Position numbers and translations under genes: made by a program
From: Thermotoga sp. SG1
GTDB lineage: Bacteria; Thermotogota; Thermotogae; Thermotogales; Thermotogaceae
Assembly: GCF_002865985.1 (NCBI RefSeq)
Contig: NZ_LNDD01000004.1
Span: forward strand, 248,001 to 312,000
DNA: 64,000 nt
Direction: 5' to 3'
Notes under the pieces: model-generated
Databases searched by the model: none
What the model saw: the letters and a program-made list of their open reading frames with translations, nothing else
Told to the model about the DNA's origin: nothing
Part shown: positions 1 through 64,000 of the stretch, piece after piece
How positions within the stretch are numbered: position 1 is the first letter of the stretch
How the letters are laid out: each line of letters begins with the position of its first letter

Positions 1-788
1 CCATATCCCATTCTGTAGTTATGGAAGGATTGAACGTACATATAATTGGCCATTACGCTAGAAGAGTAAAATGGTCCCCCACGGGTCATCACATAAACGA
101 TATCGAATGCCCTCAAAGAGTCTATTATGTTCACAGTTACAGCTATTACCATTGCCGGTCTCAAAGATGGAAGAATGACATACCAAAATCTCTGCCATGC
201 GTTCGCACCATCAACATAGGCAGCCTCTACAAGTTCTGTTGAAACATTCTTTAGCCCCGCCAGGAAAAGAACCATAGCGTACGCAATCTGCCTCCAAAGT
301 GCAGCGACTATCAAAGCCCAGGTAACGATTTTGGGATCACTCAACCACGGCTTTGCAAAACTTCCAAGCCCAACTGCTCTTAAGAATTCATTTAATACTC
401 CGCTTCTTGGTTCTAAAATCCAGGACCATATCTGTCCTATTACAACGAAGGACAAAGTCATTGGTAAGTAGATAAGGGTTTTAAAGACTTTGTTTCCAGG
501 GAATTTCTGGTCAAGAAGCAGTGCCATACCGAGTCCTGCTGGTATCGCAATGATTACAAATGAAATTAACCACTTTATATTATTTTTCAAGGACAGCCAC
601 AAATAAGGATCTTCGAAAAGGCGTTTGTAATTTTTTAATCCCACAAAACTGAATTTAGGACTAACCCCATCCCAATCGGTAAAACTCAACATCACTGTCT
701 GAAATATTGGAAAAATAACCCATATGAAGTACAGAAGAAGAGGTAAAGATAAAAAAACATAAGGAATCCACCATCTTTTTTTTGACAC
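1..788 (-). CDS. Sugar ABC transporter permease, MalF-type (partial, C-terminus cut by window edge)
   Basis: About 262 codons are open on the minus strand from a GTG at 788 to the window edge. The start is chosen because GGAGGGAGGGG lies a few bases upstream. The protein begins MSKKRWWIPYVF and has a first membrane helix, a second hydrophobic stretch around KWLISFVIIAIPAGLGMALLL, and the inner-membrane ABC permease EAA-type loop ELVEAAYVDGANAWQRFWYVILP that contacts the ATPase. This is a MalF/UgpA-type half of a carbohydrate importer; its partner is the binding protein immediately upstream (846-2081), 57 bases away across a perfect hairpin. The remaining permease presumably lies outside the window. 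The region looks AT-richer (roughly 40% GC in sampled stretches) than the galactan operon beside it. The substrate is unknown. Confidence 0.9.
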   Translation of the reverse strand, partial: MSKKRWWIPYVFLSLPLLLYFIWVIFPIFQTVMLSFTDWDGVSPKFSFVGLKNYKRLFEDPYLWLSLKNNIKWLISFVIIAIPAGLGMALLLDQKFPGNKVFKTLIYLPMTLSFVVIGQIWSWILEPRSGVLNEFLRAVGLGSFAKPWLSDPKIVTWALIVAALWRQIAYAMVLFLAGLKNVSTELVEAAYVDGANAWQRFWYVILPSLRPAMVIAVTVNIIDSLRAFDIVYVMTRGGPFYSSSVMANYMYVQSFHNYRMGY

Positions 789-816
789 AAGTTCCCCTCC
801 CTCCGCAATCTTTAAA

Positions 817-840
817 TGAGCGGGGGAATTCCCCCGCTCA
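817..840. other. Perfect GC-rich palindrome between binding-protein and permease genes
   Basis: A 24-base perfect palindrome (12-base arms, each reading TGAGCGGGGGAA) begins 6 bases after the binding-protein stop codon. There is no T-run after it in the transcription direction, so it is more likely an mRNA-stabilising or attenuating intercistronic stem-loop than a full terminator. Comparable stems occur after the three other binding-protein genes in this window. Confidence 0.75.
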
Positions 841-845
841 TAAAA

Positions 846-2081
846 TCACTTCCCAAATATTCTCTGTCTCTCCTTTTCCAGATTTTCAAGTATCTGGTCA
901 AGTCTCTCCGGATATATCATGAATTCTACAAAACCGTTCATGCCAACAGTTGCCATCTCAGGATTCGTATCCCTATCGTAGAACTGGGAAACACCATCGG
1001 ATTCGAGGATCATTTGTAATCCTTTTGCTGCATGATCATCTGGTGGTGGAACATCTTTGTTTGCTGCTAGCCTTCCAAGTTTCTTTGCAAAATACTCTTG
1101 AATGTCTTTCTCAGCAATGAATTTCAAGAAAACTTTGGCTCCTTCTTTGTTTTTGGCTTTAGCAGGAATCATGAATCCATCTATGGGAGTTTCTTCGTAA
1201 AGTCCTACGCTTTCATCTATGACAGGAAATCTGAAGAAATCAAGGTCATCCTTTACTGACGCTGGAGCAACATCCTTTATGAACTGACCTATAAGGTACA
1301 TTCCAGCTTCTCCCCTGAAAAGAAAAGCTGCTGCTTCCTGCCAGGTGTAGGAAGAATGATTTTCCAAGAAGAAACCTTTATCAACTAACTGCTTCCAATA
1401 CTCGAAAACCTTTTTAACTCTTGGATCAGTGTATGGAATTTCCCCAGCCGTGAGTTTCATGTGGAAATCTAAACCGTTCACTCTCAAATCAAGGTAGTCA
1501 AACCAACCAGCTGCGGGCCATAGGTACTTCGTTCCTATCGTTATTGGTGTTATACCGTTTTCTTTTAGCTTTTCACAAACCTTTATGAATTCATCCCAGT
1601 TTTTTGGAGGAGTTATCCCGTATTTTTCAAAGACAGATTTTCTGTAATAAACCCCCCACCAATACCAGCTTTGTGGGATAAAATAGATTTTTCCGTTGTA
1701 TTCACTGGCACTTCTGAAAGCAGCCGGGAAGAAATCTTCGAATTTTTGTGGTACAAAAATATCATCGAGAGGTTCGAGTAATCCCTTACTTGCAAAGTAC
1801 CTCATCCTTTCACCAGCGAACCAAGTGACGACATCTGGTGCTTCATCTGAATTCAACCAAGTCCTGAGAAGGGTTTTGAAATCTTCGTGTGGGAACGTGT
1901 TAACAACTACATCGTACTGTGGATATTTTTCTTCAAACATCTTTACCAGTTCAGCGAAAACTTGCCTTGGAACAGGATCAGATATGTAGGAGTTTACTAC
2001 GATCTTTTCTTTTGCAAAAACTGAAGCACCCAGAATTACCAGAAGGACGCTGATAAGGATAATTGAAAACCTAGACCTCAT
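846..2081 (-). CDS. Sugar ABC transporter substrate-binding protein (family 1)
   Basis: An exported sugar-binding lipoprotein-like or periplasmic protein of 411 residues. I place the start at the ATG at 2081 rather than at an in-frame ATG 84 bases upstream, because TTAGGAGGTGG sits just before it and the product then opens with a clean signal peptide (MRSRFSIILISVLLVILGASVFA, cleavage near FA-KEK). The mature protein has the family 1 solute-binding layout: an N-terminal lobe with RQVFAELVKMFEEKYPQYDV, the YWWGVYYRKSVFEKYGI hinge region, many aromatic residues for sugar stacking, and a C-terminal lobe ending in KERQRIFGK. It heads an operon with the permease at 1-788. A LacI-type palindrome lies 48 bases upstream. 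The substrate cannot be read from the sequence; the nearest relatives I can think of are alpha-glucoside or trehalose-type binding proteins. Confidence 0.9.
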   Translation of the reverse strand: MRSRFSIILISVLLVILGASVFAKEKIVVNSYISDPVPRQVFAELVKMFEEKYPQYDVVVNTFPHEDFKTLLRTWLNSDEAPDVVTWFAGERMRYFASKGLLEPLDDIFVPQKFEDFFPAAFRSASEYNGKIYFIPQSWYWWGVYYRKSVFEKYGITPPKNWDEFIKVCEKLKENGITPITIGTKYLWPAAGWFDYLDLRVNGLDFHMKLTAGEIPYTDPRVKKVFEYWKQLVDKGFFLENHSSYTWQEAAAFLFRGEAGMYLIGQFIKDVAPASVKDDLDFFRFPVIDESVGLYEETPIDGFMIPAKAKNKEGAKVFLKFIAEKDIQEYFAKKLGRLAANKDVPPPDDHAAKGLQMILESDGVSQFYDRDTNPEMATVGMNGFVEFMIYPERLDQILENLEKERQRIFGK

Positions 2082-2128
2082 AACTCCACCTCCTAACAAA
2101 AGATTGGTATTACCATGTGAATGATACC

Positions 2129-2140
2129 GTGAACGTTCAC
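2129..2140. promoter_or_regulatory. LacI-family operator-like palindrome
   Basis: GTGAACGTTCAC is a perfect 12-base palindrome with the central CG typical of LacI-family operators. It lies upstream of the binding-protein start at 2081. A possible -10 (TATAAT on the minus strand, 2194-2199) lies further upstream, which would place the site in the transcribed leader. The neighbouring LacI-type gene (2230-3231) is an obvious candidate to bind it, but a regulator outside the window is equally possible. Confidence 0.5.
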
Positions 2141-2229
2141 AGAAAATCAAGAAGAAAAAAGGCAAGAAACTGATGTCTAATTGTCAATAAACGATTATAA
2201 TCTCTATTAAAATCCGAAAACCGACAAAA

Positions 2230-3231
2230 TCAACTACTCTCTCTCACGACGAGTTCCACGTCGAGTATCACACGTTTCCTCTTCTTCCTTCTTTCTTTCA
2301 TCCTCTGAAGAAGCATTTTGAATGCTTCAAAACCCATCTCGAACTTTTTTATCCTCACCGTCGTCAGAGAAGGACACACAAAAGAGGAATAAACGATATC
2401 ATCGTAACCAACTACAGCAACATCCTCTGGAATTTTGTATCCATGCTCTTTCAACGCTTTCATTGCACCAAAGGCAAGTAAATCGTTGTAACAAAAAACC
2501 GCATCGAAATGAAATCCCCGCTCAATCGCTTCATTCATCGCTTGATAGCCGCTTTCTATGTCGATGTCCGTCACGATCACCATCTCTTCTTTGAATGGTA
2601 TGCCATGTTCCTTCAATGCTTTTTTGTACCCCTCAAGCCTCATGTAAGCGGCAGATTTGAAAAGATATCCACTGATCATCAGTATGTTTCTTCTTCCTCG
2701 TCCGATGAGATGTTTTGTTGCCAGATATCCTCCTTTTACCTCATCACTGTGGATCTCATCCACTTCCAGCCCTTCAAAGTGCCTTCCTACAACGACGAAG
2801 GGAACTTTTCTTTCCATCAGCAACTCTATATCGTCCGATCTGTCCTGAACGGGTGTTATGAGAAGACCGTCGACTCTTCGCTGAAGGAGAACGTCGATCG
2901 CTTTTTCCTCGTTTTCGTAGACTCTTTCTGTGTTCATGAGGATAATCTGATAGCCATATTTCCTGGAGGCAACTTCGATTCCCTTGAGCACCTCCGCATA
3001 AAAGGGATTGGCACTGTCTGCTATGATGACCCCTACTATGTTTGTGCGTTTGCTTCTCAAAGACGAAGCAGTTGCGTTTTTCACGTATCCAAGTTCTCTG
3101 GCTATCTCCAGTATTCTCTTTTTGGTCTCTTCACTTATGTCCGGTTTGTTGTTGAGCGCTCTTGAAACTGTGTTTATCGAAACTCCCGCTTTTTCTGCTA
3201 TGTCTCTGATCGTTACGTACTTTTTCTTCAT
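2230..3231 (-). CDS. LacI/GalR-family transcriptional regulator
   Basis: A 333-residue repressor. The start is the ATG at 3231, preceded by GGAGG; an in-frame GTG 15 bases upstream overlaps the ribosome-binding site. Residues 1-50 form the LacI helix-turn-helix and hinge helix (VTIRDIAEKAGVSINTVSRALNNKPDIS ... RELGYVKNATASSLRSKRT). The rest is a periplasmic-binding-protein-like effector domain (NIVGVIIADSANPFYAEVLKGIE, VAVVGYDDIVYSSFVCPSLTTVR). It is the last gene of the galactan operon, 15 bases after the GH53 gene, so it probably controls that operon in response to galactose or a galacto-oligosaccharide. As I recall, the MSB8 orthologue TM1200 has been predicted as a galactose regulator. 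Confidence 0.93.
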   Translation of the reverse strand: MKKKYVTIRDIAEKAGVSINTVSRALNNKPDISEETKKRILEIARELGYVKNATASSLRSKRTNIVGVIIADSANPFYAEVLKGIEVASRKYGYQIILMNTERVYENEEKAIDVLLQRRVDGLLITPVQDRSDDIELLMERKVPFVVVGRHFEGLEVDEIHSDEVKGGYLATKHLIGRGRRNILMISGYLFKSAAYMRLEGYKKALKEHGIPFKEEMVIVTDIDIESGYQAMNEAIERGFHFDAVFCYNDLLAFGAMKALKEHGYKIPEDVAVVGYDDIVYSSFVCPSLTTVRIKKFEMGFEAFKMLLQRMKERRKKRKRVILDVELVVRESS

Positions 3232-3246
3232 GCTATTTCCTCCCAC

Positions 3247-5070
3247 TCACTCCTCCCTGAACAGATAGAAATCATCTATGAATCCCCAGTCACCCGCTTT
3301 TCCCTTGACAGAAACGGTGACTTTTATCTTTCCTGTTTCGACCTTTATGTTCCTTATCTCAGGATTTTTCCATTCGAGCCATCCGGTTGTTTCAACGGTC
3401 GTTGTTTTTTCACCCTCTCCAAAATCACTCACTTTCAGAACGATTTTCACGCCGCTTCCGCCCTGGGTCCAGAACCCTACCCTGTACACACCATCTGGAA
3501 GTTCCACTTCCTGTGACAACTCGAATTCAAAAGCCTCGTCGAGCCAGAAGTTCACCGCGTACTCTCCTTGATGTGCGTTACTCGGAGGATCGGCCTTTAC
3601 CACCTTCACTGCTTTTCCGTTACCGAACACCTTCCAGGGAGAAAACTCACCCGTTTCAAACCCAGGGTTCTTCAGGTAGTTTCTACTTCCCTTCACAGTC
3701 AAGGTTGCGAAGATCTTCTGGTCTATACTTTCCACGTATCCTTCCACTCTGTAGACACCGGGTGTTTCAACAAGAGAAGGATCAAAATTCCATGTAACTT
3801 TCAGGGATCTGATGGAATCATCGCTGAACAGCACTTTCACAGCATCCGGAAACTTCGGAATCTCTCCCAAATTCGTCGAGATCTCCACAGGCAGAATCTC
3901 TTCGATTTTTATTTCCATAGGAGTGACTGTCCTCACGAGCTTGAAAACATCCAGGGATGGGAGAGCATTTCCATTGAAATCAAACATGGCCTGATTCTCC
4001 CATGGATTTCCTTCGCCGGTTTTCCAGCCGGCTCCTTTCACAGGAATCCAGTCTCCTTCCCAATAGAAGATCCCAAGACCGTGACCGTCAGGAACACTGT
4101 TCACCACTTCTATGAGATCCCTCAAGAACGTTGCCTGTCCCTGAACCGTTGCTTTGTAACCACCCGTGAGCTCCATCTCTTCACCACTGAAGATGTTGGG
4201 GTAACCGTCCCCGTCCTCGAGTGTCCAGGCATACGCCGTTTCAACGATGAGCACGTCTTTGTTGTATCTTTTCGCTATGTCGTACAGGTTGTTCTTCAGG
4301 TCATCCAGGGTACCATGCCAGTACGGATAGTACGATACACCGATCACATCAAAATCCACGTCTCTTCTTGTGATCTCGTCGAAGAACCACCTGAAAAGTG
4401 AGTTGTTTCCACCTTCTGCCAAATGAATGACTATCTTGATATCGGGATCAACTTCCCTGACGGCTTTGATGGCCGCCTTCAAAAGTTTTGTGAATCCGTC
4501 GAATCCTCCTGCATCCTTTCCGGCAATCATTCCATCCGGCCAGAGAAAGCCGTTGTTCACCTCGTTTCCCACCTGGACCATGTCCGGCAGTGCACCGTTT
4601 CTTCTCATATGATTCAGCACGAGTTTCGTGTAGGAATACACCGCCCTTTCCAGAAGTTCTCCATGAAGGTGATCCCACTCTTTTGGTTTGTACTGCTTGC
4701 CGGGATCTGCCCACCAGTCGCTGTAGTGAAAGTCAAGAAGAACCTTCATTCCGTACTTTTTGGCCCTTTTTGCGATCTCTGTCATTTTCAGATAATCACA
4801 GTTTCCCCCACCGAGCGGATTTCCGTTTTCATCCCTTGGATCGTTCCACACTCTCAATCTGATCCAGTTTATCTCATGATCCTTCAGTATCTGGAAAAGA
4901 TCTTTCTCCACACCACCATCGAAGAACTTACCACCGAGCCGCTCTATCTCGTAGAGCATTGAAACGTCCATTCCAAAGATGAAATCTTCACGAAGATCCT
5001 TCACTGGATTGATAATCAATCCGAACGCCAGGGAGGAGAACATGACCATCAAAAGCACTCCTTTCACCAT
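3247..5070 (-). CDS. Secreted arabinogalactan endo-beta-1,4-galactanase, GH53, with Ig-like and carbohydrate-binding domains
   Basis: Hydrolyses internal beta-1,4 bonds of galactan outside the cell. The start at 5070 follows GAAGGAGG; another ATG lies 15 bases upstream. The product is 607 residues with a signal peptide (VKGVLLMVMFSSLAFG). The GH53 barrel runs from about residue 25 to 390: the acid/base Glu is in VQVGNEVNNGFLWPDG (about E170) and the nucleophile in DVLIVETAYAW (about E277). Next come a bacterial Ig-like (Big_4) segment (VEISTNLGEIPKFPDAVKVLF ... GVYRVEGYV) and a C-terminal beta-sandwich beginning RNYLKNPGFETGEFSPW, matching the CBM61 galactan-binding module described for the T. 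maritima GH53 enzyme. It lies between malG and the LacI regulator in one operon, so products are probably imported by the MalEFG proteins beside it. Confidence 0.94.
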   Translation of the reverse strand: MVKGVLLMVMFSSLAFGLIINPVKDLREDFIFGMDVSMLYEIERLGGKFFDGGVEKDLFQILKDHEINWIRLRVWNDPRDENGNPLGGGNCDYLKMTEIAKRAKKYGMKVLLDFHYSDWWADPGKQYKPKEWDHLHGELLERAVYSYTKLVLNHMRRNGALPDMVQVGNEVNNGFLWPDGMIAGKDAGGFDGFTKLLKAAIKAVREVDPDIKIVIHLAEGGNNSLFRWFFDEITRRDVDFDVIGVSYYPYWHGTLDDLKNNLYDIAKRYNKDVLIVETAYAWTLEDGDGYPNIFSGEEMELTGGYKATVQGQATFLRDLIEVVNSVPDGHGLGIFYWEGDWIPVKGAGWKTGEGNPWENQAMFDFNGNALPSLDVFKLVRTVTPMEIKIEEILPVEISTNLGEIPKFPDAVKVLFSDDSIRSLKVTWNFDPSLVETPGVYRVEGYVESIDQKIFATLTVKGSRNYLKNPGFETGEFSPWKVFGNGKAVKVVKADPPSNAHQGEYAVNFWLDEAFEFELSQEVELPDGVYRVGFWTQGGSGVKIVLKVSDFGEGEKTTTVETTGWLEWKNPEIRNIKVETGKIKVTVSVKGKAGDWGFIDDFYLFREE

Positions 5071-5081
5071 ACCAGCCTCCT

Positions 5082-7556
5082 TCATTCTTTCACCGCTCCC
5101 CTTGTGAGACCGCTCACCAGATACCTCTGGAGTGAGAGAAAGAGTATCACCATCGGTGTCATTCCAAGAAGCGCAGCAGCCGTGAAAAGTCCCCACTCTG
5201 TCTCGTAGGGTCCTGTCGCGAACGCCTGAAGCCCGAGGGCGTAGGTGTAATGCCTCACATTTTGAAGGATGATCCTTGCCACCACGTACTCGTTGAACGT
5301 TCCGATGAAGACCAGAAGAAACACAACTGTGAGGATCGGTCTTGCAAGCGGAATGATGATCCTGTAGAAACTCTGAAAACGTGTTGCTCCATCGACGATC
5401 GCCGCTTCTTCAAGCGAGGTGGGTATCGTATCGTAGAATCCCTTTATTAGGTACATGTTGTAGGCGATGTTGGTGAGATACGCAAAGATCAAACCACCGA
5501 GCGTATCGATTCCGATGAAAGGAATGTACTTTCCCATGAAGTTCAAAAGATCGTATATGGCGATCATGAAGATCACACCGGGAAACATCTGTATCAAAAG
5601 AAGTGCCATGATTCCGTAGCGCCTTCCAAGGAACCTCATCCTGCTGAAGGGATAAGCCGCTATCGCACACACGGTCGTTGTAATGAAAGCAACTATCAGA
5701 GATACGGTCACGGAGTTGAGCACCCAGAGCCAGAAATAGTGTTTCGTTTTCTGTTTCCATACCTGGTCTATTCTGAAGAGCTCTTTGTCGATGTTTCGAA
5801 GGTCACTTTTCAAATCGGAAAACGGTATCGTATCCATCAAAACACCCGCACGTCTTGAGGCAACAGACATATTTGCCCTGACCCTGCTGACAAAGTCCAT
5901 CTTCACGATATCGTACATTCTGTTCAGTATGCCAGAAGACACGTACACTCCCTGAGCCGAGAGGGACAGAAGATCTTCATAAGATCTCTCAAGATCGCTC
6001 AGTGAGAGTCTCATCTCTTCAAGGATCGATTTGAGGTTTTCGGGGAAGGTGTCGAACTTGCTGGCGAAATCTCTGTATTCTTCTATCCATCTCATCTCTC
6101 TGACTACTTTTGATATTCTGCTGTAGAGTTCGTCCTTTTCCCAGTAAGAGTTCATGAAGTCTCGAAGCATCTTCAGAACGGAAGAATATCTGAGAAGATC
6201 TGTCTTTCCAAAAGATTTCACCCTCTCAAGAGTGGAAATAGAGCGCTGAAGGTCGTATTTGAAAACTTTCAGACTAAGAATTCTTTGAGGTTCAAGAAGT
6301 CTTTCATGAACTTCTGATATGCTTTGCTGGTATTCGGAGAGTTTTTCAGAGAGACTTTTTTCCTGGAGTTTCAGGTCCTCCAGACGTTTGTTGAGGACGT
6401 TCAGAATCACTATTTTGTCCTTTATGCTGGCAAGGGTTTCGGAAGTTTCCTTCAGGATCCTGACAAGTCTTGGTTGGATTTCTTCGTAGATCTTGATCAG
6501 ATCGGAGTAAAGGAGTCGGTTCTTCAGTTCTTCGTTTCCTTCAGATAGTTTTTCGAGTTCTTTTTTCAGGGACGCGAGCGATCGCTTCAAATTGTCGTAT
6601 TCAGCGAGGGAATCCATCTTACCCAGAAGATCGTCAATCGTGTGGATCACGTCAGAAACGTTCTGTAAGAAACCGCTGTCGACCACAGGGAACAGACTAG
6701 TGGCAGATGTCTGTTTTATCCTTTCTTCCAGTTCGTTGAGGTCTGAAAGAGATGTCTTTATTCTCTCCAATTCCGGTGTAATGTCCTTTTCTATGATGAG
6801 GTTGGCTTCCATTATATCGTCCTGGAGTTTCTGATACTGCTGCTGAAGTGAAAGTATCTCCTCTCTGACTGCGTTCAATTCTTTCTGTGTTTCTTCGAGA
6901 AACTCGTCGTATCCATCTGTCAGATTTTCGTAACTTGCTTTCAGAATCTCGAGTGCCCGTTCGTATCCTTCTCTTGTACTGGCATCCACACCTGTTGTCT
7001 TCTTCAAATCCTCTTCGAGTGCCCTGTGGAGTTTCGAGTTGAACCTCTCTTTCGATAAGACAAGGTAAAGGGCCGCTTTACTCTCATCTGAATTGTCCAG
7101 TTCCGGTGTCTGGATCGATGAAGCAAGTTCTTGGAGTTTCTCTATCACTCCACTTTTGATTTCATCTGAACGATCGTTCAGGAACGTTTCAATCCTTTTG
7201 AAAGAGTCTTCGGCACTCTTCAGTCTGTTTTCTGTTTCTGTCAGATATGAAGATACTTTCTCGATGGATCGTTTCACCGCGTCTTTCAGTTCATCCTCAG
7301 ACCATGTATCGTAGGGTTTTACCCTGGAGACCATCGCCTGGAGATCCTGGATCAGGAAGGGAAGATTCTTCTCGGGTGCCACAAGGTCCCTGTAGTGTTG
7401 AAGCGTCAGTCTGGACGAGAACAGTTTCGAAGAGAACGCCGCCTCGTCCCTTCTGAGGGATGTGGTCACGACCCAGACGACTGGGAAGAGAATCACCGCC
7501 ACTATGATGACAAGAAAGATGTGAGTGAGTACGTTTCCCCTTTTCTGCACCATCAT
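5082..7556 (-). CDS. malG: MalG-type sugar ABC permease with a ~560-residue coiled-coil insertion
   Basis: An inner-membrane permease of 824 residues, about three times the usual MalG length (near 280-300). Residues 1-35 hold the first membrane helix (HIFLVIIVAVILFPVVWVVTTSL). Residues of about 40-600 are a hydrophilic insertion rich in Glu, Lys, Leu and Ser with long heptad-like stretches (for example LNAVREEILSLQQQYQKLQDD and LQEKSLSEKLSEYQQS). The normal MalG core resumes near residue 605 (HYFWLWVLNSVTVSLIVAF) with the EAA loop SLEEAAIVDGATRFQSFYRI. By topology the insertion would be the first extracytoplasmic loop. The start overlaps the malF stop as ATGA, with GAGGTG upstream; ATG at 7556 or 7553 are both possible. 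No frameshift or stop interrupts the insertion. As I recall, other Thermotoga MalG proteins are similarly long. Confidence 0.92.
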   Translation of the reverse strand: MMVQKRGNVLTHIFLVIIVAVILFPVVWVVTTSLRRDEAAFSSKLFSSRLTLQHYRDLVAPEKNLPFLIQDLQAMVSRVKPYDTWSEDELKDAVKRSIEKVSSYLTETENRLKSAEDSFKRIETFLNDRSDEIKSGVIEKLQELASSIQTPELDNSDESKAALYLVLSKERFNSKLHRALEEDLKKTTGVDASTREGYERALEILKASYENLTDGYDEFLEETQKELNAVREEILSLQQQYQKLQDDIMEANLIIEKDITPELERIKTSLSDLNELEERIKQTSATSLFPVVDSGFLQNVSDVIHTIDDLLGKMDSLAEYDNLKRSLASLKKELEKLSEGNEELKNRLLYSDLIKIYEEIQPRLVRILKETSETLASIKDKIVILNVLNKRLEDLKLQEKSLSEKLSEYQQSISEVHERLLEPQRILSLKVFKYDLQRSISTLERVKSFGKTDLLRYSSVLKMLRDFMNSYWEKDELYSRISKVVREMRWIEEYRDFASKFDTFPENLKSILEEMRLSLSDLERSYEDLLSLSAQGVYVSSGILNRMYDIVKMDFVSRVRANMSVASRRAGVLMDTIPFSDLKSDLRNIDKELFRIDQVWKQKTKHYFWLWVLNSVTVSLIVAFITTTVCAIAAYPFSRMRFLGRRYGIMALLLIQMFPGVIFMIAIYDLLNFMGKYIPFIGIDTLGGLIFAYLTNIAYNMYLIKGFYDTIPTSLEEAAIVDGATRFQSFYRIIIPLARPILTVVFLLVFIGTFNEYVVARIILQNVRHYTYALGLQAFATGPYETEWGLFTAAALLGMTPMVILFLSLQRYLVSGLTRGAVKE

Positions 7557-9286
7557 CTGCTCACCTCTTCGAAAGCCCCGGACAGTTTGAAGTTCACAAA
7601 ACTAATTCCACCAACGAGGAAGAAGATGAGTATGGAGATCGCACTCGCAAACCCGAAGTCCTGTCCCTGACCACCTTCGAACGCCAGTTTGTAAACGTAA
7701 GAGATCAAAATGTCAGTGTATCCTGTAGGAGTGGTCGAATTCGGGATCGGAGGACCTCCTCCCGTGATCAGGTAGATGATCGTGAAGTTGTTGAAACTGA
7801 AAGCAAAACTGCTGACAAGAAGCGGTGCGATGATGGTCATGAGAAGTGGAAAGGTGATATGAACAAACCTTCTGAACCTTCCTGCACCGTCTATCGCCGC
7901 CACTTCGTAGAGTTCAGGTGGAATACTCTGAAGGGCACCGAGCGATATGGTCATCATGTAAGGAAACGTGAGCCAGACGTTGACAAGAAGCACTCCCACA
8001 CGGGCCCAGAAGGGATCGTTGAACCACTTTATTGGATCCAACCCAAGGAGGGGTAAGAGAAACTTGTTGATCACGCCGTAAGTTTCATTCAAGAGCCCGT
8101 TCCTCCACACCAAGGCCGAGATGAAAACCGGAATGGCCCATGGTATGATCAGAAGCGTTCTGTAGAGGTTTCTTCCTCTGAGCCTTGGGTTGTTCAGAAC
8201 GAGTGCGAACGGAAGACCAACAGCGAGTGACAGCACCACACTCAGAACGGCCCATACGAAAGTCCAAAGGAAGATCCTGAAGAAAGGCCCTGATACCTTG
8301 GGATCCTTCACGATCCTCAGGAAGTTCTTCCATCCCACAAAATCTATGAACCCAACCAGAAACGTCTCGTTCCCATTTTCATCCACATCGTAGAAGGCTC
8401 CTTCTTTTTCGATCACTTCCCTTCCTGTGAGACTGTTCACCACGGTGGTCTTTATCTTCATCTTTCCACCATCATAAACCTCTTTGTAAGCCAGTCTGTA
8501 CAGCCTTTCCACGTGCATGAATCTCCATTCACCATCGGGAGCGATCCTCAGAGCCAGTTTCTTTCCATCTGGAAGCACGTACTCTGCGTTCACCAGGTAA
8601 CTCTGTGCTATCCTGCTTTTGAAGTAGGGAGCGTTCAGCCTCAGTATCTCGTCGTCTGGAGAATAGAAACTCTTGTAAGTCGTGTCGCCGCGAACCACAA
8701 GATTTATCTCCGAAAGATCGGCCGGCCACGGAACGATTCTGAAGGTGTCACCGTTCAGTGAAACTGTCTCAACGGTGACGGGAATCAGATTGAACTGACT
8801 CAGGAGCACCTCCTGACCTCGCGCAACAACGGGTCTTGGTTTTTCGCCGAGGTAGATGGTATCGTTCATCCTGAACAGTATAAGGAAATCCTCTGTCGGA
8901 GAGAGTCCATCGTAGACCACAAAGACCTTATAAGAGACGAACGTTGAATCCACCACGTAGGAGAAATTCGGGTCGTAAAGGAGTCTTTCGATGGCCTCCT
9001 GTCTTGACATGAAGTGACCAGTTCCGTAGTTGGTGAAGGCCACCTTGAAGGTGAAGTATATGGGGTAGAGAACTAGAACAAAAAGCAGAACAAGAGCGGG
9101 AATAACGTATCTGTAAGGATATCCCTTTGGATTGATGATGAAGAAGTCTATCAGAAACAACAGAGAAAAAAGAACGATGGAAAGTTCATAGTATTCGTTC
9201 TGGAAGAGGAACACTCCTGCCCAGAAGAGGGCCACGTTCAAAAGTGCAAGGAGGAACCACAGAAAGAGTTTGATTACGTTCTTCAC
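7553..9286 (-). CDS. malF: MalF-type sugar ABC permease
   Basis: An inner-membrane permease of 577 residues, partner of MalG. The start is the GTG at 9286 after GGGAGGG; the longer frame upstream runs through the intercistronic hairpin and is unlikely. There are three N-terminal hydrophobic segments (IKLFLWFLLALLNVALFWAG, LSIVLFSLLFLIDFFII, VIPALVLLFVLVLYPIYF). A periplasmic P2-like domain follows, roughly residues 90-320, beginning NYGTGHFMSRQEAIERLL. The permease core has the EAA loop PPELYEVAAIDGAGRFRRFVHITFP and ends in VNFKLSGAFEEVSR. The large loop after the third helix is as in enterobacterial MalF, where it contacts MalE. The operon has no ATPase gene, so a shared MalK-type ATPase encoded elsewhere must energise it. 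Confidence 0.94.
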   Translation of the reverse strand: MKNVIKLFLWFLLALLNVALFWAGVFLFQNEYYELSIVLFSLLFLIDFFIINPKGYPYRYVIPALVLLFVLVLYPIYFTFKVAFTNYGTGHFMSRQEAIERLLYDPNFSYVVDSTFVSYKVFVVYDGLSPTEDFLILFRMNDTIYLGEKPRPVVARGQEVLLSQFNLIPVTVETVSLNGDTFRIVPWPADLSEINLVVRGDTTYKSFYSPDDEILRLNAPYFKSRIAQSYLVNAEYVLPDGKKLALRIAPDGEWRFMHVERLYRLAYKEVYDGGKMKIKTTVVNSLTGREVIEKEGAFYDVDENGNETFLVGFIDFVGWKNFLRIVKDPKVSGPFFRIFLWTFVWAVLSVVLSLAVGLPFALVLNNPRLRGRNLYRTLLIIPWAIPVFISALVWRNGLLNETYGVINKFLLPLLGLDPIKWFNDPFWARVGVLLVNVWLTFPYMMTISLGALQSIPPELYEVAAIDGAGRFRRFVHITFPLLMTIIAPLLVSSFAFSFNNFTIIYLITGGGPPIPNSTTPTGYTDILISYVYKLAFEGGQGQDFGFASAISILIFFLVGGISFVNFKLSGAFEEVSR

Positions 9287-9312
9287 CTTTTTCCCTCCCT
9301 GAGTGTGTGAAA

Positions 9313-9332
9313 GGGGCTGGGAACCCAGCCCC
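9313..9332. other. Intercistronic hairpin between malE and malF
   Basis: GGGGCTGG and CCAGCCCC flank a GAAC loop, giving an 8-base perfect stem just after the malE stop. No T-run follows in the transcription direction. Such stems commonly protect the upstream binding-protein mRNA and lower permease expression. Confidence 0.75.
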
Positions 9333-9345
9333 TGAAAATCCACCG

Positions 9346-10521
9346 TTACTGTATCTGGGCCTTGATTCTCTCGACTGCGTTCTTCAGAGCTTCTTCAACC
9401 GTTGCTTTTCCATTCACAACAAGGTTGAGAGCGTCGTTCATGGCAGCCCACACAGCAGCCATCTGCGGCACGTTGGGCATTGGAATTCCGTTGGCGGCGC
9501 TCTGTGTGAATCCAACCACGTCGGGATTGTCTTTTACGAGTTCAAGGACGTCTTTCCTCGCAGGAAGTCTCGGATCTGCAAGGTAGATCCTGTACATGGT
9601 TTCCTTTCTGGCGATGAAACTCGTCAGGAACTCGATGGCGAGGAGTTTGTTCGGAGATTTTGCGTTCACCATGAAACCCTGTACTCCAACGAAAGGCCTT
9701 GCGGGAACACCAGGTTCCAGATCAGGAATTGGAGAAACGCCGTAGTCTATTCCCGCATCTTTGTAAGCTTTCACTGCCCAGGGGCCGTTGATGATCATGG
9801 CAGCCTGGCCTTCTCTGAACATGGAGTCCATGATCTGGTAGTTGTCGCTGGGATCGAGTATTCCTTCGTCGACCATTCTCTTCAGGAGCTTCACTCCCTT
9901 TATAGCTCCTTCGTTTGCAAGTCCGATGTCATTGACATCGAGACCTTTTTCGGTCTGTTTGAAGACGTAGCCACCGTAGCCGAATATGAACGGAGCGATG
10001 TAGTAGAACTCAGCCGCGGAAGTGATGAAACCACGTACTTCTCCTCCGAATTCCTCATCGATTTGCTTTGCGACCTCTATGAGTTCGTCCATCGTTTTTG
10101 GAGGCTCGGGAACGTAGTCTTTGTTGTAGATGAGTGCTATCGCTTCCATGGCGTAGGGAACACCATAGAGCTTTCCACCGTAAGAGAACGCATTGAGGGC
10201 TGTTTCGTAGAAGTTTTTCAGATCAGCAAAATTCGGTATGGGTTCTATCAAACCGTTCACTGCGAGTTCTCCAACCCAGTCGTGTGCGCCAACGATGATG
10301 TCGGCTCCCTGACCCTCCGGTGCGGCCGTGAGGAACTTGGACTTGATGTCCTGGAAGTTCACGTACTGAACCTCAACCTCCACACCGTACTTTGCCTTGA
10401 ATTCCTCTCCAAGCTTCTGAAGAATGTCGACCTGTTTTTCAGAGCACCATATGGTGAGTTTCGGCTGGGCAAGAACAACAAGAGAAACAACAAGTAAAGC
10501 GATTACCAAAAACTTCTTCAT
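9346..10521 (-). CDS. malE: Maltose-type ABC transporter substrate-binding protein MalE
   Basis: A periplasmic sugar-binding protein of 391 residues. The ATG at 10521 follows AGGGAGGTG. The signal peptide is MKKFLVIALLVVSLVVLA, with the mature start near QPKLTIWC. The typical family 1 motif GADIIVGAHDWVGELAVNGLIEPI and a conserved C-terminal lobe (KAYKDAGIDYGVSPIP, PFVGVQGFMVNAKSPNKLLAIEFL) identify it as a maltose/trehalose-type binding protein. The MSB8 orthologue (TM1204) has, as I recall, been shown to bind maltose, maltotriose and a mannotetraose. The linked endo-galactanase and LacI gene suggest beta-galactan fragments are also physiological cargo. It is the first gene of malE-malF-malG-GH53-lacI. 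Confidence 0.95.
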   Translation of the reverse strand: MKKFLVIALLVVSLVVLAQPKLTIWCSEKQVDILQKLGEEFKAKYGVEVEVQYVNFQDIKSKFLTAAPEGQGADIIVGAHDWVGELAVNGLIEPIPNFADLKNFYETALNAFSYGGKLYGVPYAMEAIALIYNKDYVPEPPKTMDELIEVAKQIDEEFGGEVRGFITSAAEFYYIAPFIFGYGGYVFKQTEKGLDVNDIGLANEGAIKGVKLLKRMVDEGILDPSDNYQIMDSMFREGQAAMIINGPWAVKAYKDAGIDYGVSPIPDLEPGVPARPFVGVQGFMVNAKSPNKLLAIEFLTSFIARKETMYRIYLADPRLPARKDVLELVKDNPDVVGFTQSAANGIPMPNVPQMAAVWAAMNDALNLVVNGKATVEEALKNAVERIKAQIQ

Positions 10522-10569
10522 ACCACCTTCACCTCCCTGAATGGGTTGTCCACAAGAATGATACCATAT

Positions 10570-10603
10570 GTAAACGTTACCGTGAAAGTTGTCGAAATGT
10601 CAA
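10570..10603 (-). promoter_or_regulatory. Putative malE promoter and operator
   Basis: A consensus -35 TTGACA reads on the minus strand at 10603-10598. The -10 is weak (TAACGT after 18 bases) and overlaps GTAAACGTTAC, whose arms GTAA/TTAC are symmetric around ACG. A repressor bound there would block the -10. Confidence 0.4.
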
Positions 10604-10763
10604 ACCCTATTTCGAAGAGATTTTCCAGATAATCCAGCGAGAAAGTTCTTATTTGGTGATAATCGCTCATTTCTACGTTTGATTCAAAATTAATTTGGAC
10701 CAAATTTGTCTAAAAATAGATTCGAAATGTCTTTCTGTGCAGTTTTTATTTCTACTAATTAGG

Positions 10764-10793
10764 TTGACATTACATGGTCCAAAGTTTTAAAAT
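10764..10793 (+). promoter_or_regulatory. Putative promoter of the mbx operon
   Basis: TTGACA at 10764-10769 is followed after 16 bases by TTTAAA (10786-10791, within TTTTAAAAT). It would start transcription near 10800, about 50 bases before the first mbx gene, whose ribosome-binding site is GAGGAGG. Confidence 0.55.
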
Positions 10794-10849
10794 TACACCT
10801 GTATTGTTCTTGTGAAAACTTTCTCTTTTCGATCGAGGAGGTGTGAAGT

Positions 10850-11317
10850 GTGAGCGTTTTTCTCACGAGTTTGATTCTGTGGTTTGTGATCACCGGATTT
10901 TCTTATTCGGAGCTGATCGTCGGAATCGCTGTTTCGCTGATAGTGTCACTGGTTTTTCGCAGGTTTCACGGCATCAGATTCGATCTCAAACTTCCCCTGA
11001 GGATCATCCGATATCTCGTGATGTTTCTTCCCGTGTTCATCGTTGAGATGGTGAAGGCGAATATCGATGTTGCTTTCAGGGTCCTGAATCCCCACCTTCC
11101 ACTCAAACCGGGTTTTGTTTCGGTGAGAACGAATCTGAAGAAGGATGCATCCCGTCTGTTTCTGGCAAACAGTATAACCCTCACTCCGGGAACGCTGAGC
11201 CTTGACCTCAAGGGTGATGAGATCTTCGTCCACTGGATCGACGTGAAGGATCTCAAGGAAAAAGAAAAATACATATCGCAGAAGTTTGAAAAAAACCTCA
11301 GGGAGGTGTTTGAATGA
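10850..11317 (+). CDS. mbxA: MnhE/MrpE-family antiporter subunit (MbxA)
   Basis: A 155-residue membrane subunit of the Mrp-type antiporter module. GTG start after GAGGAGGTGTGA. Two N-terminal hydrophobic helices and the RRFHGIRFDLKLPLRIIRYLVMFLPVFIVEMVKANIDVAFRVLNP segment, followed by the soluble tail SITLTPGTLSLDLKGDEIFVHWID, are characteristic of MnhE/MrpE. It is the first gene of the 13-gene operon and overlaps the next gene by 4 bases. Confidence 0.9.
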   Translation: MSVFLTSLILWFVITGFSYSELIVGIAVSLIVSLVFRRFHGIRFDLKLPLRIIRYLVMFLPVFIVEMVKANIDVAFRVLNPHLPLKPGFVSVRTNLKKDASRLFLANSITLTPGTLSLDLKGDEIFVHWIDVKDLKEKEKYISQKFEKNLREVFE

Positions 11318-11562
11318 CCCCGGTCTTCTTTGTCCTGGTGAGTGCAGGGGTGGTTCTCTCTTTCATCAGAATCATCGCAGGCCCTACCTCTTCCGACAGG
11401 GTAGCAGCACTCGACACGATGAACGTGATGCTCACCGGCCTCATAGTAGTTCTCGCGTACAGTTTCGATAGAGGTATCTATCTGGATATCGCCCTCGTGT
11501 ATGCGCTTCTTTCCTTTCTTGAAACGATCATAGTGTCACGGTATCTGGAGGGGAGAAAATGA
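11314..11562 (+). CDS. mbxB: MnhF/MrpF-family antiporter subunit (MbxB)
   Basis: A small 82-residue protein of three membrane helices (FFVLVSAGVVLSFIRII, TMNVMLTGLIVVLAYSF, LDIALVYALLSFLETIIVS). The motif GPTSSDRVAALDT between helices 1 and 2 is the MnhF signature. ATG start overlaps the mbxA stop (ATGA); GGGAGG lies upstream. Confidence 0.9.
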   Translation: MTPVFFVLVSAGVVLSFIRIIAGPTSSDRVAALDTMNVMLTGLIVVLAYSFDRGIYLDIALVYALLSFLETIIVSRYLEGRK

Positions 11563-11882
11563 ACGGGATAATCGGAGAAATACTGATATTAATCGGTGCC
11601 TTTTTCTATTTTCTTGGAGGGCTCGGTGTTTTCAGGATGCCGGACGTGTACAACAGACTCCAGGCAGGAACAAAGGCCACCACACTGGGAACTTTCTCCA
11701 CCGTACTTGGAGTTGGCATTGCGAAGCCGGAGTTTCTGTTGAAAGCTGTTGTTATCGTCACGTTCATAGCACTCACAAACCCGGTGGGAAGTTCTGTCCT
11801 GGCAAGGGCTTCCCATCTGTCCGGTGTGAAACCGTGTGACTGCACGGTTGTCGACGAATACAGGGGTGGTGATGGTGAATGA
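11559..11882 (+). CDS. mbxC: MnhG/MrpG-family antiporter subunit (MbxC)
   Basis: A 107-residue membrane protein with three helices. The GxxxFRMPDVYNRLQAGTKATTLG motif after helix 1 is the MnhG signature. The C-terminal tail (VKPCDCTVVDEYRGGDGE) is hydrophilic. It overlaps both neighbours by 4 bases (ATGA), consistent with translational coupling. Confidence 0.9.
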   Translation: MNGIIGEILILIGAFFYFLGGLGVFRMPDVYNRLQAGTKATTLGTFSTVLGVGIAKPEFLLKAVVIVTFIALTNPVGSSVLARASHLSGVKPCDCTVVDEYRGGDGE

Positions 11883-12121
11883 ACCTGCTGATCTTGTTGG
11901 CCGGCGGGATGATGTTGATAGCAGCATTTTTTGCGGTGGAAGCAAAAAAGTTGCTGGACAGTGTCATAGCACTGTCGTCTCTCAGTCTCCTGTCTGTGTT
12001 CCTCTTCATTATTATGAGGGCTCCTGATGTTGCCATAACGGAAGCATCCGTTGGTGCTGGACTCACCACGGCGGTACTTCTCATAACGCTCTTCAAAATG
12101 AGGGGAGATGATGAAGAATGA
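11879..12121 (+). CDS. mbxD: MbhD-like DUF4040 membrane subunit (MbxD)
   Basis: An 80-residue protein of three helices. The sequence IMRAPDVAITEASVGAGLTT is the DUF4040 signature found in MbhD and in the C-terminal region of MrpA; in Mrp complexes this part belongs to the ion-translocation path. Overlaps mbxC and the next gene by 4 bases each. Confidence 0.88.
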   Translation: MNLLILLAGGMMLIAAFFAVEAKKLLDSVIALSSLSLLSVFLFIIMRAPDVAITEASVGAGLTTAVLLITLFKMRGDDEE

Positions 12122-12882
12122 GAAGAGTCTTTGCCGCACTGATATCAATGCTACTGGTCTACATGATGGTATCTTTTCTTGCCGTGCTCGAGCCTTACGG
12201 AAAGGCGGATCTCTCCAGGAGAGTTTCAGTTCACTATCTGGCAAAGGATGTGAACGAGGTCGAGCCTGTTGAATGGATCAAAGGGAAGATTCAGATACCA
12301 TCCGAAAGGAAAATTTACGGTGAGAGCAATCTGGAAGACGGCAGTGCAAACGTTGTAACATCGATCGTTGTCAACTACAGATCCTTCGATACCCTCGGTG
12401 AAGTAACCGTCCTTCTTGCCGCAGCCATCGGTATAGGGCTCGTCCTTCGCGGAACGAAGAGAATGAAATACGGAAGAAATCCCAACTTCATCCTCAGAGT
12501 GAGCACCGGGATACTTCTTCCCCTGATGTTGATGTTTGGAGCCTATGTGTTCGTACACGGACATCTCTCACCGGGCGGAGGGTTCCCAGGTGGGACGATC
12601 CTTGCGGCAGCCGTTCTTCTTCTTTACCTTTCAAACGAGGAATTTTCTCTGAAAGAAAAGGCGGCCAAATTCCTTGAAGGATCCATGGGAAGTCTCTACG
12701 TGATAGTGGGCCTTGCTGGTCTGCTCACCGGTGGGGCGTTTCTCTACAACTTTCTTTCGAACGGGAGAGTGGGAGATCTATTCAGTGCCGGTGTTGTTCC
12801 CATCGTCTACATCGTCATAGGTCTAAAGGTCGGATCGGAACTCTCCGGCGTCATCTCAGAGATACATCGAGAAGGAGAGTGA
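12118..12882 (+). CDS. MbxE-MbxF fusion: MrpA-tail/MnhB-like membrane subunit
   Basis: A 254-residue protein that seems to merge two archaeal subunits. Residues 1-100 hold an N-terminal helix and the segment NVVTSIVVNYRSFDTLGEVTVLLAAAIGIGLVLRG, which matches MbhE/MrpA C-terminal end. Residues from about 115 match MnhB/MbhF: ILRVSTGILLPLMLMFGAYVFVHGHLSPGGGFPGGTILAAAVLLLYL, with the MnhB signature HGHLSPGGGFPGG. Separate mbhE- and mbhF-type genes are missing from the operon, which supports fusion. ATG start overlaps the mbxD stop. Confidence 0.87.
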   Translation: MRRVFAALISMLLVYMMVSFLAVLEPYGKADLSRRVSVHYLAKDVNEVEPVEWIKGKIQIPSERKIYGESNLEDGSANVVTSIVVNYRSFDTLGEVTVLLAAAIGIGLVLRGTKRMKYGRNPNFILRVSTGILLPLMLMFGAYVFVHGHLSPGGGFPGGTILAAAVLLLYLSNEEFSLKEKAAKFLEGSMGSLYVIVGLAGLLTGGAFLYNFLSNGRVGDLFSAGVVPIVYIVIGLKVGSELSGVISEIHREGE

Positions 12883-12888
12883 TTCGAA

Positions 12889-13227
12889 ATGGTGTACATG
12901 ATATCCATTATCCTGATGGGTGTAGGAGTCTATGGTCTTCTCACTCAGAAAAATTTATTCAAATACCTTGTATCCCTGACAATCATCGACACAGCCGTGA
13001 ACATCTTCATCATCGCACTGGGTTATACCGGTGGGGAAGCACCCATATATACAGAGAAATTTCCTTACTTCTCCTTCAATTTCGTTGACCCACTGCCACA
13101 GGCACTCGTTCTCACAGCCATCGTCATAGGCGTGGGGGTCCTCGCCCTTGGAGCATCTCTTCTTGTTCGAATCAAAGAGAAACACTCTTCAATCGACATA
13201 GAAGACTTGAAAGGAGTGAAAGAATGA
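12889..13227 (+). CDS. mbxG: MnhC/NuoK-family subunit (MbxG)
   Basis: A 112-residue protein of three helices homologous to NuoK and MrpC. Helix 1 is MISIILMGVGVYGLLTQKNLFKYL; the NuoK-like segment DPLPQALVLTAIVIGVGVLALGASLLVRI is present. Start ATG at 12889 follows GAAGGAGA. Overlaps the next gene by 4 bases. Confidence 0.9.
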   Translation: MVYMISIILMGVGVYGLLTQKNLFKYLVSLTIIDTAVNIFIIALGYTGGEAPIYTEKFPYFSFNFVDPLPQALVLTAIVIGVGVLALGASLLVRIKEKHSSIDIEDLKGVKE

Positions 13228-14624
13228 TCAGCCTGCTCGTGGCCATCCCACTCCTTGCTGCATTTCTTTCACTCTTTTTGAAGAAGATATCTGGGATTCT
13301 TTTCTTCCTGTCGGCCCTTGTCAACCTGACAGTTATCTTCATGGAACGCCTCCCGAACGCTGTGAGTATACATGCCATGGGTAACTGGAAACCTCCCTTC
13401 GGTATAAACCTTGTTCTGGACAACGCAAGTTTCTACGCAGTGCTGATCGTGAATCTGATCTTTTTTCTTGTCTCTTTGCTACCTCAGAAGACAAAGAGAA
13501 ACTATGAAACTTCCCTCATGTTACTCATGGCAGCCACAAACGGATTCGTGCTGACAGGAGATCTCTTCAACTCGTTTGTCTTCATGGAAATAATCACCAT
13601 AACAGCTGTCACGATAGCCTCAAAAAGAGAGAACTTTTACAATGCTTACAAATACCTGATCCTCGGCGGTGTTGCGGGTTCACTCTATCTTCTCGCAACA
13701 ATATTTGCTTACGGCACTGCTGGGAGTTTGAACATGGCACACGTTGCCATGGTGGGCCTTTCAAGTGGATCCCTTGCGGCTGTGGCCACACTCTACACGA
13801 TTGGACTCGGTGTAGAGGCAAAACTCTTTCCGTTGAACGGATGGGTTTCTGGTGTTTACGGTGGAAACGAACTTGCACCGGTGGTTCTTGGCACCTCCGT
13901 TTCCTTTGCAGCACTGTACATGGTTGGAAGACTCTTCGGCACGGTGTTTCAGGGTAACGGAGCGGAGGTTCTGTATGCGCTGTCCCTGATCACGATTCTG
14001 GCTGGAGAATTCGCCGCACTCAGGCAGACCAGTCTTTTGAAGACCTTCGCCTACTCCAGTGTTGCCCAGGCGGGAATTGTGATAGCGATGATATCGAAGA
14101 GGACAGAAACTTCCATGAATCTTGCCTATTTCCATCTGACGAACGATGTGATGGCAAAGTTTGTGATCTTTCTCGTTGCGGGCTTTCTTGTCTACAACTA
14201 CGAAGATCTGAACGGTATCTTCAAAAAACACAGGGTGCTGGGTATCTCTTTCAGTATGGCAACCTTCTCTCTAGTAGGATTTCCACTGTTTGCAGGCTTT
14301 CAGAGCAAAATCAGGATCATCATGGAGGCGTTTTCATCGAACGATCTTCTTCTGCCCGCCGTTTTACTTTTGGCCACGGCAATCGAGGTTGGTTATGTGA
14401 TCAGATGGAACGTAAAACTGTGGTTCGGTGAGGAAACACAGGAGGACAAAACATCCGCACCTTTTACTGTGGGGCTTTTTGCGATGGCACTTGCCGTTTT
14501 TCTTGTCTTTGTTTTTGTAAAGCCCGAGTTCGTCCTTTCTGGAACACAGAAGATGGCAAAAGCCCTTATCGATACGGAAGGTTACATCAAAGGTGTTCTC
14601 TTCTCAACCACGGGAGGGATGTGA
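13224..14624 (+). CDS. mbxH: MnhD/NuoN-like antiporter subunit (MbxH)
   Basis: A 466-residue polytopic proton-conducting-antiporter family protein with about 14 helices. The conserved glutamate of the family sits in GDLFNSFVFMEIITITAVTIAS (ExxT context), and conserved lysines in GVEAKLFPLNGWVSGVYGG and SLLKTFAYSSVAQAGIV, as in NuoL/M/N and MrpD. It should move Na+ or H+ in the antiporter module. Directly coupled to mbxG by an ATGA overlap. Confidence 0.92.
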   Translation: MISLLVAIPLLAAFLSLFLKKISGILFFLSALVNLTVIFMERLPNAVSIHAMGNWKPPFGINLVLDNASFYAVLIVNLIFFLVSLLPQKTKRNYETSLMLLMAATNGFVLTGDLFNSFVFMEIITITAVTIASKRENFYNAYKYLILGGVAGSLYLLATIFAYGTAGSLNMAHVAMVGLSSGSLAAVATLYTIGLGVEAKLFPLNGWVSGVYGGNELAPVVLGTSVSFAALYMVGRLFGTVFQGNGAEVLYALSLITILAGEFAALRQTSLLKTFAYSSVAQAGIVIAMISKRTETSMNLAYFHLTNDVMAKFVIFLVAGFLVYNYEDLNGIFKKHRVLGISFSMATFSLVGFPLFAGFQSKIRIIMEAFSSNDLLLPAVLLLATAIEVGYVIRWNVKLWFGEETQEDKTSAPFTVGLFAMALAVFLVFVFVKPEFVLSGTQKMAKALIDTEGYIKGVLFSTTGGM

Positions 14625-14625
14625 T

Positions 14626-16500
14626 GTGGCAGCAAGCCTTATCACTCTGATGATATTGTCTGTCGTGGTGTACTTCATCTCGAAGGTGAACTGGAAGTTA
14701 GGAACCATCGTAAACTTCCTTGTCGGTCTTTCTTCGATGTTCTACGTCCTCTCTCTGGAAGCTGGATCTTCAGAGAAGATCGTACTATTCGGTCAAAAGC
14801 TGTACCTTGAGTGGACAGACGTTTCTTTTTACTTCTCGATGGTCAGTCTCATGGTGATAGTTGCCGTTAAGTTCTTTTCGATCAGATGGCTTGAGACTCA
14901 GAGATACCGCGCGGCCTTCAACATGTTCGTACTCATGATGACGGCAGGATCGCTTGGCGTGTTCATGGCAGCCGATTTGATCACTCTCTACATCTTCTGG
15001 GAAATAGCGGTTTTGTCCTCTTTGCTCGTTGTTCCCATGGAGAGAGAAGAAGCAAAAAGAGCAGCGGTTGTTTATGCCATCATAAGTGCTGTGGGAACGT
15101 ACGCTTTTCTTTACGGGGCGTTCCTCATATACCAGAGATACGGGACGTTCAGGATATCAACCGTGGTTCAGAGTATGGTGGATGACACATCAACTGGTTT
15201 CAAACTGGCCGTGTTCCTGCTACTGTCTCTGGCTGGTATCGCAAAGAGTGGAATATTCCCGTTGCATACGTGGATAAGGAAGACTTATGCCCTTTCTCCT
15301 GATGCGTTCTCTTCTATCCTTTCTGGACAGCTTTCAAAACTGGGTAACTACATCTTCACCCTCGTCATCTCTGTAGTACCCTCTTTGAAGGTCTTCTCAG
15401 ACCTGATTGTTTACTCGAATGTCCCACTGCCAAACTACCTTCTTATCACCTTAGGAAACATCTCCATCGTCATCGGAACTCTCATGGCGATAAAACAGGA
15501 TGACATGAAGATGCTCATGGCTTTTTCTTCGGTCGCAAACGGTGGTTACATACTGGTAGGTCTTGGCACGATGGATCCACTGGGATTTGAGGGTGGAATG
15601 TTTCACATCTTCAACCACGCCGTTGCCTCTGCGGTTATATTCATGGCCTTCGCTGCCGTCATCTACAGAACAAAAACCTCAAAGATAAGCGAAATGGGTG
15701 GATTGATCCATAAGATGCCCATCACTTTTCTTGCGTATCTTTTCTCCATAATTTCCCTTGCTGGAATTCCGCCGATGAGTGGCTTCATCTCGAAGTGGAT
15801 GATCTATCAGGCACTGGTCAGAAAGGGAATGTTCATAACCGCCTTCGTGGCGTTTTTTGGATCGATAGGGTCTTTCCTGTACGTCTTCAGGCCACTTGCA
15901 GGGATATTCCTTGGTCAACTTCCAAAGAGGTACAGAGAAGTCAGAGAAGCTCCTATCGTGATGCTTGTTCCAATGGTGCTTCTTGTTCTCGTCAGTTTCT
16001 TTCTCGGTGTGTGGCCGTTTCCAGTTCTCCAGACAATCGAAAACATCAGAATGGATCTGGGTATAGCCACTTCGTTCAAAATAGTGGACCAGGAAAACTG
16101 GCTCATAAGAGGTTTTGCCGGAAGCTGGAACACGGTTCTTGTGTTCTCACTGTTTCTCACCGGGTTCGTTGTGGCGTACATCCTGTATTCCCTTTTCCCA
16201 AGAGCCAGAAAGGTGGACCTCATGGTACCTCACAGAGAGGAAGGAACTCCTCTCAACGTCTACACGGGAGGCGAATTCATATACAGTCCAGATCTCTACC
16301 ACTACAACACGAACTTCTACGCTGGCTTTGAAAGGATGTACAGAAATCATCCATCCTGGGAAAGCATCACCAGCGCTATTGGAAAACTCTTCCACGACAT
16401 CGGTGAATGGTTTCACAGATGGTTTTTTGCGTCCTCCGCTTCCGCTTACACGTTCTGGGTTGTTGCAACCTTACTCCTCATATTCTGGGTGAGGTGGTGA
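14626..16500 (+). CDS. Second NuoL/M-like antiporter subunit (MbxH')
   Basis: A 624-residue polytopic antiporter-like protein. I choose the GTG at 14626 (GGGATGTGAT upstream, one base after the mbxH stop) over a GTG-type start inside mbxH. Family residues are visible: ADLITLYIFWEIAVLSSLLVVPMER (conserved Glu), LSLAGIAKSGIFPLHTWIRKTYALSPD (Lys and His of the channel), MLMAFSSVANGGYI. The C-terminal extension after about residue 520 contains a soluble section (YTGGEFIYSPDLYHYNTNFYAGFERMY) and a final helix. A second antiporter-like subunit distinguishes Mbx-type from Mbh-type complexes. Confidence 0.9.
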   Translation: MAASLITLMILSVVVYFISKVNWKLGTIVNFLVGLSSMFYVLSLEAGSSEKIVLFGQKLYLEWTDVSFYFSMVSLMVIVAVKFFSIRWLETQRYRAAFNMFVLMMTAGSLGVFMAADLITLYIFWEIAVLSSLLVVPMEREEAKRAAVVYAIISAVGTYAFLYGAFLIYQRYGTFRISTVVQSMVDDTSTGFKLAVFLLLSLAGIAKSGIFPLHTWIRKTYALSPDAFSSILSGQLSKLGNYIFTLVISVVPSLKVFSDLIVYSNVPLPNYLLITLGNISIVIGTLMAIKQDDMKMLMAFSSVANGGYILVGLGTMDPLGFEGGMFHIFNHAVASAVIFMAFAAVIYRTKTSKISEMGGLIHKMPITFLAYLFSIISLAGIPPMSGFISKWMIYQALVRKGMFITAFVAFFGSIGSFLYVFRPLAGIFLGQLPKRYREVREAPIVMLVPMVLLVLVSFFLGVWPFPVLQTIENIRMDLGIATSFKIVDQENWLIRGFAGSWNTVLVFSLFLTGFVVAYILYSLFPRARKVDLMVPHREEGTPLNVYTGGEFIYSPDLYHYNTNFYAGFERMYRNHPSWESITSAIGKLFHDIGEWFHRWFFASSASAYTFWVVATLLLIFWVRW

Positions 16501-16504
16501 GAAG

Positions 16505-17386
16505 ATGCTCAAGGCGATGTTCAACCTGGTTCTTGCCTTCTTTCTTGTTTTGTCTCTCGAAGGAATAGCACGAAAGATAGTCGCGAGGGTTCAGAGAAGA
16601 ATAGGTCCTCCGTGGTATCAGAATTTCATAGACGTCTTCAAGGCGTTGTCCAAACATCCTTTCAGCAACGGATGGATCTTCGATTTTGGTGTCATCATGG
16701 CACTCGGAGGAGCAATAGCCACGGCCATGCTCATGCCACTTGGTTCCCTCAAATGGACTCCATTTCCCAACACAGATAACTTCTTCGTCATCGTGTACCT
16801 GTTCACCGTTGGTGCACTCGGGATGGCCATGGGAATGGTAGGAAGCGGAAATCCTTGGGCATCGATCGGTATCAGCAGGGCTCTCACCCAAATGCTCGGT
16901 TACGAACTTCCGTTTCTCGTGGTCATGGCATCCGTCATTTTCAACTACAAGACTGCTTCAATTCATCAACTTGTGGCACTACAAAGTGAAAAGTGGAACC
17001 TTTTCGTCATGCCCCTTGGTGCCATCGTGGCCTTCATATCCCTCATAGGAATGATGGGAAAAAAGCCGTTCGACATAGCGATTGCACCAGCGGAGATCGC
17101 TTCAGGGCCAATGGTGGAGCTATCCGGGAAATATCTTGGACTTCTTCAAATCATGCACGATTTCTCACTTTTTGTGGAAATCTCACTCTTTGTGAACGTC
17201 TTTCTTGGAGGAGGCAATCTTGGCTGGTTTCTCGTCAAGTTCGTGGTTGTGTGGGTACTGGCCGTTTTGATCTCCGCTGTTCTTCCAAGATTCAGAATAG
17301 AACAAATGCTGAAATTCTACTGGGGAGTGCCCCTTGGTCTTGCCTTCTTGAACGCACTCTTTGTGCTCTTCGGTTTGACCCTTTGA
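16505..17386 (+). CDS. mbxM: NuoH/MbhM-like membrane subunit (MbxM)
   Basis: A 293-residue membrane protein joining antiporter and hydrogenase-like modules. Conserved NuoH features: EGIARKIVARVQRRIGPPWYQNFIDVFKALSK near the N-terminus, GKKPFDIAIAPAEIASGPMVELSGKYLGLLQIMHDF in the middle (the acidic E-channel loop), and a helical C-terminus. The ATG at 16505 follows GAGGTGGTGAGAAG. Followed after 12 bases by the NuoB-like gene. Confidence 0.92.
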   Translation: MLKAMFNLVLAFFLVLSLEGIARKIVARVQRRIGPPWYQNFIDVFKALSKHPFSNGWIFDFGVIMALGGAIATAMLMPLGSLKWTPFPNTDNFFVIVYLFTVGALGMAMGMVGSGNPWASIGISRALTQMLGYELPFLVVMASVIFNYKTASIHQLVALQSEKWNLFVMPLGAIVAFISLIGMMGKKPFDIAIAPAEIASGPMVELSGKYLGLLQIMHDFSLFVEISLFVNVFLGGGNLGWFLVKFVVVWVLAVLISAVLPRFRIEQMLKFYWGVPLGLAFLNALFVLFGLTL

Positions 17387-17398
17387 GGAGGTGATCCG

Positions 17399-17935
17399 AT
17401 GAAAGAAAGAACGGTCTGGGAAAGAATTGCAGACGCCCTCAGGTCGAGATCCATATGGATGCTTCACTACTGCACCGGCTGCGGTGCTGTGGAACTCCCA
17501 CCATCCATGACGTCCAGGTTCGACATGGAAAGATTCGGAATAGCCCCCATGGCAACACCGAGACAGGCAGACATACTGCTCATCACGGGATATCTGAACA
17601 CCAAGACACTGCGAAGGGTGATCTACACCTACGAACAGATGCCGGATCCCAAATACGTCGTGGGCTTTGGAAGCTGTACCATAAACGGAGGAATATACTT
17701 CGACTCGTACGCGACGGTGAACAGACTCGACTACTATATCCCTGTTGACGTATACATCGCCGGTTGTATGCCAAGGCCCGAAGCGATTCTTGAGGCCTTC
17801 AACTACCTGATGGAGAAGATCAGAAAAGGAGAAGCGGACGGCTGGAAGAGGTACAGGGAAAACTACGAGTGGTACAAGCAGAATCAGATCCGCTCCCTTG
17901 GGGAGGTGTACGTACATGACGAGTTCCATGAATGA
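17399..17935 (+). CDS. mbxJ: NuoB/MbhJ-like [4Fe-4S] small subunit (MbxJ)
   Basis: A 178-residue cytoplasmic-face subunit carrying the proximal [4Fe-4S] cluster. The four cluster cysteines are visible: C25 and C28 in YCTGCGAVELPP, C93 in GFGSCTINGG and C123 in AGCMPRPEA. The CxxC pair differs from the adjacent CC of complex I NuoB and is as in group 4 hydrogenase-type small subunits. Preceded by TTTGAGGAGGTG; overlaps mbxK by 20 bases. Confidence 0.93.
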   Translation: MKERTVWERIADALRSRSIWMLHYCTGCGAVELPPSMTSRFDMERFGIAPMATPRQADILLITGYLNTKTLRRVIYTYEQMPDPKYVVGFGSCTINGGIYFDSYATVNRLDYYIPVDVYIAGCMPRPEAILEAFNYLMEKIRKGEADGWKRYRENYEWYKQNQIRSLGEVYVHDEFHE

Positions 17936-18443
17936 AGCGCTGGAGAAGTTGGAGGTCTTCCAACCGGAAGTGGAGGAGATAGATGAAAGAGAAGCAAAGA
18001 TCTCTGTAGCACCGGACAGGGTCATCTCCGTGCTGGAAACCTTGAAATCTCTGGGTTATTCACACCTTTCTTTGATGACCTGCGTGGACTGGATCGAGGA
18101 CAGCCAGTTCGAACTCGTGTACATTCTCTTTTCCTGGAGAGATGGCGGAAAGTTCATCGTGTCAACCAGGATAGACAGGAACAATCCAGTGTTCGTTACA
18201 GTGAAAGAGATCTGGCCCGTCGCCAGGTTCTACGAAAGGGAAATCCATGAATTCTTCGGTGTGAAGTTCCTTGGCAACGACGATATGAAGCCTCTCTTCC
18301 TCGAGCTCTGGGACGACAAACCACCACTCAAAAAAGACTTTGATCCCCTCGAGTACTCGAAGAGAAAGTTTCCTGGAAGAGAGTACAAAAAAGACGTCGT
18401 TGCAGAGGCAAAAAGGATGTTCAGAGGTGAGATAAATGGGTGA
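17916..18443 (+). CDS. mbxK: NuoC/MbhK-like subunit (MbxK)
   Basis: A 175-residue protein matching the NuoC (30-kDa) family: LSLMTCVDWIEDSQFELVYILFS, DRNNPVFVTVKEIWPVARFYEREIHEFFGVKFLGNDDMKPLFLE and the DDKPPLKKDFDP segment. The start is the ATG at 17916 because GGGGAGGTGT lies just upstream; an earlier in-frame ATG at 17898 lies ahead of it. Assists assembly and docking of the NuoD-like subunit encoded next, with an 8-base overlap. Confidence 0.92.
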   Translation: MTSSMNEALEKLEVFQPEVEEIDEREAKISVAPDRVISVLETLKSLGYSHLSLMTCVDWIEDSQFELVYILFSWRDGGKFIVSTRIDRNNPVFVTVKEIWPVARFYEREIHEFFGVKFLGNDDMKPLFLELWDDKPPLKKDFDPLEYSKRKFPGREYKKDVVAEAKRMFRGEING

Positions 18444-19542
18444 AACAAAACTCTTTTTCGGGCCGAACCATCCCGGAATGCACGGAAACTTCTCTGTTCA
18501 CATGTACGTTGAGGGAGACATTGTGAAGAAGGCAAGACCGGTACCCGGTTTTCTTCACAGAGGTTTTGAAAAACTCATGGAAAGACGCTACTGGTACTCC
18601 AACATTTCGCTCATACCAAGGATATGTGTTCCAGAACCGGACATCAACGAGATCTGCTATGCCATGGCCGTCGAAAAGATCGCAAAGATAGAAGTCCCAG
18701 AGAGAGCACAGTGGATACGAATGATCGTTCTGGAACTTGCAAGAATAGCGAACCACATCTGGAACGTTGGAGGAATAGGAGGTCCTCTTGGGCTCTACAC
18801 GGCCTCTTACTGGGGTGTCGCAGATAGAGACAGAATTCTCGACATCTTCGAAGCCCTCACTGGAGCCAGGGTATACCACATGTACATAATAATCGGTGGC
18901 GTGAGAAAGAACATGACACCAAAAATAGAAGACATGATCTGGAAGACACTGGATTACATAGAGTCCAGGTTGCCTGATTACGAAAATCTCATCTTCAAGA
19001 ACAGGATCGTTCACTCGAGGCTCAAAGGAAGACTCATTTTGACCAGAGAACAAGCGATGGAGATGGGAGTCACTGGTGTGGGTCTGAGGGCAACGGGCGT
19101 GGAGTACGATATCAGAAAAGTCGATCCCTACCTGTTCTACGATAGGGTGGAGTTCGAAGTTCCAACAGCAACTGAGGGAGACGCCTTCAGCAGGGTGTAT
19201 TTGAAGTTCAAAGAGATTCCCCAGAGCATAAAGATCATCAGACAGACCCTGGAGAAGATGCCGCAGAGCGACAGAGTGAACGTACCTGCTAGCAAAGGAA
19301 GTGGACTGAGAAGGGTCGTTCCAAAGGGAATGGCCTATGCCCATGTGGAGTCCACGCGCGGTGAATACGGGTTCTTCGTTGTATCAGATGGAAAGAACAA
19401 ACCTTACAGGGTTGCAGTGAGGGGAGCATCTTATCCACAGGGTCTCTACGGTATAGAAAAGTATCTTCCTGGAACAAGAATTGAGGACGTTCCCATTTGG
19501 CTTGCAACGATGGACGTCTGTGCACCGGAGATAGACAGATGA
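18436..19542 (+). CDS. mbxL: NuoD/hydrogenase-like large subunit lacking a full NiFe site (MbxL)
   Basis: A 368-residue NuoD/MbhL homologue (FGPNHPGMHGNFSVHMYVEGDIV, HRGFEKLMERRYWY, RIANHIWNVGGIGGPLGLYTA). True NiFe hydrogenases carry two CxxC pairs. Here the N-terminal site reads PRICVPEPD with one cysteine (C64) and the C-terminal site reads DVCAPEIDR with one (C362). A catalytic NiFe centre is therefore not expected, and the subunit should pass electrons to a different acceptor, as in archaeal Mbx complexes. ATG start follows AGAGGTGAG. Confidence 0.93.
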   Translation: MGETKLFFGPNHPGMHGNFSVHMYVEGDIVKKARPVPGFLHRGFEKLMERRYWYSNISLIPRICVPEPDINEICYAMAVEKIAKIEVPERAQWIRMIVLELARIANHIWNVGGIGGPLGLYTASYWGVADRDRILDIFEALTGARVYHMYIIIGGVRKNMTPKIEDMIWKTLDYIESRLPDYENLIFKNRIVHSRLKGRLILTREQAMEMGVTGVGLRATGVEYDIRKVDPYLFYDRVEFEVPTATEGDAFSRVYLKFKEIPQSIKIIRQTLEKMPQSDRVNVPASKGSGLRRVVPKGMAYAHVESTRGEYGFFVVSDGKNKPYRVAVRGASYPQGLYGIEKYLPGTRIEDVPIWLATMDVCAPEIDR

Positions 19543-19554
19543 GGGGTGAGAGAG

Positions 19555-21402
19555 ATGGCCATTCAGGAACTGCCGAAGAAGGATTTCTTCGCTCCTTTGA
19601 AAGCCTGGAAGTTCCTTGCCAGAAAGCCCGTTACCATTGAAGTTCCGAACAAAACCAAAAGGGAAGCCTCGGAAAGATACAGGGGTTTCCACGTGAACGA
19701 CTGGGGAAAATGTATCGGATGTGGTACATGTTCGAAAATATGCCCCACAGATGCCATAACCATGGTGGAGGTTCCGGATCTCACTCAGGAAGATGGGAAA
19801 CTCCCACAGAGACCCGTGATAGACTACGGCAGATGTTCTTTCTGTGCTCTCTGTGTGGACATATGCACGACCGGCTCTCTCCAGATGACAAGGGAATACA
19901 TTCACATCTCGGAAGATCCGGAAGATTTCATCTTCATGCCCACGGATAAGGGATTGAATGCAAAAATGGGACTTTACGAACCAGGAAAAGCTCCCCTTGG
20001 ATGGACAAGGGACAAAGACTCCGAACTTCTTGACCTTGAGAGGGTAGAGATGACGAAAGAACCACCAGAAACGAGGGTTAGATCCTTCATAGAGATCGTG
20101 AAGGGGTACAGCAGGGAACAGGCAATTCAGGAAGCCACAAGGTGTGTGGAATGTGGTGTATGTACCTACACATGTCCCGAGCACATGGATATACCTCAGT
20201 ACATAAAGTCCATCTATGAGGACGACCTGGAAGAAGGACTAAGATGGCTTTACAGAACGAACCCACTTTCCATGGTCTGTGGTAGAGTCTGTACACACAG
20301 ATGTGAAACCGCCTGTTCCATCGGTGTGAGGGGAGAGCCGGTTGCGATTCAGTGGCTGAAGAGGTACATAGTGGACAGTGTCCCACTCGAGGAGTACAGC
20401 AGGATACTGGACATGAAACCGGAAAAGAAGGGAAAGAGCATCGGTATAATAGGCTCCGGTCCGGCAGGGCTTTCGGCCGCGTACTTTCTTGCCACAATGG
20501 GGTACGACGTCACAGTGTACGAAGCAGAATCGAGACCAGGTGGTGTCATGAGATACGGTATACCGAAATACAGACTCCCGGACGAGGCGCTCGACAAAGA
20601 CATAGCGTTCATAGAGGCACTCGGCGTGAGATTCGTCCTCAACACGAGGGTTGGTCAGGATATTCCCTTCGAAGAACTCAGAAAGAAACACGACGTCATC
20701 TTTCTCGCCACGGGATTTGGCCTTGGAAGATCAACGGGAGTACCCGGAACGGATCATCCAGACGTCAAGCAGGCACTTCCCATGTTGAAGATGATCAGAA
20801 ACTATCTCAGGGGGGACGGTCCAAAACCACCGATTCCGGAGAAACTCGTCGTCATCGGTGGTGGAAACGTCGCCATGGATATCTCCAGATCGATGGCAAG
20901 GCTTCAGGTCATGGAGCATGGAGTTGTGAATGTGCAGGTGCTCTCCCTGGAAGGCTGCTTTGAGGATATGCCAGCCGATATGAAAGAGATCGATGAGGCA
21001 CTCGAAGAAGGTGTGGTCATAAAACCCGGATGGGGACCGGTAGAGATCGTGATAGAAAACGATCGAGTGAAGGGTGTGAGGTTCAAAAAGTGTGTGAAGG
21101 TTTTCGACGATGAAGGAAAGTTCAACCCACAGTTCGATGAAAGCATACAGATCTTTGTGGAAGCGGACATGGTGGTCGAGGCGATAGGGCAGGCACCCGA
21201 CTACTCCTATCTGCCCCAGGAGATAAAAGAAAAACTCGAATTTGTAAGGGGAAGGATCAGAACCAGCGAGTACGGTCAGACAGCCATAGAGTGGTTGTTC
21301 GCCGGAGGAGACATCGTCCACGGACCCGATATCATACACGGTGTTGCAGATGGGTATGCAGCCGCCAGAGGAATCGACATGTACCTGAGGAAAGCAGAAT
21401 GA
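19555..21402 (+). CDS. Fusion of 8Fe ferredoxin (MbxN/NuoI-like) with a GltD/NfnB-like NAD(P)-FAD oxidoreductase
   Basis: A 615-residue fusion, last gene of the operon. Start at ATG 19555 (GAGGGGTG upstream). Residues about 45-110 form a two-cluster ferredoxin (C53/56/59/63 and C94/97/100/104), as in NuoI/MbxN. The rest is a glutamate-synthase small-subunit-like protein: C187/190/193/197 and C222/226/230/234 are its N-terminal cluster cysteines; the FAD site is IGIIGSGPAGLSAAY near residue 290, followed by YEAESRPGGVMRYGIPKYRLP; the NAD(P) site is VVIGGGNVAMD near 435; the C-terminal FAD contact is WLFAGGDIVHGPDIIHGVADG. Glutamate synthase itself is excluded because no large subunit is nearby. 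It likely lets the complex exchange electrons between ferredoxin and NAD(P)H. Confidence 0.92.
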   Translation: MAIQELPKKDFFAPLKAWKFLARKPVTIEVPNKTKREASERYRGFHVNDWGKCIGCGTCSKICPTDAITMVEVPDLTQEDGKLPQRPVIDYGRCSFCALCVDICTTGSLQMTREYIHISEDPEDFIFMPTDKGLNAKMGLYEPGKAPLGWTRDKDSELLDLERVEMTKEPPETRVRSFIEIVKGYSREQAIQEATRCVECGVCTYTCPEHMDIPQYIKSIYEDDLEEGLRWLYRTNPLSMVCGRVCTHRCETACSIGVRGEPVAIQWLKRYIVDSVPLEEYSRILDMKPEKKGKSIGIIGSGPAGLSAAYFLATMGYDVTVYEAESRPGGVMRYGIPKYRLPDEALDKDIAFIEALGVRFVLNTRVGQDIPFEELRKKHDVIFLATGFGLGRSTGVPGTDHPDVKQALPMLKMIRNYLRGDGPKPPIPEKLVVIGGGNVAMDISRSMARLQVMEHGVVNVQVLSLEGCFEDMPADMKEIDEALEEGVVIKPGWGPVEIVIENDRVKGVRFKKCVKVFDDEGKFNPQFDESIQIFVEADMVVEAIGQAPDYSYLPQEIKEKLEFVRGRIRTSEYGQTAIEWLFAGGDIVHGPDIIHGVADGYAAARGIDMYLRKAE

Positions 21403-21403
21403 A

Positions 21404-21429
21404 AAAGCCCCTCCGATTGGAGGGGCTTT
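21404..21429. terminator. Bidirectional terminator closing the mbx operon and the LacI gene
   Basis: AAAGCCCCTCC pairs with GGAGGGGCTTT around a GATT loop, an 11-base perfect stem with A-rich and T-rich flanks. It begins 1 base after the mbx fusion stop and ends at the stop codon of the converging LacI-type gene, so it can serve both strands. Confidence 0.85.
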
Positions 21430-22415
21430 CACAGTTGTTTTACAGACTCTCTCTCGATGATCTCAACGGGGAGAATCACCCTTCTTGCAACTCCCTTCTT
21501 TCCCAAAAGCCTTTCGTGGAGTATCTCAAAGGCCACCCTTCCCATCTCTTCCCTTGGCTGTCTTACGGTGGTGAGGGCAGGAACGGTATAGCTAGATATG
21601 GGATCGTCATCAAATCCCATGATGGAAACCTCATCAGGAACGGCCACTCCAAGGTCGTGAAGCGCCTTGAGTGCTCCAACGGCCGATAGATCGTTTATGG
21701 CGAAGATGGCGGTGAAATCTACTCCGTGTTTTTTCAGATACCTTTCCACCGCATGATAACCATGTTCGGGGAAATAGCCACACGGTGTTACCTTCACGTC
21801 TATACCATGTCTTGTACTGTAATCGATGAATCCTCTTTCTCTGTCCGAAAAGGAGTAGATATCCTTTCTTCCTTTAAGAAGCAAGACCTTTTTATGACCC
21901 TTACTCAGGAGGTACTTTGCACACATTCTGCCGGCGGCGTAGTTGTCGATTCCCACGTTGTCGAGCCTGATCTCTGGCTCTTCCCTGTCAACCACGACAA
22001 CTGGTATGGCACTTTTGATCAATCTCTCGAGTTGTTCTTCGTCCTTTTTCGACGAGCAAACGATGATACCATCGACTCTCTTTGCAAAGAAAACTTCGAG
22101 CCTTTCCAGTTCTACAGACGTTCTGTGAAGCGTGGTGGAGATCATGAGAGTGAAGTCTCTCTTTATCGCCTCTTTTTCTATTCCGGTCAGGATCTCGTTG
22201 TAGTGAAAGCCTCCGAAGTTCGGAACGAGAACACCGATGGTTCTTTTTAAAACAGCATTTTTTACAGCATATATGGGATGGTAGTTCAGTTTTCTGATAG
22301 CATCGATGACCTTCTTTCTCGTCTCTTCAGAGACGTTGTTGTAACCGTTTATCACCCGGGACACGGTTGCAATGGAAACTCCTGCAAGCCTGGCCACATC
22401 TCTGATGGAGGCCAT
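21429..22415 (-). CDS. LacI-family transcriptional regulator of the mannan/cello-oligosaccharide importer
   Basis: A 328-residue repressor with a clean LacI N-terminus (MASIRDVARLAGVSIATVSRVINGYNNVSEETRKKV, hinge helix NAVLKRT) and a sugar-binding effector core (IGVLVPNFGGFHYNEILTGIE, SIMGFDDDPISSYTVPALTTVRQPREEMG). It is the last gene of the Opp-type importer operon and its start lies directly after the ATPase stop. As I recall, the MSB8 orthologue (TM1218) has been predicted to regulate this importer; the LacI-like site upstream of the binding-protein gene (27965-27978) is a candidate target. Confidence 0.93.
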   Translation of the reverse strand: MASIRDVARLAGVSIATVSRVINGYNNVSEETRKKVIDAIRKLNYHPIYAVKNAVLKRTIGVLVPNFGGFHYNEILTGIEKEAIKRDFTLMISTTLHRTSVELERLEVFFAKRVDGIIVCSSKKDEEQLERLIKSAIPVVVVDREEPEIRLDNVGIDNYAAGRMCAKYLLSKGHKKVLLLKGRKDIYSFSDRERGFIDYSTRHGIDVKVTPCGYFPEHGYHAVERYLKKHGVDFTAIFAINDLSAVGALKALHDLGVAVPDEVSIMGFDDDPISSYTVPALTTVRQPREEMGRVAFEILHERLLGKKGVARRVILPVEIIERESVKQL

Positions 22416-22416
22416 A

Positions 22417-23364
22417 CTACCTCCCCGCCTTCAGACAGAGAACTTTGTGATTTTCCTCAACTTCCACAAGTTCTGGTTTCTCAGTAAAGCACCTTTCGTC
22501 TTTTATGGGGCATCTGTCGTAGTACTTGCACGGCACGTTCGAAGATGAAACGAGTTCCGGTATAAATCTTTTGCTGAGATCCCATTTTCTGTCTATTTCC
22601 GGTACAGATTCAAGGAGCATCTTCGTATAGGGATGAATCGGATTATGAAACACCTTCTCTGTATCTCCCATCTCAACGATGTTCCCTCTGTACATTATGA
22701 AGGTCTCATCACTGATGTAGTATCCAAGAGAAAGATCGTGCGTTATGAAAATTACTGACATTCCACGCTCTCGAAGATCACCAAGGAGATTCAGGATATC
22801 CACTCTCGTTGAAGCATCGAGCATGCTGATGATCTCGTCCGCGATCAAAAGTTCCACGTCGAGAAGCAAAGTTCTTGCAATGAGGATCCTCTGAAGCTGT
22901 CCGCCACTGAGCTGGTGGGGGTATTTCCCGAGTATCTCCCGTGGGTTCATTCCAACAGAGGCGATAACCTCTTCCATCCTGGAGCGCCTCTCAGAAGCTG
23001 GTGTGTCTGGGAAGAACTCCTCAAACACCATGTTCAGTACCCTGTCTATTTTGTATATGGGATTGAAAGAAGAAAATGGATCCTGAAAGACTCCCTGAAC
23101 CCTCCTGTAGTACTCTCTCAGATCCTTTCCCTTGATCTGGGAGATATCTTTTCCATCGAACAGGATCTGACCCGATGTTGGTTTTATGAGTTTCAAAATG
23201 AGTTTTCCCACCGTGGTCTTTCCACTTCCACTCTCTCCTATAAGAGACACGATCCTGGAGCGGTCTATCTCAAAAGACACATCATCGACCGCTTTCAACT
23301 TTTCTCTTCCAAAGAAGCCAAGGGGAAACTCCTTCGTCAGGTTCTGAACTTTCAGAAGACTCAA
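22417..23364 (-). CDS. Oligosaccharide/oligopeptide ABC transporter ATPase, OppF-type
   Basis: A 315-residue cytoplasmic ATPase. Walker A is GESGSGKTT, signature LSGGQLQR, Walker B LLIADEIISMLD, switch His in VIFITHDLSL. The OppF-type C-terminal domain is present with HPYTKMLLESVPE and the cysteine cluster CKYYDRCPIKDERC ... C, which in some Dpp/Opp ATPases binds an iron-sulfur cluster. Together with the next ATPase it energises the two permeases. In Thermotoga this family transports oligosaccharides as well as peptides. Confidence 0.93.
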   Translation of the reverse strand: MSLLKVQNLTKEFPLGFFGREKLKAVDDVSFEIDRSRIVSLIGESGSGKTTVGKLILKLIKPTSGQILFDGKDISQIKGKDLREYYRRVQGVFQDPFSSFNPIYKIDRVLNMVFEEFFPDTPASERRSRMEEVIASVGMNPREILGKYPHQLSGGQLQRILIARTLLLDVELLIADEIISMLDASTRVDILNLLGDLRERGMSVIFITHDLSLGYYISDETFIMYRGNIVEMGDTEKVFHNPIHPYTKMLLESVPEIDRKWDLSKRFIPELVSSSNVPCKYYDRCPIKDERCFTEKPELVEVEENHKVLCLKAGR

Positions 23365-24341
23365 TTTGCATCACCTCTTTCGAAAAGCCAGCATGAGACT
23401 TTTCTTCCGTCCACATCGAACACAGGGGGATCCTGATCGCACTTTTCGAATGCATAGGGGCATCTGTCTCTGAACCTGCAGCCTGGTCCAATGTTCAGAA
23501 GGCTTGGTGGATAGCCGGGAATTCCCTTGAGCTTCGTCTGAGAGTACCTGACACCTATCTTTGGAAGAGAAGAAATGAGCATCTTCGTGTACGGATGAAG
23601 AGGCTCTCGCACGATGTCCTCCATGGGTGAGATCTCCGCAACCCTTCCCGCGTACAGTACCATCACCTTGTCTGCGATCTGATAGAGCACGGAAAGATCA
23701 TGTGTTATGAAGGCAAGAGAACCCATGATCTTTCTTTCTCTCATTTCGTAGAGCATCTGTATAACGGACCTCTGGGAACTCACATCGAGAGCCGAGGTGA
23801 TTTCGTCCGCTATGAGAACATCGGGATTCATCAAGGTGGAGATCACCATCACCATTCTCTGTTTCATACCTCCGGAGAGTTCTATCGGATACATGTTGAG
23901 AACTTTCTTTCCGAGATTGACGATTTCAAGTCTTTCTTCGATGAGATCCCTCTTTCGTTCAAAACTTTCACCGTGTTCGTGAAGAAGGTCGTCAATGATC
24001 TGTTTTATCTTCTTCGTGGGATTCATCGCATCCATTGCGTACTGCGGAATTATGGAGATCTTCTCGTAGCGAATCTTTCTCAACTCTCTCGGTGAAAGCG
24101 TCATGATGTTCTTTCCGTCAAGGATCGCTTCTCCACCCATGTACTTCATAGGAGGTTTCAGCAGGATCAAACCGTTTCCAAGGGTGGATTTCCCACAGCC
24201 AGATTCACCAGCGATACCAAGAATTTCTCCCCTCTTTATGTCAAAACTCACCCCATCGACGGCCTTCACATAGCCGTAGAGGGTTCTGTAGTAGATTTTC
24301 AAATCTTTGACGTTCAGTACCACTTCCGCCACGCCTATCAC
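23361..24341 (-). CDS. Oligosaccharide/oligopeptide ABC transporter ATPase, OppD-type
   Basis: A 326-residue ATPase. Walker A GESGCGKST, signature ELSGGMKQR, Walker B VLIADEITSALD, H-loop LAFITHDLSV. The C-terminal domain includes HPYTKMLISSLPK and the cysteine motif CRFRDRCPYAFEKC. GTG start overlaps the upstream permease stop (GTGA), preceded by GGGAGAT. Partner of the OppF-type ATPase, which it overlaps by 4 bases. Confidence 0.93.
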   Translation of the reverse strand: MIGVAEVVLNVKDLKIYYRTLYGYVKAVDGVSFDIKRGEILGIAGESGCGKSTLGNGLILLKPPMKYMGGEAILDGKNIMTLSPRELRKIRYEKISIIPQYAMDAMNPTKKIKQIIDDLLHEHGESFERKRDLIEERLEIVNLGKKVLNMYPIELSGGMKQRMVMVISTLMNPDVLIADEITSALDVSSQRSVIQMLYEMRERKIMGSLAFITHDLSVLYQIADKVMVLYAGRVAEISPMEDIVREPLHPYTKMLISSLPKIGVRYSQTKLKGIPGYPPSLLNIGPGCRFRDRCPYAFEKCDQDPPVFDVDGRKVSCWLFERGDAN

Positions 24342-25195
24342 ATCTCCCTGAGTTTAGGATTGAAGACTTCGTCAAGCCCAGCGTTCATGACGTAAAGAGT
24401 CGCAACCATGAGCGTGATCACAGCTCCTGGAGTGACAGCCCACCACCACATACCAAGCTGTATGGCATTCCACAGTGTAGCCTGCTGCATCATTATTCCC
24501 AGCGAGATGCCTCTCGTTGGACCAAGGCCTATGAAGTCAAGCCCTGTGGCGGCGAGGATGGCACCTCCGAACTGGAGGATGAACACCATGAAAACATAAG
24601 ACATCATGTTGGGCATGATTTCACCGAAGATGATCTTCATGGGCCTTCTGGCGGTGATCCTTGCAAGATCGACAAACTCTCTTGTTTTCAGAGAAAGCGT
24701 CTGTGCTCTAACTGCTCTTGCAGTCCACGGCCAGGCAGTGAATCCTATGATCACACTCTCGATGAACACACCCCTGTAAGGAAGGTACGCTGCAATGATA
24801 ATGAGGAGGGCAAGCGTTGGAATCACCATGAGGATGTTGGTGAACATCATGAGAAGTTCGTCGAACCATCCTCCTCTGTATCCTGCAACAAAACCTATGA
24901 GAAGACCTATCACCGTTGCCAGTGTTCCGCCGAGAAGTCCCACAAAAAGGGAGCTTCTGAGACCGTAGACAAGCTGGGTGAAGATATCTTGCCCAAACGT
25001 GTTCGTACCAAGCCAGTGTTCCTTGCTTGGAGGCTGATATCCGGGTCCCACAAAGGCAAGGGGATCTTTATAAGGAGTGAAATAAGGCCCTACAAGAGCA
25101 AGAAAAATCAAGCCAGCGTACACACATATGGCAAAGATAACTTTTTTATTCTTCAAAAAGAAGTAGACGAATTCTTTTCTCGTCATGGCTATCAA
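24338..25195 (-). CDS. ABC transporter permease, OppC/DppC-type
   Basis: A 285-residue membrane protein with an N-terminal helix (KKVIFAICVYAGLIFLALVGPYF), the OppC segment WLGTNTFGQDIFTQLVYGLRSSLFVGLLGG and the EAA-type loop KTREFVDLARITARRPMKIIFGEIMPNMM. The C-terminus LDEVFNPKLREM is typical of the family. It forms the channel with the OppB-type partner encoded upstream. Confidence 0.92.
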   Translation of the reverse strand: MIAMTRKEFVYFFLKNKKVIFAICVYAGLIFLALVGPYFTPYKDPLAFVGPGYQPPSKEHWLGTNTFGQDIFTQLVYGLRSSLFVGLLGGTLATVIGLLIGFVAGYRGGWFDELLMMFTNILMVIPTLALLIIIAAYLPYRGVFIESVIIGFTAWPWTARAVRAQTLSLKTREFVDLARITARRPMKIIFGEIMPNMMSYVFMVFILQFGGAILAATGLDFIGLGPTRGISLGIMMQQATLWNAIQLGMWWWAVTPGAVITLMVATLYVMNAGLDEVFNPKLREM

Positions 25196-26181
25196 ACCTC
25201 TCCCGAGTAGGATTTTCTTATTCTGGGATCTATGATCACGTAGAAAATGTCAACCAGGAAATTGGCGATCAAAACGCCAAGGATGATGAAGAGAAAACAC
25301 CCCTGAATCAAAAAGTAGTCCTGATTCAGAATTCCTTGCATAAGGAGGTAACCTATTCCGGGATACGAAAAGACGATTTCCGTTGTGAGAGCACCTGCAA
25401 CCACCGTTCCCAGCTGAATGGCAAGACCAGTGATCTGAGGAAGTATGGCGTTTCTGTAAGCGTATCGCCTGATGAGCTTCTGGGAAGAACCGAGTGCCTC
25501 GAGGTATCTGGAGTAGTTCGATTCCAGTTCGTAGATGATCATGTTCCTCATTCCGATCGCCCATCCACCAAGCATCACAAGAAACAGGGATCCAAATGGA
25601 AGTACCCAGTGGTGAAGAAAGTCGAGAATGAACTGCCAGGAAAAAGATGGTGTCGTACCGAAGCTGTAGGCACCTGCGAGGGGAAACAGAGGTATCACCA
25701 CACCGAATATCCAGGCAAGAAGGATACCAAACCAGAAGTACGGAGATGCAGTTAGAGTGTAAAAAACAGGAAGAGCAAAGTTATCGAGTCTTTTTTTCCG
25801 TGCTACAAAGGCACCGAACCTGTTTCCTATCGCAAAGCTCAAAAGAACAGCAGGTAGGAGAACGACCAGAGAGTACGGAAGGGATCTTGCTATTATCTTT
25901 GCAACTGGCTGAGGATACATGTAGATACTTATTCCAAGATCTCCTTTGAAGAGAGCCCTCCAAAAGTTGATGTACTGCTCCCAGAGGGGTTTGTCAAGGC
26001 CAAAGGCCTGTGTGAAGTAACTCTGAAGGACCTTGACGGATTCAGGAAGCCCAGCGAATCTGGAGATCAAAAAGTTGATGGGATTTCCCGGCATGAATCG
26101 AGGAATAGCCCAGTCGATGGTAACAGCAAAAAAGAAGGTCAGGATGTAGACCACGATCTTCTTTGTGAGATATTTTCTCAA
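25192..26181 (-). CDS. ABC transporter permease, OppB/DppB-type
   Basis: A 329-residue membrane protein with six helices: MRKYLTKKIVVYILTFFFAVTIDWAIPRFMPGNP is the OppB N-terminus and the EAA-type loop is SNYSRYLEALGSSQKLIRRYAYRNAILPQITGLA. Start follows AAGGAGGTAGGAG. Overlaps the OppC-type gene by 4 bases and is separated from the binding-protein gene by 54 bases holding a strong hairpin. Confidence 0.92.
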   Translation of the reverse strand: MRKYLTKKIVVYILTFFFAVTIDWAIPRFMPGNPINFLISRFAGLPESVKVLQSYFTQAFGLDKPLWEQYINFWRALFKGDLGISIYMYPQPVAKIIARSLPYSLVVLLPAVLLSFAIGNRFGAFVARKKRLDNFALPVFYTLTASPYFWFGILLAWIFGVVIPLFPLAGAYSFGTTPSFSWQFILDFLHHWVLPFGSLFLVMLGGWAIGMRNMIIYELESNYSRYLEALGSSQKLIRRYAYRNAILPQITGLAIQLGTVVAGALTTEIVFSYPGIGYLLMQGILNQDYFLIQGCFLFIILGVLIANFLVDIFYVIIDPRIRKSYSGEV

Positions 26182-26209
26182 GACTCCTACCTCCTTCTTT
26201 TTTTAAAGC

Positions 26210-26231
26210 CCCGCCCCGGAGGGCGGGGCAC
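26210..26231. other. Intercistronic hairpin after the family 5 binding-protein gene
   Basis: GCCCCGCCC and GGGCGGGGC form a 9-base perfect GC stem with a 4-base loop, only 4 bases from the binding-protein stop. In the transcribed (minus) direction it is followed by TTTAAAAAAAG, a poor T-run, so partial termination or mRNA protection is likely rather than complete termination. Confidence 0.75.
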
Positions 26232-26235
26232 CGTA

Positions 26236-27909
26236 TTATTTTGCTTCGATACCAAACAGCGTCTTGATTCCTGTGAGTTGCCACCAGCCGTTCCAGCCTA
26301 TCGGGACAGCGTACGGGTTCTTCTCTGTTGGCCATTTGGTCCAGACGGCTTCAGAAGCCTGGAACCATGCACCGTTGTACCAGAGCGGTATGAATGGGAG
26401 ATCCTTGAGCAGTATTTCTGACAGTTTGGCTACCACTTCTTTAATTTTAGCATCGTCTCTGCTCCTGTTGAGTTCATCAAGGAGTGTTTCGACCTCGGGA
26501 TTGGCGTACTTTCCAAAGTTACCAGAGTAGGAGTACTCGGATTCTACTGCATCTGGATAGAACACACCGTTGAAGTAGGACCATATGGTAGCGGAAACTC
26601 CCGTTGTGAAGTTGTTGAGAATCAGGTCGAATTTTCCACCGTAGAGATCGTCTGCGTACTTGGAATAATCAGGATACTTGGGTTCCACGTTGATACCAAC
26701 CTTCACAAGATCTTCAGCGATGGATTGTATGGAAACCATCCAATCGGTCCAGCCGTACGGACATTCGATGGTGAGTTTGAAGGGTTTTCCGTTAGGATCT
26801 TCTCTGAATCCATCTCCGTTCACGTCTTTGAATCCGAGTTCATCGAGTATCTTCTTCGCTGTTTCCGGATCGTACCTGAAACCGTACTTTTTGACAACTT
26901 CTTCAGGATAGTACTTCATGTAACCAGGAAGCGGCAGTATTCCAGCAGGATTGGCAGCAGTGACCATGTTTTCGTAGGCTCTGGTTACGATCTTTTCTGG
27001 ATTGATGGCGAACGCCATTGCCCTTCTGAACTCGGGAATACTGAGAGGATATTTGTTCACATTCACAAAGATTCCCGCAGCGTTGGCTGGGAGCATATAA
27101 GGAGCATTTTCGTACCAGGTAACGATACCATATGCTTTTTTCAAAACGGGAACACCCGGGAGGAAGAAGTTGCTCCAGTCGAGTTCTCCTTTCATGAGCA
27201 TTCCAACTGCCACGTTGTTGCTGAGCACCCTCAGTTCAACGATCCTCTCAGGTTTGGGATCGTAGCCGAGCTCTCTGATACCCCACCAGTTCTCGTTTTT
27301 CTTGAAAACACACCTGTCGTCAGCCCAGCTTTCGACGTAGTAAGGACCGGATCCAACGGGATTTTCATTGGCACTCTGGAGAACTTCTTCTTCGGTCTTT
27401 CCTTCCCAGATGTGTTTTGGAACGATTGGGGTGTTGATGAGAAGTTGTCTCCATTCCTGGTATCTTGGATCGGAGAAGACAAACTTCAACGTGAAGGAAT
27501 CAACCTTTTCGATCCTGTCGAGCCAGTTCCAGATAGGACTGTAGCTGATACCAGTGTACTTCTTTGCGATCTCGAAAGTGAAGATCACATCATCCACTGT
27601 GAGAGGAACTCCATCCTGCCATCTGAGTCCTTTCCTGAGTGTGAGCACGTATTCGTTGTCACTGACCCACTGTCCGCTCTCTGCAAGCCACGGTTCGAAC
27701 TTGTCGTTCAGAGGATCGTAGAGAAACAGAGGTTCATAGACAAGACCGATGGTTCCCGCCACAGCGTTCCAGGGTGTGAACGGGTTCCAATTGGATGGAG
27801 GAGACCAGAGAGCTCCACCCCAGTAAAGCGTTTTGTTTCTTTCAAAAGTTTGACCGAAGACAGAAACCAATGCTAGGACCAGAACGAGAATGACCAAAAA
27901 CCTTTTCAT
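26236..27909 (-). CDS. ABC transporter substrate-binding protein, family 5 (mannan oligosaccharide-type)
   Basis: A periplasmic binding protein of 557 residues with signal peptide MKRFLVILVLVLALVSVFG (cleavage before QTFERNK). Family 5 hallmarks: the WNPFTPWNAVAGTIGLVYEPLFLYDPLNDKFEPWLAESG N-terminus and FRRAMAFAINPEKIVTRAYENMVTAANP. Many tryptophans (WYNGAWFQASEAVWTKWP, IGWNGWWQLTG) suit a sugar ligand. MSB8 has two relatives in this locus that bind beta-1,4-manno-oligosaccharides, as I recall; only one such gene is present here. It is the first gene of the importer operon that ends with a LacI regulator. Ribosome-binding site AAGGGGGTG. Confidence 0.92.
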   Translation of the reverse strand: MKRFLVILVLVLALVSVFGQTFERNKTLYWGGALWSPPSNWNPFTPWNAVAGTIGLVYEPLFLYDPLNDKFEPWLAESGQWVSDNEYVLTLRKGLRWQDGVPLTVDDVIFTFEIAKKYTGISYSPIWNWLDRIEKVDSFTLKFVFSDPRYQEWRQLLINTPIVPKHIWEGKTEEEVLQSANENPVGSGPYYVESWADDRCVFKKNENWWGIRELGYDPKPERIVELRVLSNNVAVGMLMKGELDWSNFFLPGVPVLKKAYGIVTWYENAPYMLPANAAGIFVNVNKYPLSIPEFRRAMAFAINPEKIVTRAYENMVTAANPAGILPLPGYMKYYPEEVVKKYGFRYDPETAKKILDELGFKDVNGDGFREDPNGKPFKLTIECPYGWTDWMVSIQSIAEDLVKVGINVEPKYPDYSKYADDLYGGKFDLILNNFTTGVSATIWSYFNGVFYPDAVESEYSYSGNFGKYANPEVETLLDELNRSRDDAKIKEVVAKLSEILLKDLPFIPLWYNGAWFQASEAVWTKWPTEKNPYAVPIGWNGWWQLTGIKTLFGIEAK

Positions 27910-27955
27910 AGGAACACCCCCTTAAAGAGATGTGAAATGACTTTATCCATGTGTA

Positions 27956-27983
27956 AAGATACAGTGAAAATGTTTACATCCAA
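27956..27983 (-). promoter_or_regulatory. Putative promoter of the oligosaccharide importer operon
   Basis: On the minus strand TTGGAT (27983-27978) and TATCTT (27961-27956) are separated by 16 bases. It lies about 45 bases upstream of the binding-protein start. The spacer carries the operator-like palindrome described separately. Confidence 0.5.
27965..27978. promoter_or_regulatory. LacI-family operator-like site in the importer promoter
   Basis: TGAAAATGTTTACA has TGNAAA and TTTNCA arms, a typical LacI-family operator layout, and covers the spacer between the -35 and -10. A second TGTAAA half-site lies at 27952-27957. A further palindrome, GAAA-ACG-TTTC, lies at 28029-28039. The LacI gene at the operon end (21429-22415) is the natural candidate binder. 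Confidence 0.5.
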
Positions 27984-28040
27984 AATCCGATATTCCCCGA
28001 TTATCTTGATTTATTTCCGAATATTTTCGAAAACGTTTCT

Positions 28041-29147
28041 TTAACTCGTCGCTACTCTCTCCAGATAATTTTCCAGCGCGTGCACTGCTGCTCCAAAAGC
28101 GATCACCGGTTCTTGAACAGTTGAAAAACTGATATCCACTTCGTGTTTGTAGAGAAGATGTTTTTCCACCTTCATCTTCAAGCTTTTCAGGAATTCTTTT
28201 CCAAACTCCTTGAAGAATCCTCCTATGACGATCTTTGAGATGCCAAAAAGGTGTATCAGGCTCAAAAGGCCTATACTGAAAAATTCGGCAATGTTGTCCA
28301 AATAGTCTTTCACACGACTATCTCCAGATCCTATCGCTTCTGCAAGCGACTCAAATCCCATAGATTGGATGTACTTCAGAACGGTGTCTTCTCCGCACAC
28401 ATCTTCCAGAAAAACGTATTTTTCTCCGTCGAAAACCCTGGTGTATCCGATCTCTCCTGCATAGCCATTCTCGCCCCGATAGAGTTCCCCGTTGATGATG
28501 ATCCCGGATCCTATTCCTTTTCCGGTCAGGATCCAGACGAAGGAATCGTCCCGCCTTGTGTACCACTTTTCTCCGACTGCCCCCATGTCGGCGTCGTTTT
28601 CCACCCAGACTTCAACACCGTATTTATCTTTCAGAAGATCGGCAAGGGGAACCTGAGACAGAGGAAAATTCCTTGGGTTTATGATGACACCCTTTTCGAC
28701 ATCGACCGGGCCCGGCGCTGCCACAGTTAAAGCCGAGAGTTTCCTGTCTAGTTTTTCCAGCATATCTTTTGCACGATCTATCCCTCTGTAGACGATCTTC
28801 AGGGTGTTTTCTCTGTCACGCTTTGAAGGAAGAGGGTACGTTTCGTACATGAGAATGCTCATGCTGGCGTTCATGAGACAGATTGCTATCTCATCTCTTG
28901 TCACCTCCAGGCCGAGCACATGAGCGCAATCCGGTGCTATTTTCAAAGAGATGGTGGGTCTTCCCACACCCCTGGGAGAGTCCTTTTCCTCAATAACAAT
29001 ACCTTTTTCCAGAAGAATCTTTACGATCTCTCCCACCGTGGTCTTCGTGAGACCGAGTTCTTCTGCAATCTCAACTCGAGATACGGGAGATTTCATTATT
29101 CTTTTCAGGATTTTCGATGTGTTGTCTTTTCTTATGGACCTCAGCAA
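28041..29147 (-). CDS. ROK-family transcriptional regulator (candidate mannan regulator)
   Basis: A 368-residue repressor: winged helix-turn-helix at residues 1-70 (KRIMKSPVSRVEIAEELGLTKTTVGEIVKILLEKGIVIEEKDSPRGVGRPTISL), then a ROK sugar-kinase-like domain (LTVAAPGPVDVEKGVIINPRNFP, VEVWVENDADMGAVGEKWY). The usual ROK zinc motif (His plus CxCGxxGC) is not recognisable; the region reads GEIGYTRVFDGEKYVFLEDVCGEDTV with one cysteine. TTG start at 29147 with AAGGAGG 9 bases upstream. Last gene of the mannanase-GH130 unit, so probably controls mannan use (ManR-like). The catalytic kinase function is not expected because the N-terminus is a DNA-binding domain. Confidence 0.9.
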   Translation of the reverse strand: MLRSIRKDNTSKILKRIMKSPVSRVEIAEELGLTKTTVGEIVKILLEKGIVIEEKDSPRGVGRPTISLKIAPDCAHVLGLEVTRDEIAICLMNASMSILMYETYPLPSKRDRENTLKIVYRGIDRAKDMLEKLDRKLSALTVAAPGPVDVEKGVIINPRNFPLSQVPLADLLKDKYGVEVWVENDADMGAVGEKWYTRRDDSFVWILTGKGIGSGIIINGELYRGENGYAGEIGYTRVFDGEKYVFLEDVCGEDTVLKYIQSMGFESLAEAIGSGDSRVKDYLDNIAEFFSIGLLSLIHLFGISKIVIGGFFKEFGKEFLKSLKMKVEKHLLYKHEVDISFSTVQEPVIAFGAAVHALENYLERVATS

Positions 29148-29160
29148 ACTGTCATCCTCC

Positions 29161-30147
29161 TTACATGGAGTTTCTTTTCACAAATTCTACGATCTCGTCT
29201 ATGTATCCAAACGCGATAGCAACGTGGGTATCTGCCGCACCGTAGTATATCGCAACCCTTCCTGTTTCAGAATCGCAGAGTGCGGCACAGGGGAAAACCA
29301 CGTTTGGAACGAATCCAGTCGTTTCGTAATCCTCCTCCGGTGTTAAAAGATAGTACTTTGACCTGTAAAGAACTTTACTTGGGTCGTCCAGATCGAGAAT
29401 AGCGGCTCCAAAACTGTAAACGTATCCGTTGCAGGTGAGAGTTACACCGTGGTAGATGAGGAGCCATCCTTCGCTTGTTTCTATTGGGTATGGACCTGCT
29501 CCTATCTTGAGATTTTCCCACCAGTTGTAATTGCTTGTTCCCATCACAAACCTGTGATTTCCCCAGTGAATCATATCCGGGCTTTCACTGAGGAAGATGT
29601 CTCCAAATGGAGTATGACCGTTGTCGCTCGGCCTGTTTAACATCACATACTTTCCGTTTATCTTTCTCGGAAAAAGCACTCCGTTCCTGTTGAATGGAAC
29701 GTAGGCATTTGGAAGACGTACAAAGGTTTTGAAATCCTTTGTCATTCCCACTCCAATCGTGGGACCGTGATCATCTGTGCAGAAGGTTATATAGTAGGTG
29801 TCCTCTATCTTCACCACCCTTGGGTCATAAGCATAACTAGGTTGGAAAGGGTTACCATTCAGATCCACCCACTGGATCTCTTCAGGTTCTATTTCCCAGT
29901 GAATTCCATCCTTGCTCCTTCCAAAGTGAAGAAAAGGTCTGGTGTTTTTGTGATCGATCCTGAAAACTCCCACGAATTCTCCGTTGTACGGCACAACGGC
30001 AGAATTGAACACCCTTGCACCCTTTGGAACGGGATTTCTTCCGATTATGGGGTTTTTACTGTACCTCCACAGAGGCCCTGTGTGATCCTCCGGCCTTTCC
30101 TCCCAGGGAATGTTTGGAATCTTTTCACTGAAAACCCTCAACATCAT
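29161..30147 (-). CDS. GH130 beta-mannoside phosphorylase
   Basis: A 328-residue cytoplasmic enzyme of family GH130, which splits beta-1,4-mannosidic bonds with phosphate to give mannose 1-phosphate. Family features: the N-terminal NPIIGRNPVPKGARVFNSAVVPYNGEFVGVFRID, the catalytic Asp in SYAYDPRVVKIEDTYY, the GWLLIYHGV strand and the C-terminal YYGAADTHVAIAF five-bladed-propeller repeats. No signal peptide. The MSB8 orthologue TM1225 has a solved structure and is reported, as I recall, as a mannooligosaccharide phosphorylase. ATG at 30147 or the next codon after GAGGAGG. It lies 9 bases after the mannanase gene. Confidence 0.92.
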   Translation of the reverse strand: MMLRVFSEKIPNIPWEERPEDHTGPLWRYSKNPIIGRNPVPKGARVFNSAVVPYNGEFVGVFRIDHKNTRPFLHFGRSKDGIHWEIEPEEIQWVDLNGNPFQPSYAYDPRVVKIEDTYYITFCTDDHGPTIGVGMTKDFKTFVRLPNAYVPFNRNGVLFPRKINGKYVMLNRPSDNGHTPFGDIFLSESPDMIHWGNHRFVMGTSNYNWWENLKIGAGPYPIETSEGWLLIYHGVTLTCNGYVYSFGAAILDLDDPSKVLYRSKYYLLTPEEDYETTGFVPNVVFPCAALCDSETGRVAIYYGAADTHVAIAFGYIDEIVEFVKRNSM

Positions 30148-30156
30148 TTAACCTCC

Positions 30157-32154
30157 TCAAGAAGATTTTTTGTAGAGCCTCACATTATCGATGAAAATCG
30201 GCCCATCGTACTCCAGGTGGTCTCCAACTACACCTATGTGAAGTTCGTTCACCCCAGGTGTCTTATCGAACTCGATCCTCACGTGGAACTTCCTGTACTT
30301 TTTGCCGTCGAAACTGACAAGTTCCCCGCTGTCAACTGAAGCGTTGTTCATGTCGAGTCCTATCTTCACCCAGCCGGGATTCAGCACCGCGTACGGTCTC
30401 AATCTCCCTGTGAGTTCTTTATCCGGTATGTAGATATCGTACTCGAGGATCTCACACTCAGAAAGTTGATCGAATTTTCTAACCACCCTCACCTCTTCCC
30501 AGTCACTCTTTCCAGGAAGTATTACATTCATCTGGAAAGCACCGTTTCCCACTTCACCGTTCCACTCGATATCTGGTGTTTTGAACTCTGCCTGCCATGT
30601 TCCGCTGTTCCACCAGTTCTTGACTTCCCCAGGACTGGAAAAATCTACTTCTTCTACGAGAACGTACCGTGCTCTGTTCATGACCTTCACTTTAATCGTG
30701 TCTTTCACCGTTTCTTTCCTGAAATGGGCCTCAAGGAACATCCCGTGCTCTCCGTCTGGAATCTGTGTCGTATCGAACTCGAATCCATAAACTCCGTATC
30801 CGAGATGTTTTATCTCATCTTCAAAGAGCAGATTTTCAACCCCAACGGAAATTCCTTCGAACGTGTTGCTGTAGTCGAAGACACCCACCCTCACCTTCAC
30901 AGTCTTTTTGATCTCCTGACCATCCTTTGGTGTGATGAACATGCAGGTATCTTCCCTTTTATCTTCACCTGTACTGAACAGTTTTGCGTACTCCCTGATC
31001 AACTTCGCTTCTTCACTTTCATCGTTCACTATTCTGAAACCGTCGTAATCGGGGTAGTAGCCCTCTTCGTCTCTGTCCCATCCTTCACCGATACCTGCTA
31101 GCATCCAGAACATGGCTCCACTTCCCCCAAGATCGTAAACCAGGTCGTTCCACAGTTTGTAAATGGCAACTCTGTTGACCGGAGCGCTTTTGGGAATACC
31201 GTACTCTTCCAGAACGACGGGTTTTCCAATCTCTTTTGCGATCTTTATGTGATCTTCTATCCACTTTGCTCCCCACTGTGCGTAGTTCTCAGGGCTCACA
31301 CCCCAGTGGGAGGGGTAGAGATGGAACGTTCCAAAATCCACCGTCTCTATCTCCAAAAGTCTCTTCCAGTCAACGCCGGACCATCCGTTGTAGGCCCACT
31401 CGGCTTCTTCACCGTAAGGTCTGAAACCTTCGTAGTTGTTGAAGAATCCCTCGTCTCCCACGGCAACCAGGTGGTTTGGATCCAGACTCTTTATGTAAGC
31501 ACTCATCTCCTTTACCCATTCGACGAGTGTGTTACCAGATTTGTCCGTTTCACACCTGGGTTCGTTCGCCAGTTCCCACGCCATGATGGTGGGCTCTTCC
31601 CTGTAAGGAACTCCCGTGTAGGTGTTCACCCGGTTTATGAGGAAGGACACGTATTTTTTGTATTCTTCTTTGATCTTCTCGTTTCTGTAGAAGTCATCGT
31701 GATGGGTGCCTCCAAACCATCTCACGTATTGATTCATTCCACCGAAATCGTCCCAGTTGTTCACAAGAACGATGATGAGTTTTATACCCAGTTCCTTTGC
31801 CTTCGCTATCGTGTAGTCGAGCCTTTCAAAACCGTCCTGAGCGTTCGTACCCTCTGGCAATCCAAATACTCCCGGTTCTGGGTGCATGTAGGTGTTCTTG
31901 TCACGGCAGTAACTCTCACCATCGAGGAATCCCCAGATCCTGAGAACTTTCACCCCCATGGCTTTTGCACTTTCAAGGACGCTGTCTATCATTCGATTGC
32001 TCTTGTAGTGCATGTAGTAGTTGTTGCTTCCGACGAATCTGAACTCTTCCCCGTTCAGGATGAATCTGCCGTTTTCCACTCTCACGAACTCATCGTTTGC
32101 AAAAAGGATGATGGATAGTACTGGAATCAAAAATGAGAACAAAAGTTTTCTCAT
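30157..32154 (-). CDS. man5: Secreted endo-beta-1,4-mannanase, GH5, with CBM27-like C-terminal module
   Basis: Hydrolyses beta-mannan outside the cell. The ATG at 32154 follows GGAGGGG; the in-frame ATG 15 bases upstream overlaps that site. Signal peptide MRKLLFSFLIPVLSIILFA, cleavage near A-NDEF. GH5 barrel about residues 20-390: acid/base Glu in MAWELANEPR (about E198), nucleophile in KPVVLEEYGIPK (about E317), substrate-site tryptophans in MFWMLAGIGEGWDRD. From about 400 comes an Ig-like segment, and the last ~170 residues (ARYVLVEEVDFSSPGEVKNWWNSGTWQAEF ... GPIFIDNVRLYKK) match the CBM27 mannan-binding module known from the T. maritima Man5. First gene of man5-GH130-ROK. Confidence 0.95.
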   Translation of the reverse strand: MRKLLFSFLIPVLSIILFANDEFVRVENGRFILNGEEFRFVGSNNYYMHYKSNRMIDSVLESAKAMGVKVLRIWGFLDGESYCRDKNTYMHPEPGVFGLPEGTNAQDGFERLDYTIAKAKELGIKLIIVLVNNWDDFGGMNQYVRWFGGTHHDDFYRNEKIKEEYKKYVSFLINRVNTYTGVPYREEPTIMAWELANEPRCETDKSGNTLVEWVKEMSAYIKSLDPNHLVAVGDEGFFNNYEGFRPYGEEAEWAYNGWSGVDWKRLLEIETVDFGTFHLYPSHWGVSPENYAQWGAKWIEDHIKIAKEIGKPVVLEEYGIPKSAPVNRVAIYKLWNDLVYDLGGSGAMFWMLAGIGEGWDRDEEGYYPDYDGFRIVNDESEEAKLIREYAKLFSTGEDKREDTCMFITPKDGQEIKKTVKVRVGVFDYSNTFEGISVGVENLLFEDEIKHLGYGVYGFEFDTTQIPDGEHGMFLEAHFRKETVKDTIKVKVMNRARYVLVEEVDFSSPGEVKNWWNSGTWQAEFKTPDIEWNGEVGNGAFQMNVILPGKSDWEEVRVVRKFDQLSECEILEYDIYIPDKELTGRLRPYAVLNPGWVKIGLDMNNASVDSGELVSFDGKKYRKFHVRIEFDKTPGVNELHIGVVGDHLEYDGPIFIDNVRLYKKSS

Positions 32155-32210
32155 ATGAATCCCCTCCATTAATTAGTAATCTAGACTTATTTATAGTTCC
32201 TTCAGAAGAA

Positions 32211-32240
32211 AATGTACCATCTTTCCTCCTGCGAAGTCAA
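32211..32240 (-). promoter_or_regulatory. Putative promoter of the mannanase operon
   Basis: TTGACT (32240-32235, minus strand) and TACATT (32216-32211) are 18 bases apart; the predicted start lies about 50 bases upstream of the mannanase ATG. The 157-base gap between 32154 and 32312 otherwise shows no strong terminator for the operon ending at 32312. Confidence 0.5.
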
Positions 32241-32311
32241 GTGTCATTTTTCATGATTTCTGGTTTTTACAGCCAACTATCCGGGATTATTCTGAATCAG
32301 ATGACGAAATC

Positions 32312-33112
32312 TCAAAATTTCTTCGGTTTGAACACATCCTCCAGGTTTTCAAAGTGCTTTTTTCTTTCCTGGTAAATCCTCTGGAAGGTCTCTTTGAAGA
32401 GAACGTCCACAACGGCGATTTCGCCGATGTTTTCCCTCAGAAACTCGTAGATATCGTACTTCACGGGAGGGCTCTGAAGAACAAGGTGAGCCACCCTTGC
32501 CAGTTCAGAATCTTTGTTCGTTGTGATGGCGATCGTTTTCGCACCCATGTCCTTTGCCACCTGGGTGGATTTCACCGTGTCCCTTATGTTCCCAGTGTGG
32601 CTGATCGAAATCACCAGATCTTCTTCTGTAAGATTCACCGCCTCTATCACCTGAACGTGAGGGTCGTTGGAAAAGAACGTGTGGAAACCAAGGAGCGAAA
32701 ACTTTAAACTCGCATACTCTGAGACCACTCCAGAAAGCCCCACTCCGAAAAAGAGCACCCGCCGGGCTGAGAGGATCCACTCCACCGCCTGCTCCACATC
32801 TTTCATGTTCAGTGTGTTTTTCAAACGTTTCAGTATCTCTATCTCCTCATCTATGAAATCATGTCTTTCTATCGCCTCTTCTATACCACTCAACTCTCTC
32901 GCCAGAGTGATCTTGAAGGCCTGATAGCCGTCGAAATCGAGTTTTTTGATCACCCTGTGAATCGTGGTTTCACTCACACCCACAATCTTTGCAAACTCCG
33001 TTATCGAGTAGTGTATGACATCATCCGGTTTTTCCAGGATGTAATCAGCCACCCTCCGCTCAGCGGGGCTGAACTGTGTGTATATGTTCAATATCCTATC
33101 CTTTACCTTCAA
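32312..33112 (-). CDS. RpiR/MurR-family transcriptional regulator with SIS domain
   Basis: A 266-residue regulator: N-terminal helix-turn-helix (residues 1-75, FSPAERRVADYILEKPDDVIHYSITEFAKIVGVSETTIHRVIKKLDFDGYQAFKITLAREL) and a C-terminal sugar-isomerase (SIS) domain that usually senses phosphorylated sugars (RVLFFGVGLSGVVSEYASLKFSLLGFHTFF, DLVISISHTGNIRDTVKSTQVAKDMGAKTIAITTN). Last gene of the eight-gene operon running from 42030; it overlaps the GT gene by 17 bases. TTG start is the only reasonable choice. Probably autoregulates the operon. Confidence 0.92.
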   Translation of the reverse strand: MKVKDRILNIYTQFSPAERRVADYILEKPDDVIHYSITEFAKIVGVSETTIHRVIKKLDFDGYQAFKITLARELSGIEEAIERHDFIDEEIEILKRLKNTLNMKDVEQAVEWILSARRVLFFGVGLSGVVSEYASLKFSLLGFHTFFSNDPHVQVIEAVNLTEEDLVISISHTGNIRDTVKSTQVAKDMGAKTIAITTNKDSELARVAHLVLQSPPVKYDIYEFLRENIGEIAVVDVLFKETFQRIYQERKKHFENLEDVFKPKKF

Positions 33113-34238
33113 CCTCCCACTCCTCTTTCAACAGGTGTTTCCTTTCCAGAAATACCTCAAGTTGCTCGTAAGCGTACCTTTCTGCTTCTTCGTCCGATAG
33201 AGATTTTACCTCTTCTGCGAACCTGGCGGTTCTTGCAAAGTAAAACGGTAGAAGGTTCTCCACCACCGTTTTATCCCTCGTCTTTCTGTATTGAACGGCG
33301 CTTCTGTAGAGAAGATCAACCCAGGAGGTAAGACTGAGTGTTCCGTCTTTTCTCACTTCTCCTACGGCACTCTCGTTCACGTATTCTGGAACGACCAGTG
33401 TTTCTTTTGCAAGTTTTTTAAGATTGTCCACATCTATGCTCATCGGTGGAATTTCTTCTTCCGGTGTTTCACCGTAAATAGGTACATCTTCAATGTTCCA
33501 CACACTCATCCATCTGTTCTGATAGATGACCATCAACTCAAAGAGTGTTCCCACTACCTGAAGGAACATTCCCTTGAGGTGTTTTCCAGGATCCTTGACA
33601 TCGTGGATCTTGGTACCAAGGGCTGCCTGAAGGATCCTTCCAGATTCGTTTATGGCGGTCGTGGTCATCCAGATATCGATACCGAATCTTGCAACGTCCG
33701 TTCTCCACGTCTCTTCCGGTTTTTCTAAGTAAATCTCAAGGAGTTTTTTTCCGACGCCGAAGTCTCCCCCGATGGGCTGTCTCACCTTCTTCCCGTAGAG
33801 GGCGGACGTCATGGGAAAACAGACGTTGTTTGTGATCGTGCCATCGAATCTGTGTCTCAGATAAAACGGTGCAACGTAGTCTGCTTCTCCTTTCAGTATG
33901 GGTCCTGCGAGTCTTTCTACCCACCATGGCTTCACACTTCTCAGGTCGGAGTCGAGAAACACCACCGCCTGTGCTCCCTGTTCAAGGGAGAACTCCATAA
34001 TGGCCTTCATGGCACTTCCTTTTCCCGGAATCCCCTCGTAGACGAAACTCTCCTTTGGGATGCCGAAGGTGTCCGTTTCCATGAATCTTTCTCTTGTTCT
34101 GTCGGACGATCCACCGTCTGAATTCACAATCATTCCGTCTCCATCGAAGAACTCCATTATACCCTTCGCCGCCACTTTTGCAACGTGGGAAATCGTCCCT
34201 GCGTTGTTGAAACTAGGTATTCCAACGACAACTTTCAT
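33096..34238 (-). CDS. GT-A glycosyltransferase resembling mannosylglycerate/glucosylglycerate synthases
   Basis: A 380-residue cytoplasmic glycosyltransferase of GT2 fold. N-terminus MKVVVGIPSFNNAGTISHVAKVAAKGI binds the nucleotide sugar; the metal-binding DxD is in AVVFLDSDLRSV; the later motif RQPIGGDFGVGKKLL ... DVARFGIDIWMTTTA is shared, from memory, with mannosylglycerate synthase (GT78) and glucosyl-3-phosphoglycerate synthase (GT81). This suggests transfer of glucose or mannose to glycerate, 3-phosphoglycerate or a similar acceptor, but the donor and acceptor cannot be read from sequence. Overlaps the GT4 gene by 4 bases. Good GGGAGG upstream of ATG 34238. Confidence 0.75.
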   Translation of the reverse strand: MKVVVGIPSFNNAGTISHVAKVAAKGIMEFFDGDGMIVNSDGGSSDRTRERFMETDTFGIPKESFVYEGIPGKGSAMKAIMEFSLEQGAQAVVFLDSDLRSVKPWWVERLAGPILKGEADYVAPFYLRHRFDGTITNNVCFPMTSALYGKKVRQPIGGDFGVGKKLLEIYLEKPEETWRTDVARFGIDIWMTTTAINESGRILQAALGTKIHDVKDPGKHLKGMFLQVVGTLFELMVIYQNRWMSVWNIEDVPIYGETPEEEIPPMSIDVDNLKKLAKETLVVPEYVNESAVGEVRKDGTLSLTSWVDLLYRSAVQYRKTRDKTVVENLLPFYFARTARFAEEVKSLSDEEAERYAYEQLEVFLERKHLLKEEWEVEGKG

Positions 34239-35512
34239 ACCAATACCTCCCTGCTCAGTATCTCTTCCAGTCTTTCCAGACTGAAGTGTTTCTTTCCAAC
34301 TTCGAAGTTGTGTTCCACCGTTTCTCTGTAGAGAGAAGGATCACACAAAAGCCCTGAAAGTTCCTCCACCGCTTTCTGCAGAGCGCTCTCTTCAACCTTC
34401 ACGAGGTTTTCTCTTCTGAAGTAACGGTCTCCCAGATTGATGTACTTCAACCCTACCGGTTTTATGTCGGACTTGAACACCTCGTATTCGAAAAGAACAA
34501 CCGGTTTTTTCGCCGCTATCGCTTCAAGGAGTTGATTTCCCCACCCCTCAAGGATGGTGGGATACGTGACAAAATCGGCAACATTGTAGAGTTTCCAGAA
34601 AAAGGAGGTGTCTTCTTTCACCCTCTCGCTGAAGATCAAAAGCGGAACATCTTTCAGGAGAGCGTACTCTTTCAACTCTTCAAGGTAAGATACGTCTTCA
34701 CAGAGACCGGAAAACACGAGGACAATCTCGCCACTGAACACACTGCCGTTGTAGAGAGGAGTTTTTCTCTTAAGGGTTTTTTTCAGGAAAGCCACAACGT
34801 CTATTGAAAGTTCGATCGCTTTTCTTCTGTCGATCCTTGTTGCCTGAAGGGCAACGATCGTTCCTGGATCTATACCGAGTTCTTCTCTCATCCTGTGATA
34901 CATATCTTCGGAGGTGATCGGCCTTTCAAAATCCATAACGTTCGGTACCACAACTGGATCTATGCCCTTTCTTTTCTGAAGTTCCTTCTTTGCGATCGAG
35001 TTTATGACCACATGCTTCACATCTGGAAGATCCGGTGGGAAGTGTCTTTCCAGTATCTCTCTCAACCTTTCGCTTCTTGGAATCAGGTGCTTTCGCTCCC
35101 ACCAGAAATCGTGGTGGTGCGCGATGAATTTCTTTTTCAGTTTCGAAAGGGCAAGGCCAAGTGGTGGAAAGAGCCCCAGGGACCAGATGTTGTTTGGAAC
35201 GACAAGGTCGTAGTCTTTCAAAATTGCCCCCAGGATACGAAGGAGTTCTTCCTCTTTCTTCTTCATAAAACTCAGAAAATCCTCTTCATCAGAAAAATCC
35301 GTCACACCTTTGAAGAAATTTCTGTTTATCTTCTCGAAGTCTGGATTTTCAAACCCGATTTCCTCCACAACCACATCGACTCCTTCTTTTCTGTTTCCTG
35401 CCACGATGTGAACCTCATGCCCCATTCTCGTCAGGACCTTCTTCCACTTTTCCATCTCGAGTGAAACACCGTCCATGAGACCTCCACGGTAGTGAAGGAG
35501 CGCTATCTTCAC
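34235..35512 (-). CDS. GT4-family glycosyltransferase
   Basis: A 425-residue GT-B glycosyltransferase. N-terminal domain: MKIALLHYRGGLMDGVSLEMEKW, VVPNNIWSLGLFPPLGLALSKL, HHHDFWWERKHLIPRSERL. C-terminal nucleotide-sugar domain: VVVPNVMDFERPITSEDM, PTILEGWGNQLLEAIAAKKPVVLFEYEVFKSDI, in which the E-x7-E retaining motif is recognisable as EGWGNQLLE. Likely a mannosyl- or glucosyltransferase acting after or before the adjacent GT-A enzyme, as in the Petrotoga mannosylglucosylglycerate pathway. GTG start overlaps the GH38 stop (GTGA). Confidence 0.82.
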   Translation of the reverse strand: MKIALLHYRGGLMDGVSLEMEKWKKVLTRMGHEVHIVAGNRKEGVDVVVEEIGFENPDFEKINRNFFKGVTDFSDEEDFLSFMKKKEEELLRILGAILKDYDLVVPNNIWSLGLFPPLGLALSKLKKKFIAHHHDFWWERKHLIPRSERLREILERHFPPDLPDVKHVVINSIAKKELQKRKGIDPVVVPNVMDFERPITSEDMYHRMREELGIDPGTIVALQATRIDRRKAIELSIDVVAFLKKTLKRKTPLYNGSVFSGEIVLVFSGLCEDVSYLEELKEYALLKDVPLLIFSERVKEDTSFFWKLYNVADFVTYPTILEGWGNQLLEAIAAKKPVVLFEYEVFKSDIKPVGLKYINLGDRYFRRENLVKVEESALQKAVEELSGLLCDPSLYRETVEHNFEVGKKHFSLERLEEILSREVLV

Positions 35513-38004
35513 GCTTTCTCCTCACTTTCAAAGAGTTCCACCAGATAATCGTAGGTTCTTCTCTTCATTCGAAGTTCGTTCAACTCCCTTGCCAGTTTCT
35601 CCTCGCCCTGAAGGTGAAAGAGTGAAAGTTCCATTTCTTTCTTCGTTCTGAGAAGAGAAAAGTACCTGTGTTTTGACTTGACGTCATCTCTTCCAGAAAG
35701 TCTGGAGGTCTCTGCGTCGAGTTCAGAAACGGTCTTTTTCAAAAGGTCCACCGCTTCGTCTTCTGGTGAACTCTCAAGATGCAGAACGGGAAACTCTGGA
35801 AAGTTCAAAATAGACAGTTCAGAAGGTCGCATCGCACCAGAGAGCGGTTCGATCCGTCTTGTTCCTATCTGAAGAGGTTTTAAATCTTCCACTTCTTCCA
35901 GATAGGGGTTGAAGACCCAAAGGGAAGTCCCATTAACACCAACCCACGGGAGTTTTGATTTGAAAAGGACACGCTCGTTTTCTTCACCATCGGATTCGAT
36001 CTCTAGAAACAGTGGAGGACAGTCAAAGAGGGTGTACCACCTGAAAAATTCCTCGCTTCTTGGATGGCTCTCAAGTTCCATAAAGGAAAGCCTCATCGAA
36101 AAATTCCCTTCACACTTTGCTCCAGGAACGTACATCATGGGACCTGCGTCCCCCACTCTACCCTCTACATCCTTTGCTATCCACTCGATCGATCTCACAA
36201 GTGTTACGTGCACCCTTTTGTTCTCCATCCAGTACTCTCTCAGACCTTTTGCAAGGAAGGTTTTCGACATTTTTCCATCGTATATGGAGACAAAACCCTG
36301 GAATGGAAATTCCCTCACCACACCCGTTTCTCTTGCTGCAAGGAAAGTTCCTTTCAAACTCTCAGGGAGGGATTCTGGTAGTAGATAATCGTCTTTTTCC
36401 TCTCTTTTCACCACGTCGAAGGGCATCTTTGCAAAGATCTCTCCTGTTCCTGTCTCGTAACTCATCGAAAGTTTGTAGTTTTTTCCCTTCGTGTTCAGAA
36501 CCAGATTCCACTTCACAAGTGGTGTTTCATCGAAGACGATTCTTTCTTTCGTTTCAACACGGCACAGATGTGACTGAACGATTCTTTCCATCTCAACAAC
36601 CATGGAATGTTCTGTTCGGGAGACGATGTCGAGTTTTTTCAGAGTCACGGAGAAATCCGTTTCTTCAACGAAGGTGGAGTAGGTATCACCCTTTTCCTCG
36701 AACAGATTCAAAACACCTGATCTTTTCCCGTTCAAGAGAAGAGAGCCGTCTTTTTCAAAGTGGGCCTCGTAGTAGTTGTTTTTCCATGACAGGTCCTTGT
36801 TTGTTTCTTTTTTCTGACTGGCGGTTTCGACCCTGAAAAATCCCGCACCGTCTGTTCTTAGCCGAACTGTCCTCTCACCGTCGCAGTACCAGTGGTCATA
36901 AGGAAATGAAGAAAGAGAAAAAACATAAAGACCTCTTTTCAGTCTTGCTTTCTCCACAAGTTCTTTCAACTTTTCTTCCACGGATCTTTTTAGAAGAAAG
37001 TACATCCTCCTGTATGTTCTCTCCATCTTTTCATGGACAGGATCAACACACACTCCACAGATGTTGTCGTGTGCGAGGGTCTTCAGGTACTCTCTCCACA
37101 GGATTTCCTGAGGCTTTTCACCGTTCAGAGCAGAAAGAATATCTTCCAGTTTCAGAAGATCTTCGATGAGGTCGCTTTCCAGTTTCAGATACACCCTGGT
37201 GGAAAGCGTTCCGGGAAAGGTGCAGGCGTATCTCCCAGAAAGGAGTTCTTCAGAAAGAACGGGAACGTCCCCGGGAAATCTTTCAGGGAAATCTTCCGGT
37301 GAAACGATCTGGATATTCAGATACTCCTGAGGGTCCTCTGGAGAAAGGTCTATATCGTATCCATCGAGAAGCAGCACTTCATCGGATCTTGAGAACCTTT
37401 TCAGTTTTTTCTTTTCGTGCTTCAGTCTTTTCTCTGCCATCTCTTTTGTCTCTTTCAGGTTGTACAGGTTTCTGTAGCCTCCCACAAGAAATACGGCCTG
37501 AACCGTTGTACCATCGCTTCCTTTCCAGAGGAACTCCTGGGAGATCTCGTCGTTCTCGAAAGAAACACCCCGCCAGAGAAAGACTTTCTCTATCCCGAAC
37601 AATTTGTGTACCTGTGGGCCCTGAGATATGTGACCGAAGTTGTCAAGAAGCCATCCCACCTTCATGCATTTTCCGAGTTTCTCCGCATCGTACTTTCCCA
37701 CCTCCAGATTCTTCAGTATGGACGGTTCCTTTGGTATCCTCCAGTCTATCTGCGTGTAATAGGGTCCTACCAGAAGTTTTCCTTCTTTAACCAGTTTTTT
37801 GAGGTCTTTCTCCACCTGTGGGTTTTCCGTGAGAAGATCTTCGATCACGGCCGTCTGGCCGTCCATCACGTAGACAAAGTCTGGATTTTTTTCAGAAAGG
37901 TCCTTCACCCTGGAAAAAACTTCTCCCAGCCAGCGAGAAGTCACTTCTGAAGTGGTAAACCACTCTCTGTCCCAGTGATTGTGGACGATCACCTTCTCCT
38001 TCAT
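35509..38004 (-). CDS. GH38 alpha-mannosidase, MngB-like
   Basis: An 831-residue cytoplasmic glycosidase; no signal peptide. GH38 metal site HNHWDREWF at residues 8-16, LDNFGHISQGPQVHKLFGI carrying the catalytic nucleophile Asp (about D119), and GPYYTQIDWRIPKEPSILKNL. The layout VMDGQTAVIEDLL and the motif order resemble mannosylglycerate hydrolase MngB more than lysosomal-type mannosidases. It probably releases mannose (or glucose) from an imported alpha-mannoside. Overlaps the ATPase gene by 4 bases and the GT4 gene by 4 bases, so it is co-expressed with both importer and transferases. Confidence 0.88.
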   Translation of the reverse strand: MKEKVIVHNHWDREWFTTSEVTSRWLGEVFSRVKDLSEKNPDFVYVMDGQTAVIEDLLTENPQVEKDLKKLVKEGKLLVGPYYTQIDWRIPKEPSILKNLEVGKYDAEKLGKCMKVGWLLDNFGHISQGPQVHKLFGIEKVFLWRGVSFENDEISQEFLWKGSDGTTVQAVFLVGGYRNLYNLKETKEMAEKRLKHEKKKLKRFSRSDEVLLLDGYDIDLSPEDPQEYLNIQIVSPEDFPERFPGDVPVLSEELLSGRYACTFPGTLSTRVYLKLESDLIEDLLKLEDILSALNGEKPQEILWREYLKTLAHDNICGVCVDPVHEKMERTYRRMYFLLKRSVEEKLKELVEKARLKRGLYVFSLSSFPYDHWYCDGERTVRLRTDGAGFFRVETASQKKETNKDLSWKNNYYEAHFEKDGSLLLNGKRSGVLNLFEEKGDTYSTFVEETDFSVTLKKLDIVSRTEHSMVVEMERIVQSHLCRVETKERIVFDETPLVKWNLVLNTKGKNYKLSMSYETGTGEIFAKMPFDVVKREEKDDYLLPESLPESLKGTFLAARETGVVREFPFQGFVSIYDGKMSKTFLAKGLREYWMENKRVHVTLVRSIEWIAKDVEGRVGDAGPMMYVPGAKCEGNFSMRLSFMELESHPRSEEFFRWYTLFDCPPLFLEIESDGEENERVLFKSKLPWVGVNGTSLWVFNPYLEEVEDLKPLQIGTRRIEPLSGAMRPSELSILNFPEFPVLHLESSPEDEAVDLLKKTVSELDAETSRLSGRDDVKSKHRYFSLLRTKKEMELSLFHLQGEEKLARELNELRMKRRTYDYLVELFESEEKA

Positions 38005-39068
38005 GAAAGCCTCTCTCCCGTTTCTGGATGGAAAAGGTGTATCTTCTCAAGATCTATGAAGAATTCGATCTTTTCTCCACTTTTGAAATCAACGTCTCCC
38101 GGAATCTTTGCAACGATTTTTTCACTTCCAACGTTCAGATGGAGAATCGTGTCCGACATGAGTTTTTCAGCAAAATACACTTCTCCTTCCAGTTTGACGG
38201 TACTTGGTTTTTCTTTCAAATAAACGTTCTCGGGACGTACACCAAGGACAACTCTCGAAATCTTTGGATCAGTTTTCAAAGGGATCGATATGGCATTTCT
38301 CTCAAGAAAGATGCTGGTTCCCTGAGATTTCACTTCCATCTCCAGAAAGTTCATCTGTGGTGATCCTACAAATCCTGCAACGAAGATGTTCACAGGATGA
38401 TGGTATATCTCAGAAGGTGTTCCTACTTGCTGGAGCTTTCCTTGATTCATCACGGCGATTCTGTCTCCCATCGTCATCGCTTCCGTCTGGTCGTGTGTCA
38501 CGTAGATGGTGGTGACACCTATTCTTTCTTGGAGTTTCTTTAACTCGCTTCTCATTTTCACACGAAGGAGGGCATCGAGGTTTGAAAGGGGCTCATCCAT
38601 CAGGAGTACTTCAGGTTCATGAACGATCGCGCGGGCAACGGCAACCCTCTGTCTCTGACCACCCGAAAGCTGGGCAGGGTACCTGTCGAGAAGTTCCGAT
38701 ATGTGAAGAAGATCCGCTGCCCAGTTCACCCTCTTTTCGATCTCTTCCTTTGGAACCTTCTTGAGTTTGAGGGGATATCCTATGTTGTCTCTCACCTTCA
38801 TGTGAGGCCAGACTGCGTAGCTCTGGAAAACCATGGAGATGTTCCTGTCTTTCGGTGCAAGGTTCGTCACCTCACGGTCGTTGAAGAAGATTCTTCCCTC
38901 TGTTACCTGCTCAAGTCCTGCTATACACCTCAAGAGGGTGGTTTTTCCACATCCCGAAGGTCCCAGCAAAACGAGGAACTCTCCTTCGTTCACTGTGAGG
39001 TCGATACCATCGAGTGCCTTCACGTTCCCGAAATATTTTTTCACTCCTTCTATTCTCACCTGAGCCAA
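38001..39068 (-). CDS. Sugar ABC transporter ATPase, MalK/UgpC-type
   Basis: A 355-residue ATPase: Walker A LLGPSGCGKTTLLRC, Q-loop FQSYAVWPHM, signature LSGGQRQR, Walker B VLLMDEPLSNLD, H-loop YVTHDQTEAMTMGD, and a C-terminal MalK-like TOBE domain (VVLGVRPENVYLKEK). It energises the two permeases encoded next. TTG start at 39068; a GTG 9 bases further in is an alternative. It might also serve the ATPase-less galactan transporter, though that is speculation. Confidence 0.92.
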   Translation of the reverse strand: MAQVRIEGVKKYFGNVKALDGIDLTVNEGEFLVLLGPSGCGKTTLLRCIAGLEQVTEGRIFFNDREVTNLAPKDRNISMVFQSYAVWPHMKVRDNIGYPLKLKKVPKEEIEKRVNWAADLLHISELLDRYPAQLSGGQRQRVAVARAIVHEPEVLLMDEPLSNLDALLRVKMRSELKKLQERIGVTTIYVTHDQTEAMTMGDRIAVMNQGKLQQVGTPSEIYHHPVNIFVAGFVGSPQMNFLEMEVKSQGTSIFLERNAISIPLKTDPKISRVVLGVRPENVYLKEKPSTVKLEGEVYFAEKLMSDTILHLNVGSEKIVAKIPGDVDFKSGEKIEFFIDLEKIHLFHPETGERLS

Positions 39069-39081
39069 TTCCTATCACCTC

Positions 39082-39879
39082 TCACTTTAAGGTGATACCC
39101 CACATGCTCACGAGGTACTTTCTGATGAAGAATATGAACACCATCGCAGGAATCGCCATGATCGTTCCCGCAGCGAACTTGAAGTAGTCGGGTGATGCCA
39201 TGGCGGTGTTGAGGATGTGTGCGGGAAGCGTTCTGTTCGTCAGTGTCAGAATCGAAGAGGCAAAGACTTCGTTCCAGGACATGATAAAAGCAAATATGGC
39301 AGAAGCAGCGAGTCCGGGAAGTGCAAGAGGAAGTGTGATTCTCAAAAAAGCCTGGAACCTGCTCAATCCGAAGACCATCCCCGCCTCTTCGTATTCAACA
39401 GAGATCCCGGAGAACACACTGGAGGTGATGAGAACAACAAAGGGCAGTATCATCGAAGCGTGTGCCAGTGCCACACCGAGTGTGGTGTCTGCAAGATTCA
39501 GCCTCATGTAAAGAACCACAAGAGGAACTGCGACTACGATGAGGGGAATCGATCTTGTCATGAGCATGGAGAGTCTGATGGCGTTCTTTCCCGGAAAGAC
39601 ATATCTTGTGATGGCGTATCCGGCGGGAAGCCCTAAAAGAAACGAGATTCCTATCGAAACGAGGGCCACCTGAATACTGGTCAGCGTTGCCTTACCACCT
39701 CCCAGTGTGACGAAGAGTTTGTAGAGATGATCAAGGGTGAGACTGCTCGGAAGTATTTTGTTTGGATCGTAGTAGTCCGATGAAGGTGTGAGCGATGCAA
39801 GGACGATGAAAAATACCGGAGTTAAAAACCACAGAGATACGATCACAGATAGAAAGACGATGAAAAATCTTCTCATCAT
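39082..39879 (-). CDS. Sugar ABC permease, MalG-type
   Basis: A 265-residue inner-membrane permease of normal MalG size. N-terminal helix FFIVFLSVIVSLWFLTPVFFIVLASL, EAA loop SVEYEEAGMVFGLSRFQAFLRITLPLALPG, C-terminus KYLVSMWGITLK. It lacks the giant insertion seen in the malG at 5082-7556. ATGA overlap with the MalF-type partner. Confidence 0.92.
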   Translation of the reverse strand: MMRRFFIVFLSVIVSLWFLTPVFFIVLASLTPSSDYYDPNKILPSSLTLDHLYKLFVTLGGGKATLTSIQVALVSIGISFLLGLPAGYAITRYVFPGKNAIRLSMLMTRSIPLIVVAVPLVVLYMRLNLADTTLGVALAHASMILPFVVLITSSVFSGISVEYEEAGMVFGLSRFQAFLRITLPLALPGLAASAIFAFIMSWNEVFASSILTLTNRTLPAHILNTAMASPDYFKFAAGTIMAIPAMVFIFFIRKYLVSMWGITLK

Positions 39880-40721
39880 CGCGCCCCCTCCAGGTGTTTT
39901 GCCCTGAGGAACGTTATGTAGAACCAGCTGACGATGATCGTAACGAGGGCGATCACCAGTGCATAAGCGCTGGCCATCTTCGGGTCGTTCATGAAGGTGT
40001 ACCAGTAGTAGGTTTCACCGGCCAGAACCGGGATGTCCCTTCCTGCAAGAAGCCAAACGACACCGAATATCTGAAACGCAAACAGAGTTCTCAAGAGGAG
40101 TGCCGACATGATAGATGGTTTCAAAAGAGGAAGGATGATCTTTGTGAACTTCTTCCATCTGGAAAAGCCGAACAGATCGGCAGCTTCCAGGTATTCCCTG
40201 TTTATCGACTGAAGACCGGCAAGGATGATGATGAAGACAAGCGGTGTTGCTCTCCAGATTTCTGTGAGGGCTATCACCCAGAATTCTCTGGCCTTGAACA
40301 TGTATCCAAAGAAGTAGAGAGGCCTTTCTATCAGGTTCAAACTCATGAGTACCTTGTTCAAATATCCGTTGGGTGAAAATATTGTGTAACTCATGAGAGC
40401 CGCTGTAACGTCACTCAGGGCGAGTGGAATCGCTATGAAGTACAGGATCATCGTGTAACCTCTGAATTTCCAGTTCACAAAGAAAGCAAGTCCAAGGGCG
40501 AGAATGAGCTGGGCTGGCACGATCACCGCTGTGAGAAGGAGTGTGTTCTTCATGGCGTTCCAGAACTCTCCACTCTCCATGAGACGTCTGAAGTTTCCGA
40601 AAAACCCCTCGTTGCTTGTGAAAGCGAGTCTGAACGTTTCAAAGAGAGGATATCCCATTAAAACAGCAAGATAAAGAACAGCAGGGAGTATCAGAAGGAA
40701 GGGAATCCATTTTCTTCTCAT
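39876..40721 (-). CDS. Sugar ABC permease, MalF-type
   Basis: A 281-residue permease. I start at the ATG at 40721 (GGGGGTGTGTT upstream, MRRKWIPFLLILPAVLYLAVLMGYPLFETF); the longer frame upstream runs back through the binding-protein terminus and hairpin. EAA loop SINREYLEAADLFGFSRWKKFTKIILPLLKPS. Pairs with the MalG-type protein. Confidence 0.92.
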   Translation of the reverse strand: MRRKWIPFLLILPAVLYLAVLMGYPLFETFRLAFTSNEGFFGNFRRLMESGEFWNAMKNTLLLTAVIVPAQLILALGLAFFVNWKFRGYTMILYFIAIPLALSDVTAALMSYTIFSPNGYLNKVLMSLNLIERPLYFFGYMFKAREFWVIALTEIWRATPLVFIIILAGLQSINREYLEAADLFGFSRWKKFTKIILPLLKPSIMSALLLRTLFAFQIFGVVWLLAGRDIPVLAGETYYWYTFMNDPKMASAYALVIALVTIIVSWFYITFLRAKHLEGAR

Positions 40722-40738
40722 AACACACCCCCAGAAAA

Positions 40739-40758
40739 GGGGTGGGAAACCCCACCCC
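40739..40758. other. Intercistronic hairpin between binding-protein and permease genes
   Basis: GGGGTGGG and CCCACCCC form an 8-base perfect stem around AAAC, 6 bases after the binding-protein stop. No T-run follows in the transcribed direction; same layout as the three other binding-protein/permease junctions of the window. Confidence 0.75.
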
Positions 40759-40764
40759 AGGTTC

Positions 40765-42030
40765 TCAGAAGAGACTTGCGTCCGGTTCCGGAAGTTCCGC
40801 TCCAGTTTCTTTAAACATCCACCTGATTCGCTCACCGAGTTCTTTCACTACCTTCGCTGGATCTTCACCCTGAAAGACAATTCTCGTGAACGCCATTCTG
40901 TAGGTTTCGGTGAACTCTCCGCTCTTTGGCCCAAGACTCGGTATGAAGGATACAACTGAATCTTTCGTGGCAGACTGGTTTATCACACCTTCCGCCAGGA
41001 CCTTGAGAGCGCCTTCCGGCACAGCACCGACCGCTTCCTGAACGACGGGGAAGAATCCCACGTTTTTGAGGATTTCAACCTGCATCTCCGAAGAGGTGAG
41101 GTAGTCTATCACCTTCGCCGGTTCTTCAAAATCTGCTCCCTTTGGAATTGCGAGTCCCACAAGAACGATGATGTATCCTCTTCCCATCGGTCCCCTAGGA
41201 ACGGGAACGGCAACAAAAGCATCTGGTTTTTCAACGATGGCAGGTTTCAGCCTTGCCGTGTGGTCCCAGGCGATCCACACTTCTTCCCTCAAGAGGGGAT
41301 CCGCCATGCCATCCCAGGTGGAACTTGCGGGATGAACGTATTTGAAGAGTTCTTTCAGGTAGTTCCACATTTCAACGGCTCTCACACTGTCGAATTTCAG
41401 AGCCTGGGCTCCCGTGAAGGAAGGATAAATGTAACCATGGAGGAATCTGTGCCAGAGACCCTTCGGTCCGATTGGGAAGCCAAGAAGAGGCTGACCCGTT
41501 TTCTCGTAGATGTTCTTTGCCCACTCAAGCAGAGCTTCATAGGTCCATTTTTCTGTTCCTTTGATCACATCATCTCTGGACAGTCCGCGAGGCAGATAGT
41601 CAAACGCCTTCTTGTTGACGGCCATAACGTACGTTGCCTGAAGCCAGGGGACGAAGATCTTTTCGCCGTTGACGTAAGCGAATTTTTCGAGTGTTTCAAT
41701 GAAGGTCTTTCCTTCGAATTTGAGGTCCTTGAGATCACTCAAAAGTCCTTCAGATGCCATTATGTAGAGATTTCCCTGAAGATCCGCTACAAGGTTCAAC
41801 GTGGTCCTTCCTGCCCTGATTTCTGCCTGGAGCCTGCTGAAAAGTTGTGGGTATTCGAAGTTGAGAAATTCCACGTCGATGCCCGACGACTTCGAAAATT
41901 CCGCCAGTTTGTTCAGCATGAACTCCCTCTCTGCCGCCGGTGTCATCTGTGTGGAAGCAAAATTCACCTTACCAAAAACGACACCGACAACTGCCAGAAT
42001 CACCATGAAAAGCAACCACTTTCTCACCAT
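40765..42030 (-). CDS. Sugar ABC transporter substrate-binding protein (family 1)
   Basis: A 421-residue periplasmic binding protein, first gene of the eight-gene GH38 operon. ATG at 42030 after AAGGGGGTG. Signal peptide MVRKWLLFMVILAVVGVVFG. Family 1 features: REFMLNKLAEFSKSSGIDVEFLNFEYPQLFSRLQAEIRAGRTTLNLVADL and VPRGPMGRGYIIVLVGLAIPKGADF. The linked GH38 and GT78/81-like genes suggest a mannosylated small solute as ligand; the sequence alone does not show it. Confidence 0.9.
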   Translation of the reverse strand: MVRKWLLFMVILAVVGVVFGKVNFASTQMTPAAEREFMLNKLAEFSKSSGIDVEFLNFEYPQLFSRLQAEIRAGRTTLNLVADLQGNLYIMASEGLLSDLKDLKFEGKTFIETLEKFAYVNGEKIFVPWLQATYVMAVNKKAFDYLPRGLSRDDVIKGTEKWTYEALLEWAKNIYEKTGQPLLGFPIGPKGLWHRFLHGYIYPSFTGAQALKFDSVRAVEMWNYLKELFKYVHPASSTWDGMADPLLREEVWIAWDHTARLKPAIVEKPDAFVAVPVPRGPMGRGYIIVLVGLAIPKGADFEEPAKVIDYLTSSEMQVEILKNVGFFPVVQEAVGAVPEGALKVLAEGVINQSATKDSVVSFIPSLGPKSGEFTETYRMAFTRIVFQGEDPAKVVKELGERIRWMFKETGAELPEPDASLF

Positions 42031-42072
42031 GAACACCCCCTTGAAAAAGTTTTTCGTATATCATAACTACAA

Positions 42073-42084
42073 AGAAAATTTTCT
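42073..42084. promoter_or_regulatory. Palindromic operator candidate for the RpiR-type regulator
   Basis: AGAAAATTTTCT is a perfect 12-base palindrome just downstream of the -10 of the GH38 operon. RpiR-family repressors commonly bind such AT-rich GAAA-TTTC palindromes. Confidence 0.45.
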
Positions 42085-42092
42085 ACATATGG

Positions 42093-42122
42093 ATGATAAC
42101 AAAAAATTACCCCCTCTGTCAA
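42093..42122 (-). promoter_or_regulatory. Putative promoter of the GH38 operon
   Basis: Minus-strand TTGACA (42122-42117) and TATCAT (42098-42093) with 18-base spacing; the start of transcription would fall in or beside the AGAAAATTTTCT palindrome. Confidence 0.6.
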
Positions 42123-42155
42123 GTGGTGGTAACATATAATGAGTTTATTGTTTGC

Positions 42156-42928
42156 CTAGAAGTACATCATTTCATTGAATAAATCCTCTATATTTACCAA
42201 CAACTCTGGTTTCTTTGCACTAAGGAATTCAATCAATCTTGCTCCACCTTCATAAAACGTCACTCTGCAGAAAGGCTTTTGAATTCCGATATGGTTTTCG
42301 ACGAGACCCTGTCTTTTTCTGATTTGATTTTCGATATAGCGAGCAAATCCTTCCTTCCACTCCTGCCATACCATATACTCAAAGTCCTTTGCTTCTAAGA
42401 TATTCCTCAGTTGTGCACGATATCGATGAACATCTGTTAAGTCGCCATATTCTAAAGTCTTTAAGAATCGAGAGTAGACATTGCTGAAAACCCCATCTTC
42501 ATAGGGAAAAGGATAGGTTAATTCCCACATGTAATCACCTTTTCTCATCGCTTCTTGAGCTAATTTCAGTCTTTGTTTGAGTTTTAACTCGCAAATTTTC
42601 CACTGTTGACAGTGGATAAACCCATGAAAAATGACAGTATAGTCTTCGAGAGAATCAAAGACATCTGGTGTAACTACACAGGCAACTCTATTATCGTAAA
42701 AATCAAGAGGGAAAGCTGCTCTTAAACTTTCCGGAATTTTTATCTTCGCAGGAAATCTCTGAACAAGGAAAAAACTTTTCTCTTTAGGATCGAATTCGAA
42801 AACAAAAAACCTCCATCTGTGGCAATCGCTACTGGAAAGATTTTCTCAAGAAATGGATGAACGTCCTTTATACTTTCCCAAACCTTGATGATTTTTTGCA
42901 GATCCTTCTGGTAATCCACTGATTTCAT
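42156..42928 (-). pseudogene. Frameshifted gene of unknown function (two adjoining frames)
   Basis: Reading the minus strand from ATG 42928 gives MKSVDYQKDLQKIIKVWESIKDVHPFLEKIFPVAIATDGG in one frame; after a T6 run (42804-42809 on the plus strand as A6) the -1 frame stays open without a stop for over 200 codons to 42156 (FFVFEFDPKEKSFFLVQRFPAKIKIPESLR ... LFNEMMYF). One extra T would restore a continuous 257-residue protein. The junction reads T-TTT-TTG in the initial frame, a canonical -1 slippery heptamer, so programmed slippage is conceivable; a disrupted gene or sequencing error is simpler. The protein looks soluble with no motif I recognise. Base composition is AT-richer than the neighbours. 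Confidence 0.7.
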
Positions 42929-42935
42929 TTCAAGA

Positions 42936-44885
42936 TCACCTTACTTCCCACATATCCACAAGATCAGGAGGAATCCTGTCGATGAAGTTCTCTCCACTCC
43001 TCATGATGAATCTGTTTCCGCGATAGGGATAAGAAGTACCCGTGACCTGGTAGGAAATGTAGAGCTGTTCTTTGGCTCTCGTTATGGCCACGTAGAAGAT
43101 CCTCTCTTCCTCGTCAAGGTTTCCCTCCGAGATCGCAAAGTAATTTGGGAAGTCTCCGGGATTCACGGAGATGACAAAGACCGCTCTCCACTCGAGGCCT
43201 TTTGCCTGGTGGACCGTGGTGAGGGTGACCTTCCCCTCCTTCTGAAAGACTTCCCTCTGTATCTCTACGTCCTCTGTTACGGCAAGGTCCGTCAGGAAAT
43301 TTTCCAGGTCTGTGTAACGGGAGGCTATCTCGACCAGTCTCTCTATGTCCATCTCTCTTTCACGAAAATCAGGATACCGCGCTTCAAGGTATTCGGAGTA
43401 GAAGGAAGTGAGAACGTGTTCTATCATCTCTCCCGGAAGTTCCATCTTTCTGAGATGATCAAGAATTTCCATGAATCTATCGTATTCACCGGAAAAGTTC
43501 ACTTTTTTCAGCTCCTCGAAGGGATCGAGTCCCTCCTCCACGTACACACTCGCAAGGTCTGCGATCCTGGATGCTGTTCTGTCTCCGATACCGTAAAAGA
43601 GCTTTGCAGCCCTCAACCAGGCGGATTTGTCTCTGGGATTCTGGACTATCCTCAAGAAGGAGAGAACGTCCTTCACGTGGGCACTCTCGGTGAACCTCGG
43701 TCCTGAAAGAACCCTGAAATCTATCCTGCTTCTTGCAAGTTCCATCTGAAGTTCCAGAGAATGTGAGTGTGATCTGTAGAGTACCGCTATTTCTTCAGGT
43801 TTGAATCCCTCTTCGAAGAGTTCCAGAATTCGCTGAGACACAAAACGCGCCTCTTCGTACCTGTCCCAAGTCTTGACCACAACGGGTTTCATACCGTCTT
43901 TTCTCACAGGCTTCAACTCTTTCGGAACAGCCTTCGAAGGGAGCATACTGTTTATGAACTTCACGATGTTCTCTGTACTTCTGTAATTCGTCTGGATTTT
44001 GAAGATCTTCGTGCCCGGAACCTTTATGAAGTCTTCCACGTTTTCGTATCTTGCTCCGCGGAAAGAGTAGATGCTCTGTGCATCATCTCCCACCGCCAGA
44101 ACGTTTTCGTGTCTGGAAGACAGGTGCTCGATCATCCTGTACTGGACGTAGTTTGTATCCTGAAACTCATCCACCAGGATCCACAGAAACCTTTCTGCTT
44201 CCCTGTCTCGTATCTCCCTGTGCTCTTCAAAGAGTCTGTAAACGAAAAAAAGAAGATCCTCGTAATCCACCACGTTTTGAGAGCGTTTTTCCTGTTCGTA
44301 GAGGCTGAAAATCTCGGCGATCTCTTCCTTGAAATCCAGAAATTTTGGGTTTTTCACAATGATACTTTCTCTCAGAGATTTGAGCGTGTTTTTCATGTAG
44401 GAGTATATGGATAGCAGGACGGAGGGTTGAGGAAAGTTTTTTCTTTCTTCCTTTCCCTTTCTTTCCAGAAATTTGCTTCTTGCATGTCTCATTAGGCTTT
44501 CTGCGTCTTCTCTGTCCAGGATGGAATAATTCCTGTCCAGTCCAACGTACGGTGCGTACTTTCTCAAAAAGTGATTGCACACGTGATGAAACGTTCCGGC
44601 GAGCATTTCTGAAAGTTCTCTTCCCGTCACCATTTTTGCTCTCTCCACCATCTCTCTTGCGGCGGCTCTTGTGAACGTAACAAGAAGGATTCTGGAGGGA
44701 TCCACACCATTTGCAAGAAGATAGGCTATCTTGTAGGTGATGACACGGGTTTTCCCAGATCCCGGTCCTGCTATTACAATACTTCTTCCTTCCGATTCAA
44801 CAACCGCTTTTCTCTGCTCCTCATCGAGATCTTCCAGGAACGAAAGGTCCGTCTTCTTCGGTTTTATCCTGTACTCTTTCATCAC
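42936..44885 (-). CDS. uvrD: UvrD/PcrA/Rep-type superfamily 1 DNA helicase
   Basis: A 649-residue 3'-5' DNA helicase of repair and replication. Motifs in order: Q motif LDEEQRKAV, I GPGSGKTRVITYKIAYLL, Ia LVTFTRAAAREM, II VDEFQDTNY, III VGDDAQSIYSFRGA, IV QTNYRSTENIV, V LTTVHQAKGLEWRAVFVIS, VI FYVAITRAKEQLYISY. It is shorter than PcrA (about 720) with a compact C-terminus. ATG 44885, the second ATG codon is also possible. Lies 6 bases after the membrane gene in the same direction. Confidence 0.94.
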   Translation of the reverse strand: MMKEYRIKPKKTDLSFLEDLDEEQRKAVVESEGRSIVIAGPGSGKTRVITYKIAYLLANGVDPSRILLVTFTRAAAREMVERAKMVTGRELSEMLAGTFHHVCNHFLRKYAPYVGLDRNYSILDREDAESLMRHARSKFLERKGKEERKNFPQPSVLLSIYSYMKNTLKSLRESIIVKNPKFLDFKEEIAEIFSLYEQEKRSQNVVDYEDLLFFVYRLFEEHREIRDREAERFLWILVDEFQDTNYVQYRMIEHLSSRHENVLAVGDDAQSIYSFRGARYENVEDFIKVPGTKIFKIQTNYRSTENIVKFINSMLPSKAVPKELKPVRKDGMKPVVVKTWDRYEEARFVSQRILELFEEGFKPEEIAVLYRSHSHSLELQMELARSRIDFRVLSGPRFTESAHVKDVLSFLRIVQNPRDKSAWLRAAKLFYGIGDRTASRIADLASVYVEEGLDPFEELKKVNFSGEYDRFMEILDHLRKMELPGEMIEHVLTSFYSEYLEARYPDFREREMDIERLVEIASRYTDLENFLTDLAVTEDVEIQREVFQKEGKVTLTTVHQAKGLEWRAVFVISVNPGDFPNYFAISEGNLDEEERIFYVAITRAKEQLYISYQVTGTSYPYRGNRFIMRSGENFIDRIPPDLVDMWEVR

Positions 44886-44891
44886 TTCACC

Positions 44892-45260
44892 TCACCAGAG
44901 ATGGAGCCGGGCCGGAAAAAGATGGGCTATGAACATTCCAAGACCAAAACCAGCGAGTGCTTCAAGAAAACTGTGCCCAAGATCCTTTTTCACCGCAGGC
45001 CTCAAGACAATGGCATCCATGAATATGATCACAAGGAATATGGAGGCAATCGATGTGTAGGGGGAATCAAACCCCGTGCTTCGAGCGAGCGACCACGCAA
45101 GACCGGACACGGTGGCGACGTGTCCACTGGGCATGCCTCCGTAACTTTTCAGCATCTTAACGTCTCTTTTGATCAGAAACTTTATGAACTGTGCCACCAG
45201 GAATGAAATAACTGCCGTTGTGAACGGCGTGCTTCGAAATATTTTCCAGATATCAAGCAC
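44892..45260 (-). CDS. Divergent PAP2-family (DUF212) membrane protein
   Basis: A 122-residue membrane protein of about four helices. Motif SYGGMPSGHVATVSGLAWSLA is the PAP2-like histidine region, and KKDLGHSFLEALAGFGLGMFIAHLF the second; this is the YuiD-like DUF212 family, whose substrate is not established. GTG start overlaps the ychF stop by 8 bases. Confidence 0.85.
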   Translation of the reverse strand: MLDIWKIFRSTPFTTAVISFLVAQFIKFLIKRDVKMLKSYGGMPSGHVATVSGLAWSLARSTGFDSPYTSIASIFLVIIFMDAIVLRPAVKKDLGHSFLEALAGFGLGMFIAHLFPARLHLW

Positions 45261-46326
45261 GGAATAGGAAATGGATCACATCCCCCTCTCTTACGATGTA
45301 ATCTTTTCCGTGCGTCTCCACAGCACCGGCTTCACGTGCTTTTTTAAAAGAGCCGTGTTCAAGGTATCTCTCGAAGGGAATGACTTCTGCCTTTATGAAC
45401 CCCTTCTGTATGTCTGAGTGAATGAGTCCAGCGGCTTCGTAAGCGGTGGAACCTCTCTTTATGGTCCAGCTTCTTGCCTCGTTTTGTGTCGCGGTGAGAA
45501 ATCTCACAAGATCGAGCAATCTCAGGACCTTCTCGAAAAACTCCTTCTTCTTGTTACCTGGAAGGTTGTACTCGGCCCTGAAAAGTTCTGCCTCATCCTC
45601 CGGGAGCGACTTGAGTTCTTCCTCGAGCTTTACATTTATTATAATGTATTCTTCTTCAACTGCATCTTCTATTAACTTTTTCTTCTCTTCGTTCAGTTCA
45701 TCGACGTTGAAAACGAAGATCTGGGGCTTGTCGGTGAGAAGAAAAAGGGAACGGATCACGTTTTCTTCGAACTCGTCACGTCTTGGAAACTTCGATGCCC
45801 TGTTTCCCTGAGAGAGAAACTCCTGGAGAGCCTCCAGGAGTTCCACTTCTCTTTTTGCTTCTCTGTCACCTGTTCGTGCAACCTTTACTCTTTTTTCCAG
45901 GCGCTTCTGGATGGTCTCAAGATCCTTTAGTATGAGTTCGGTCTCAACTATCTCTATGTCTCTTTTTGGATCCACACTCTGATAGGGATGGGAGACCGTT
46001 TTGCTCTCGAACACCCGCACTACATGTGCTATGACATCCACCTTACTTATGTGATCGAGAAACTGGTTTCCAAGCCCTTCACCTCTACTCGCTCCTTTCA
46101 CAAGGCCCGCTATGTCCACGATTTCCACGAACGGGTGGACCACCTTTTTTGACCCTTCGTTTTTTGCAAGAATCTCCACCCTTTTATCGGGCACAACGAG
46201 AACCCCCACGTTGGGCTCTATCGTACAGAACGGGAAATTCTCCGCAGGTACATCGTTATCGGTCAGAAAGTTGAAGAAAGAGGATTTTCCTGCGTTCGGA
46301 AGACCTACTATTCCCACCCTCTCCAA
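45253..46326 (-). CDS. ychF: YchF/OLA1-family ribosome-associated ATPase
   Basis: A 357-residue P-loop NTPase. G1 GLPNAGKSSFFNFLT, G3 VDIAGLVKGASRGEGLGNQFLDHI, and FVFNVDELNEEK in place of the usual NKxD, which underlies the ATP preference of this family. The coiled-coil A domain lies about residues 125-200, and a C-terminal TGS domain ends with HGKDYIVREGDVIHFLFRA. TTG start at 46326 after GAGGTGATAAC. Confidence 0.95.
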   Translation of the reverse strand: MERVGIVGLPNAGKSSFFNFLTDNDVPAENFPFCTIEPNVGVLVVPDKRVEILAKNEGSKKVVHPFVEIVDIAGLVKGASRGEGLGNQFLDHISKVDVIAHVVRVFESKTVSHPYQSVDPKRDIEIVETELILKDLETIQKRLEKRVKVARTGDREAKREVELLEALQEFLSQGNRASKFPRRDEFEENVIRSLFLLTDKPQIFVFNVDELNEEKKKLIEDAVEEEYIIINVKLEEELKSLPEDEAELFRAEYNLPGNKKKEFFEKVLRLLDLVRFLTATQNEARSWTIKRGSTAYEAAGLIHSDIQKGFIKAEVIPFERYLEHGSFKKAREAGAVETHGKDYIVREGDVIHFLFRA

Positions 46327-46335
46327 GTTATCACC

Positions 46336-46782
46336 TCAGTACTCTTCTTCCTCATCGTAAAAGTCTTCTTCTTCTTCCTCCTCATAGAAGTCTTCTTCGT
46401 TGAAAAGGTCGAATTCTTCATCTTCCTCTTCTTCAAATTCTTCTTCGTATTCTTCCTCTACTTTCTGTTCAGTGCCTGTCTGATGGATAGAAAGAGGCTT
46501 TCTTGGATCGAGCATACCATCGAACACCTTTCTTTTTTTGCCGTTGACGATGATGTACCCTTCTGCCTTGGCGGGTTTCCCATAGGAGGTGATCACCATC
46601 ATGACGAGATCATCATCCACATCGTAACCGGGCTCTGACTCGATCACAAGAGCATCATCGTAGTAGAGGTTGTTCTTCACCTCTTTAGCGTGCTTCTGGA
46701 TCTTGCTGCTGTTGAGGATCTCCTGTGCAGACGCCTCATCGATGTGCACCCTCAAGATGTACCTGAAGTCCACGATCTTCAC
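46336..46782 (-). CDS. Small protein of unknown function with strongly acidic C-terminal tail
   Basis: A 148-residue protein I do not recognise. Residues 1-105 look folded (MKIVDFRYILRVHIDEASAQEIL, DDDLVMMVITSYGKPAKAEGYIIVNGKKRKVFDGMLDP). The last ~40 residues are almost all Glu, Asp, Tyr and Phe (EEEYEEEFEEEEDEEFDLFNEEDFYEEEE). GTG start; strong promoter 32 bases upstream. It is the first gene of a leftward unit with ychF and the membrane protein, 9 bases before ychF. Role unknown. Confidence 0.8.
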   Translation of the reverse strand: MKIVDFRYILRVHIDEASAQEILNSSKIQKHAKEVKNNLYYDDALVIESEPGYDVDDDLVMMVITSYGKPAKAEGYIIVNGKKRKVFDGMLDPRKPLSIHQTGTEQKVEEEYEEEFEEEEDEEFDLFNEEDFYEEEEEEDFYDEEEEY

Positions 46783-46813
46783 TCCCCTGCAAGAATTTTT
46801 TTACGCTCTTCGA

Positions 46814-46841
46814 ATTATACAGTAGGAGTATTAAAAGTCAA
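46814..46841 (-). promoter_or_regulatory. Promoter of the acidic-protein/ychF unit
   Basis: Minus-strand TTGACT (46841-46836) and a perfect TATAAT (46819-46814) with 16-base spacing. Confidence 0.75.
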
Positions 46842-46862
46842 GGGGAATGGTTGTTAAACGAT

Positions 46863-46890
46863 TGTCCAGTTTGATACCCTATGCTATAAT
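46863..46890 (+). promoter_or_regulatory. Promoter of the tRNA-Pro gene
   Basis: TTGTCC (46863-46868) and TATAAT (46885-46890), 16 bases apart, just upstream of the tRNA at 46902. Confidence 0.7.
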
Positions 46891-46901
46891 ACCAGAGGAA
46901 G

Positions 46902-46978
46902 CGGGGAGTAGCTCAGACGGCCAGAGCGCCAGAATCGGGATCTGGAGGTCGCGGGTTCAAGTCCCGCCTCCCCGACCA
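46902..46978 (+). tRNA. tRNA-Pro (anticodon CGG), CCA encoded
   Basis: A complete cloverleaf: acceptor CGGGGAG pairs with CTCCCCG, D arm GCTC/GAGC, anticodon stem CCAGA/TCTGG with loop ATCGGGA giving anticodon CGG, T arm GCGGG TTCAAGT CCCGC, discriminator A and encoded CCA. Reads codon CCG. Confidence 0.96.
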
Positions 46979-46982
46979 GAAG

Positions 46983-47004
46983 CGGGAGCTTGGCTCCCGT
47001 TTTT
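46983..47004 (+). terminator. Rho-independent terminator after tRNA-Pro
   Basis: CGGGAGC and GCTCCCG form a 7-base stem around TTG, followed by TTTTT; a second T-run lies just after. Confidence 0.9.
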
Positions 47005-47091
47005 CTGTTTTTTTCAAAGAGTTTACCTGCCATGTAATTTTCATTCATGATGCGAGTATAGAATCTTCAAAAAGGGCGGGGAGGCGAGCGT

Positions 47092-47784
47092 GTGCATTAC
47101 GAGGGCAAGACGAAAATTGTTAGGATCACTGAAGACCACGCCCTCATCGAGTTCAAAGACGATATAACGGCCGGTGATGGACTGAAACACGATGTGATGA
47201 TCAACAAGGGCTCCATCTGTGCAGAAACGACAGCGATCCTCATGGATTATCTCTCCAAGAAAGGCATCAGAACCCATCTCATCGAGTACGTCCCTCCACG
47301 AACCCTCAAAGCTATCCCCCTCAAAATGTTCCCGCTTGAAGTTGTTGTGAGATTGAAAAAGGCAGGTTCTTTTGTGAAAAGGTACGGAGGAGTCGAAGGG
47401 GAAGATCTACCGGTTCCCCTCGTCGAATTCTTCATAAAAGACGACGAAAGGCACGATCCGATGGTGTGTGTAGATCATCTGGAGATACTGAAAATTGCAA
47501 CGAAAGATCAGGCGGAAAAGATGAAGGAAACGGCCGTGAAGGCCACAATTGCCCTGAAAGAGTTCTTTGAAAAAGGTGGTTTTGAGCTCTGGGATATAAA
47601 GTACGAGTTCGGGCTCGACAAAGACGGCGAGGTCTTTCTGGGAGACGAGATCTCTCCCGATACCTTCAGGCTGAGAAAAAAGGGTGAGATCTTCGATAAA
47701 GATGTGTACAGAAGAGACCTTGGTGATCCCATGAAAAAGTACAGGGAGGTGCTTGAGCTTTGCCGATCTTTAAGTTCGCAGTAG
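47092..47784 (+). CDS. purC: Phosphoribosylaminoimidazole-succinocarboxamide synthase
   Basis: Joins aspartate to CAIR in purine synthesis (SAICAR synthetase). 230 residues, GTG start after GGGGAGG. N-terminal YEGKTKIVRI, the CAIR/ATP site VVVRLKKAGSFVKRYGGVEG, and DIKYEFGLDKDGEVFLGDEISPDTFRL are typical. First gene of the pur operon; possible -10 TATAGAAT at 47057-47064. Confidence 0.96.
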   Translation: MHYEGKTKIVRITEDHALIEFKDDITAGDGLKHDVMINKGSICAETTAILMDYLSKKGIRTHLIEYVPPRTLKAIPLKMFPLEVVVRLKKAGSFVKRYGGVEGEDLPVPLVEFFIKDDERHDPMVCVDHLEILKIATKDQAEKMKETAVKATIALKEFFEKGGFELWDIKYEFGLDKDGEVFLGDEISPDTFRLRKKGEIFDKDVYRRDLGDPMKKYREVLELCRSLSSQ

Positions 47785-48008
47785 ACGTTCAGTACAGGAG
47801 CAACATCAGAGATCCACGTGGAGAGACGATCGAGCGCGTGTTGAGAGAAGAGAAGAACCTGCCCGTGAAGAGACTGAGGCTGGGAAAATCCATTCATCTG
47901 GAAGTGGAGGCAGAAGATAGAGAAAAGGCCTACGAGATCGTAAAGAAAGCCTGCGATGAACTTTTGGTGAACCCCGTCGTGGAAGAGTATGAGGTGAGGG
48001 AGCTGTGA
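47760..48008 (+). CDS. purS: Phosphoribosylformylglycinamidine synthase subunit PurS
   Basis: 82-residue small subunit that bridges PurQ and PurL in FGAM synthase. Pattern RSNIRDPRGETIERVL, GKSIHLEVEAEDREKA, LLVNPVVEEYEV. TTG start lies inside purC (25-base overlap), suggesting coupling. Confidence 0.94.
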   Translation: MPIFKFAVDVQYRSNIRDPRGETIERVLREEKNLPVKRLRLGKSIHLEVEAEDREKAYEIVKKACDELLVNPVVEEYEVREL

Positions 48009-48646
48009 AACCGAAAGCGTGTGTCGTGGTTTACCCGGGCTCCAATTGTGACAGGGACGCTTACTATGCCCTCGAGATAAACGGATTCGAACCCAGGTTC
48101 GTTGGGCTTGACGACAGACTCGACGATTACGAGTTGATCATTCTGCCTGGTGGTTTTTCCTATGGAGACTACCTACGTCCTGGTGCTGTGGCTGCAAGAG
48201 AGAAGATCGCCGTCGAGATCAGAAAAGCATCAGAAAAAGGAAAACTGATAATGGGAATCTGCAACGGTTTTCAGATCCTCATAGAGATGGGACTTCTCAA
48301 AGGAGCTCTCCTTCAGAATTCTTCGGGAAAGTTCATCTGTAAGTGGGTTGATCTCACCGTTGAAGATACGGACTCTCCCTTTACAAATGCCTTCACTCCT
48401 GGCGAAAGAATCAAGATTCCAATTGCCCATGGGTTTGGAAGGTACGTGAAGATAGACGAGGTGAACGTGGCTCTGAGATACGTTGAAGACGTGAACGGAT
48501 CCGATGAGAGGATCGCGGGGATCTTCAACGAAGAGAAAAACATCTTCGGACTCATGCCCCATCCCGAAAGGGCCGTTGAGAACCTCCTCGGTGGCGAAGA
48601 CGGCAGAAAGGTCTTTCAGTCCATCCTCAACTACTTGAAGAGGTGA
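48005..48646 (+). CDS. purQ: Phosphoribosylformylglycinamidine synthase, glutaminase subunit PurQ
   Basis: 213-residue class I glutamine amidotransferase supplying ammonia to PurL. Nucleophile Cys in GICNGFQILIEMGLL; catalytic His/Glu in MPHPERAVENLLGGEDG; N-terminal VVVYPGSNCDRDAYYALE. GTG start overlaps the purS stop by 4 bases. Confidence 0.96.
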   Translation: MKPKACVVVYPGSNCDRDAYYALEINGFEPRFVGLDDRLDDYELIILPGGFSYGDYLRPGAVAAREKIAVEIRKASEKGKLIMGICNGFQILIEMGLLKGALLQNSSGKFICKWVDLTVEDTDSPFTNAFTPGERIKIPIAHGFGRYVKIDEVNVALRYVEDVNGSDERIAGIFNEEKNIFGLMPHPERAVENLLGGEDGRKVFQSILNYLKR

Positions 48647-50457
48647 TGAAGTTGAGATATATGGATATCCTGAAGAGGAAGCTTGGAAGGGAACCCACCT
48701 TCGTCGAGCTTCAAGCGTTCTCTGTCATGTGGAGTGAACACTGCGGATACTCCCACACGAAGAAGTACATAAAAAAACTTCCAAAAACGGGCTTTGAAGG
48801 AAATGCGGGTGTTGTGAATCTCGACGACTATTATTCGATCGCCTTCAAAATAGAGAGCCACAACCACCCGAGTGCGATCGAACCTTACAACGGAGCGGCA
48901 ACGGGTGTTGGGGGTATCATCAGGGATGTGCTCGCAATGGGTGCACGCCCCACGGCGATCTTCGACTCACTGCACATGGCCCGAATCATAGACGGTATCA
49001 TCGAGGGAATAGCTGACTATGGAAACTCAATAGGGGTTCCAACGGTCGGAGGAGAACTCAGGATATCACCTCTGTACGAACACAATCCACTCGTCAACGT
49101 GCTCGCAGCGGGCGTTGTGAGAAACGATATGCTGGTCGATTCAAAAGCAACCAGGCCGGGGCAGGTCATTGTCGTTTTCGGTGGGGCAACAGGAAGGGAC
49201 GGAATACACGGAGCATCTTTCGCCTCGGAAGACCTCACGGGAGAAAAAGCAACGAAACTTTCGATACAGGTTGGAGACCCATTCGCCGAAAAGATGCTCA
49301 TAGAAGCATTTTTAAAGATGGTGGAAGAAGGGCTAGTTGAGGGAGCACAGGACCTTGGGGCAGGTGGTGTGCTGTCTGCCACGTCCGAACTTGTGGCAAA
49401 GGGTGGTCTTGGAGCGATCGTACACCTCGATCGTGTGCCGCTTAGGGAACCCGACATGGAACCCTGGGAGATCCTCATAAGCGAAAGTCAGGAGAGAATG
49501 GCGGTGATCACCTCTCCTGAGAAGGCAGTTCGCATACTGGAAATTGCAAGAGAACACCTTCTCTTCGGCGGTGTCGTTGCTGAAGTGATCGAAGAACCCA
49601 CTTACAGAGTACTCTACAAGGACCAGCTGGTGGTGGAGGTGCCCGTCCAACTTCTTGCGAACGCACCGGAAGAAGAGATTGTAGAGTACAAACCTGGAGA
49701 GATCCCAAAGTTCGATGCGCTGAAATTCGAAGAAGTGAACGCCAGAGAGGTCTTCGAACAGTACGATCACATGGTGGGAACAGATACCGTTCTTCCTCCG
49801 GGATTTGGAGCCGCGGTCATGAGAATAAAAGGAAACAGCGGGTACTCCCTCGTCACACACAGCAGGGCAGACCTGGCCATTCAGGACACCTACTGGGGTA
49901 CCTTCATAGCCGTTCTGGAGAGCGTGAGAAAGACGCTTGCAGTTGGTGCCACTCCCCTTGCCATAACCAACTGTGTGAACTACGGAGATCCCGATGTCGA
50001 TCCAGTTGGGCTCTCTGCGATGATGACGGCTCTGAAGGATGCCTGTGAATTTTCCGGTGTGCCCGTAGCCTCAGGAAACGCCTCACTCTACAACACGTAC
50101 AGGGGAAAACCCATACCCCCCACACTCGTTGTGGGAATGCTTGGAAAGGTGGACCCACAGAAGGTGGTAAAACCAGGACCCTCGAGAGTCTTTGCCGTTG
50201 GATGGCCGGATTTCGAACTGGAAAGGGAGAAAGAACTCTGGAAGGTCATAAAGAAACTCGCAGACGAAGGATCTTTCATCCTTGCCTCATCGCACCTTCT
50301 GACGAAAACGCACGTGGAAAGTTTCAGAGAGTTCGGGCTGAAGATCGATCTGAAACTTCCGGAGGTGGAACCTGCACATCAGATGATCCTGGTGTTCTCC
50401 GAAAAAACTCCCGCGGTGGGTGTTCCTGTGAGGGAGATAGGTACCGTTTCGAGGTGA
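48646..50457 (+). CDS. purL: Phosphoribosylformylglycinamidine synthase, PurL (small type)
   Basis: 603-residue ATP-dependent subunit of FGAM synthase. Motifs: MWSEHCGYSHTKKYIK, IESHNHPSAIEPYNGAATGVGGIIRDVLAMGARP, VPTVGGELR and QDLGAGGVLSATSEL. ATG at 48646 overlaps the purQ stop; a GTG one codon earlier is possible. Length equals the T. maritima PurL as I recall. Confidence 0.96.
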   Translation: MKLRYMDILKRKLGREPTFVELQAFSVMWSEHCGYSHTKKYIKKLPKTGFEGNAGVVNLDDYYSIAFKIESHNHPSAIEPYNGAATGVGGIIRDVLAMGARPTAIFDSLHMARIIDGIIEGIADYGNSIGVPTVGGELRISPLYEHNPLVNVLAAGVVRNDMLVDSKATRPGQVIVVFGGATGRDGIHGASFASEDLTGEKATKLSIQVGDPFAEKMLIEAFLKMVEEGLVEGAQDLGAGGVLSATSELVAKGGLGAIVHLDRVPLREPDMEPWEILISESQERMAVITSPEKAVRILEIAREHLLFGGVVAEVIEEPTYRVLYKDQLVVEVPVQLLANAPEEEIVEYKPGEIPKFDALKFEEVNAREVFEQYDHMVGTDTVLPPGFGAAVMRIKGNSGYSLVTHSRADLAIQDTYWGTFIAVLESVRKTLAVGATPLAITNCVNYGDPDVDPVGLSAMMTALKDACEFSGVPVASGNASLYNTYRGKPIPPTLVVGMLGKVDPQKVVKPGPSRVFAVGWPDFELEREKELWKVIKKLADEGSFILASSHLLTKTHVESFREFGLKIDLKLPEVEPAHQMILVFSEKTPAVGVPVREIGTVSR

Positions 50458-50463
50458 CCTGAT

Positions 50464-51759
50464 ATGTGCGGAATCGCAGGAGTCTGGAACGTGAAAGACG
50501 CTTTTTCAGTGCTCCACGATGTCCTTCTTGGACTTCAGCACAGAGGTCAGGAAAGTGCGGGTGTGGTCGTCGACGGTTTCAAAACGATAAAGGGAAAAGG
50601 CCTGGTGGACGCCGTTCTCACGGAGGACAAATGGGAAGATGCGGAAAAAGGAATAGGACACGTGAGATATTCAACGGCTGGTTCCCTTGAAGACATACAG
50701 CCCATCGTTGCTTTCACACGAAAGGGAAGGATAGCAGTTGCCCACAACGGGAACATACCGAATGGAGAAAAATGGATAAACATGCTTCAGGAAAAAGGAG
50801 CTGTTTTCCAGAGCACCCTTGATTCTGAAGTCTTCCTTCATCTCATATCGATGAGTGAAGGTGATATAAAAAGCTCCATCGTCAAGGCCCTGAAAAAGGT
50901 CCCACTTGCGTACTCTCTTTTGATCCTTCACGAAGAATTCCTCGCAGCAGCAAGGGATCCTTACGGCATCCGTCCTCTGTTCTATGGAAGATACGGAGAA
51001 GGTGTGGTGGTGGCATCTGAAGATGCTGCACTGAAGGCCATAGGAGTGGAGGATGTGGAAGAGATCCCTCCCGGAACCGTTGTGTTCTTCACAAACGAAG
51101 GCGAGGAAAGAGTCAAATTCAACAGTAAAGAAAGAAGATTTTGCTCGTTCGAATTCATCTACTTTGCAAGACCGGACAGTCACTTCCTCAGCCAGAGTGT
51201 TCATCTTGCACGTTACAGAATGGGTGAAGAACTTTTCAGAGAAAACCCGATAAAAGCAGATGTTGTTGTTCCTGTGCTCGATTCTGGACTTTCTGGAGCC
51301 ATGGGGTTTTCTTCCGCTTCTGGCATTCCTCTGGACATCGGACTGATGAGGAATCGATACGTGGGAAGAAGTTTCATAATGCCTGTGGACAGGGAGAAGA
51401 TAGTGAAGAAAAAGCTAGTTCCAATAGAAGATGTGGTGCGTGGAAAGAGGGTTGTGGTAATAGACGACTCGATCGTCAGGGGAACCACGATGGGAATCAT
51501 CGTGAAGATACTGAGAGAGGCTGGAGCAAGGGAGGTCCATGTGGGGATCCATTCCCCACCCGTTCGTTTTCCGTGTTACTACGGTATCGATACGGCTCGC
51601 AAGAAGGAACTCGTCGCAGGAGAACGGGATGTGGAGGAAATCAAGAAGATCGTCAACGCAGATTCTCTCTTCTACCTGTCGCTCGAGGGGTTGAGGAGAG
51701 CCATTGGGAGGAATGAACTGTGTGTGGCGTGTTTCAACGGGGAGTACTTCCACGACTAG
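50464..51759 (+). CDS. purF: Amidophosphoribosyltransferase
   Basis: 431 residues; first step of purine synthesis. The protein begins MCGIAGVWN, so Cys2 is the glutaminase nucleophile directly after Met removal, with no propeptide. PRPP site VVVIDDSIVRGTTMGIIVK; phosphoribosyltransferase core VPVLDSGLSGAMGFSS. Shorter than E. coli PurF (about 505). Confidence 0.96.
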   Translation: MCGIAGVWNVKDAFSVLHDVLLGLQHRGQESAGVVVDGFKTIKGKGLVDAVLTEDKWEDAEKGIGHVRYSTAGSLEDIQPIVAFTRKGRIAVAHNGNIPNGEKWINMLQEKGAVFQSTLDSEVFLHLISMSEGDIKSSIVKALKKVPLAYSLLILHEEFLAAARDPYGIRPLFYGRYGEGVVVASEDAALKAIGVEDVEEIPPGTVVFFTNEGEERVKFNSKERRFCSFEFIYFARPDSHFLSQSVHLARYRMGEELFRENPIKADVVVPVLDSGLSGAMGFSSASGIPLDIGLMRNRYVGRSFIMPVDREKIVKKKLVPIEDVVRGKRVVVIDDSIVRGTTMGIIVKILREAGAREVHVGIHSPPVRFPCYYGIDTARKKELVAGERDVEEIKKIVNADSLFYLSLEGLRRAIGRNELCVACFNGEYFHD

Positions 51760-52337
51760 TGGTGCTCGCGTCGGGAAACGGAAGCAACTTCGAAGCGATT
51801 GTGAAGGCCTCACGGAACGGAGTCCTGAAGGCAGAAATTCAGGAACTTCTGGTGGACAGAGAATGCTTTGCCATCGAGCGGGCAAAGAAACTGAAAGTAC
51901 GCTGGAAAAAGCTGGAAAGACCTTGGCAGGAGTCTTTGAGTGAAAGACTCGAAGAACTCAGGCCAGACCTGATCGTTCTTGCTGGCTTCATGAGGATTCT
52001 CCCACCGGAAATAGTGAGGAGATGGCAGTGGAAGATAGTGAACATCCACCCATCGCTCCTTCCTGCCTTTCCTGGAATGCACGCCATAGAGAAGGCCTAC
52101 GAATACGGTGTGAAAGTCACGGGGATCACCATCCACTTCGTCGACGAGGGTGTGGACACCGGTCCCATCATCTTCCAGAAAGCCTTAGAGATAAAAAAGA
52201 ACTGGTCACTGGAGAAACTCGAGGAAGAGATACACAGGATAGAACACCGTTACTACCCGATAGTTATACAGAAGGTCCTCGATGGAAAGTGGAGAACAGA
52301 AGGAAGGAGGGTTATCCTTGAAGAGGATATTGGTTAG
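51720..52337 (+). CDS. purN: Phosphoribosylglycinamide formyltransferase
   Basis: Formyl-THF-dependent GAR transformylase. Core VVLASGNGSNFEAIV, catalytic NIHPSLLPAFPG and VTGITIHFVDEGVDTGPIIFQ. The start is uncertain: a GTG at 51720 overlaps purF by 40 bases, while GTGs at 51759 and 51762 would give the usual N-terminus but lie 14-17 bases from the GGGGAG site. Confidence 0.93.
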   Translation: MCGVFQRGVLPRLVVLASGNGSNFEAIVKASRNGVLKAEIQELLVDRECFAIERAKKLKVRWKKLERPWQESLSERLEELRPDLIVLAGFMRILPPEIVRRWQWKIVNIHPSLLPAFPGMHAIEKAYEYGVKVTGITIHFVDEGVDTGPIIFQKALEIKKNWSLEKLEEEIHRIEHRYYPIVIQKVLDGKWRTEGRRVILEEDIG

Positions 52338-53676
52338 TCTGTACGAGAAAGAAAAGTACCTGGACGTGTTGAAAAAGCTGTATGAAGAAGGATGGAAGAT
52401 CTGGGCAAGTTCTGGAACGGCAAAGTTCCTGAGAGAGAACGGCATAGATGCAAACGACGTGAGCACCATCACGGGCTTTGAAAACCTCCTCGGTGGGCTG
52501 GTGAAAACGCTGCATCCGGAAATATTCGCGGGGATCCTGGGACCAGAGCCAAGGTGGGATGTGGTCTTCGTGGACCTTTATCCACCACCAGATATCGACA
52601 TAGGCGGTGTGGCCCTTCTTCGAGCAGCGGCGAAGAACTGGAGGAAGGTAAAACCCGCTTTTGACATGGAGACCCTGAAGATTGCCATCGAAAAGGACGA
52701 TGAGGAAACAAGGAAGTATCTTGCCGGAATGACCTTCGCGTTCACCAGCACATACGATTCTGTGAGGGCAAACCAGTTCATTGAAGGAGTGTCTCTTTCT
52801 TTCAGAAGAGAGGATCTTCAGCTGAGATACGGAGAAAATCCGCATGAAAGGGCCTTCGTGTACGGAAAGCCTGCCTTTGAAATTCTCCACGAGGGAAAAA
52901 CCATATCTTTCAACAACATTCTGGACGCAGAGAACGCATGGTTCGTGGCGAAAAACTTGCCAAAAACAGGGGCCGTCGTTGTGAAGCACCAGTCCCCCTG
53001 CGGCGCTGCGATCGGTGAAGACAGAGTGGAAGTCGTGAAAAAGGCCATAGAAGCAGACGAAGAGTCGAGCTTTGGAGGTATCCTTGCCGTGAACTTCGAG
53101 ATGGACGGCGAAGTGGCTTCATCCCTGAAGAAGTACCTCGAAGTGATCGTTGCCCCATCCTTCACGAAAGAGGCCGTCGAGATACTGTCGAAAAAAAAGG
53201 TGAGACTTCTCAAACCACAAGATTACACTCCCACAGCTGGAAAGATGGCCTTTGGGGCTCTTGTTCTGAGCGAAAGGAAGTTCCCAGATGGAGATTTCGA
53301 ACTCGTCGTAGGAGAGCCCCTTTCTGAAAAAGAACTCGAAGACCTGGAGTTTGCCTACAGGGTGGTGGAAGGGGTAAAATCGAACGCCGTCCTCATAGTC
53401 AAAGATGGCGTAACGGTGGGAATAGGAAGCGGGCAGCCTTCAAGAAAGAGAGCCGCCTGGATCGCTACCATGATGGCAAAAGAAAAGGCAAAAGGGGCAA
53501 TAGCAGCTTCCGATGCCTTCTTCCCTTTCCCCGATTCACTGGAGATACTCGCCCAGGCGGGGGTGAAGGCTGTTGTCGCACCTCTTGGATCCATAAGGGA
53601 CGAAGAAGTTCTCTCAAAAGCCAAAGAACTCGGTCTCACCTTCTACAAAGCCCCCAGCAGGGTCTTCAGACACTGA
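52318..53676 (+). CDS. purH: Bifunctional AICAR transformylase/IMP cyclohydrolase
   Basis: 452 residues, last two steps to IMP. TTG at 52318 is chosen: GGAAGGAGGG lies about 7 bases upstream, and it gives MKRILVSLYEKEKYL, matching the 452-residue T. maritima enzyme as I recall. Cyclohydrolase: KIWASSGTAKFLRENG, KTLHPEIFAGIL. Transformylase: LRYGENPHERA, VVVKHQSPCGAAIG, VGIGSGQPSRKRAAW. Short for the family (usually over 500). Overlaps purN by 20 bases. Confidence 0.95.
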   Translation: MKRILVSLYEKEKYLDVLKKLYEEGWKIWASSGTAKFLRENGIDANDVSTITGFENLLGGLVKTLHPEIFAGILGPEPRWDVVFVDLYPPPDIDIGGVALLRAAAKNWRKVKPAFDMETLKIAIEKDDEETRKYLAGMTFAFTSTYDSVRANQFIEGVSLSFRREDLQLRYGENPHERAFVYGKPAFEILHEGKTISFNNILDAENAWFVAKNLPKTGAVVVKHQSPCGAAIGEDRVEVVKKAIEADEESSFGGILAVNFEMDGEVASSLKKYLEVIVAPSFTKEAVEILSKKKVRLLKPQDYTPTAGKMAFGALVLSERKFPDGDFELVVGEPLSEKELEDLEFAYRVVEGVKSNAVLIVKDGVTVGIGSGQPSRKRAAWIATMMAKEKAKGAIAASDAFFPFPDSLEILAQAGVKAVVAPLGSIRDEEVLSKAKELGLTFYKAPSRVFRH

Positions 53677-53688
53677 GAGGTGAAACGT

Positions 53689-54882
53689 ATGAGGGTACAT
53701 GTTCTTGGATCAGGTGGAAGAGAACACGCCATAGGGTGGGCATTCTCCCGGCAGGATTATGAGGTTCACTTTTATCCGGGAAACGCCGGAACAAAAAGAG
53801 ACGGAACGAACCACCCCTACGAAGGAGAAAAGACGATAAGGAGTATACCAGATGAAGACATCATCATACCGGGTTCTGAAGAGTACCTTGTAGAAGGTGT
53901 TGCGAACTGGAGTTCGAACGTCTTTGGACCAGTGAAGGAGGTCGCAAAGCTCGAGGGTTCCAAGGTCTTCGCCAAGCGTTTCATGGAAAAGTACAGTATA
54001 AGAACTGCTCGCTTCGAAGTGGCAGAAACTCCGGAAGAGCTGAAGGAAAAGATAAAGAAGTTTTCCCCTCCGTACGTGATAAAGGCAGACGGTCTGGCAC
54101 GCGGGAAAGGTGTCTTGATCCTTGACTCGGAAGAAGAGGCAATCGAGAAGGGATCCAAGCTTATCACGGGAGAACTCATTAAAGGAGTCAAGGGACCCGT
54201 TGTAATCGATGAATACCTAGAAGGAGAGGAACTTTCCGCCATGGCAATAGTCAACGGAAGAGATTTCGTGATACTTCCCTTCGTCAGAGACTACAAGCGG
54301 CTGCTGGACAACGACAGGGGCCCCAACACGGGTGGTATGGGATCGTGGGGACCTGTGAACGTACCACAGGAGACAATCTCGAAGATAGAGGAACTCTTCG
54401 ATAAGACGCTCTGGGGAGTGGAAAAAGAGGGTTACACCTACCGGGGTTTTCTGTACCTTGGCCTGATGCTACACAACGGTGAGCCTTACATTCTCGAATA
54501 CAACGTGAGACTGGGAGATCCAGAAACCGAGGTGATCGTTGTTCTGAATCCTGAAGCCTTTGTTAACGCCGTTTTGGAAGGATACAAAGGTGGTAAAATG
54601 GAAGCGATCAAACCAAACGGGTTCGCCGTGGACGTGGTTCTTGCATCGAGAGGTTATCCAGACAATCCTGAAAAAGGAAAAGAAATCACGCTTCCAGAAG
54701 ACGGTCTTATCTTCTTTGCGGGAGTGGCTGAAAAAGACGGGAAACTGATAACAGCGGGTGGAAGGGTACTTCATTGCATGGGAACCGGTGTGACCAGAGA
54801 GGAGGCAAGAAGAAAGGCCTACGAACTTGCTGAAAAGGTACAATTCGAAGGAAAAACGTACAGGAGGGATATCGCCTCGTGA
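53689..54882 (+). CDS. purD: Phosphoribosylamine-glycine ligase
   Basis: ATP-grasp GAR synthetase, 397 residues from ATG 53689 (GAGGTG upstream; a GTG at 53680 would give 400). N-terminal HVLGSGGREHAIGWA, ATP-grasp YVIKADGLARGKGVLI, GPNTGGMGSWGPV and LEYNVRLGDPETEVI. Overlaps purM by 4 bases. Confidence 0.95.
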   Translation: MRVHVLGSGGREHAIGWAFSRQDYEVHFYPGNAGTKRDGTNHPYEGEKTIRSIPDEDIIIPGSEEYLVEGVANWSSNVFGPVKEVAKLEGSKVFAKRFMEKYSIRTARFEVAETPEELKEKIKKFSPPYVIKADGLARGKGVLILDSEEEAIEKGSKLITGELIKGVKGPVVIDEYLEGEELSAMAIVNGRDFVILPFVRDYKRLLDNDRGPNTGGMGSWGPVNVPQETISKIEELFDKTLWGVEKEGYTYRGFLYLGLMLHNGEPYILEYNVRLGDPETEVIVVLNPEAFVNAVLEGYKGGKMEAIKPNGFAVDVVLASRGYPDNPEKGKEITLPEDGLIFFAGVAEKDGKLITAGGRVLHCMGTGVTREEARRKAYELAEKVQFEGKTYRRDIAS

Positions 54883-55814
54883 AATATACCTACCGGGACA
54901 CTGGAGTTGATGTTGAAAGGGGAGAAAGCTTCTCCAGAAAGATAAAAAACTCCGTGAAACTGCCGGAGTGGCTTATGAAGGAACCAACGGGATACGCTGC
55001 TGTTCTGAAGATCACAGAACCACCGATCGCTGTCACAGCAGACGGTATTGGAACAAAACTCATCCTCCACAGAAAGTATGGAACTTGGCGTTACGCTGCT
55101 GAAGACCTCGTTGGAATGAACTACAACGATCTGGTCTGTGTTGGTGCAAGACCCGTTGCCTTCCTCGACTACCTCGGTGTGGAAAGGATATCCGAAGAAC
55201 ATGAGCAGTTCATAACAGAACTCGTGAATGTTCTTGAAAGCGTGGGTGTCAAACTGGTCGGCGGAGAAACCGCGGAGATGCCAGATGTTTATCGCGGAGA
55301 CTGGGATGCTGTGGGGTTCGCCGTTGGTGTTCTGGAGAGGAAGATCCCGGTTGATACGATAAGGGAAGGTGACATCATCATCGGAATTCCCTCTTCTGGT
55401 TTTCACTCGAACGGCTGGTCACTCATAAGGAGGATACTGAAAGAGGAAAAGATAGAACCTGAAAGCCTAGATTTCGACCTTCTGAAAGGAACGCGAATAT
55501 ACAGAGAGGTCGTCGATGTATTCGATCGAGTCAAAGGAGTCGCGCATGTAACCGGTGGAGGTATCATCAGAGCCCTAAAGAGAGTGCTTGGAAACCTCAG
55601 GGCACATGTTTCTCTTCCGAAGAGGGATTTTATCGATTGGATCCTGAAGTACGTTGAATTCGAAGAAGCCATAAACACCTTCAACATGGGAATTGGTATG
55701 CTTCTTGTCGTGGAGAAAAAAAATGTAGAGTACGTTCTCGGCAGAGTGGACGGTGTGGTGGTTGGCAGGGTCGATACCGATTGGAAGATCGAGTACGGAG
55801 GTGAGGGGGGATAA
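54879..55814 (+). CDS. purM: Phosphoribosylformylglycinamidine cyclo-ligase
   Basis: AIR synthetase, 311 residues, shorter than the usual ~345. TYRDTGVDVERGESFSRKIKN, AVTADGIGTKLIL, DLVGMNYNDLVCVGARPVAFLDYL, KLVGGETAEMPDVY and GGIIRALKRVLG are conserved. GTG start overlaps the purD stop. Last pur gene of the operon. Confidence 0.95.
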   Translation: MKYTYRDTGVDVERGESFSRKIKNSVKLPEWLMKEPTGYAAVLKITEPPIAVTADGIGTKLILHRKYGTWRYAAEDLVGMNYNDLVCVGARPVAFLDYLGVERISEEHEQFITELVNVLESVGVKLVGGETAEMPDVYRGDWDAVGFAVGVLERKIPVDTIREGDIIIGIPSSGFHSNGWSLIRRILKEEKIEPESLDFDLLKGTRIYREVVDVFDRVKGVAHVTGGGIIRALKRVLGNLRAHVSLPKRDFIDWILKYVEFEEAINTFNMGIGMLLVVEKKNVEYVLGRVDGVVVGRVDTDWKIEYGGEGG

Positions 55815-55816
55815 AC

Positions 55817-56410
55817 GTGTTCGAGGACATCGTAAGGGGTTTTCAGGAACTGATCAGGGACACAAAACTTGCTGTAGTGAGTGTTTTGGCGCTTGTTCTG
55901 GGATTCGTTGTAGAAGTTCTCTACCTTTTCGCCGGAAAGTACGACTTTCTGGATCTTGACTTCTTCGCCATAAAACTCTTCGAAGAAACAATTCTGGCCG
56001 TGCTGATTGGAAGTATCCTTTTGCAGCGAAAGAAAGAGAGGTTTCTCAGTCTACTTGTGTTCAGCGCGTTCTATGGAATGACGATGGGAATAGGCTTTTC
56101 CTTCTTTGTTCTACCAGCTTTTGTGGCTTTCATGTTTCTGTTCTTCGTACCACTTCTTTCTGCAAGGATTGATTCTGCCTCTACTGTTCTGATAGAAAGT
56201 TACAGACTGGTCTTCAAAAGACAAAAAACAGTAGAAGTGTTCCTTGCCGCGGCGATCGTGTTCGTTGTGTGGTTCATACCCATTGCTGGTTCTATAGTAT
56301 CGAACTTTTTGAGAACGGTATTTGTCTACGCTCTTTTCCACTCTCTGGAGGGGATGATGGATGAAACAGCTCAGAGTGACACTGGCTCAGCTCAATCCGA
56401 CTCTTGGTGA
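55817..56410 (+). CDS. Membrane protein of unknown function
   Basis: 197 residues; about five hydrophobic segments (LAVVSVLALVLGFVVEVLYLFAG, AVLIGSILL, FLSLLVFSAFYGMTMGIGFSFFVLPAFVAFMFLFFVPLL, VFLAAAIVFVVWFIPIAGSIV). GTG start two bases after purM; its end overlaps nadE by 50 bases. I do not recognise the family. Linked to purM and nadE by position only. Confidence 0.75.
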   Translation: MFEDIVRGFQELIRDTKLAVVSVLALVLGFVVEVLYLFAGKYDFLDLDFFAIKLFEETILAVLIGSILLQRKKERFLSLLVFSAFYGMTMGIGFSFFVLPAFVAFMFLFFVPLLSARIDSASTVLIESYRLVFKRQKTVEVFLAAAIVFVVWFIPIAGSIVSNFLRTVFVYALFHSLEGMMDETAQSDTGSAQSDSW

Positions 56411-58091
56411 TTTTGAGGGAAATTTGAAAAAGGCGATAGAAGCCCTCAAAATAGCAGAAGAAAGGGGCAGTGATCTTCTTATCTTTCCGGAACTCTTCCT
56501 GCCCGGATATCCTCCGGAGGATCTCATGCTGAGGCTTTCTTTCCTGAGGGAAAACAGGCGATACCTTCTGGAACTTGCTTCACACACGAAAAACTGTGAA
56601 GTGACAGTCCTTGTGGGATTCATTGACAGCGACGAGGACGCGTACAACGCTGCGGCCGTTTTGAAAAACGGAGAAGTGCTCGGAGTCTACAGAAAGATGT
56701 TCCTTCCAAACTACGGCGTTTTCGACGAAAGAAGATACTTCAAGCCAGGAGAAGAACTTCTTGTTTTGAAGATGGACGATGTCAAGATAGGTGTCACCAT
56801 CTGCGAAGACATCTGGAACCCGGTAGAGCCGAGTGCATCCCTGTCCCTCGGAGAAGGGGTACATCTTGTGGCGAATCTTTCTGCTTCACCTTACCACGTG
56901 GGAAAACCTCGACTGAGAAAAGAATACCTCTCGATGAAGGCTTACGACTTCCACACGGCGATAGCCTACTGCAACATGGTGGGTGGACAGGATGAACTCG
57001 TGTTCGATGGAGGAAGCATCGTCGTCGACGCGTCCGGAGAGATGATCAGTTACGGAAAAATCTTCGAAGAGGAAATCATCACGGTGGACCTCGATCTCGA
57101 CGAAAATCTGAGAGTTTCTCTTCTTGACCCAAGAAGAAGGTACATAAGGCCCCAAAACTATCCTGTGAAGATCGTCGATGTGGGAGGGCTTCGCAAAAAG
57201 TCCTCACACTTCGATCCGGTGGTGCATCCGATACCAAAAAGAGAAGAGGAAATGTTCAAAGCACTGGTCACAGGTGTGAGGGACTACGTCAGGAAAAATG
57301 GATTCGAAAAGGTCGTGATCGGTCTCAGCGGAGGAATGGATTCATCCCTTGTTGCGGTCATAGCAACGGAGGCACTGGGAAAGGAGAACGTGAAGGGTGT
57401 TCTCATGCCGTCCATGTACACCTCAAAATCGAGCCTTGAAGACGCTCAAAAGCTTGCAGAAAACCTCGGAATAGAGACGTTCGTCATACCCATCACCGAC
57501 GTGTTCAAGTCGTATCTCGATGCTCTGAAGGAAGTATTCGCTGGAAGAGAACCGGATATAACCGAAGAGAACATCCAAGCGAGGATAAGGGGAAACTACC
57601 TGATGGCGCTCTCTAACAAGTTCGGCTGGCTTGTTCTCACCACAGGAAACAAAAGTGAGCTGGCAACAGGATACGCTACACTCTACGGAGATATGGCGGG
57701 AGGCTTTGCAGTCATAAAGGATGTTTACAAGACGGACGTGTACAAAATAGGCCGGTGGTACAACGAGTGGAAAGGAAAAGAGATAATCCCAGAGAACGTC
57801 TTCGTGAAACCTCCTTCTGCCGAACTCAGGCCAGGCCAGACGGACCAGGAAAAACTTCCACCTTATGAAATTCTTGACGAGATACTGAAACTTTACATAG
57901 AAGAAGGACTGGATCCTGAAGAGATCGCCCTCAAGGGATTCGACAAGAAGATGGTGGTGGAAGTAACCGAGATGGTACGAAAGAACGAATACAAAAGAAA
58001 ACAAGCCGCCATCGGAACGAAGATCTCAACCAGGGCCTTCGGAAAGGACTGGAGGATGCCCATAACAAACAGATTCAAAGAACCTCTCTGA
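56361..58091 (+). CDS. nadE: Glutamine-dependent NAD+ synthetase
   Basis: 576 residues, two domains. Nitrilase-type glutaminase: Glu44 in IFPELFLPGYPPED, Lys112 in RKMFLPNYGVFDE, Cys148 in VTICEDIWNP. NAD synthetase: P-loop VIGLSGGMDSSLVAVIA at about 320, TTGNKSELATGYATLYGDMAGGFAVIKDVYKTD. ATG 56361 after GGAGGGG. Its end runs 17 bases into the converging HAD gene. Confidence 0.95.
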   Translation: MKQLRVTLAQLNPTLGDFEGNLKKAIEALKIAEERGSDLLIFPELFLPGYPPEDLMLRLSFLRENRRYLLELASHTKNCEVTVLVGFIDSDEDAYNAAAVLKNGEVLGVYRKMFLPNYGVFDERRYFKPGEELLVLKMDDVKIGVTICEDIWNPVEPSASLSLGEGVHLVANLSASPYHVGKPRLRKEYLSMKAYDFHTAIAYCNMVGGQDELVFDGGSIVVDASGEMISYGKIFEEEIITVDLDLDENLRVSLLDPRRRYIRPQNYPVKIVDVGGLRKKSSHFDPVVHPIPKREEEMFKALVTGVRDYVRKNGFEKVVIGLSGGMDSSLVAVIATEALGKENVKGVLMPSMYTSKSSLEDAQKLAENLGIETFVIPITDVFKSYLDALKEVFAGREPDITEENIQARIRGNYLMALSNKFGWLVLTTGNKSELATGYATLYGDMAGGFAVIKDVYKTDVYKIGRWYNEWKGKEIIPENVFVKPPSAELRPGQTDQEKLPPYEILDEILKLYIEEGLDPEEIALKGFDKKMVVEVTEMVRKNEYKRKQAAIGTKISTRAFGKDWRMPITNRFKEPL

Positions 58092-58725
58092 GAACTATCA
58101 GGATATCTTCCGGTTTCACCAGTCGTTTTGCACCCGCTTCAAGGAGCGCCTGAGCATCGTTCAGAGAATGGATCACTCCGTAGACTTTCTCTATTCCCGC
58201 CCCAAGAGCGGCCTCTACACCGCTCTTTGAGTCTTCAAAAACAATCACCTCTTTTGGATCCACGTTCAGCTTTTCCAGGGTGACCAGATAGATTTCTGGA
58301 TCTGGTTTTCCCCTTTTCACCTGATCTCCGAATACCATCACATCGAAAAAATCTCTCAGTTTGAGCTTTTCTAGCCTTTCGATTGCCTCTTTCTGCGGAG
58401 TGGAGGTTGCGAGGGCAAGTTTCAGACCCTTTTTCTTCACAAACTCCAGTGCCTTTCTCACTCCTGGGTTTTCCTTCAAAAGATCGGAAAAGACCCGTCT
58501 TTTTCCCTCGTGAACCTTTTTTCTGAAGTTTTCCAGAGAGTCATCTATATCAAGAAGTTCCATCAGAATGGGAAGACCTTCCCTTTCTGGAACTCCCATT
58601 ATCCTCCTGTGGATCTCCTCGGTGTAGGGTTTTCCATAACTTTCGGCGACCCTTCTGTAAGCTTCAAAGTAGAGTGGCTCTGTGTCCATCAGAACTCCAT
58701 CCATGTCGAAAATCACCGCTTCCAT
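58075..58725 (-). CDS. HAD-superfamily hydrolase, beta-phosphoglucomutase-like
   Basis: 216 residues from ATG 58725 (AGGAGGCGG upstream). DxDG motif AVIFDMDGVLMDTEPLYFEAYRR, threonine motif LALATSTPQKEAIERL, lysine and GDxxSGVEAA motif VIVFEDSKSGVEAALGAG. Fits pseudo-sugar phosphatase or beta-phosphoglucomutase; the MSB8 orthologue (TM1254) is annotated alike, as I recall. Convergent with nadE, divergent from aspC. Confidence 0.9.
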   Translation of the reverse strand: MEAVIFDMDGVLMDTEPLYFEAYRRVAESYGKPYTEEIHRRIMGVPEREGLPILMELLDIDDSLENFRKKVHEGKRRVFSDLLKENPGVRKALEFVKKKGLKLALATSTPQKEAIERLEKLKLRDFFDVMVFGDQVKRGKPDPEIYLVTLEKLNVDPKEVIVFEDSKSGVEAALGAGIEKVYGVIHSLNDAQALLEAGAKRLVKPEDILIVLREVL

Positions 58726-58821
58726 CCGACCGCCTCCTTTCACTTCAAAGATAACATAAACAGTTTAAATCGTCTTTTTGTGGTAGTATTAATTATGAAA
58801 ACATGATCAGGAGGGTTCCGG

Positions 58822-59955
58822 ATGATAGCAAAGAGGATTTCAGAGATTCCCATTTCAAGAACTATGGAACTGGACGCAAAAGCCAAGGCACTGATCAAAA
58901 AAGGAGAGGATGTCATAAACCTCACGGCAGGAGAACCTGACTTTCCCACTCCAGAACCTGTTCTTGAAGCAGCAAAGAGTTTCCTGGAAAAGGGACAGAT
59001 AAAGTACACGGACCCTCGAGGTATCTACGAACTGAGAGAAGCCATTGCAAAGAAGATAGGAGAAAAGTACGGAAAGGAAATCTCACCGGATCAGGTGGTT
59101 GTGACAAACGGGGCAAAGCAGGCACTCTTCAACACGTTCATGGCACTGCTCGATCTCGGCGACGAAGTGATAGTGTTCTCCCCTGTCTGGGTGAGTTACA
59201 TTCCACAGATACTTCTTGCTGGAGGCACCGTGAAGGTCGTGGAAACGTTCATGAAGAACGGTTTCCATCCAAGCATTGAAGAAGTGGAAAGACTCCTTGT
59301 TGGAAAAACAAAAGCTGTTCTCATCAACTCACCGAACAATCCTACCGGCATCGTCTACAGCAAATCCTTTCTGGAGGGACTTCTGAAACTTTCTGAGGAG
59401 ATGAATTTTTACATCGTGAGTGATGAGGTTTACGACTCTCTGGTTTACACAGACGACTACACGTCGATACTGGATGTGGCCGAAAACTTCGATCGAGTGG
59501 TGTATATAAACGGATTTTCAAAGTCTCACTCCATGACAGGCTGGAGAGTGGGATATCTGATTTCGAACAAAGAGTTGGTTTCTGCCGTTTCAAAGATTCA
59601 ATCCCACACCACTTCTTGTATCAACACAGTTGCCCAGTATGCCGCTCTCAAAGCCATAGAGGTGGACAACTCCTATATGATTCGAGTCTTCAGAGAAAGA
59701 AGAGACTTTACGGTGGAGCGGTTCAAAAGGATGGGTGTGAAGTTCGTAGAACCACAGGGTGCGTTCTATCTCTTTTTCAAGGTGCCGGGTGATGACGTGG
59801 AGTTCTGTGAGAAACTTCTGGAAGAAAAGAAAGTGGCGTTGGTTCCGGGTTCTTCCTTCCTGAAACCAGGCTTTGTGAGACTATCCTTTGCCATTTCCAC
59901 AGAAAGGCTTGCGGAGGCGCTGGACAGAATTGAAGACTTCCTCAATTCTCGTTGA
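58822..59955 (+). CDS. aspC: Aspartate aminotransferase family, class I
   Basis: 377-residue PLP enzyme. Lysine of the Schiff base in INGFSKSHSMTGWRVGYL; substrate arginine near GFVRLSFA; N-terminal NLTAGEPDFPTPEPVLEAA. AGGAGGG upstream of the ATG. Overlaps the ABC exporter by 26 bases. Specificity among aspartate/aromatic aminotransferases is not certain. Confidence 0.92.
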   Translation: MIAKRISEIPISRTMELDAKAKALIKKGEDVINLTAGEPDFPTPEPVLEAAKSFLEKGQIKYTDPRGIYELREAIAKKIGEKYGKEISPDQVVVTNGAKQALFNTFMALLDLGDEVIVFSPVWVSYIPQILLAGGTVKVVETFMKNGFHPSIEEVERLLVGKTKAVLINSPNNPTGIVYSKSFLEGLLKLSEEMNFYIVSDEVYDSLVYTDDYTSILDVAENFDRVVYINGFSKSHSMTGWRVGYLISNKELVSAVSKIQSHTTSCINTVAQYAALKAIEVDNSYMIRVFRERRDFTVERFKRMGVKFVEPQGAFYLFFKVPGDDVEFCEKLLEEKKVALVPGSSFLKPGFVRLSFAISTERLAEALDRIEDFLNSR

Positions 59956-61669
59956 TTTTCTGAGGAGAAATTGGTACAAATACCTTTTGGGATTTCTGGC
60001 ACTGGTTATGGTAGACCTTCTGCAGGTCTACGTTCCGCGTATCGTCGGAAAGATCGTTGACAGCTTGAACGCCGAGATCATGAACTTCACAGAACTGAAG
60101 ATAATGATCGGCTGGATCATGGCGGCTGCATCCGGGATGTTCCTTGGAAGGTTTCTCTGGAGGTATTTTCTCGGTGGCGCCTCCAGGTATTTTCTCCTTG
60201 AGACCATGAACAAGATGTTCTCCAAGATGCTCAGCCTCACCCCCGGTTTCTTCGACAGGATAAGAAGCGGAGAGCTGATGGCAAGATTCACCAACGATCT
60301 GAGTCTCCTGAGGAGGGTGCTTGGCCAGGGAGCTATTCTACTTTTCGACTCTTTCATCATGGTTCTGATGGTGTTCATCTTCATGATAGGAAACGTGGGA
60401 TGGAAGCTTGCATGGATCAGCTTTGCTCCTCTCCTTCTTCTCGTTCCCGCATCGATGAGCTTTGGAAGATTGATACATAAAAGGGTGACGGATGTTCAGC
60501 GTTCGTTCTCAGAACTATCGGGTTTCACCGAAGAGACGATAAACGGTATCAGAATTGTGAAGAGTTTTTCATCGGAAGACGTGTCGTTCAGGATATTCGA
60601 AGAAAAAGCAAACGTAAACTTCAGGGATACGCTTCGTGCGGTCAAGGTTTCCAGCGTGTTTCGTCCTCTCATCACCCTGATCGCCTCTTCCTCGTTCTTT
60701 CTTGCGCTTCTCTATGGAGGAAGAGCAGTCATAAACGAAAAGATCTCACTCGGAGATTTCATCGCTTTCAATTCCTATCTGGGTATGTTGATATGGCCCA
60801 TGATGGCCTACGGTTTCATGGTGGATCTGTTCCAGAGAGGGAGAGCAGCAATGCATCGTTTAGACACGATCTTCACCGCTCAGCCGGAAGTAAAAGAACC
60901 GGAAAAACCTGTCAGAATAGATCACTTTGAAAGCGTGATTATAAGAGATTTGACCTACAGATATCCTGGAACCGATCGGCCCGTTTTGAAAGACATCAAC
61001 ATGAAGGTGAAGAGAGGAGAGATGATCGGTATCGTTGGAAGTATTGGAAGTGGGAAGACAACGATTGCAAAGCTTCTCATGAAACTGTATCCAGTGGAAA
61101 GGGGAAAAATATTCATAAACGGAGTAGATATAAACGACATCTCTTCAGATGATCTGAGAAGACTTTTCACTCTCGTTCCTCAAGAAACGTTCCTGTTTTC
61201 AGACACGATAAGGAACAACATAACCGTTGGTATGAAAAACGTGGACGAGAAAGAAATCGAGAGGGTGACGAAGCTTGCAGCCGTCTACGAAGACATCATG
61301 AGTTTTCCAAAGGGGTTCGATACCGTCGTTGGTGAACGTGGAGTAACCCTCTCGGGCGGACAGAGACAGAGGATCACGATAGCCAGGGCGTTGATCAGAG
61401 ATTTCGAAGTTTGCATCTTCGATGACTGTCTCTCCGCAGTGGATCCAGAAACAGAAGAAAAGATAATAAGCTCTATAAGGAACAGCATGAAGGGAAAAAC
61501 GATCATCGTGATAACGCACAGGTTGAAGGTCCTGAAAGATGCCGACAGAATATACGTTCTCGACGATGGATTCATCAGAGAAGAAGGAAAACACGAAGAG
61601 CTCTTGAGCAAAAACGGGATCTACAGTAGAATGTACAGGAAACAGCTAATCGAGGGGGGGATGAGATGA
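59930..61669 (+). CDS. ABC exporter half-transporter (membrane plus ATPase domains)
   Basis: 579 residues from TTG 59930 (GGAGG about 12 bases upstream), MKTSSILVDFLRRNWYKYLL. Six-helix membrane domain to about residue 330, then ATPase: Walker A GIVGSIGSGKTTIAKLL, Q-loop LVPQETFLFSDT, signature TLSGGQRQR, Walker B VCIFDDCLSAVD, switch IIVITHRLKVLKD. The residue after the Walker B Asp is Asp rather than the catalytic Glu, suggesting one degenerate site of a heterodimer; no partner gene is adjacent. Overlaps aspC and the next gene. Confidence 0.9.
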   Translation: MKTSSILVDFLRRNWYKYLLGFLALVMVDLLQVYVPRIVGKIVDSLNAEIMNFTELKIMIGWIMAAASGMFLGRFLWRYFLGGASRYFLLETMNKMFSKMLSLTPGFFDRIRSGELMARFTNDLSLLRRVLGQGAILLFDSFIMVLMVFIFMIGNVGWKLAWISFAPLLLLVPASMSFGRLIHKRVTDVQRSFSELSGFTEETINGIRIVKSFSSEDVSFRIFEEKANVNFRDTLRAVKVSSVFRPLITLIASSSFFLALLYGGRAVINEKISLGDFIAFNSYLGMLIWPMMAYGFMVDLFQRGRAAMHRLDTIFTAQPEVKEPEKPVRIDHFESVIIRDLTYRYPGTDRPVLKDINMKVKRGEMIGIVGSIGSGKTTIAKLLMKLYPVERGKIFINGVDINDISSDDLRRLFTLVPQETFLFSDTIRNNITVGMKNVDEKEIERVTKLAAVYEDIMSFPKGFDTVVGERGVTLSGGQRQRITIARALIRDFEVCIFDDCLSAVDPETEEKIISSIRNSMKGKTIIVITHRLKVLKDADRIYVLDDGFIREEGKHEELLSKNGIYSRMYRKQLIEGGMR

Positions 61670-63474
61670 AAAAAATTGGCGTCGTGACGGGTATCTTCGA
61701 ATCCAACCCCTATGAGTTCTTCGTAAGGATGGTTTCAGAAGGTGATCACCAAGCCTACGCCCAGATAGAAGACATTGTAAGGGTGGAGTATATCTCGGGC
61801 TACGGAGAGGTGGTAACCTACGGTGTGGTTGTCGACATACAGAACAGATGGGATGGTGATCTGAGAAATGGTTACGAAGAGGATGTGGCACTCGAAGGTC
61901 TGAAACCAGCCTACCCAATATACATCGCGAGGGTGAAGGTGACGAGGTCTTTCTTGAAAAAAAACGGTCAGCTCTCCGAGACGGCTCCCGAGATCCCTCC
62001 CGCTATTGGATCTCCCGTGTTCCTTGCAGAAGATGAGGAAATAGACATAGCACTGGGATTCGACGAATTGAAGAACAAAAACGTTGCGCTCCCGGTGGGC
62101 GTTCTCAAAAACGGCAAACCCGCTTACCTAGATCTGAGGTACATACTAGGAGACAACGGGGCACACATCAACGTTTCGGGACAGTCCGGTGTGGCTGCGA
62201 AGACCTCCTATACCACCTTCCTGGTGAAATCGATGATGGAAACGTCCTGGAAGACATCGGGAGAGCTAATGGAACTTCTAAGGGAAGCAAGATACATCAT
62301 TTTCAACGTCAAGGGAGAAAGTTTGATGTTTCTTGACCGCACTTCAAAGGAATGGGAGTCGGAGAAGAAAAAGTGGGAAGAGATGTACAGGGTGCTTGGA
62401 ATAGAACCAAAACCGTTTGAAAACGCAGTCTTCTACGCTCCGAGTAGACAAAAGGGTACTTACGTTCCCGCCGTGAACAAGCGTATGAGTGGAGTGAAAG
62501 TTTACGGCTGGGACGTTTTCGACATCGTTGAAATGGGACTTTTAGAACTCATGTTCGATCCGGACGAGATGGCAAAGAATCAAAACTTTCAGCTGGCAGT
62601 ATGGTCACTTCAAGAATACCTCACCCAGAGAATGGAAGAAATCTACCAGGAATTCCTGAGGAAGGGCTACATCAAAGACAAGCAGAAACTTCCCTCTCAG
62701 GCACTGAGAGAAATCGTCGTTTCTAAAGGAGAGATCGTGGACATTCCCCTTGATCTCGATGATCTGATAACCCAGTTGAAGGAAGGAAAGGCAAGAGAGT
62801 ACCTCGAAAAAGAAAACGTTCAACGTCAGACCATCAGCATGCTGATTCGAAGACTGAAGACCGCTCAGAAAATGGACTTCGACAGACTGTGGATAAAGCC
62901 TCCCCTGAATCCCACCGTCGGGGTGGAGTACAGAATAAACTGGAACGTACCTGGAAGGGTGACCGTTGTGGACATCTCTAAACTGAGGACTCGGGCCCAG
63001 GCGTTCGTGGTGGGTGCTATTCTCTCTGAAGTGATGAGAGAAAAAGAAACAAACAACGGTTTCACCCAGCCCGTTTTCATCTTCCTTGATGAACTCAACA
63101 AGTACGCACCGAGACACGGTGGTGGTGCGCTTGCGAACATCTTCAGGGATGTGGCAGAACGGGGCAGATCGTTCAGGGTGATTCTCATCGGTGCGGAACA
63201 GACCGCCTCCGAGGTCGACTACAGGGTGATCACACAGGCTGCCACCGTTGTGGTTGGAAGGCAGAAAGGTGCAGAGCTTCTGAAGCCAGAGTACTCACAC
63301 CTCACGGATCACTACAAGAGAAAAGCTGCTCTTTTGAAGCAGGGTGAAGTGATAGTGGATCAACCGTTTTTAAACCTTCCACTCACAGTGAAGTTTCCGC
63401 TTCCGGCGTGGTGCACAAGAGAGGATGGCTACGTTTCAGATGGTGAAGACGAAGATGACGATTACATCATCTGA
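61666..63474 (+). CDS. HerA-like hexameric ATPase
   Basis: 602 residues. N-terminal HAS-barrel-like domain (IGVVTGIFESNPYEFFVRMVSEGD) and an FtsK/HerA-type ATPase: P-loop variant INVSGQSGVAAKTSYTTFLVKSM, Walker B PVFIFLDELNKYAPRHG, sensor segment SFRVILIGAEQTASEVDYRVITQAATVVVGRQ. HerA partners with the nuclease NurA in DNA end resection; no NurA gene lies in the window. Acidic C-terminus. ATG overlaps the exporter stop. 3' end converges with the histidine kinase. Confidence 0.85.
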   Translation: MKKIGVVTGIFESNPYEFFVRMVSEGDHQAYAQIEDIVRVEYISGYGEVVTYGVVVDIQNRWDGDLRNGYEEDVALEGLKPAYPIYIARVKVTRSFLKKNGQLSETAPEIPPAIGSPVFLAEDEEIDIALGFDELKNKNVALPVGVLKNGKPAYLDLRYILGDNGAHINVSGQSGVAAKTSYTTFLVKSMMETSWKTSGELMELLREARYIIFNVKGESLMFLDRTSKEWESEKKKWEEMYRVLGIEPKPFENAVFYAPSRQKGTYVPAVNKRMSGVKVYGWDVFDIVEMGLLELMFDPDEMAKNQNFQLAVWSLQEYLTQRMEEIYQEFLRKGYIKDKQKLPSQALREIVVSKGEIVDIPLDLDDLITQLKEGKAREYLEKENVQRQTISMLIRRLKTAQKMDFDRLWIKPPLNPTVGVEYRINWNVPGRVTVVDISKLRTRAQAFVVGAILSEVMREKETNNGFTQPVFIFLDELNKYAPRHGGGALANIFRDVAERGRSFRVILIGAEQTASEVDYRVITQAATVVVGRQKGAELLKPEYSHLTDHYKRKAALLKQGEVIVDQPFLNLPLTVKFPLPAWCTREDGYVSDGEDEDDDYII

Positions 63475-64000
63475 ACCAGACGGTGAATTCTGATCCCACA
63501 AGCCACCGGGATTTGAATTCCAGTTTGTATCCCATCATGTCGCACAGATGCTTCACAATGGAGAGTCCAAGACCCGATCCAGGAGCCATCTTCGGGGCTT
63601 CCGAGCCTCTATAGAAACGCTCGAATATCCTTTCTTTCTCTTCTTCTTTTATTCCGATTCCCTGATCCTTCACTGCCAGTTTCTCCTCCGATATAGAGAC
63701 TTCCACTTCAGATTCCGGGTACGAGTATTTTACAGCGTTGGAGAGCAGGTTTTTCAGGATCGTATAGAAGACAAACCGGTCGGTTTCAACAGTTTCAACA
63801 TTTACAGAAAGCTTCACCCTGATCTTTTTGGATACGATCTTTTCGTAAAGATCATCAAGAGATCTCTCGAGCACTTCCCTTACAGGAACACGTTCCATTT
63901 TGAGTTCGTAGAGTCCTAGCTGTATCATGGTGAGGAGCTTCAGCTGTCTGATGATCGTCTCCATTCTGTTCAGTGAGCGGTCTATTTTGTCGAGTATTTC
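63467..64000 (-). CDS. Sensor histidine kinase (partial, N-terminus beyond the window)
   Basis: The C-terminal 177 residues of a two-component kinase; the frame stays open to the window edge. End of the dimerisation helix EILDKIDRSLNRMETIIRQLKLLTMIQLGLYEL, N box LKNLLSNAVKYSYPESEV, G1 VKDQGIGIKEE, F box RIFERFYRGSE, G2 PGSGLGLSIVKHL, ending in EFTVWFR. The His box lies outside the window. Confidence 0.93.
   Translation of the reverse strand, partial: EILDKIDRSLNRMETIIRQLKLLTMIQLGLYELKMERVPVREVLERSLDDLYEKIVSKKIRVKLSVNVETVETDRFVFYTILKNLLSNAVKYSYPESEVEVSISEEKLAVKDQGIGIKEEEKERIFERFYRGSEAPKMAPGSGLGLSIVKHLCDMMGYKLEFKSRWLVGSEFTVWFR

Follow-up and report, generated by a model that had tools for sequence, protein, structure and literature searches.

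Organization of the locus

We analysed a 64,000-nucleotide stretch of the Thermotoga sp. SG1 genome (the window) and found eight intact, co-directed genes on the minus strand at 32312-42030. In the order of transcription they encode a binding protein, two permeases, an ATPase, a GH38 enzyme, a GT4 enzyme, a GT-A enzyme and an RpiR/SIS regulator, and these classes are backed by Pfam and NCBIfam profile matches. The genes and nearby sequence features are as follows.

42093..42122, minus strand: promoter-like sequence TTGACA-18-TATCAT with TG ahead of the second hexamer (11 of 12 consensus letters)
42074..42083, no strand assigned: palindromic site 1, GAAAATTTTC, proposed RpiR operator from its recurrence at RpiR-linked units
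42043..42055, no strand assigned: palindromic site 2, GAAAAAGTTTTTC, proposed RpiR operator on the same grounds
40765..42030, minus strand: periplasmic solute-binding protein, UgtE counterpart by synteny (SBP_bac_8 82 bits, SBP_bac_1 77.5 bits)
40739..40758, minus strand: hairpin with a T-rich tail between the binding-protein and permease genes (8 pairs, 7 of them G-C), possible partial terminator
39876..40721, minus strand: MalF-like permease (PF00528 52.4 bits; start ATG at 40721, open reading frame scored 39876-40730)
39082..39879, minus strand: MalG-like permease (PF00528 66.7 bits)
38001..39068, minus strand: MalK/UgpC-type importer ATPase (ABC_tran 128 bits, OB_MalK; NF008653 452 bits, above the cut-off of 432)
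35509..38004, minus strand: GH38 glycoside hydrolase, proposed mannosylglucosylglycerate hydrolase (PF01074, no evident signal peptide)
34235..35512, minus strand: GT4 mannosylglucosylglycerate synthase, MggS, by NF041101 score
33096..34238, minus strand: GT-A, proposed single-step glucosylglycerate synthase, Ggs (MGS fold, conserved residues)
32312..33112, minus strand: RpiR/SIS regulator, UgtR (TM1228) counterpart (HTH_6 75 bits, SIS 64 bits)

The set of importer, GH38, GT4, GT-A and RpiR genes listed in a preliminary description of this DNA was recovered intact and in the same classes. Its phrase "eight overlapping genes" was right as to number and slightly too strong as to overlap, as only five of the seven junctions overlap (four by 4 nt and one by 17 nt), and at the other two the genes are 13 nt and about 43 nt apart. 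The binding protein starts at the ATG at 42030 or the GTG at 42027, the mechanical reading frame beginning at 42036. By eye its N-terminus resembles a signal sequence, and a sequence search of the PDB returned no relative of this protein. The hairpin is one of 20 matches to its pattern, where shuffled sequences gave 12.0.

The GT4 enzyme belongs to the MggS family

The GT4 protein scored 668.7 bits (E 3e-201) against the NCBIfam equivalog NF041101, and by the curated cut-off of 640 it is a member of the MggS family. In the abstract of Fernandes et al. 2010 (J Bacteriol 192:1624), an expressed T. maritima MggS homologue is said to have made mannosylglucosylglycerate (MGG) from GDP-mannose and glucosylglycerate (GG). 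That study reportedly treats synthesis, with the importer, hydrolase and regulator outside its subject. The GT4 profile found no PDB relative at E 0.001. A plasmid search showed three Vibrio records that carry a 38% GT4 homologue.

The family name points to GG and to MGG, a rare protective solute of the glucosylglycerate type, as the solutes of the operon. Glycan loci commonly carry GT4 and GT-A pairs, and the pair here could instead make an envelope or storage glycan that the importer and GH38 recycle. We regard this as very improbable, since Pfam revealed no flippase, polymerase or lipid-carrier gene among the eight genes and the GT4 falls in a curated small-molecule family.

The GT-A enzyme has the fold of mannosylglycerate synthase

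The predicted GT-A model (pLDDT 94.5) matched mannosylglycerate synthase (MGS) with a Z score of 35.4 over 347 of 380 residues (range 3-372, rmsd 2.8). This match spans the C-terminal helical part, and MGS was likewise the top match by Foldseek. Among the 50 matches listed, the rivals were GpgS (Z 21.9, 224 residues), MpgS (20.4) and GT2-type enzymes (18.9 or less). The preliminary description had called the enzyme MGS-like and had named clustering with unrelated GT2 enzymes as the result that would speak against it; by fold the protein matches MGS and not the GT2 enzymes, which rules out an unrelated GT2 enzyme. GpgS was ruled out by profile, as the score against NF010496 (GT81) was 53.5 bits and the equivalog cut-off is 262.

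We found that K73, D96-S-D98, D188 and H212 are invariant in 22 of 22 aligned sequences. Going by motif order rather than a printed MGS alignment, K73, D96, D98, D188 and H212 take the places of K76, D102 plus the first Asp of the DxD, D192 and H217 in Rhodothermus marinus MGS (GT78). The two enzymes are thus alike in fold and in the positions of the catalytic Lys, DxD, Asp and His, but they are only 17% identical and the sugar donor of the window enzyme is probably another. The Pfam family MGS_GT (PF21969) gave 24.5 bits, just under the gathering score of 27, which we counted against a GG/MGG assignment; the relative L060 reached 42 bits and the relative L068 had no match listed. The GT-A also contains a QP-[LI]-G-G-[DE] stretch common to the glucose-using GpgS, and a fragment search did not return MGS itself.

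Ggs has reportedly been assayed from Petrotoga mobilis and Persephonella marina. A family member 51% identical to the window GT-A is present in G049, presumably P. mobilis SJ95, and may be the assayed Ggs. Homologues in Persephonella MAGs are 42-43% identical and adjoin a glycerate-kinase-type gene. A search of the SG1 genome gave no GpgS above the cut-off, which leaves the GT-A as the sole GG source that we could propose there.

The GH38 enzyme resembles MngB in its N-terminal part

The GH38 protein scored 108.9 bits against PF01074 (cut-off 25). H10, D12, D121, H312 and D313, which we take to be the catalytic residues, are invariant in 13 of 13 aligned sequences, the window included. The best PDB matches of its model (pLDDT 86.7) were the bacterial GH38 enzymes 2wyi (Z 31.8) and 5kbp (Z 31.2), in a comparison that barely covers residues after about 720. 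The earlier term "MngB-like" holds for the N-terminal part and not for the whole protein, as the MngB profile NF007331 matched residues 4-335 with 224 bits, far below the equivalog cut-off of 1138. We counted this score against the GG/MGG assignment. Escherichia coli MngB, a mannosylglycerate hydrolase, acts on a PTS-phosphorylated substrate, whereas the window operon has an ABC importer. We propose that the GH38 is a mannosylglucosylglycerate hydrolase.

The MGS fold of the GT-A and the MngB-like N-terminus of the GH38 would also suit a mannosylglycerate system, in which the GT-A is a true MGS, the GH38 hydrolyses mannosylglycerate and the GT4 attaches one more sugar. This seems unlikely to us because the GT4 family is named for the mannosylation of glucosylglycerate, the QP-[LI]-G-G-[DE] stretch is common to glucose-using enzymes, and in relatives the same RpiR is paired with an enzyme resembling glucosylglycerate phosphorylase (below).

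Conservation of the gene set

The full set of eight, in the same order, is found in five further members of the genus, at L047, L048, L049, L050 and L052. In a sixth genome, G096, the end of one contig (L051) is taken up by the RpiR, GT-A, GT4 and GH38 genes and the start of the ATPase gene, and the binding protein is on another contig. The gene set is also present in other families.

We counted linkage in 103 Thermotogota genomes; as these are related, the counts are not independent, and many of the misses come from draft assemblies in which the genes are split between contigs. In 56 of 65 genomes no more than 2 kb separates the GT-A from RpiR, and in 31 of 65 the GT-A is within 3 kb of the GT4. 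In another 31 of the 65 GT-A and GT4 are apart, and in three GT4 is absent, which we counted against the GG/MGG assignment. Window-type binding proteins are within 15 kb of the GT4 in 23 of 32 genomes and within 6 kb of the GH38 in 25 of 32. The best RpiR match is within 2.5 kb of a GT-A, GT4, phosphorylase-like or binding-protein gene in 70 of 75. These counts cover 78 of the 80 genomes with a GT4 match (weak matches in G008 and G070, weak second hits and some fragments were dropped), 75 of 85 genomes for RpiR (at least 148 bits, best place per genome only), 32 of 51 for the binding protein (at least 489 bits), and 41 of at least 96 for the GH38 (the close subfamily, together with fragments located at the loci in question).

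Outside the Thermotogota the GT-A adjoins a glycerate-kinase-type gene in 13 of 64 loci. These loci (including L090, titled only "bacterium") are drawn from the 80 best among 578 confirmed relatives, so they are the nearest ones rather than a fair sample. This gene context supports glycerate as the acceptor in a glucosyl transfer to D-glycerate.

A phosphorylase-like gene accompanies the same regulator in relatives

Some relatives carry a gene for a protein resembling glucosylglycerate phosphorylase (GGaP), 46% identical to E. coli YcjM. The same RpiR lies beside it in 10 of the 11 genomes that have such a gene. TETN is present in four of four relatives and in YcjM, together with an invariant PYE that we take as the loop-A Glu. 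Both fit the GGaP signature of a (T/S)ETN motif and a loop-A Glu, as given in the part of PMC7178133 considered here. In L065 a glycerate-kinase-type gene follows the GGaP gene at a distance of 1.2 kb, and in L168 the two are neighbours. On the other side we counted that the best NCBIfam match of these proteins is sucrose phosphorylase (236 and 213 bits, cut-off 334) and that the best PDB match is also named sucrose phosphorylase.

In 11 genomes the GGaP-like enzyme, a reversible phosphorylase, is present where the GT-A and an over-cut-off GpgS are absent, so it may be the source of GG there. If this is right, Ggs and GGaP, the one a synthesis gene and the other a phosphorylase gene, take each other's place while the regulator stays the same, a relation newly drawn here.

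The operon is the counterpart of the UgtR regulon

The genome G091, which we take to be T. maritima, has the same gene order as the window (L049), and its counterpart by position is 88% identical. The T. maritima counterpart of the operon is the published UgtR (TM1228) regulon with UgtEFGK, which likewise combines an RpiR regulator with an importer; the part of PMC3750489 considered here treats it as hypothetical sugar utilization with the sugar unassigned and draws no link to MGG or to glycosyltransferases, a link that we do propose. In a literature search with the T. maritima locus tags TM1229, 1230, 1231, 1233, 1234 and 1235, the matches listed were by title all on other subjects.

A sugar utilization regulon would suit the uptake and breakdown of alpha-mannosides or of fragments of mannan. 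A GH5 gene with CBM27, a GH130 gene and a ROK regulator gene lie directly downstream (28041-32169), and the operon could extend this cluster, with the GH38 as a general alpha-mannosidase and the glycosyltransferases as passengers or makers of a storage glycan. We give this little credence. The same part of PMC3750489 assigns mannose and mannosides to ManR and lists the UgtR regulon apart from it, the core of GT-A, GT4 and RpiR recurs with three different importers, and the GGaP-like and glycerate-kinase-type genes of relatives point to glycerate.

Putative operator sites recur at RpiR-linked units

A promoter consensus search of 31900-42400 gave nine matches, of which 42093..42122 was the best. 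Because shuffled sequences average 8.1 matches, the promoter call rests on its place and on conservation, judged by eye, in other genera. Both palindromic sites are downstream of this promoter.

We looked for the palindromic site in a hand-picked set of 29 units, with roughly one for each genus and type. It was present at 12 of 16 RpiR-linked units, against an expectation of about 0.3, and at five of seven c19-type units that had not yet been seen at the time of drawing up the motif (expectation about 0.15); as the motif was drawn from ugt-type units, only the c19-type count was held out. Four of the 16 units lack the site, as does L034, a c1-type unit ending in an RpiR gene, and we counted this against the proposed RpiR-controlled GG/MGG system. 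Six of the seven type iii (c1/c2) importer units tested were without an RpiR site. By eye, L037 and L041 have a TGTAAnCGCTTACA-like sequence.

A wider RpiR regulon in the SG1 genome was rejected. The 12-base site AGAAARYTTTCT occurs at six places there, fewer than the 18 of its reversed control, and thus gives no hint of other RpiR targets.

A proposed pathway for uptake and turnover of GG and MGG

We put a probability of roughly three in four on the operon being a GG/MGG system controlled by a single RpiR repressor. GG or MGG would be brought into the cell by the binding protein, two permeases and MalK-type ATPase. There the GT-A would join D-glycerate and a nucleotide sugar to GG in one step, MggS would use GDP-mannose to convert GG to MGG, and the GH38 would return GG and mannose. 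RpiR would sit on the palindromes a short way downstream of the promoter and keep the operon repressed until an effector releases it, for which a phosphorylated sugar or glycerate metabolite is the probable candidate. The MggS cut-off and the MGS fold support the idea, already put forward in the preliminary description, that the operon takes up, turns over and re-makes a solute resembling mannosyl/glucosyl-glycerate; the GH38 substrate, the importer ligand and the suggested post-translational control are its presumptive parts. The solute can now be named more closely, the most likely substrate being glucosylglycerate and its mannoside.

Further points count against this assignment. A synthase and a hydrolase that are co-transcribed could run a futile cycle. 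In the SG1 genome a GGaP-like protein was not found at E 1e-80 or better, nor was an MGH1-type hydrolase, and a limited literature search found no report of MGG in Thermotoga. T. maritima accumulates di-myo-inositol phosphate, according to the part of PMC1224877 considered here.

If the GG/MGG assignment is right, an orphan sugar regulon of a model hyperthermophile gains a substrate, a candidate MGG importer and a candidate MGG hydrolase are named, and the physiological role of MGG in Thermotoga becomes directly testable. To our knowledge MGG in Thermotoga is known only from the enzyme in vitro. MggS activity in T. maritima has reportedly been described already; new here are the proposed ties of importer, hydrolase and regulon to GG/MGG and the exchange of synthase for phosphorylase.

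A variant that we hold only tentatively, as possible yet doubtful, is that GG from other organisms is taken up, locked as MGG by MggS and later unlocked by GH38. The osmolyte would then be gained by salvage or reverse phosphorolysis instead of by a nucleotide-sugar synthase. In four genomes of genus g12 (G078-G081) that gave no GT-A, no GGaP-like match and no GpgS above the cut-off (partial GpgS matches of 56.6 and 69.4 bits in two), MggS sits inside an importer operon.

Organization of the operon

The operon named in the preliminary description is real. All eight genes are present, but the description of them as overlapping holds for only 5 of the 7 gene junctions.

Features of the operon
32312-42030, minus strand: eight genes, in the order binding protein, two permeases, MalK-type ATPase, GH38, GT4, GT-A, RpiR/SIS regulator
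Just upstream of the binding-protein gene: promoter match TTGACA-18-TATCAT (11 of 12 letters), the best in the region
Downstream of the promoter and ahead of the first gene: the palindromes GAAAATTTTC and GAAAAAGTTTTTC
Directly 3' of the binding-protein gene: hairpin with a T-rich tail

Promoter-consensus matches in the operon region numbered 9, with 8.1 expected. A hairpin after the binding-protein gene is a common means of making the binding protein in excess of the membrane parts. Directly upstream of the operon lies an open reading frame of 130 amino acids (42156-42548) that matches no Pfam family. The other genomes of the genus that were compared carry different sequence over the 260 nt before the operon, so this frame may be a local insertion. 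Directly downstream is a mannan cluster (28041-32169) encoding a GH5 enzyme with CBM27, a GH130 mannooligosaccharide phosphorylase and a ROK regulator; its GH5 gene is preceded by a promoter-like match (9/12).

The glycosyltransferases and GH38

The GT4 protein scored 668.7 bits against NCBIfam NF041101, mannosylglucosylglycerate (MGG) synthase, above the cut-off of 640. This family, MggS, matched in 80 of the 103 genomes of the phylum and exceeded the cut-off in 22.

The GT-A protein matched the GpgS model weakly (53.5 bits, cut-off 262) and fell under the cut-off of MGS_GT (24.5 versus 27). We found that its AlphaFold model (pLDDT 94.5) matched mannosylglycerate synthase (MGS) of R. marinus with Z 35.4 over 347 of 380 residues, and matched GpgS (Z 21.9, about 224 residues) and MpgS (Z 20.4) less closely. 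This bears out the preliminary view of GT-A as MGS-like. Membership among GT2-type enzymes, named there as the competing outcome, is ruled out by the fold, since ArnC and other GT2-type enzymes reached at most Z 18.9 among the matches listed. The residues named for MGS in PMC2581804 are present at the corresponding places in GT-A. MGS itself catalyses a one-step transfer of mannose to free D-glycerate (PMC1224877). One stop lies inside some GT-A matches (e.g. genomes G019-G022, G072 and G074), and two GT4 copies of genome G041 (contigs C9 and C16) contain in-frame stops; gene decay, sequencing error or match over-run are possible causes of the stops in G041 GT4 and in GT-A.

GH38 keeps the residues taken as catalytic. 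By fold it comes nearest to two bacterial GH38 enzymes, one from S. pyogenes with Z 31.8 and one from E. faecalis with Z 31.2. Since no evident signal peptide was seen by eye, GH38 probably acts in the cytoplasm. A second GH38 of the source genome (C2:129507-130283, within a longer frame of 1013 aa) is presumably a TM1851-type alpha-mannosidase.

Conservation and exchange of parts

GT-A was found in 65 of the 103 genomes. It lies less than 2 kb from the best RpiR match in 56 of these and less than 3 kb from GT4 in 31; in the remaining 34, GT4 is elsewhere or on another contig (31) or absent (3). Among the 32 genomes with the window-type importer (binding protein at least 489 bits), 23 have GT4 no more than 15 kb from the importer and 25 have GH38 no more than 6 kb from it. 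These counts are not independent because the genomes are related. A window-type importer also occurs with GT4 and GT-A in a Chloroflexi MAG (L091; binding protein 42% identical).

Two other importers accompany these genes. One, of the c19 type, lacks an ATPase of its own and occurs with RpiR and either GT-A or a glucosylglycerate phosphorylase (GGaP)-like gene (loci L063-L065, L068, L154, L162, L166-L168), and c1/c2-type importers occur with GT4 (L033-L038, L040-L045, L062, L066, L067, L069). The core thus recurs with different importers: the two glycosyltransferases and the regulator stay, while the importer and the degrading enzyme are exchanged. At loci L033-L038, L040-L045, L066, L067 and L069, the MggS-family GT4 follows the importer ATPase and the second permease has about 435 aa, with an apparent large insert, judged by eye, after its first membrane helix.

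A proposed shared regulator site

We searched 150 nt upstream of each unit for GAAARYTTTC or GAAAN5TTTC, and estimated the expected count by first-order resampling of these sequences. Of 16 RpiR-linked units, chosen at about one for each genus, 12 had a site, versus about 0.3 expected. The motif was derived from ugt-type units; among c19-type units, unread when it was drawn, 5 of 7 had the site versus about 0.15 expected. It was found at one of three lone GT4 genes (L065) and in 1 of 10 units without RpiR or with a c1 importer; L034, among those of the ten that lack it, ends in an RpiR gene. The same RpiR regulator thus probably acts on units of all three kinds, synthase, GGaP and importer, across genera. 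The window genome gave no hint of additional targets.

Proposed pathway

In the pathway that we propose, the importer would take up glucosylglycerate (GG) or MGG, GT-A would make GG from D-glycerate, MggS would mannosylate it and GH38 would remove the mannose again, with RpiR repressing the operon. The preliminary reading, uptake, turnover and re-synthesis of a mannosyl/glucosyl-glycerate-like solute, was largely right. Since synthase and hydrolase are co-transcribed, we infer that the balance between making and hydrolysing MGG would have to depend on substrates (GDP-mannose, GG, ionic strength) or on regulation of the enzymes. Alternatively, imported GG may be the usual MggS acceptor, which would fit the genomes with no recognised GG synthase. 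For the further use of GG in Thermotoga, neither a GGaP-like match at E 1e-80 nor an MGH1-type hydrolase was found.

The MggS enzyme is already known: T. maritima MggS was reportedly expressed, and MGG synthesis shown, by Fernandes et al. in 2010. MGG is reported from Petrotoga and Rhodopirellula (PMC3694870). UgtR (TM1228), the T. maritima counterpart of the regulator, is listed in PMC3750489 as present in 9 of 11 Thermotogales genomes and, with its importer UgtEFGK, as one of three hypothetical sugar utilization pathways, its substrate unassigned. No paper joining MGG to the UgtR regulon or its T. maritima locus tags was found in the literature searched, which included few subscription journals. 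What this analysis adds is the proposed assignment to GG/MGG of an orphan regulon comprising importer, GH38 and RpiR, and the swap between synthase and phosphorylase.

The GGaP-like enzyme and the glycerate link

A GGaP-like enzyme (E 1e-80 or better) is present in 11 of the 103 genomes (G005, G038-G046, G053; loci L063-L065, L167, L168), and GT-A was found in none of them. In 10 of the 11, the GGaP-like gene has the same RpiR family member no more than 2 kb away. Ten of the 11 fall in a single family (f10), in which other genomes have GT-A. The L064 protein is 46% identical to E. coli YcjM, annotated as glucosylglycerate phosphorylase, and the GGaP-like proteins carry TETN and an invariant PYE, in agreement with the signature given in PMC7178133; against their nearest NCBIfam model, sucrose phosphorylase, they score under the cut-off.

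At L065, GGaP is followed by a glycerate-kinase-type gene with DUF4147 and MOFRL above cut-off (287 bits against NF041176, under the 550 cut-off), and such a gene adjoins GGaP at L168. Outside the Thermotogota we considered the 64 nearest loci, from the best 80 of 578 relatives; in 58 of these loci the sequence extends 1300 nt or more upstream. Thirteen of the 64 have a co-oriented glycerate-kinase-type gene less than 600 nt from the GT-A homologue. These MOFRL-type neighbours (L103, L109, L120, L123, L132-L134, L136, L137, L145, L150-L152) occur in Gallionella, Persephonella, WOR-3, Deltaproteobacteria and others. This arrangement suggests that GG synthesis is widespread. The window genome has a single glycerate-kinase-type gene, away from the operon.
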